The position numbers were made by a program, and so were the translations under genes. The notes below the pieces were generated by a model. That model was not told where the DNA came from. It did not search any database and saw nothing but the letters and a program-made list of their open reading frames with translations. Shown here piece after piece: positions 1 through 21,929 of a stretch of 21,929 nt of DNA. Origin of the DNA: a virus; the IMG/VR virus record IMGVR_UViG_3300028840_001889, positions 1 through 21,929 of that record. One strand, written 5' to 3'. Positions within the stretch are counted from its first letter, which is position 1; each line of letters opens with the position of its first letter.

Positions 1-2
1 CA

Positions 3-80
3 AAAGAAGATCGGTTAACTTATGAAGAAGTACTGAGACCCCTAGCAGAGGGCGAAGAATGGTATGGGATCGGTCCATAA
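3..80 (+). CDS. 3' end of an unidentified phage head gene (partial)
   Basis: An open frame runs in from the left edge and stops at TAA 78-80, giving 25 residues that end in GEEWYGIGP. The composition is protein-like and acidic, and the frame has no internal stop. The gene lies directly upstream of the scaffold and capsid genes, interrupted only by a minus-strand cassette. It is therefore probably a head gene such as a portal, protease or minor head protein, but the fragment is too short to assign to a family. The start is outside the window. Confidence 0.55.
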   Translation, partial: KEDRLTYEEVLRPLAEGEEWYGIGP

Positions 81-84
81 AAGA

Positions 85-165
85 GTGTGGCAAGCTGTGG
101 TCTGCTGGACGGGTGGGGAGACAGCCTTTCAAGAATTCGAGGGAGAAGGAATCCTCTAGCCACAC
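85..165. other. nested inverted-repeat structure between convergent genes
   Basis: A perfect 7-bp inverted repeat (GTGTGGC at 85-91, GCCACAC at 159-165) encloses two smaller pairings: GCTGT 94-98 with ACAGC 121-125, and GAGG 139-142 with CCTC 153-156. Together they can draw a three-way junction. It fills the gap between the plus-strand gene ending at 80 and the minus-strand gene ending at 181, where a two-way terminator would be expected. No U-tract follows on either strand. It could be a structured RNA, a factor-dependent terminator or a scar of cassette insertion. It is not a tRNA by inspection. Confidence 0.4.
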
Positions 166-180
166 AACTAAATTATAAAT

Positions 181-720
181 CTAATTTAATTTAGGCGCAA
201 CTATTCTATGATAAGTGATAGTTGAAATTTGAGTGGCTTTATTTCTACTCAAATTTGTATCTATAAATTCATTTGCAATTTCTTGATCAAAAGGTACTTG
301 AGGAAGTAGATGGCTATGTATTTCTTCTAGTTCATCATTGATTACATCGAAGATAATTCTTAGTCCCTTTATTTTCTTTATTCTCTCATTTAATTCTTTT
401 AAGACTTTATAGTTAAGGTTATCAATTGTTAACCCGGCTTCTAACATTGAAAAAATAACTTCTTCAAAATCTCTTTCTATTACCAATACTGGGATCTCAT
501 CAGGAATCTTTTTAAAATCTAAGAAGGGTAGCATACTATCACTGTCGCCAATAAAATTATTTTTCTTCCCTTCTTTCTTAAGTTTTGATAAGAAACTCTT
601 CTCAGAGTAACAACCATTTAATAATTGATGTCCACAAAAAACATGCGATAATTGATTGAAATATTGAGAGAACCAAAAAGTTCTAGAACGAGGTAACCCA
701 GTAATGAGAAATAATTTCAT
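181..720 (-). CDS. sulfotransferase-fold P-loop protein (moron)
   Basis: A 179-residue protein whose N-terminus, MKLFLITGLPRSRTFWFS, matches the 5'-phosphosulfate-binding loop of sulfotransferases (GxPRSxTxW). Residues 77-92 (PVLVIERDFEEVIFSM) resemble the 3'-phosphate-binding segment, with Arg83 and Ser91 eight residues apart as in the family. Family members move sulfate from PAPS to hydroxyl or amino groups. The substrate here is unknown, and at 179 residues it is shorter than typical enzymes, so it may only share the nucleotide-binding fold. The start at 720 is preferred over an upstream in-frame start. It puts the P-loop at the extreme N-terminus, has an AGGA (complement of 729-732) eight bases upstream, and avoids overlap with the neighbouring gene. 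It is transcribed against the head operon, most likely together with the gene upstream of it on the same strand, which suggests an acquired cassette. Confidence 0.7.
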   Translation of the reverse strand: MKLFLITGLPRSRTFWFSQYFNQLSHVFCGHQLLNGCYSEKSFLSKLKKEGKKNNFIGDSDSMLPFLDFKKIPDEIPVLVIERDFEEVIFSMLEAGLTIDNLNYKVLKELNERIKKIKGLRIIFDVINDELEEIHSHLLPQVPFDQEIANEFIDTNLSRNKATQISTITYHRIVAPKLN

Positions 721-746
721 TGACAAAATCCTAAATAATAAAATAA

Positions 747-1127
747 CTATCTGGTCAATTGCTGTTCCCGCTGCCTTAATAGGTTCCATTCTTGTTTTAA
801 CTGTTCTATTTGCCAAGCTTCTTGAGGAGTTAGCGGCCTATTTAAATATGCTGGTATAGCATTGATCCGATTAATTTCTTTTGTAATATAATCCATTCTC
901 CATCGAATTTGTTCTAATTCTTTATTTCGATGATAGAGTTGTTGTTGTTGTTCCCATATCTGTCGTTGTTGCCAATTTTGGGCAATTTCACTTCTTAGCT
1001 CTCGTACCTTACGATCTGCTGGCATTTCTATAACAAAAGAGCCACCTAAAAGTGTTGCAAGTGCAATCGCAGTACCATACATAATTGTATTACCTCTCAA
1101 GTGGTTTTTAATATTTTCTAAATCCAT
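747..1127 (-). CDS. small one-helix membrane protein with coiled coil (moron)
   Basis: A 126-residue protein of unknown function. Residues about 16-34 (MYGTAIALATLLGGSFVIEM region) form one hydrophobic segment. The remaining ~90 residues are charged, rich in Gln, Glu and Arg, and have heptad-like spacing, so they probably form a coiled coil (for example the NWQQRQIWEQQQQLYHR stretch). The topology of a short N-terminus, one membrane helix and a long helix resembles an inner-membrane spanin or a small superinfection-type membrane protein. No motif decides between them. The start at 1127 has an AGGT about eight bases upstream. A second possible start at 1082 (Met16) has GAGAGG ten bases upstream and would remove the polar N-terminus. 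It lies upstream of the sulfotransferase-like gene with a 26-base gap and is probably co-transcribed with it. Confidence 0.65.
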   Translation of the reverse strand: MDLENIKNHLRGNTIMYGTAIALATLLGGSFVIEMPADRKVRELRSEIAQNWQQRQIWEQQQQLYHRNKELEQIRWRMDYITKEINRINAIPAYLNRPLTPQEAWQIEQLKQEWNLLRQREQQLTR

Positions 1128-1164
1128 TCTAAAAACCTACGGTAAAAGTTTGAAATTTTTAGGA

Positions 1165-1170
1165 ATTATA
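1165..1170 (-). promoter_or_regulatory. candidate -10 box for the minus-strand cassette
   Basis: The minus strand reads TATAAT here, 38 bases upstream of the membrane-protein start, which gives a plausible short leader. The -35 region at 17-base spacing reads ACATTT, a poor match, so a phage activator or an alternative sigma factor may be needed. Cassettes inserted in structural operons often carry their own promoter. The call rests on position and one perfect hexamer only. Confidence 0.35.
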
Positions 1171-1210
1171 GCTCAAGAAAAGATTCAAAATGTGCTTTTA
1201 AAGGAAAAAA

Positions 1211-1222
1211 TGATTATAATCA
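1211..1222. promoter_or_regulatory. 12-bp perfect palindrome containing a TATAAT box, upstream of scaffold gene
   Basis: TGATTATAATCA is identical to its own reverse complement and contains a perfect -10 hexamer (1215-1220 on the plus strand). It sits 66 bases before the scaffold start in the divergent region 1128-1286. The -35 position at 17-base spacing reads GTGCTT and is weak. It could be a promoter for the capsid operon, a regulator-binding site, or both. The rest of the gap shows only AT-rich sequence and the scaffold ribosome binding site. Confidence 0.35.
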
Positions 1223-1286
1223 ATTCCAGTTGAGCTGTGCTCGCTGCTTGTTCCTGTGGTCAAGTTAACTATATTTGGAGAAAGAA

Positions 1287-2015
1287 ATGTCTGATCAAGA
1301 TACCACCCAACTCACTGATGAGGATTCTAGTACTTCTGTGGAAGAAAAAAGTTCTGTGGACTCAAAATCTTCTGACGAGGATACTCAAAAACTCATTCAG
1401 GATATGGCGACCAAGATGGTCGAAGAGCAGTTGGCTCCTATTAAGGAGAAATTGGATAAAGCCTACAAAGAAAGAGATGAATTAGCAGCAAAGGCCGCTC
1501 GCGCAGAGAAGGAAGCTAAAGCTGCTGAGATTAAACGTTTGGAAGAAGACGGTCAAGAGCTTGAAGCTGCAAAGCTTCGGATTTCTGCCCTCCAGGGTGA
1601 ACTCGATGCTCTTCGTACTGAAAATACGTCATTAACTAGAGATCGCATTGTCAGCGATGCTACGGTGGCGCTCGAATTCCGAAACGAAAGTGCTAAGAAA
1701 ATGGCAACCAAGGAAATCATTGAACAGCTTGTTCAAAACGAAGATGGAACTTGGAAGCACAAATCTGGCATTCCTATTAAAGAATTTGTAGAGCACTATT
1801 CAAAAGATGAAGAGAAGGCTTTCTTATTTAAGCCAAAAAATTCTTCTGGTTCGAGCACCATGCAATCCGGTACTCCTCCCTCTAGTACAAACAAACCTGA
1901 TTTTCTGAAGAAGCCACGCTCTCAGTGGACTACTGATGAAATGATGATTGCTATTAGAGATGGACATCTGGGTGGTGGGCCGCTAGAGGAGCAAATGGCG
2001 AACTCATTTTATTAA
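1287..2015 (+). CDS. capsid scaffolding protein
   Basis: A 242-residue acidic, helical protein directly upstream of the major capsid gene, which is the classical place for a scaffold. Residues 1-35 are Ser/Asp/Glu-rich and probably disordered. Residues about 35-125 form a long Lys/Glu/Ala-rich coiled coil (KEKLDKAYKERDELAAKAAR region). The C-terminal part contains a Ser/Pro/Thr linker and a basic segment (FLKKPRSQW), as expected for a capsid-binding tail. Scaffolds of this type guide capsid shell assembly and then leave or are degraded. The start at ATG 1287 is chosen because GGAG 1276-1279 lies seven bases upstream. A TTG four codons earlier would overlap that site. The capsid gene follows after 16 bases. 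Confidence 0.85.
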   Translation: MSDQDTTQLTDEDSSTSVEEKSSVDSKSSDEDTQKLIQDMATKMVEEQLAPIKEKLDKAYKERDELAAKAARAEKEAKAAEIKRLEEDGQELEAAKLRISALQGELDALRTENTSLTRDRIVSDATVALEFRNESAKKMATKEIIEQLVQNEDGTWKHKSGIPIKEFVEHYSKDEEKAFLFKPKNSSGSSTMQSGTPPSSTNKPDFLKKPRSQWTTDEMMIAIRDGHLGGGPLEEQMANSFY

Positions 2016-2031
2016 AACGGAGTAATAAGCA

Positions 2032-3162
2032 ATGGCTGTTACATCTTTTACTGCGGGTAACTCCCCGTATGAAATGCAGTTTTACGTCCAGCGTGCAGTT
2101 GGTGCGTATTCTGACGAGGCGTATACTAATGCACGAAAGCTCTCAGGTACAGCCATTGTAGGCGCTGAAGCTTCCATCAATACTGATATCGAAGATTATA
2201 TTGGTCAGCTGCGTTGGTATAAAACTTTAAACCCGGTTATCAATGTAGCTTCTGCTACTGATTCTACTGCCGGAACTCCTACCGAAGTCACTTCAGCTTT
2301 CGCAAAGTACATTAAAACGGTTCGTACCCACGGTGCTCGCCAGGTTAATGTTCAGCGTGTCATCTCTCAACAAGATGGCCTTGCGAAGATTGGTCGCGAT
2401 TTCGGTGAAACCAAAGCACAGGATGAGCACAACTCTGTTCTGGAAACTCTGAATGGTATTGCTGCTTATGAAGTTGGTCGTGGTGGTGGTTTAGTATCTT
2501 TCACTACTGATGCTGATAATGGTACTACGGGTTTCTTCGTAGATATCAACGCCCTCGGCGAATTTGGTGCTGCTGCTACTGGTGCTCCCGATGAGCGTAA
2601 GCTTATCGATGCTTCACAGCCTGGAGCTGCTAAAGGCGAGCGTCTTTTCCGTGCAATGGGTATGGCTTGGAAAGATTACGAAGCCGATTACTACTATCTT
2701 ATCACTGATCCTGCTCTTATGGCTGATCTTCGTACTGCCAACCTTGTAGACCAAACGGTTGTTACTGAAGGTAATCTGGTTTTCCAAACTATCTTTAATG
2801 GCAAATTCCGTATTCTGCAATCCCGTGCAGCTACTGTTGATTTATCAGCAGGCGGCAATGTCAATGCTCGGTCTGTTAAGACTACTTTCATTGTCAAGCC
2901 CAACTCTCTGGCGATGCAAGCACTTACTGTGCCTGTTCCTGTAGAGGTTGATCGTGCTGCTGCTGCCTACCAAGGTGGTGGTACTACTGACATCTGGTAT
3001 CGCTGGGGCTATGTCCTGCATCCGATGGGCTACGATTGGGCTGGCGCTGAGACTGCGTTTGTTGCTACCAGCGGTGCTGGTGGTTATGACCAAGCAGGTT
3101 CTTGGGCGCGTGCTGACATGGGTTATCTGAATCTTGGTATTCTGCCCGTTCTTCATGCTTAA
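2032..3162 (+). CDS. major capsid protein
   Basis: A 376-residue protein placed after the scaffold and before the connector genes, with the size and composition of an HK97-fold major capsid protein. It has an N-terminal arm, a helical segment with QRVISQQDGLAKIGRDFGE, and a C-terminal region ending WYRWGYVLHPMGYDW, which is characteristic of the end of this capsid group. It has a strong ribosome binding site (CGGAG, 2018-2022). Codons differ sharply from most of the window: leucine is mainly CTT/CTG with only about three TTA, and GGT and CGT are frequent. This suggests selection for high expression. No protease domain is fused, consistent with a separate scaffold. Confidence 0.9.
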   Translation: MAVTSFTAGNSPYEMQFYVQRAVGAYSDEAYTNARKLSGTAIVGAEASINTDIEDYIGQLRWYKTLNPVINVASATDSTAGTPTEVTSAFAKYIKTVRTHGARQVNVQRVISQQDGLAKIGRDFGETKAQDEHNSVLETLNGIAAYEVGRGGGLVSFTTDADNGTTGFFVDINALGEFGAAATGAPDERKLIDASQPGAAKGERLFRAMGMAWKDYEADYYYLITDPALMADLRTANLVDQTVVTEGNLVFQTIFNGKFRILQSRAATVDLSAGGNVNARSVKTTFIVKPNSLAMQALTVPVPVEVDRAAAAYQGGGTTDIWYRWGYVLHPMGYDWAGAETAFVATSGAGGYDQAGSWARADMGYLNLGILPVLHA

Positions 3163-3176
3163 TTGGAATTTGATTA

Positions 3177-3713
3177 GTGGCTTTAGTAATTGGTACAAAT
3201 AGTTATACAGATGTAGCCTTCGCTGATGCTTATGCATTAGATCGAGAGGGTACAGATGACTTTATCAATCTCTTTGAGGAAGATAAAGAAAAGCTATTAG
3301 TCAGTGCTACTGATTTTCTTGACACAATTACTTGGGTCGGAGAAGCAGCTGCCACTACTCAAGCATTAGCATGGCCTCGAAATGCTACATACTATGATCC
3401 TAAAATTGGAGCAGAAGTTACTATTAGTAATGAAACTCCAGAGGAGATTAAAGAGGCACAGGTAGAATTAGCAATTTATTTCGTTGCTAATGGAAGTTTC
3501 ACAGGCACTACTACAAGTAGTTCTGGTGATGGGCCTGATCGAATTAAGGTTGGTTCTATTGAGATAGACGGCCTTAAAACGAGGGATAATATCCCTAATA
3601 TGACTTTGGAAGGTGTTGAAATTCCGTTTATGGTAAAAAGCTTGATAGATCATTTATTCGGCGTAACTCCTACGGGTTCAGGACTTTTCAAGCCAACTTT
3701 TAGAGCATGGTAA
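3177..3713 (+). CDS. head-tail connector (DnaT-like-domain family)
   Basis: A 178-residue protein with a GTG start (3177), 14 bases after the capsid gene. The N-terminal half follows the pattern of the phage head-tail adaptor group often annotated as DnaT-like ssDNA-binding: SYTDVAFADAYALDR, then LLVSATDFLD, then QALAWPRNATYYDP, then an EIKEAQVELAIYF helix. Proteins of this group sit on the portal ring after packaging and begin the neck; the DnaT label is inherited and does not mean a replication role. Residues 115-178 look less conserved and may be a second small domain. The ribosome binding site is weak (GGA near 3165), suggesting coupling to capsid translation. Confidence 0.75.
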   Translation: MALVIGTNSYTDVAFADAYALDREGTDDFINLFEEDKEKLLVSATDFLDTITWVGEAAATTQALAWPRNATYYDPKIGAEVTISNETPEEIKEAQVELAIYFVANGSFTGTTTSSSGDGPDRIKVGSIEIDGLKTRDNIPNMTLEGVEIPFMVKSLIDHLFGVTPTGSGLFKPTFRAW

Positions 3714-3714
3714 A

Positions 3715-4077
3715 GTGTCGTTAAGAAATTTAGTTGAAACACAAGTCAGTGCTGCCTTTGATCTCTTAGGAGATTTGAAGCAAACTATTGTGTTTTCTAC
3801 TACCACCAATAGAGATTACAATTTCGCTACTGGTGAAGTTTCTGAATCGAGTACTGATATCACTCTGGAAGGAGTCATAGAAAGTATTACTATTAATGAA
3901 GACAGATCGTCCTCTAATATCATAGAAGAACTCAGTGTCAAATTTATTGTAAATAAAGCTGACTTGGGTGATTCTTATAACCAATTTGATAGCTTTACCG
4001 CTGATGGTAGAACTTATAAGATTCTGGAATTTACTGATAATGGTTATTCTGTTGAAGGCATTGGAGTAGGTGGATAG
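3715..4077 (+). CDS. head closure / stopper-type neck protein
   Basis: A 120-residue beta-rich protein with a GTG start (3715) immediately after the stop of the connector gene, so translation is probably coupled. Alternating hydrophobic strands (TIVFSTTTNRDYNF, DITLEGVIESITI, ELSVKFIVNKADLG, GRTYKILEFTDNGYSV) fit the small beta-barrel stopper proteins of siphoviruses (lambda gpFII / SPP1 gp16 role), which close the head channel and join it to the tail. The gene sits between the connector and the tail terminator, exactly where a stopper is expected. No catalytic motif is seen. Confidence 0.6.
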   Translation: MSLRNLVETQVSAAFDLLGDLKQTIVFSTTTNRDYNFATGEVSESSTDITLEGVIESITINEDRSSSNIIEELSVKFIVNKADLGDSYNQFDSFTADGRTYKILEFTDNGYSVEGIGVGG

Positions 4078-4078
4078 C

Positions 4079-4480
4079 ATGGCTAGTTATTCACAAATAA
4101 TTGGAGATTTGGAAAACATCTTTGCTAGCTCCGAGTGGGTGAGCAACGATATCCAAGCATATCCTTCCAATATTGCTCCTACTAGTAATCGGCCCAATGA
4201 GTATGTAATTATTGAAGTACTTCCTGCTCAGGAGCTCAATATCCAATATGGAGATGAGAAACAAGTAGCCGGATTGATTATTCTTCAAATTTATACTCCC
4301 GTTAATACTGGAACGAGAAGGATCTATGAAATTTCTGACTTGTTAGACGATGTCTTAAACAAGAAGGTGATAGGTGATTCAATTCAAACATCAGCTTCAA
4401 GTTTAGATGTTAAAGGAAATGATTTAGATGATCCATCGCTCTTCAGAGCGGATTATGTTTTACGGTTTTCGTCTTACTAA
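4079..4480 (+). CDS. tail terminator protein
   Basis: A 133-residue protein fitting the tail-terminator (lambda gpU-like) group that caps the tail tube and receives the head. It has an N-terminal helix (YSQIIGDLENIFAS), a central strand pair (EYVIIEVLPAQEL, VAGLIILQIYTPVNTG), a helix (RRIYEISDLLDDVLN) and a final strand (RADYVLRFSSY). The start at ATG 4079 is preferred. It lies one base after the previous stop, and a GTG at 4070 would overlap the upstream gene. AGGTGG lies just upstream. The gene directly precedes the major tail protein gene, as usual. Confidence 0.75.
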   Translation: MASYSQIIGDLENIFASSEWVSNDIQAYPSNIAPTSNRPNEYVIIEVLPAQELNIQYGDEKQVAGLIILQIYTPVNTGTRRIYEISDLLDDVLNKKVIGDSIQTSASSLDVKGNDLDDPSLFRADYVLRFSSY

Positions 4481-4494
4481 TAGGAGAAAAGACA

Positions 4495-5232
4495 ATGCCT
4501 AATATTACTTCAATTGGTGCAGGGATTTACACTTCCCTTGCGTACGTTACAAATACTGTTGTCGAAGGTACTCCCACTGCTGGTGAAGTTAGCCGCGATG
4601 AAACAGGTGATGAATGGCGAGTTGAATTTGAGACTCGTACTACGCCAGGTGCTGCAGGCGATAATATCCCTGTAGCATGGGCAGCTACTGCAAATGCAAG
4701 AGCTTTTGGTCGTATTAGAGAGTTTCCGAATATTGGTATTCCTGCTAATATCGTAAACGTACCTCAGTACGGTCAGCCGTCTTCTAGCCAGGTGGTAGGC
4801 CAATCTGACCCGCCGAACCTTGATTTTACTTTCAACTATGTACCATCTATTCACTATTTTATTGATGATCTGCGAGCTTCTGGTGAAACTAAGCTGTTCC
4901 GCATTCGTCTTTCGAATGGTGAATTGGTTAAGTCACAGGGTGGTACTGCTGCTAATGAATCTGGCGGTACTGATGGTGCAGGTTCGGCAGACGTCCAGCT
5001 GCCTTACGAGTGGCAAAATGGCGCAGGTGATGATGGTTCAACTATTCGTGAGTTCTCTGATTTCTATCTGTTCGGATCAGTAGCTTCTTTCGAAATTGTA
5101 CCGGCCCTTACCGATGCTAACCAAGTAAACGTCTCACTGACTATTCAAGGTCAGCTGAGTGGTCCTTGGAGTTACGCAAACCCGACTGATGTTACTACCA
5201 GTCTGGTTTATGGCAAGCCGCCTACTGCTTAA
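4495..5232 (+). CDS. major tail tube protein
   Basis: A 245-residue protein located between the tail terminator and the chaperone genes, with a strong ribosome binding site (AGGAG 4482-4486). Segments such as GETKLFRIRLSNGELVKSQG and FYLFGSVASFEIVP, and a closing VNVSLTIQGQLSGPW strand, are typical of tail tube subunits, whose beta-sandwich stacks as hexamer rings around the tape measure. No added C-terminal immunoglobulin-like domain is apparent. It shares the capsid gene's optimised codon choice (CTG, CGT, GGT), which separates both from the TTA-rich neighbours. A GC hairpin follows 14 bases after the stop. Confidence 0.85.
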   Translation: MPNITSIGAGIYTSLAYVTNTVVEGTPTAGEVSRDETGDEWRVEFETRTTPGAAGDNIPVAWAATANARAFGRIREFPNIGIPANIVNVPQYGQPSSSQVVGQSDPPNLDFTFNYVPSIHYFIDDLRASGETKLFRIRLSNGELVKSQGGTAANESGGTDGAGSADVQLPYEWQNGAGDDGSTIREFSDFYLFGSVASFEIVPALTDANQVNVSLTIQGQLSGPWSYANPTDVTTSLVYGKPPTA

Positions 5233-5246
5233 TTAGCTTAACTAAT

Positions 5247-5264
5247 GGGGGCCTCATGGCCCCC
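5247..5264 (+). terminator. GC-rich hairpin after the major tail gene
   Basis: GGGGGCC, loop TCAT, GGCCCCC forms a perfect 7-bp stem in the 55-base gap after the major tail gene. The U-tract of an intrinsic terminator is missing (TAATCC follows). It may therefore act as a partial terminator or a 3' stabiliser of the major tail protein mRNA, lowering downstream expression relative to the tube protein. The hairpin is certain; its function is inferred. Confidence 0.45.
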
Positions 5265-5287
5265 TAATCCCTGACTAAGGATTTGCT

Positions 5288-5518
5288 ATGGATGATGAAA
5301 AGCCTTTTGATAAATCCTACGTTATGCGGGTAACGGCTAATAATGCAAAGAAGTCAGTTGATATCTCAATCAATAAGACTTCTCAACGCTTGGAGGAATT
5401 TCCACCTAAATCGGTAAAGTGGCAAGAAGTATTAGATACGTTGCACGCATTGCATCAATTTCGTAAACTAATCGATGACTTCCAGGTCCATAATCCTGGA
5501 TTATTTTTGAAGGAGTAA
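5288..5518 (+). CDS. small tail-region protein of unknown function
   Basis: A 76-residue charged protein. It starts at ATG 5288 with AAGG about seven bases upstream and ends seven bases before the next start. The N-terminal half looks beta-like (YVMRVTANNAKKSVDISI). The C-terminal half is helical (WQEVLDTLHALHQFRKLIDDF). The family is not recognised. Its position between the major tail protein and the chaperone gene suggests a part in tail assembly, and co-expression with the next gene is likely. There is no signal peptide or membrane segment. Confidence 0.7.
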   Translation: MDDEKPFDKSYVMRVTANNAKKSVDISINKTSQRLEEFPPKSVKWQEVLDTLHALHQFRKLIDDFQVHNPGLFLKE

Positions 5519-5524
5519 TATTCA

Positions 5525-5758
5525 ATGGCTGATGCACTTTCATTATTGAAGAAGGTGAATACAAAAGAGATTGATTTTAACGGTGATAAGGTTGAGGTCA
5601 GAGAGCTCACCTTTAATCAAGTTAAAGAATTCTCAGAGCTGGCTAAGGAATTGGAAGACGTTGAATCGTTTGAAAACAATCGTCAGTCTTTGGGATCTAT
5701 CATTCGAAAGGGTGTAATAGGTCTTGAGGATATCACCGATGAAGATCTCGGTGTATGA
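5525..5758 (+). CDS. tail assembly chaperone, first part (gpG-like)
   Basis: A 77-residue acidic protein with a strong ribosome binding site (AAGGAGT just upstream). Its opening (SLLKKVNTKEIDFNGDKVEVRELTFNQVKEFSELAKEL) follows the tail-chaperone pattern of a small beta domain that reads '...V.vReLt..q..e...la'. Such proteins coat the tape measure until the tube is built. Its last 20 bases overlap the next gene in another frame, the usual gpG/gpT arrangement. The terminal codons GGT GTA TGA would let a valine tRNA slip back two bases from GTA to GTG and enter the downstream frame, so a -2 fusion product is possible. Confidence 0.75.
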   Translation: MADALSLLKKVNTKEIDFNGDKVEVRELTFNQVKEFSELAKELEDVESFENNRQSLGSIIRKGVIGLEDITDEDLGV

Positions 5759-6071
5759 ATTAGCTTTTCACTTAGGCTATCCTGTACATGAAGTTATGGA
5801 ATGGCCTATCTCAGAAGTAAAAGGGTGGTTTGAATACTTCAAACGGCGTCCGATCGGTTGGAGAGATGACCACCGTTTCTCTTATCTGTTAGCAGCTTGG
5901 GGTGTTAAAGAGAAGCCCCATAAGCTATTTGCATCCCTCCATACTATTGAAAGAGAGCGTCAACTGCGTGAAGAAAGAGATCACAGCAGTGATGCTAGTA
6001 AACTTGTTGGATCTGGTTTCCTTCATAAGATGATTAAGGATACTGGATGGGATGTGAATGTAAAGGAGTAA
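5739..6071 (+). CDS. tail assembly chaperone, second part (gpT-like)
   Basis: About 110 residues beginning MKISVYELAFHLGYPVHEV. The pattern 'ELAfhLG....e...w...E...W..y' is that of the small phage tail chaperone (gpT / DUF4035-like) group. The rest is charged and helical (IERERQLREERDH). ATG 5739 is chosen because GAGGA 5726-5730 lies eight bases upstream, which supports independent start. A TTG at 5724 also opens this frame but precedes that site. Relative to the upstream chaperone the frame is +1/-2, not the -1 of lambda. In many phages the two parts are fused by programmed frameshifting, so both modes remain possible. Confidence 0.7.
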   Translation: MKISVYELAFHLGYPVHEVMEWPISEVKGWFEYFKRRPIGWRDDHRFSYLLAAWGVKEKPHKLFASLHTIERERQLREERDHSSDASKLVGSGFLHKMIKDTGWDVNVKE

Positions 6072-6075
6072 TATT

Positions 6076-6477
6076 GTGCCAGTTACTGTAAAGATAAAAG
6101 GTGCAGAACAAGAATTTGCCAAAGCTAATTCTGATTTAAATCAGTTTGTAAATAGTGCTATGCGCGCAAGAGCATTTCAAGCTCTTGGAGATTTAAAATC
6201 AGTTACTCCAGTTGATACAGGTAGAGCAAGAAATTCTTGGACACTTACTACTTCCCCAACTGAATTTAGAAGCACATTAGTAGCGACAAATGCATTATCT
6301 ACTACTTTACTGAGTCCACCTTCTAAAGATACTATCGAAAAATTATACATTACTAATGGTGTAAGTTATATCGATAAATTAAATGCAGGAAGCTCTAAAC
6401 AAGCCCCTTCTCGTTTTATAGAAAATACTATACAAAAGTATTTTGAGATTGAAGGGTTAGTTTACTTAGAGGTTTAA
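6076..6477 (+). CDS. HK97 gp10-like tail completion/minor tail protein
   Basis: A 133-residue protein with a GTG start (6076) and AGGAG 6063-6067. The signature VTPVDTGRARNSWTL followed by YIDKLNAGSSKQAPSRFIENTI is that of the HK97 gp10-like group (lambda gpZ-type tail completion proteins: 'tGraRnsW ... Y...l..GsskqAP..fi'). It acts at the head-tail joint or the tail end. In most siphoviruses the gene lies between the stopper and the terminator; here it sits between the chaperones and the tape measure, an unusual position. It ends one base before the tape measure start, so translation is probably coupled. Confidence 0.65.
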   Translation: MPVTVKIKGAEQEFAKANSDLNQFVNSAMRARAFQALGDLKSVTPVDTGRARNSWTLTTSPTEFRSTLVATNALSTTLLSPPSKDTIEKLYITNGVSYIDKLNAGSSKQAPSRFIENTIQKYFEIEGLVYLEV

Positions 6478-6478
6478 T

Positions 6479-9400
6479 ATGGCTATTCGTTTAGAGTTTG
6501 TATCTGATTCTAAAAAAGCACAAGCTGATTTAAAACAATTAGATCAAGCTGTTAAAAGTATTGATAAATCCACTGAAAAACTTTCTAAGTCTTTCAGTTT
6601 TATTACGAAGAGTCTTGGTACATTAGTGGCTACCTATGCCACCTTTCGAACTATTTCTTCCTCTTTAGATTCATTTACAAGATTAGAGAATAGAGTTGCA
6701 CTAGTAACAGGTAGAACTAAACAACTCTCTATTGTACTTAACCAAGTACGAGATATATCCTCACGTACAAGAGCGCCTATAGATGATATTGCACAAACAT
6801 TTAATAGATTAGCAATAAGTGCAAGAGCATCTGTTCCTGAAGCATTAGCGTTAACAGAGACTTTAGTACAAGCAGGGAAGATTGGTGGCGGTTCTGTTGA
6901 AACTATTTCTTCTTCTCTAATCCAGTTAAATCAAGGTATTGCTGCTGGTGCTCTTAGAGGTGAAGAATTAAATTCAGTATTAGAAGGATTGCCAAGAGTA
7001 GCACAAGCATTAGCTGATGAGTTAGATGTAGATATTGCAGCATTACGTTCCTTAGCTGAACAAGGACAAATTACTTCTAGAGTAATTAAGAATGCCTTAA
7101 AAAATAGTGCTGAGGAAATAAGAAAAGAATTTGAACTTATTGAACCCACAATAAGTGAAGGGTTTCAAGCAATAGAAAGAGCCGGTAAAAATCTAGTAAA
7201 GAATTTAATAGGTGCTTTTGGTTTCGGAGGGAGTTTAGGTAGAGTTCTTGATAATTTTGCCAAAACTTTAACAGAATTTGGAGATAAATTAGCATTAAGA
7301 ATAATTATCATTACTTCTAAAATAGAAACACTAATTATTAAATTCCAAACAGCTTTACTTAAAGCTGGTATTGGTTTAGATTTTTCCTTTAGAGAAATTT
7401 TTGGAGGAATTCTAGCGAGTACAGGAATTTTATCTCTAGCTCTATTTCGAATTATTTCTTTTACTAAAGCTGTTGCATCCCTTTTCTTTGGATTATTTAT
7501 CTATCTGGTAGGGCGATCTATTGTACCAGATATGTGGAAGCGAATTGTAAAAGTAACTGCTGATTCAACTAAAGATGCATTAAATGTAATTTCTGGTTTT
7601 ACAGAGGATACAAAAGAAAGTTTTGATGAATTAAATAAAGAAATTAAAAATCCATTAGAAGAATTAGATAAGAATTTTAAAGCTAGTTTTGAAATTGGTG
7701 TTTTAGGAGTTTCAAGTTTAACTGCAATTTTTGCTTTAGTTGCAAAGAAATTTTCTTTAGCATTAGTTACTGCATTGACTGGTACATTGATAGCAGGTAC
7801 TTCAGGATTATTTTTAAAATTTGCAAAAGAAACTACAAATGTAGTCAGAGAAGAACTTGCACCTTTATTTAGTAATATAGCAAGTGATTTTGTTGAGACT
7901 TTAGTAAAAGGGATTTCTGGAATAACACTTTTAGCTTCAGTAGTAGCTAGCCCACAATTGGCATTAAATGCCGCAGTAATTGGAGCAGTAATATTTAATG
8001 CTCTAGCCAAATTTTTTATAGGTAGTAATTATTTATCAATAGTAGGACAAATTATTGGTAAAGTGATTAAAGTAGGAGTGATTGGTGCATTAGCTTCTCT
8101 CGCTTTAGATATTAACCCTATTACTCTAGCTTCAGATACATTACGTCTTCTTGATTTTGCAGGAATAGTAACTTTACTAAAAATAATAGCTGTTGCTATT
8201 GCTGAAAATCCAGTAGCAGCAGGTCTTTCTGCTACATCTCTCGCTATAGGAGTGGCTGGTGGAGAGAGTATAAAGGAATTACTTGTAGGTCTTGGAAAGC
8301 TAATAGTTTTTCCTGGATTAGCTGTTGGTGAAGGAACTACACTTGGCGGACGTCAAAGAGCATTAAATAGAAAAGTAGCACCCGCTGAAGCAAGAATTGC
8401 AGAGATAGATGCAGATTTAGAAACCTCTAGGGATCGAATTTCTCGTTTTACAGCAAATGCTAGAAGAAATGTACAAGCTCAAAGAAAAATCATAGAGAGA
8501 CAACAAGGATTAGAAGCAGAAAGATTAGCCTTAATAAGCAATGTAAGAAAGAATGTAGGTAAAGAGAAAAAAGTTTTAGATGCAAAAATAGCAGCGGCTA
8601 AACAAGAAAGAGCAACATTACAACAAGAATTAAGTAGAGAACGCAGATTGCGTGGTGGAGCCATCTCTAGTAGGAGAGGCATCAGAGAAGAAGGGCTTAT
8701 TTTAAGGCGGGATATTAAAGTACCACAAGCAGAATTAACTGCTACTAATGAAGCATTAGCTAAAATTCGAACTACTATAGTAGATGGTGCTACGCGTGCT
8801 GGTATTGTATTAGGCACTGCCGTCGGTACTTATGGTGGTGTTGTATTAGGTCAACGTTTTGTTGATGAATTTGAATTAGAAGGTGGAAGAGCACTTGCAG
8901 CAATTTTAGCTTCTTCAGCAGTTGTACAATCAGTTACCGCAGTAATTGGAGGAGGAATTGGTAATTTAGTAGCTAAGATTCTTATAGGTATTCCTGCAAT
9001 TTATAGAGCAGCTAAAACAGCATTATTTGCATTTTTGAATAATACTTTTTTAGCGAAATTATTTGCATATGGTAGAAGTTTTTTATTAGAACTTAAATTA
9101 GTATTTACTAATGCTTGGCGGAGATTAGCTGCTATTCTACAAGCAGATGCCGTTAAACGTTTTATAGCTGCATTTAAAAATATTTTACTACTAATTGGAA
9201 TAACTACATTATTAGTTAAATTCAGTGAAAATCTTCAATCTTTTGGAGCTAAGATCCGAGAGTATCTATTACAACAACCAGTAATAGGTCCAGTATTAAT
9301 TGGTCTTGAAGCATTCTGGGATAGAGCCGCTAGTTGGTGGGATACCATAAAAACCTTTATAGAAGGTTTAGATTTAGGTGGTAAATTAGAAGCATTAACA

Positions 9401-12400
9401 GATTCAATTAAGAATTTTAGTCCATTTGGAATTAATATTTTTGGTGGCGGTAGAGATTCGAAATTTGAAGATTCAGTAGTTAGACTTCCTGGAGATTCTT
9501 CTGCAAAAAATTTCAAATTATATGCTACAGGAGGATTACTAAAAGGCCCAGGTACAGGTACTTCTGACTCTATACCCGCTCTTTTATCTAATGGTGAATA
9601 TGTAATAAATGCTAAAGCTACTGCAAAAAACAAACCATTATTAGACGCAATTAATTATAGTGGAGTTGTTCCTAAATTTGCTACTGGAGGAATGGTTAAT
9701 TTCACTAATACATTAGTGCAAAGTGCAGGTAAAGAAAGTTTAGCGCGTGTAATAGAAGGTCGTAAAGAATTACAAGAGGCTATAACCAATAATAAAGTTA
9801 CAGAATCTATTCTTAAATTAGATTCTTCTAGTATTAAAGAAAAATATTTTAATAAAGAATTAACTAATCAAGAATATTATTATTGGAAATTAAATCAAGA
9901 GTTAAAAGAAGCAGATACAGAACGTGTACAGAAGTTTTATGAAAGAACTTTAGGGGTTGATCTTAATAAAATTAAATCTGACCTCGGTATAGAGAAGTTT
10001 TCTTATAAAGAAGGAGGTTTTATAAATGAAATCTCTGGAATGAATAATAACCCTAAACTATTAGATAAATTTAATGAATATTTTATCTCGAAAGATAAAG
10101 AAAAAAATTCATATGCAGATGGTGGTTTAGTAGGTTTTCTAGATAGCCTGACTAATAAAGGACCTACATCTTATGATTATATAGCAAATGATAATGCTTT
10201 ATATAATGCAGTAGATCAAATACAAGAAGCAGTAGTATATAAATATCGTAATTTAGATATCGCTAAAAATGGTGATAAGTTCATTAAAGATTTAGCAGAT
10301 TTCTTGAATGTTAAATTAGTTCAATCTGCATCAACTGATACTCCTCGGTTTTATCCCGGAAAAAATAAAGCAATTGTTCCTCTGATAAAAGGAAATTACA
10401 ATCCAATTAATGCATTAGCGACTGGTGCCCATGAAATGGGCCATGCAGTTTCTGCTCGTGCAGGTAATAGTTTTTCAAATTATTATGAACTGTATCAAGA
10501 AGAGACAAGAGCAAGTCAGATTGCTAATAAATTAAATCCTACTAAATATAATCTTTGGGATGAAGGATTAGAAACGGCATTAGGAACGTATGAATCTGCA
10601 ATGCTTGATGATCATGCCAATTGGTATAAATATGTAGTGGAAGATGCTAAAAGAACTTATGGAGGTAGAGGACCCTCTCTTGAAGCTGCTATACGAAATG
10701 TAGGAACTGATCTCATTTCTGGAATTAAGAATGTAGATTTAGAACTGTTAAAAGAAGTCATAGTAACTGGCCAAAGCAGTCAAATTATTGGTTCAGTACT
10801 TGCAGAAATAGCTTTAAGGGATGTAATCAATAGTGAGTTCTTTTCATCATTTTTTACTAGTGGCAAGACTGCAGAACAAATAGCAGATTTAAAGGAAAAT
10901 GATTGGCCCGTATGGGCGAGAGCAGCATTATATGCAGCTGGTATTACAATTGATTTTATCAATAAAGAAGCACCTATTGCACTTTTAAGTGGTGGTATTG
11001 GTTCAGTTATAGGCGCCTTGCCTAAATTACTAAGATTGCCTACCTTAATTGGTACAGGTATTTTTGCAGCAGATGGAATAATTAAACCAGAAAAATTTGC
11101 TTCAGGAGGGAAAGTATCAGGTCCTGGAGGCCCTAGGGAAGATAAAATCCCTGCTATGCTTTCTGCTGGGGAATATGTAATAAATGCTGATGCAACTAAG
11201 AAAAATAAATTATTATTAGATGCAATCAATTATGGTAATGTAGTTCCTAAATTTGCAGATGGTGGTCTAGTTGGTTTTTCTACTAGTTTATTACAAATTG
11301 CAGGTAGAGATAGTTTAAATCGTGTAATAAAAGGGCGTAAAGAATTACAAAAAGCAATAGATTCTAGTGAGATAACTGAAGAAATTCTAAAATTAGATAA
11401 GACGACTATTAATGAAAAATACTATAACAAAGAGTTAAATAATAAACAGTATTACTATTGGAAATTAAATCAAGAGTTAAAAGAAGCAGATACAGAACGT
11501 GTTCAACAATTTTATGAGAAGAATTTAGGAGTTGATCTTGACCAGATAAAATCTGATCTTAATATAGATAAGTTTTCATATCGAGATGGAGGCCCTGTAG
11601 GTATATTAAAATATATACCTAAGACTGCAGAAGCCTCTTTAGAAGTAGCTAATTATACTGATGAAATCGCAAAAGAATTATCAGGATTCAACGAATTAAA
11701 ACAACGTTTTGAATCTGATATTGAAAGTTTAATTATTTCTTTTAATACTGATTTTGGAAGACCTATTCGTGTATATCGTAAAATCGCTGGAAATTACGCA
11801 TTCAGCCCATTTGATCTTTTCAATGAACAAGTAATTACAGATACTATTCAAAATTTAAATATTGGCGATAAAGTACAATTAGACCCTGTTCTTTTACTGC
11901 CTGATCTGAATCAAGCAGCAGACAAAGAAGAATTAGCATCGATGTATGCTATTTCGATACATGAATTAGGACATGCAACACAATTTTTAGATCTTTGGAA
12001 AAAGAATTATAAGGGAGATTACTCATTTGGAATTGGTTCATTAGAAGATCTTACAGGTAATACAGTAGTAGCTCCAGGTGATCTTTTATTAGAATGGAAT
12101 TCTATTCCATCAATTGATAGAGAGTCTTACGCGAATAAATTTGCAGCTTTATATACAAAACCTGTACAAGAAAATTTAAATCGGAAAACGATTGATAACA
12201 CTATAGCTGGAAGTATGAATTCCTATATTGGAGTTTTATTAGGTGAACTTTTAACTTTAATGCCAGATATTTATGATTTTAATCAAGAGAATCCTTTACC
12301 TCCATTTGCTAGTAATAATCTTATTAAAGATTTTCTTAATGATTTTAAGGAAAGTAATGCATTTAAATCAAAGATCACAGAAATAAATACTGCTTTTGAT

Positions 12401-14686
12401 TTGTCTGATGGTAGATTAGATAATCTTTACCTCGGTGTTTCACCAGCAATCATAAATGAAGTTATATATAAGTTATTATCTTCTTATATAGGTAATAATG
12501 ACTTTTTTGATAAATTTTATCAGAAATACGATAGACAGGATCCAATAGCAGCTTTAGAACAACTTCCTGAATCTGATCTTCAAAAACTTCAAAGTATATT
12601 CTTTTCTATACAAAAAGAAGTACAAACATTAATTGGTTCAATACCTAAATCACAAATTTTCAATCGAGTGCTATCTAAGGCTGGAAGTACAATTGGCCAA
12701 TTCGCAATGGGAGGTAAAATCTCAGGACCAGGCGGCTCTAGAGAAGATAAGATCCCTGCTATGCTCTCTAATGGAGAGTATGTAATAAATGCTGCTGCGA
12801 CTAAGAAAAATAAACCACTTTTAGATGCTATTAATTTTGGTGGTATGATACCTAAATTTGCCCAAGGAGGGCAAGTATTACAATACTTCCAAGACGGTGG
12901 TGAAGCTCAACCAAGGCAAACTGTTTTAGAACAATTAATTACTCCTGAGACTGTCAAAATTTTTGATCAAATTGGAGCACTTTTAAAAGAAAGTATTGGA
13001 ACTACTTTCTCAGAAGTAATAACTGCTGTAAAAAGTGCATTTGAAGAAAAAGGATTTGTAGGAACTATTGGCGTAGGAATCGAAAAAGTTGTAACAATTC
13101 TCGCTACTCTTTTAGGTGTTATCGAAAAAGATACTACTACTAAAGAATTAGCCAGTATTGGCGATTTAATTAAAAGCGGTAATATAAATATTTCTACAGC
13201 TATAACTGAAGAAATCAGTAAATTTAATAAATTTGGTTTAGGAAATTTAATTTCTTTACAAGGTGTAAATCTAAGTGATTCTAGAATTCCTGAAGAAAGA
13301 CAAACACTTTTACTACAAGCGGTCAATCAATTAAATTTAGAACTGACTGCATTACAACAAAGAAGAGAAGCAGGACAAGAAGCTTCTACTCAAGAATTAT
13401 TATCGATAAAAAATCGAGCTGCTGTTATTGAAGGCCAATTAGATACTATACGAAATATAAATGCAGGAATACAAGAAAATACTGCTGAAGCAAATAAATT
13501 TTTAGCAGAATTAGTTACAGGTGGTGTAGACCAAACGAAAACAGATGTAGCCACTTTATTTAAAAATATTATTAGAGGAAAAGATTTTAAAGAATCTTTT
13601 GATCAATTTGTAAATAGTTTTTTAGATAATCTTGCAGAAGTTTCCTCTAAAGCTTTCACTGAAGCTGTTTTTAAAGCTTCTGATAAATTCTTAGAAAATG
13701 CAACTAAAGCACTTTTCGAATGGCTGTCAAGCGGGGGCGATAATACTGGAACTATTGTTGGAGAAGGTATTAAAAATATATTTGATACTATTACTGGCAA
13801 GAGTTATGAAGCAGATATTAACCCTTTAGGTAGTGAGGTTGCTAAGAATTATTTAACAGATCCTTTTGGTGGAGCTACTAATGCAGTAACTGAGTTTAAT
13901 CCTTTTGGTACTTCTAAGACTTTAAGTGATCCATTGGATCAAATTGTTAAAGATAGCAGTACTTTTGGTGATGTATTAGGTAGTATTGATACATCAGGTA
14001 CTGTACCAGATTTAACTAAAGGTGGTGAAGTAACTATTGGAGAAGAGGGTGCTTTAGGTGGAGAAGCTTTTTTAACTTCACTTGAATCTATCTTTAATAA
14101 TACTCTTTCCAGATTTGGTGGAATTTTTGAGAGTCTTCCACAATTATTACAAGATGGTTTTTCTGCTGCTACAGATTTATTAGCAGGACTATTTAGTAGT
14201 TTTGGTGGAGGTAGCGGAAGTGCAGGAGGTACTGGTGGATTAGTTGCATCAGTACTTGGATTTGCTGGTGAAATATTTGGTGCTTCTGGCGGATACATCA
14301 AAGGATCAGGATCAGGTACCTCTGACTCTATACCTGCAATGCTTTCTAATGGTGAATATGTAATAAATGCTAAAGCTACTAAAACATTCAGGCCTTTATT
14401 AGACTCTATCAATTCTGGAGCCAGCATCCAATACAGAGCAACTGGCGGATACGTAGGAGACAGCTATGGACTCAATTCTGTATACAAAGAAGCGATGCAA
14501 AAAGAAGAAGCCAAAAAAGTAGAAAACCGTAATAATGTGAACAATATTACCTTTGCATTAGAAGGTGATTTTGATTCTAGAACAGAACGTGCTATCAGAA
14601 AATTCGTCAATAGTGGTGTACTACAAGCTAATTTAAATCAAGCTAATGTAGAAAATGGTGGCAACCCCGTGTTTAAAGGTAGATAA
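6479..14686 (+). CDS. giant modular tape measure protein with two HExxH domains
   Basis: A 2735-residue protein that sets tail length. Residues 60-250 match the tape-measure N-terminal domain (RISSSLDSFTRLENRVALVTG-like region, then ALTETLVQAGKIGGGS and AGALRGEELNSVLEGLPRVAQAL). Several hydrophobic segments follow at about 270-350, 405-445 and 470-600, then a coiled coil at about 630-730 and more hydrophobic stretches to about 960. From residue 1015 the protein is modular. Four GG-x-GEYVINA motifs have GG at 1018, 1543, 2078 and 2604. A 106-residue helical repeat occurs twice (1075-1180 and 1600-1705). HEMGH 1318-1322 has Glu1342 downstream (ETRASQIAN), and HELGH 1828-1832 has Glu1882 downstream (ESYANKFAA). 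These are zinc gluzincin-like sites. At the usual ~0.15 nm per residue it would imply a tail near 400 nm, or less if the embedded domains fold compactly. Ribosome binding site AGAGG. Confidence 0.9.
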   Translation: MAIRLEFVSDSKKAQADLKQLDQAVKSIDKSTEKLSKSFSFITKSLGTLVATYATFRTISSSLDSFTRLENRVALVTGRTKQLSIVLNQVRDISSRTRAPIDDIAQTFNRLAISARASVPEALALTETLVQAGKIGGGSVETISSSLIQLNQGIAAGALRGEELNSVLEGLPRVAQALADELDVDIAALRSLAEQGQITSRVIKNALKNSAEEIRKEFELIEPTISEGFQAIERAGKNLVKNLIGAFGFGGSLGRVLDNFAKTLTEFGDKLALRIIIITSKIETLIIKFQTALLKAGIGLDFSFREIFGGILASTGILSLALFRIISFTKAVASLFFGLFIYLVGRSIVPDMWKRIVKVTADSTKDALNVISGFTEDTKESFDELNKEIKNPLEELDKNFKASFEIGVLGVSSLTAIFALVAKKFSLALVTALTGTLIAGTSGLFLKFAKETTNVVREELAPLFSNIASDFVETLVKGISGITLLASVVASPQLALNAAVIGAVIFNALAKFFIGSNYLSIVGQIIGKVIKVGVIGALASLALDINPITLASDTLRLLDFAGIVTLLKIIAVAIAENPVAAGLSATSLAIGVAGGESIKELLVGLGKLIVFPGLAVGEGTTLGGRQRALNRKVAPAEARIAEIDADLETSRDRISRFTANARRNVQAQRKIIERQQGLEAERLALISNVRKNVGKEKKVLDAKIAAAKQERATLQQELSRERRLRGGAISSRRGIREEGLILRRDIKVPQAELTATNEALAKIRTTIVDGATRAGIVLGTAVGTYGGVVLGQRFVDEFELEGGRALAAILASSAVVQSVTAVIGGGIGNLVAKILIGIPAIYRAAKTALFAFLNNTFLAKLFAYGRSFLLELKLVFTNAWRRLAAILQADAVKRFIAAFKNILLLIGITTLLVKFSENLQSFGAKIREYLLQQPVIGPVLIGLEAFWDRAASWWDTIKTFIEGLDLGGKLEALTDSIKNFSPFGINIFGGGRDSKFEDSVVRLPGDSSAKNFKLYATGGLLKGPGTGTSDSIPALLSNGEYVINAKATAKNKPLLDAINYSGVVPKFATGGMVNFTNTLVQSAGKESLARVIEGRKELQEAITNNKVTESILKLDSSSIKEKYFNKELTNQEYYYWKLNQELKEADTERVQKFYERTLGVDLNKIKSDLGIEKFSYKEGGFINEISGMNNNPKLLDKFNEYFISKDKEKNSYADGGLVGFLDSLTNKGPTSYDYIANDNALYNAVDQIQEAVVYKYRNLDIAKNGDKFIKDLADFLNVKLVQSASTDTPRFYPGKNKAIVPLIKGNYNPINALATGAHEMGHAVSARAGNSFSNYYELYQEETRASQIANKLNPTKYNLWDEGLETALGTYESAMLDDHANWYKYVVEDAKRTYGGRGPSLEAAIRNVGTDLISGIKNVDLELLKEVIVTGQSSQIIGSVLAEIALRDVINSEFFSSFFTSGKTAEQIADLKENDWPVWARAALYAAGITIDFINKEAPIALLSGGIGSVIGALPKLLRLPTLIGTGIFAADGIIKPEKFASGGKVSGPGGPREDKIPAMLSAGEYVINADATKKNKLLLDAINYGNVVPKFADGGLVGFSTSLLQIAGRDSLNRVIKGRKELQKAIDSSEITEEILKLDKTTINEKYYNKELNNKQYYYWKLNQELKEADTERVQQFYEKNLGVDLDQIKSDLNIDKFSYRDGGPVGILKYIPKTAEASLEVANYTDEIAKELSGFNELKQRFESDIESLIISFNTDFGRPIRVYRKIAGNYAFSPFDLFNEQVITDTIQNLNIGDKVQLDPVLLLPDLNQAADKEELASMYAISIHELGHATQFLDLWKKNYKGDYSFGIGSLEDLTGNTVVAPGDLLLEWNSIPSIDRESYANKFAALYTKPVQENLNRKTIDNTIAGSMNSYIGVLLGELLTLMPDIYDFNQENPLPPFASNNLIKDFLNDFKESNAFKSKITEINTAFDLSDGRLDNLYLGVSPAIINEVIYKLLSSYIGNNDFFDKFYQKYDRQDPIAALEQLPESDLQKLQSIFFSIQKEVQTLIGSIPKSQIFNRVLSKAGSTIGQFAMGGKISGPGGSREDKIPAMLSNGEYVINAAATKKNKPLLDAINFGGMIPKFAQGGQVLQYFQDGGEAQPRQTVLEQLITPETVKIFDQIGALLKESIGTTFSEVITAVKSAFEEKGFVGTIGVGIEKVVTILATLLGVIEKDTTTKELASIGDLIKSGNINISTAITEEISKFNKFGLGNLISLQGVNLSDSRIPEERQTLLLQAVNQLNLELTALQQRREAGQEASTQELLSIKNRAAVIEGQLDTIRNINAGIQENTAEANKFLAELVTGGVDQTKTDVATLFKNIIRGKDFKESFDQFVNSFLDNLAEVSSKAFTEAVFKASDKFLENATKALFEWLSSGGDNTGTIVGEGIKNIFDTITGKSYEADINPLGSEVAKNYLTDPFGGATNAVTEFNPFGTSKTLSDPLDQIVKDSSTFGDVLGSIDTSGTVPDLTKGGEVTIGEEGALGGEAFLTSLESIFNNTLSRFGGIFESLPQLLQDGFSAATDLLAGLFSSFGGGSGSAGGTGGLVASVLGFAGEIFGASGGYIKGSGSGTSDSIPAMLSNGEYVINAKATKTFRPLLDSINSGASIQYRATGGYVGDSYGLNSVYKEAMQKEEAKKVENRNNVNNITFALEGDFDSRTERAIRKFVNSGVLQANLNQANVENGGNPVFKGR
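9521..9691 (+). repeat. tape measure GG-motif copy 1
   Basis: This codes residues 1015-1071: TGG start, GPGTGTSDSIPALLS, NGEYVINAKAT, then KPLLDAINY and PKFATGG. It belongs to the 'GTSDSIPA' subtype shared with copy 4. It marks the start of the first ~525-residue unit. Such glycine-rich GEYVINA motifs recur in phage tail proteins; their function is not known to me. Confidence 0.85.
9701..10018 (+). repeat. tape measure helical repeat A
   Basis: This codes residues 1075-1180. It aligns without gaps to repeat B, offset by exactly 525 residues, at about 70% identity by hand count (73 of 106). Together with GG-motif copy 1 it makes a 166-residue collinear duplicated block. It ends in the turn FSYKEGG. 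Within it, 9881-9927 is identical at DNA level to 11456-11502. Confidence 0.85.
10430..10504 (+). other. HExxH metallopeptidase-like site 1 inside tape measure
   Basis: This codes HEMGH (residues 1318-1322) through Glu1342. The histidines and glutamates fit a zinc site, and ETRASQIAN matches the ExxAxx(F/I)A helix of gluzincins such as the ImmA/IrrE (M78-like) group. A preceding hydrophobic strand (KAIVPLIKG) could be the substrate-binding edge strand. Activity is inferred from motif only. Confidence 0.6.
11096..11266 (+). repeat. tape measure GG-motif copy 2
   Basis: This codes residues 1540-1596: FASGG start, GPGGPREDKIPAML, AGEYVINADAT, LLLDAINYGN and PKFADGG. It belongs to the 'PREDKIPA' subtype shared with copy 3. 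It starts the second unit, 525 residues after copy 1. Confidence 0.85.
11276..11593 (+). repeat. tape measure helical repeat B
   Basis: This codes residues 1600-1705, the partner of repeat A. It ends FSYRDGG. The best-kept core is WKLNQELKEADTERVQ. After this block the two units diverge strongly although both go on to an HExxH site. Confidence 0.85.
11960..12145 (+). other. HExxH metallopeptidase-like site 2 inside tape measure
   Basis: This codes HELGH (residues 1828-1832) through ESYANKFAALY. Glu1882 lies 50 residues after the second histidine. The HELGHA ... ExxANxFAA pattern is close to the ImmA/IrrE-type gluzincin signature. The preceding strand VQLDPVLLLPDL fits the edge strand. The site lies 285 residues into unit 2, versus 300 for site 1 in unit 1. 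Enzyme activity is inferred. Confidence 0.65.
12701..12871 (+). repeat. tape measure GG-motif copy 3
   Basis: This codes residues 2075-2131: FAMGG, GPGGSREDKIPAML, NGEYVINAAAT, KPLLDAINFGG and PKFAQGG. It opens a third unit of 526-527 residues that lacks both the helical repeat and any HExxH. Confidence 0.85.
14282..14449 (+). repeat. tape measure GG-motif copy 4
   Basis: This codes residues 2602-2657: ASGG, GSGSGTSDSIPAML, NGEYVINAKAT, RPLLDSINSG and RATGG. It is nearest to copy 1, including shared codons around the DSIP and EYVINA cores. It lies about 80 residues from the C-terminus. Confidence 0.85.
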
Positions 14687-14688
14687 GA

Positions 14689-15345
14689 ATGTCTATTACA
14701 GGAAGCACTCTTCCGATAAGCGTTAGAGAGATATCTACTCCTTATACAGTATGGGGTGAAGAGAATGTTAATATAGTTGAATCCTCTAATAATAAGATTT
14801 ATATTTCTCGTGGCGGTGGTTTTAGGTATCGGGTCACTTTAAATATCATTCCATTCAACATTCTTTCTTCAGAGTCTGCTGTCAGATTTGAATTTTTAAG
14901 AGCTTATCTTACTCGGAATCCTTCTTTTTCTATTCCTATTCTAAATACAATTCCTAACCAAATTGTAGGAAGTCCGGAGGTAATTGCTTCATTTACCGAT
15001 AATGAACCGGGATTTGATACTGTACTTGTAGATACTGGTACATTTACAGGCGATTTTCAACCGGGACAGTATATTAAATTCAGTAATAAAGAAAAGGTAT
15101 ATCAAGTAGGAGATTATAATTCTGGTACAGGAGTTATTACCTTAACACAAAAACTTAGACAAAAAGTTAATCCTGAAAACGCAATAAACAAAACTATCTC
15201 ATATGCCGGAGTTGATTATTATGGAACTGCTTTTGATGGAATCACAGGTAGTTTTGTGAATGAAGATTTTGGTAATCCAGTTGCGAGTATTGACGACGGT
15301 ATTTTAGGTAGAATAAGTCCATTAGTTTTAATTGAGAATATCTGA
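14689..15345 (+). CDS. distal tail / tail-tip structural protein
   Basis: A 218-residue beta-rich protein immediately after the tape measure (AAAGG upstream, start 14689). The FRYRVTLNIIPFN strand and the segment FQPGQYIKFSNKEKVYQV, followed by GTGVITLTQKLR, resemble phage minor tail proteins in which a small beta-barrel ('G.yikf.g..kvYqV ... l.p.lr') is inserted. Its position right after the tape measure fits a distal tail (Dit, lambda gpM-like) role as adaptor between the tube and the tip. No enzyme motif is seen. It is followed after one base by the next gene, implying coupled translation. Confidence 0.6.
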   Translation: MSITGSTLPISVREISTPYTVWGEENVNIVESSNNKIYISRGGGFRYRVTLNIIPFNILSSESAVRFEFLRAYLTRNPSFSIPILNTIPNQIVGSPEVIASFTDNEPGFDTVLVDTGTFTGDFQPGQYIKFSNKEKVYQVGDYNSGTGVITLTQKLRQKVNPENAINKTISYAGVDYYGTAFDGITGSFVNEDFGNPVASIDDGILGRISPLVLIENI

Positions 15346-15346
15346 T

Positions 15347-15973
15347 ATGGCTGTTAATTTTTCTGCTACAGTATTCGAACAATTATCTGGTAAAGATTTT
15401 ACTGCATACAATTTCATTGATATCTTTTTAGATGGTCCTCCTCCTTCTGTACCTCCAAGTTATTTCTCTGATATTCATTTATCAGATTACTTAGAAGTGA
15501 TAGAACACCCTGTTGATGGTTATATCTATGAGCCAGAACTGATCAAATCATTAGATCCTCCTGCAAAAACGGGAACCATAACTCAAGAAATACAACGGAT
15601 TTTAATATCTCAACCATTGGGACGAGAAGATGATTCAGCAGAATTTATTAATCGATTAGGTAATAAGTACTATGCTGCTAGAATGAATATTAGGACATAT
15701 TTAGAAATAAATAATCAAATTTATTTTGATGAACCTGTAAATGCAAGTGAAGGGATGTTAAAATCTGTTTCTCGTAATTTAAGTTCTAACGATGTAGTTT
15801 TAGAATTTACCAACTCCTATGGAAAATTAGATATGGTAAGAGCACTTCAAACAACAGAAGGCTCGATTAAAAGATTTAAAGCAGATGATACCTCCTTTGA
15901 TAAAGCCTCGACTAGTATTAGTCAAAGAGTGCTGGAATGGGGCGGTACTAAATTTAATACAAAGGACCGTTAG
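15347..15973 (+). CDS. tail-tip hub protein
   Basis: A 208-residue protein between the distal tail gene and the J-like gene, the slot of lambda gpL or of tail hubs of other siphoviruses. It contains TAYNFIDIFLDGPPPSVPPS near the N-terminus and a later NKYYAARMNIRTYLEINNQIYFDEP strand-rich part. Unlike lambda gpL it has no cysteines, so it carries no Fe-S cluster. The start at ATG 15347 is used because it lies one base after the preceding stop; a TTG at 15332 would overlap that gene. The precise family is not recognised. Confidence 0.55.
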   Translation: MAVNFSATVFEQLSGKDFTAYNFIDIFLDGPPPSVPPSYFSDIHLSDYLEVIEHPVDGYIYEPELIKSLDPPAKTGTITQEIQRILISQPLGREDDSAEFINRLGNKYYAARMNIRTYLEINNQIYFDEPVNASEGMLKSVSRNLSSNDVVLEFTNSYGKLDMVRALQTTEGSIKRFKADDTSFDKASTSISQRVLEWGGTKFNTKDR

Positions 15974-15975
15974 TT

Positions 15976-18900
15976 ATGGGATGGGGTTGGGTAGTTGCGC
16001 AGATAGTTATTGCAGTAGTTTCCTATGCTTTAGCACCAAAACCTAAGCAACGTAAAGAAAGTCTTCAAGTACAAAGACAAGGGGTTGATCAACCTTTAGA
16101 GCGATTATATGGTACTCGCCGCATGTCAATGGTGATTACTAATGCTCAAACCTCTAAAAGAATTTTAAGCCCCTCTGATTCTAAAGTCACAGGGTCTGCT
16201 AATGCTCCCGATGTATATGTCAATTTTACACATAGTAATCAAACTGATTATACAAAATCTGACGTATTAGGCGCGCTACATGTACAAGGTCCAATCTGTG
16301 TAGTTGGAAGAGAAAATGCAGAATTTAGTAATCAGTTTGTAAATCTGCAAGAGATAGATGTAAATAATGGGGCTGATGAAGCAGATGTAGTTTTAGTCAA
16401 TGAACTTCCTTATTATGATAAAGCACTAAAATCTTTTCAGAAGAGATTACAATATGGCGGTACTGCGCATGCACTCTGGTTATCTGGAGGTAAGAGAGAT
16501 GGTTGGGCAGAATTAATAGATTCATTTGGAGTAGAAACTGATCAATGGACAAATTGTATACATGCCTCTGCATTAGCATGGCAAAAGATAAGTGAACATG
16601 ACTCTATTGTTTTTCAGGGATTACCAGAATGGTCATTTAAACTAAGATCTAATAACTTATATGATCCTCGTACAGATGGTTTTGATGTTTATAATCCTTC
16701 TGCTTGGACAGGGCGCTCTGATAATCCTGCATTACAACTGCTCGATTATTTATTAGATCCTATTTTTGGGGCTGGAGTACCTTCAGACGAGATTAATTTT
16801 TCTAGCTTTCAAGAGATGGCTAGAATTGCTGATATTCCAATTGCAATTAGATCCGATAAAACATTTGTAAAAGAAGTTCCACAAGTAACAACGAGTGATT
16901 TTAATTTTACTGTACTGAATATTCCTGTTGCAAATTATATTCAAGCCTTACAATTATTAGGCTATACACAAGAACAAATTGATGATAAGGTACGCATTCA
17001 ACAAGCTGGTTATCAAGCTACAGTCTCACAAGAAACCAGTATTAGATATTTAATGGAATCTAATATCACATTAGATACTAATGACCCACTGAATGAAAAT
17101 ATTGAGCAGTTACTTTCTGCCTTAAGAGGCGCACGTTTATTCAAAGAACCTAAAGGAAAATGGAAAATTCTTCCTGCATGGATTGTTGAAGAAGATATCA
17201 CACAAGAAATTACAGGACAGACAGGAGTAGGTCCTTTTAAACAAAATTTTGCAGTTGATCAAGCATTCATTACAGTTAAAAAGAATGGAACTCCAATAAC
17301 AATTGCCAGTCAGCAATTAGAAGACGCTTCTGGTGGTTTAGATACAATTTTCATTCAAAAAGAGAGTGCTACTTGGAATTCAAATACTAACACGCTAGTT
17401 ATCAATTTTGCAGAAGGCAATACTCCAGATGCAATTATTGGTAACCAATATACTTTAGTAAATTTTGGTGTCGGATCTTCTTCAAAAATTATTTTTGTCC
17501 CTCAGAGTGGAAACCCTGTTGTAAATTACACATTAGGAACTTGGACAATAACTCCACCTATTATTCAACAAGCTCCTAGCACAAATCAAAATTATGGGCG
17601 GTCTTATTATTCTCTTAGAACTCATAGTCAAATACCAGAATTTGTACAAGGTATAACCTTACAAGCTGGTGATGCATTAGTTCCTAGTGATACTCTAACC
17701 ATAGAGTATGATCCATCAGTAGTGCCTGGAATTCCTATTTCAGCACATATAATTTCAGATCCTGTAGATTTAGGATTAAATTATGATGCTATTTATGATG
17801 GTGAAGGAGATGATCAATATCAACCGACTGCTACAAATTTACCGTTAATACAGATAGTAGATGTTTCAAAATCTAGTTTTAATTCTGTATCCTTAGATGA
17901 CAAATTAAATCAATGTATCATTAAATTTCCAGATGAAGATAATTTCTATAAAACAAATGAGGTAGTGTGGCCAGAGACTGATAGTGTAAAGCACGTAGAA
18001 TTCTTAGCAGAAGATAATGATAAACCTTTAGTAAGAACTATATCGAGCAATTCTATTACCAATAAAGCATTAGCATTAGATCATGCTGAGTTTATTGTAC
18101 GACAATCTAGATCTTCTAATTCTTTAGCTTACAATTTGAGTTCTACTGCTTTAATGCTAGAGCCAAATGATATTGTAAAAGTTACGGATCCATTACTAAA
18201 TTTAGAAGACGTTGGTCCGAGTAATCGTTATTGGCGTGTAGTAGAGAAAAAAGTAAATGCAGATGCAACAGTAGATATCTCATTCATACAGTATGAAACA
18301 GAGGATTACACTTTTGTTTCTGATGATTACGATGATGATAGATATCAAGCAGTACTAGATGAATTACCCACGGCAACTTGGGCAGTTCCTCCTTTTGTAA
18401 GATTCCCTCCAGGAAGTTCAGCAGGGTCAGGTAGATTACAGTGGATTGCACCAGAGACTGCTACTATATCTGGTTATTTAGTAAGAATGTTTTCAGGCCC
18501 TAAATGGGTAATTAACAATATATATTCTGCAGGGCAAGCAGTATTCCATATTCCTACAGAAACAGTCTATGTAGCAAATGTCGAAACTTCTAGTGAACCT
18601 AGTGAAGTCAACTCTGACTGGAGAGCACTAGAAGATGGTTTTACAAAATTAGGTATAGCTGAAGGAACTTCTTTAGTAGTCTATGATTTAGAATATAACA
18701 AAGCTTATACATTCTCAGTACAGGTGATAGTACCCACTAGAGGTGCTGGTCCAGCCATTTACCACACTGAGGCATTGGCTCAAGAATTAGCTCCTCCTGT
18801 AGATTTTAGCTGGGAATCTTCAGACACTACTATTACAATAAGTTGGCACAAAGGAATTTTTGAAGATGCGATTGATTGGTTAGGCCCAGTTCCTGGAGCG

Positions 18901-20889
18901 CCTTGTAAAGCACTTGTTAGAGGGAATGATACTGGAGAAGCTTATAGAATTTATGTGAGAGAAATAGGTCCAGTAGATCAACTACCACTAGTCGGTGAGG
19001 GATTGGGCGCGGTTAGAGATTTATCATTTGGTGCAGTACCTTGGGCAGAAGATGTAAATCCGACATGGTTATATGATCCTGCTTATACTGGTGGAGATCC
19101 TTTTGATATAGCTAGCTACAATTTCTTATCTCTTGCACCAGGGCCTGATACCTTTGAAGAGGCATTGAATCAAGGTATTGTGATTGCACCTACTGTTGTA
19201 TTTAATGGCATTGAAGAGATTGGAACAACTGGAAGTAATACTTTCACTCTTTCTGGTTTACCCGAGAATACTGCTTATCAAGTCTGGGTAAAAGAGATCT
19301 ACCCTTATAATGAGAATTTATACTCATTACCTGGTCCTCTTGATCCTTATGATTTACCTGGATATCCTTCTGCGTGTGGCATAGGCGATCCTGGTTTTGG
19401 ATTATTAGTACAAACTTCTTTTGTAAGAAGATTTTCGGCAACTGGTTATTTTTCTCAAGATCCTCCCTCTGATGCGTTATGGTTTTCAGAGCGGGATGCA
19501 TGGTTTAAAATTGTTCCTGATCCTGTAAAATTCTTCATACTAAACCTGCATGTTAGAAATGATAGTAATACTGCTTGGATAGATATTTTAAATGGCGGTG
19601 GCAATGAAGTTGTATACCTCATTTTTATGGCATATGAGGCAACTGCTTGGGAAGATGATAGAGTAGTTCACGTTTTCTTTCAAGAAGAAGAACCTATAGT
19701 TTCTGATATTACTAACTATGATAATCCTGCAGCAGGTCCTGAACATAAGGCCTTTGGTCAAGAAGACCAGTGGTATGATATTAATGATGGTAACAAAAGG
19801 TATTATTGGGATGTACCTTTACAAAAATGGATTCCCTACAATGGAGACGGTATAACTACATCTTATATACATAATCACTTTAAAAGTACTGAACCTGTTG
19901 ATGGGATTGATGGCCATGAGCCTGGTAATACTTTTGACGTTGGTGATTTATGGTTTGATACAGATGACATACAAGGACAATTTGAGAATCAGTATCAGTG
20001 GACTGGTAGTAATTGGGAAGATATTCCTAATACCTCTACTAATTATTTTTATGCGGCAGCAGATAATCCTTTAGCAAGAGATGATGGTTGGACTACAACT
20101 TTCTTTTCAAATGTAAGACCTTTTTATGATCCTCGGTATGATGGGTCTGGGGACCCGTTTGACATTTCTAACTATTATGTGCCTGCTGGATTAACTTTTC
20201 AACAAGCTGTGGATCAAGGATATATCACAGCACCTGTTCAACCTGCTACTGGAAATGGTTATGGTGATATTCTAGTAGTAACAGAACTTCCAGTAATTCT
20301 TTATTGGTGGGATGGTTTTATTTGGAGGAGAGGTCTCTCTGAAGATGGATTTGGAAGTGGTTCAGGAGGATCTATTGATGCAGGAGTAACTAGGACTTAT
20401 CGTCAACCTGAACCTCCCACAGAAGAAGATACTTATATCCCTGATCCTAATTGTATTCCTGAACCAGGAACAGGGGCTTGTGTAAGTGATCCTGTTTCAT
20501 TTTATCAATCAAAAATAATTTCAGATTTTAGTACAGAGATTTCTACTGGGGTCATGAAAAATGAGGCTAATGAAGAGATTATTAGCCAATGCGGCCATAT
20601 AGCTTATACTAATGCTTCTATCAATACTAACGAATTTGTAACAGGTAACCAATCTTTAGAATTTTCAGGCAATGGTACTTTAAATCTTGTAAATCAGTAT
20701 GGTGATCGTCCCGCTTGGTATGGAGAGGGTATGACCATAGATATGAGAGTTAAATTTAAAACGACGCCATCTGCTGATAATAGAGTTTATTTCTTTTACT
20801 CGGGAGCAATAAAGGACAATACTTATCATCGTTTTGCTTTATTAAATTCTGGTGGATCATTAGTATTAGAGCTAAAATCGGCACTTTAA
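15976..20889 (+). CDS. J-like tail tip / receptor-binding protein (reading frame broken at 3' end)
   Basis: The intact frame gives 1637 residues. It opens with a hydrophobic segment (residues 3-20) followed by APKPK and GVDQPLERLYGTRRM, typical of J-like central tail tip proteins of Gram-negative siphoviruses. Residues 100-780 form the hub-like body. Fibronectin-like beta domains follow from about 790 to 1000. They contain a CBM5/12-like insertion (Trp844 to Trp882, WVINNIYSAGQAVF ... DW). A motif YDPxYxGxDPFDI...QGxxxAP occurs twice (1031-1073, 1383-1421). Short W-rich strands recur (DQWYDINDGNKRYYW, GDLWFDTDD...YQWTGSNW). From residue 1513 a LamG-like lectin domain begins and is cut by the stop at 20887, while the -1 frame continues it. 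AAAGGA precedes the start. The role is host-surface, probably glycan, recognition. Confidence 0.85.
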   Translation: MGWGWVVAQIVIAVVSYALAPKPKQRKESLQVQRQGVDQPLERLYGTRRMSMVITNAQTSKRILSPSDSKVTGSANAPDVYVNFTHSNQTDYTKSDVLGALHVQGPICVVGRENAEFSNQFVNLQEIDVNNGADEADVVLVNELPYYDKALKSFQKRLQYGGTAHALWLSGGKRDGWAELIDSFGVETDQWTNCIHASALAWQKISEHDSIVFQGLPEWSFKLRSNNLYDPRTDGFDVYNPSAWTGRSDNPALQLLDYLLDPIFGAGVPSDEINFSSFQEMARIADIPIAIRSDKTFVKEVPQVTTSDFNFTVLNIPVANYIQALQLLGYTQEQIDDKVRIQQAGYQATVSQETSIRYLMESNITLDTNDPLNENIEQLLSALRGARLFKEPKGKWKILPAWIVEEDITQEITGQTGVGPFKQNFAVDQAFITVKKNGTPITIASQQLEDASGGLDTIFIQKESATWNSNTNTLVINFAEGNTPDAIIGNQYTLVNFGVGSSSKIIFVPQSGNPVVNYTLGTWTITPPIIQQAPSTNQNYGRSYYSLRTHSQIPEFVQGITLQAGDALVPSDTLTIEYDPSVVPGIPISAHIISDPVDLGLNYDAIYDGEGDDQYQPTATNLPLIQIVDVSKSSFNSVSLDDKLNQCIIKFPDEDNFYKTNEVVWPETDSVKHVEFLAEDNDKPLVRTISSNSITNKALALDHAEFIVRQSRSSNSLAYNLSSTALMLEPNDIVKVTDPLLNLEDVGPSNRYWRVVEKKVNADATVDISFIQYETEDYTFVSDDYDDDRYQAVLDELPTATWAVPPFVRFPPGSSAGSGRLQWIAPETATISGYLVRMFSGPKWVINNIYSAGQAVFHIPTETVYVANVETSSEPSEVNSDWRALEDGFTKLGIAEGTSLVVYDLEYNKAYTFSVQVIVPTRGAGPAIYHTEALAQELAPPVDFSWESSDTTITISWHKGIFEDAIDWLGPVPGAPCKALVRGNDTGEAYRIYVREIGPVDQLPLVGEGLGAVRDLSFGAVPWAEDVNPTWLYDPAYTGGDPFDIASYNFLSLAPGPDTFEEALNQGIVIAPTVVFNGIEEIGTTGSNTFTLSGLPENTAYQVWVKEIYPYNENLYSLPGPLDPYDLPGYPSACGIGDPGFGLLVQTSFVRRFSATGYFSQDPPSDALWFSERDAWFKIVPDPVKFFILNLHVRNDSNTAWIDILNGGGNEVVYLIFMAYEATAWEDDRVVHVFFQEEEPIVSDITNYDNPAAGPEHKAFGQEDQWYDINDGNKRYYWDVPLQKWIPYNGDGITTSYIHNHFKSTEPVDGIDGHEPGNTFDVGDLWFDTDDIQGQFENQYQWTGSNWEDIPNTSTNYFYAAADNPLARDDGWTTTFFSNVRPFYDPRYDGSGDPFDISNYYVPAGLTFQQAVDQGYITAPVQPATGNGYGDILVVTELPVILYWWDGFIWRRGLSEDGFGSGSGGSIDAGVTRTYRQPEPPTEEDTYIPDPNCIPEPGTGACVSDPVSFYQSKIISDFSTEISTGVMKNEANEEIISQCGHIAYTNASINTNEFVTGNQSLEFSGNGTLNLVNQYGDRPAWYGEGMTIDMRVKFKTTPSADNRVYFFYSGAIKDNTYHRFALLNSGGSLVLELKSAL
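19066..19194 (+). repeat. tip protein YDP-DPFDI motif copy 1
   Basis: This codes residues 1031-1073, with WLYDPAYTGGDPFDIASYNF, then FEEALNQGIVIAPT. It is similar to the copy at 20122-20238. Confidence 0.7.
20122..20238 (+). repeat. tip protein YDP-DPFDI motif copy 2
   Basis: This codes residues 1383-1421, with FYDPRYDGSGDPFDISNYY, then FQQAVDQGYITAPV. The conserved frame with copy 1 is YDPxYxGxDPFDIxxY and QGxxxAP. Confidence 0.7.
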
Positions 20890-21929
20890 ATAGTACATTA
20901 TCAGGTGTTGTAGATGATACGCTCACTACTGCATCTTTATCTTCATTTTCAATAGATCCATTAGACTGGAACGATTATCGGGTTGTATTCTCTGCTAGAG
21001 ATCAAGAGTGTTATGTCTATGTAAATGGTACTCGTTTAGATACACTCTCTGTTTCTGGACTATTTAGTGGACATGCTTACTATACAATGAGTCTGCCTAC
21101 TACGGCTTTCTGCACTTATTATATGTCAGATGGTACTGGCACTAATGGTATCAATGGTTATATAGACTTTATTAATTATACTTCATCTGCTTTATCTACA
21201 GAAGCTACATATCTTATTGCTGATTTTAATGTATTTAGACAACCTTATAGCGAGGTGATACACACAATATATTTGAATTCTGCTAATTTTGGTTTTAATC
21301 TAGGTTGGCAACAATCTACAGATAAATTCTGGCAGCCATATGCAGACGGTTGGTTATTTACTAGGTTTGATGTTATACAAGGTGGTTCTGCACCGACGAA
21401 TGAAGGACTTGTTCTTATTGATGAACAAGAAGAATTTAAAACTCTGATTGGTAATCCTTCTATTGAACCTCCCTTATTGTCAGATGGGATTGCATCTATA
21501 AAAATTACCTCTGGTACTGATCAAGGTTTTCTTTTTCATGGAAATGAAGTAGGCCAAAGTTTTCAAACTTATGTTTTTGTTTTAAAACATGACGGATCTG
21601 CTACTACTAGAACTTTACTATGCCTTGGTAATATAGGTCCAAGTGAGAATCATGTTAGATTTTTAGTAGAATTGACTTCTACACATCAAATTAGATGCTC
21701 AGTTTATGATACTAATACCAGTAGTCGCCGTTATGTAACCTCTACTTTAACAGTACCTACTGATACTGTTTGTTCAATTATAATCGCATACGATGATTAT
21801 CGTTTTTTCTATTCAAGTCCAAGAGCAGTATATTTAGGAATTAATGGTGAATCCGAGGAGCTTATTTCACCAGTCGATACCGCCTTTACTTATCCCGCAT
21901 TATCAGATAAACATATAGACAATACATTA
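20877..21929 (+). CDS. out-of-frame continuation of the J-like tip protein (partial)
   Basis: From ATC 20877 the -1 frame is open for 351 codons to the window edge, with no stop. Its first residues (IGTLNSTLSGVVDDTLTTAS, then WNDYRVVFSARDQECYVYVNG) supply the missing second half of the LamG-like fold begun in the upstream frame: the 'W..yrvvf....vyVNG' strand is the LamG hallmark. A second LamG-like domain follows from about 21405 (FLFHGNEVGQSFQTYVFVL ... IIIAYDDYRFF). There is no ribosome binding site or start codon at the junction. This is therefore the same protein, separated by one missing base in an AAAA run (20874-20877) or by a frameshift. The joined protein would exceed 1980 residues. 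Confidence 0.8.
   Translation, partial: MGTLNSTLSGVVDDTLTTASLSSFSIDPLDWNDYRVVFSARDQECYVYVNGTRLDTLSVSGLFSGHAYYTMSLPTTAFCTYYMSDGTGTNGINGYIDFINYTSSALSTEATYLIADFNVFRQPYSEVIHTIYLNSANFGFNLGWQQSTDKFWQPYADGWLFTRFDVIQGGSAPTNEGLVLIDEQEEFKTLIGNPSIEPPLLSDGIASIKITSGTDQGFLFHGNEVGQSFQTYVFVLKHDGSATTRTLLCLGNIGPSENHVRFLVELTSTHQIRCSVYDTNTSSRRYVTSTLTVPTDTVCSIIIAYDDYRFFYSSPRAVYLGINGESEELISPVDTAFTYPALSDKHIDNTL

Follow-up and report, generated by a model that had tools for sequence, protein, structure and literature searches.

The window analysed here is the whole of IMGVR_UViG_3300028840_001889, a linear virus record of 21,929 bp. A conserved head-module gene (2032–3162, plus strand), whose product we take by inferred name to be probably the major capsid protein, was the query that found the relatives of this record, including the sister record L016 (IMGVR_UViG_3300017963_000424; 41,834 bp). 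Farther along the same strand lie a shortened gene for tail assembly chaperone G (5525–5758), a frame encoding the T part of the G/GT chaperone (5739–6071), an intact tape measure gene (6479–14686) whose 2735-residue product matches TMP_3 (PF20155; E 2.5e-47) and many PHROG tape measure families, two small tail genes, and a gene for a J-like tail tip or central fibre protein, which runs in frame 0 from 15976 to 20889 (1637 codons; TAA at 20887–20889). Between 9590 and 14414, the tape measure gene carries internal repeats that have diverged: the segment at 11167–11592 is ~78% identical to ~9592–10017 and shorter copies occur at 12767–12861 and 14281–14414. Upstream of these structural genes, the minus strand of 181–1127 holds two ORFs, of 211 and 126 aa. 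A sequence in the first, MKLFLITGLPRSRTFWFSQYF, looks like a loop that binds nucleotides or PAPS, but this ORF had no match in Pfam. The 181–1127 stretch is identical in L016.

Homology and gene order both mark the tip protein as J-like. It matched phrog_31 (central tail fiber J; E 3.9e-13) and phrog_37728 (E 4.4e-28), with a Phage-tail_3 match (PF13550; E 8e-4) below the cut-off; its N-terminal and middle regions are ~30% identical to the tips of relatives; and its gene follows the tape measure and the two small tail genes. In relatives, one uninterrupted frame of as many as 2047 codons encodes the tip, and a length of ~2,000 residues is therefore nothing unusual in this phage group. No relative of the C-terminal part of the window tip was present in the collections searched, and the C-termini of the relatives' tips showed no homology to it.

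The tip frame closes with the letters GAG (20869–20871) CTA AAA TCG GCA CTT TAA, ending the 1637-residue ORF exactly where a first-pass annotation, made from the letters and a list of reading frames, had read its stop. A second plus-strand frame, in the –1 register, is open from stop to stop over 20784–21929 and runs off the end of the record as a continuation of the tip gene. Counted from 20877 (ATC GGC ACT...), it has 351 codons open through base 21929, the length the first-pass annotation had given; at the stop rate of 6.8% set by the window composition, the chance of such a frame is ~2e-11, and an equally long one arose in none of 20,000 sequences simulated with a first-order Markov model of that composition. 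Codon log-likelihoods trained on the window's own genes preferred frame 0 to ~20800 and frame –1 from ~20880, placing the flip at ~20800–20880. A switch model and a sliding score based on these likelihoods confined the change of plus-strand coding frame to 20850–20886, which overlaps the 20869–20889 interval flagged earlier. The best-scoring switch point was 20868, and every point within ~20850–20886 lay within ~3.4 log units of this optimum. The run of four A's is less than 2 log units from the optimum, yet codon likelihood does not single it out. Because the switch point is thus uncertain over ~35 bases, the proposal that one missing A explains the break cannot be demonstrated.

Importantly, the downstream frame offers no start codon (ATG, GTG, or TTG) before 21087, which is 200 nt past the tip stop, so this frame is most simply the remainder of the same tip gene: one gene and not two. 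We consider it highly improbable that the frame is instead a separate gene overlapping the end of a complete tip gene. The tip genes of relatives often do precede an overlapping gene in another frame, but there the next start falls –70 to +14 nt from the tip stop, far from the distance seen in the window; the coding signal in the window begins at ~20880, well before the start codon at 21087; and no ribosome-binding site is evident at that ATG.

The break had been described as falling inside a LamG-like domain. A candidate concanavalin A/LamG-like (beta-sandwich) domain of weak homology can be drawn on the plus strand at 20446–21200, where the break cuts it. In its favor, the downstream piece alone aligned in half-domain style with the second half of Laminin_G_3 (profile positions 70–147). 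Against it, this match (E ~0.065; 13.8 bits versus a cut-off of 27.6) fell below threshold, as did every other profile. A break-spanning piece, made for domain and homology searches by joining the two halves with an X, matched PF06439 at E 0.014 and PF14054 at E 0.008, both below the cut-off, and hhalign comparison with five phage LamG domains recovered the W..y..v...lYvNG stretch alone, with a probability of 0.9–1.5%. The curated Pfam cut-offs for LamG and concanavalin A-like domains were missed; the break itself halves the domain. Single-sequence structure models of the two halves had pLDDT values of 34 and 39, too low for use, and a search of the PDB with the tip halves gave noise only. On these profile matches, a LamG-like domain in the tip is a plausible but weak candidate. 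Farther along the downstream frame, 21240–21929 seemingly encodes another domain rich in beta structure, perhaps a tandem copy of the interrupted one. It carries a comparable motif, YLGINGE, at about 21833; this stretch gave no profile match.

Is the break shared with other viruses? We searched viral_contigs with the tip protein, with the frame downstream of it, and with a pattern that spans the break, and found no record overlapping the break; near-identical records may be excluded from these searches. When the small tail protein (15332–15973) and the tape measure were used as well, L016 was the sole record found, and it stops short of the break. The phage database yielded no nucleotide match, distant matches only to the tip, and none to the downstream frame; bacterial genomes contained no relative of the head-module protein; and Rfam returned no hit. 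We compared 68 complete tip ORFs, the window's and 67 from related records that include near duplicates. A long open frame that spans the tip stop and lacks a start codon close by is seen in the window alone; in the other tips with a spanning frame, this frame belongs to an ordinary overlapping gene. The split of tip-gene coding across two frames in IMGVR_UViG_3300028840_001889 is real as sequence and is private to the record.

Comparison with L016 revealed a further lesion in the same record. In blastn alignments, window positions 1–10293 matched L016 in two blocks of 5753 and 4540 bases, with 0 mismatches; L016 ends at window position 10293. Between the blocks, at the plus-strand junction 5753–5754, the window is missing 115 bp that are present in L016 as bases 13723–13837. 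These bases encode the last 31 residues of chaperone G and include the heptamer GGGAAAC, a –1 frameshift site after which T follows in the –1 frame in L016. As a result, G in the window is 77 aa, compared with 107 aa in L016, and T is severed from it and left with its own upstream ATG at 5739; the T product matched Phage_tail_T (PF06223; E 6e-4) below the cut-off. Ordinary gene overlap, as an account of the chaperone region of the window, was ruled out by the missing 115 bp. The heptamer is located in the G/T overlap of L016 and in 27 of 27 relatives that have both genes, one of them with GGGAAAA, and T is always in the –1 frame. Such an arrangement is the classical programmed frameshift known from tail chaperones, with lambda G/GT as the example (PMC5009743). 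It is nearly invariant (GGGAAAC in 27 of 28 records including L016, for example those labelled L007, L010, L015, and L020) despite protein identities of 25–57%. Because L016 and all 27 relatives keep the heptamer, the window version is a deletion disrupting a tail gene that is otherwise conserved. The 24-mer across the deletion junction was found in no other record searched, and no repeat able to explain a mis-join is present at the junction.

Because the break is private to a record that also lacks 115 bases of its chaperone gene, an assembly error or a chance mutation is most likely, and not a new mechanism. A record with both the break and the 115-bp loss is out of the ordinary, and one common cause within the record is the simplest account of finding them together. 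The earlier suggestion of a sequencing error or a real truncating mutation survives to this extent: a private lesion, of either kind, is supported by the uniqueness of the break among the 68 tip ORFs and by the chaperone loss. A plain misread of the four-A homopolymer is not a particularly good fit, since 10,293 bases match the sister and longer runs are intact; the window contains 103 runs of at least five identical bases and no further frame break in its long ORFs. With base accuracy this high, a simple read error at four A's is not a compelling explanation.

We favor a defect of the assembled consensus, with a probability of roughly 0.55. In this model, the tip protein would be one chain of at least ~1,985 residues, and its gene would have been cut by a private net –1 lesion near 20850–20886, ~1 kb from the record end, by a defect like the one that removed 115 bp from the G/GT chaperone. 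We infer that the record, and not the virus, carries the lesion; the loss of the tip C-terminus probably concerns the record, and the phage population would still make the full-length tip protein. Several observations bear on this reading. First, the sliding score shows coding usage running straight across the break. Second, prokaryotic surveys regard sequencing errors or indels of recent origin as the main source of unclustered frame transitions (PMC3711429). Third, the 115-bp loss would be explained better by faulty assembly, faulty gap closing, or a chimeric molecule than by a homopolymer misread, and the break is near the end of the record. By contrast, the high quality of the consensus, with no mismatch to the sister and with longer homopolymers intact, argues against a defect. 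Near-identical records provide a yardstick: across 289 kb of overlap there were 11 gap openings, all of 1–3 nt and nearly all outside long ORFs, the clear exceptions inside long ORFs being one in-frame 3-nt change and one gap 8 nt from a contig end. By this measure, two assembly defects in one 22-kb record would be unexpected too.

The same exactness of the consensus is a point for the principal alternative, which we regard as possible, if tentative: a genuine frameshift mutation, private to a variant or defective phage genome in the sample. The tip would then end at residue 1637, and the missing chaperone bases would mark another genuine lesion, the copy being non-viable or in decay. Decay is consistent with two lesions in one record, and breaks near the 3′ end of a gene are more often indel mutations than errors (PMC3711429). 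However, the remaining tail genes are intact, including the 2735-codon tape measure. A prophage setting was considered, and a phage integrase was sought in the 41.8-kb L016, itself an incomplete record, and not found, so a decaying prophage is not indicated. Moreover, lambda tail assembly requires the G/GT frameshift (PMC5009743). By extension from lambda, genomes without the G/GT site should be unable to assemble tails and should not reach or dominate a consensus. A related proposal, that both lesions are real and that a tail-defective variant lacking the GT site and the tip end persists on the tail proteins of a co-infecting sister, seems to us very unlikely.

We give scant credence to the idea that –1 slippage on A AAA, whether programmed or spontaneous, yields a minor extended tip protein. 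The direction of the shift is right, the tRNA for lysine could in principle move back by one base on A AAA, and this phage group does use –1 frameshifting in its chaperone. The tip site itself, however, reads G CTA AAA TCG and has no in-frame X XXY YYZ heptamer, an absence that the first-pass annotation had reported correctly while still proposing slippage on AAA. Predicted folding of the downstream RNA was no better than chance (z –1.07; 27 of 200 shuffled sequences folded as well), compared with z –2.09 at the chaperone site of L016, which is the real –1 site of the family. The other complete tip ORFs show no comparable break, although none of them shares a homologous C-terminus with the window. 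Efficient transcriptional slippage has been described for runs of nine A's or T's (PMC5009743), versus four A's at the tip. Finally, phase variation, in which a change in repeat length toggles the lectin-like end of the tip, is scarcely credible: such switching would be expected to break the frame in a part with a putative role in receptor binding, but there is no contingency tract, the AAAA run is too short and is equalled or exceeded by hundreds of runs in the window (those of five or more bases having broken no other long ORF), the switch point is not fixed at the four A's, and a reverse transcriptase of a diversity-generating element was sought in L016 and not found.

When a lone environmental virus record shows a striking frame break, the rest of that record should thus be read with it. 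Here, the sister record exposes a second, larger lesion, which removes a conserved programmed frameshift site. Annotated at face value, such records would yield a tip protein that is wrongly short and a spurious pair of chaperones. Should both lesions prove real, this would be a phage variant with a defective tail.

Three known systems provide comparisons. The singleton transitions of the GeneTack survey (PMC3711429) resemble our case in that the break occurs in a single record, with coding on both sides and no conserved recoding motif; the window differs in that a sister record, mismatch-free where the two overlap, exposes a further, larger lesion elsewhere in the record. Like central tail fibre and tip proteins of the lambda J type, the window tip matches phrog_31 and the J-like proteins of relatives in its N-terminal and middle regions, but its C-terminal part is unrelated to any tip found and is split by the break. 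The site GGGAAAC is a known g-t frameshift site in HCTV-1, a virus of halophilic archaea (PMC5009743). In lambda G/GT, as the work of Xu, Hendrix and Duda (2004) is represented where PMC5009743 cites it, the shift is in the same –1 direction as here, and the phage group of the window uses GGGAAAC for it in the chaperone. Set against that account of lambda, the tip break lies ~15 kb downstream of the chaperone, in another gene, without the heptamer and without conservation, and the window record has lost the chaperone frameshift site itself.
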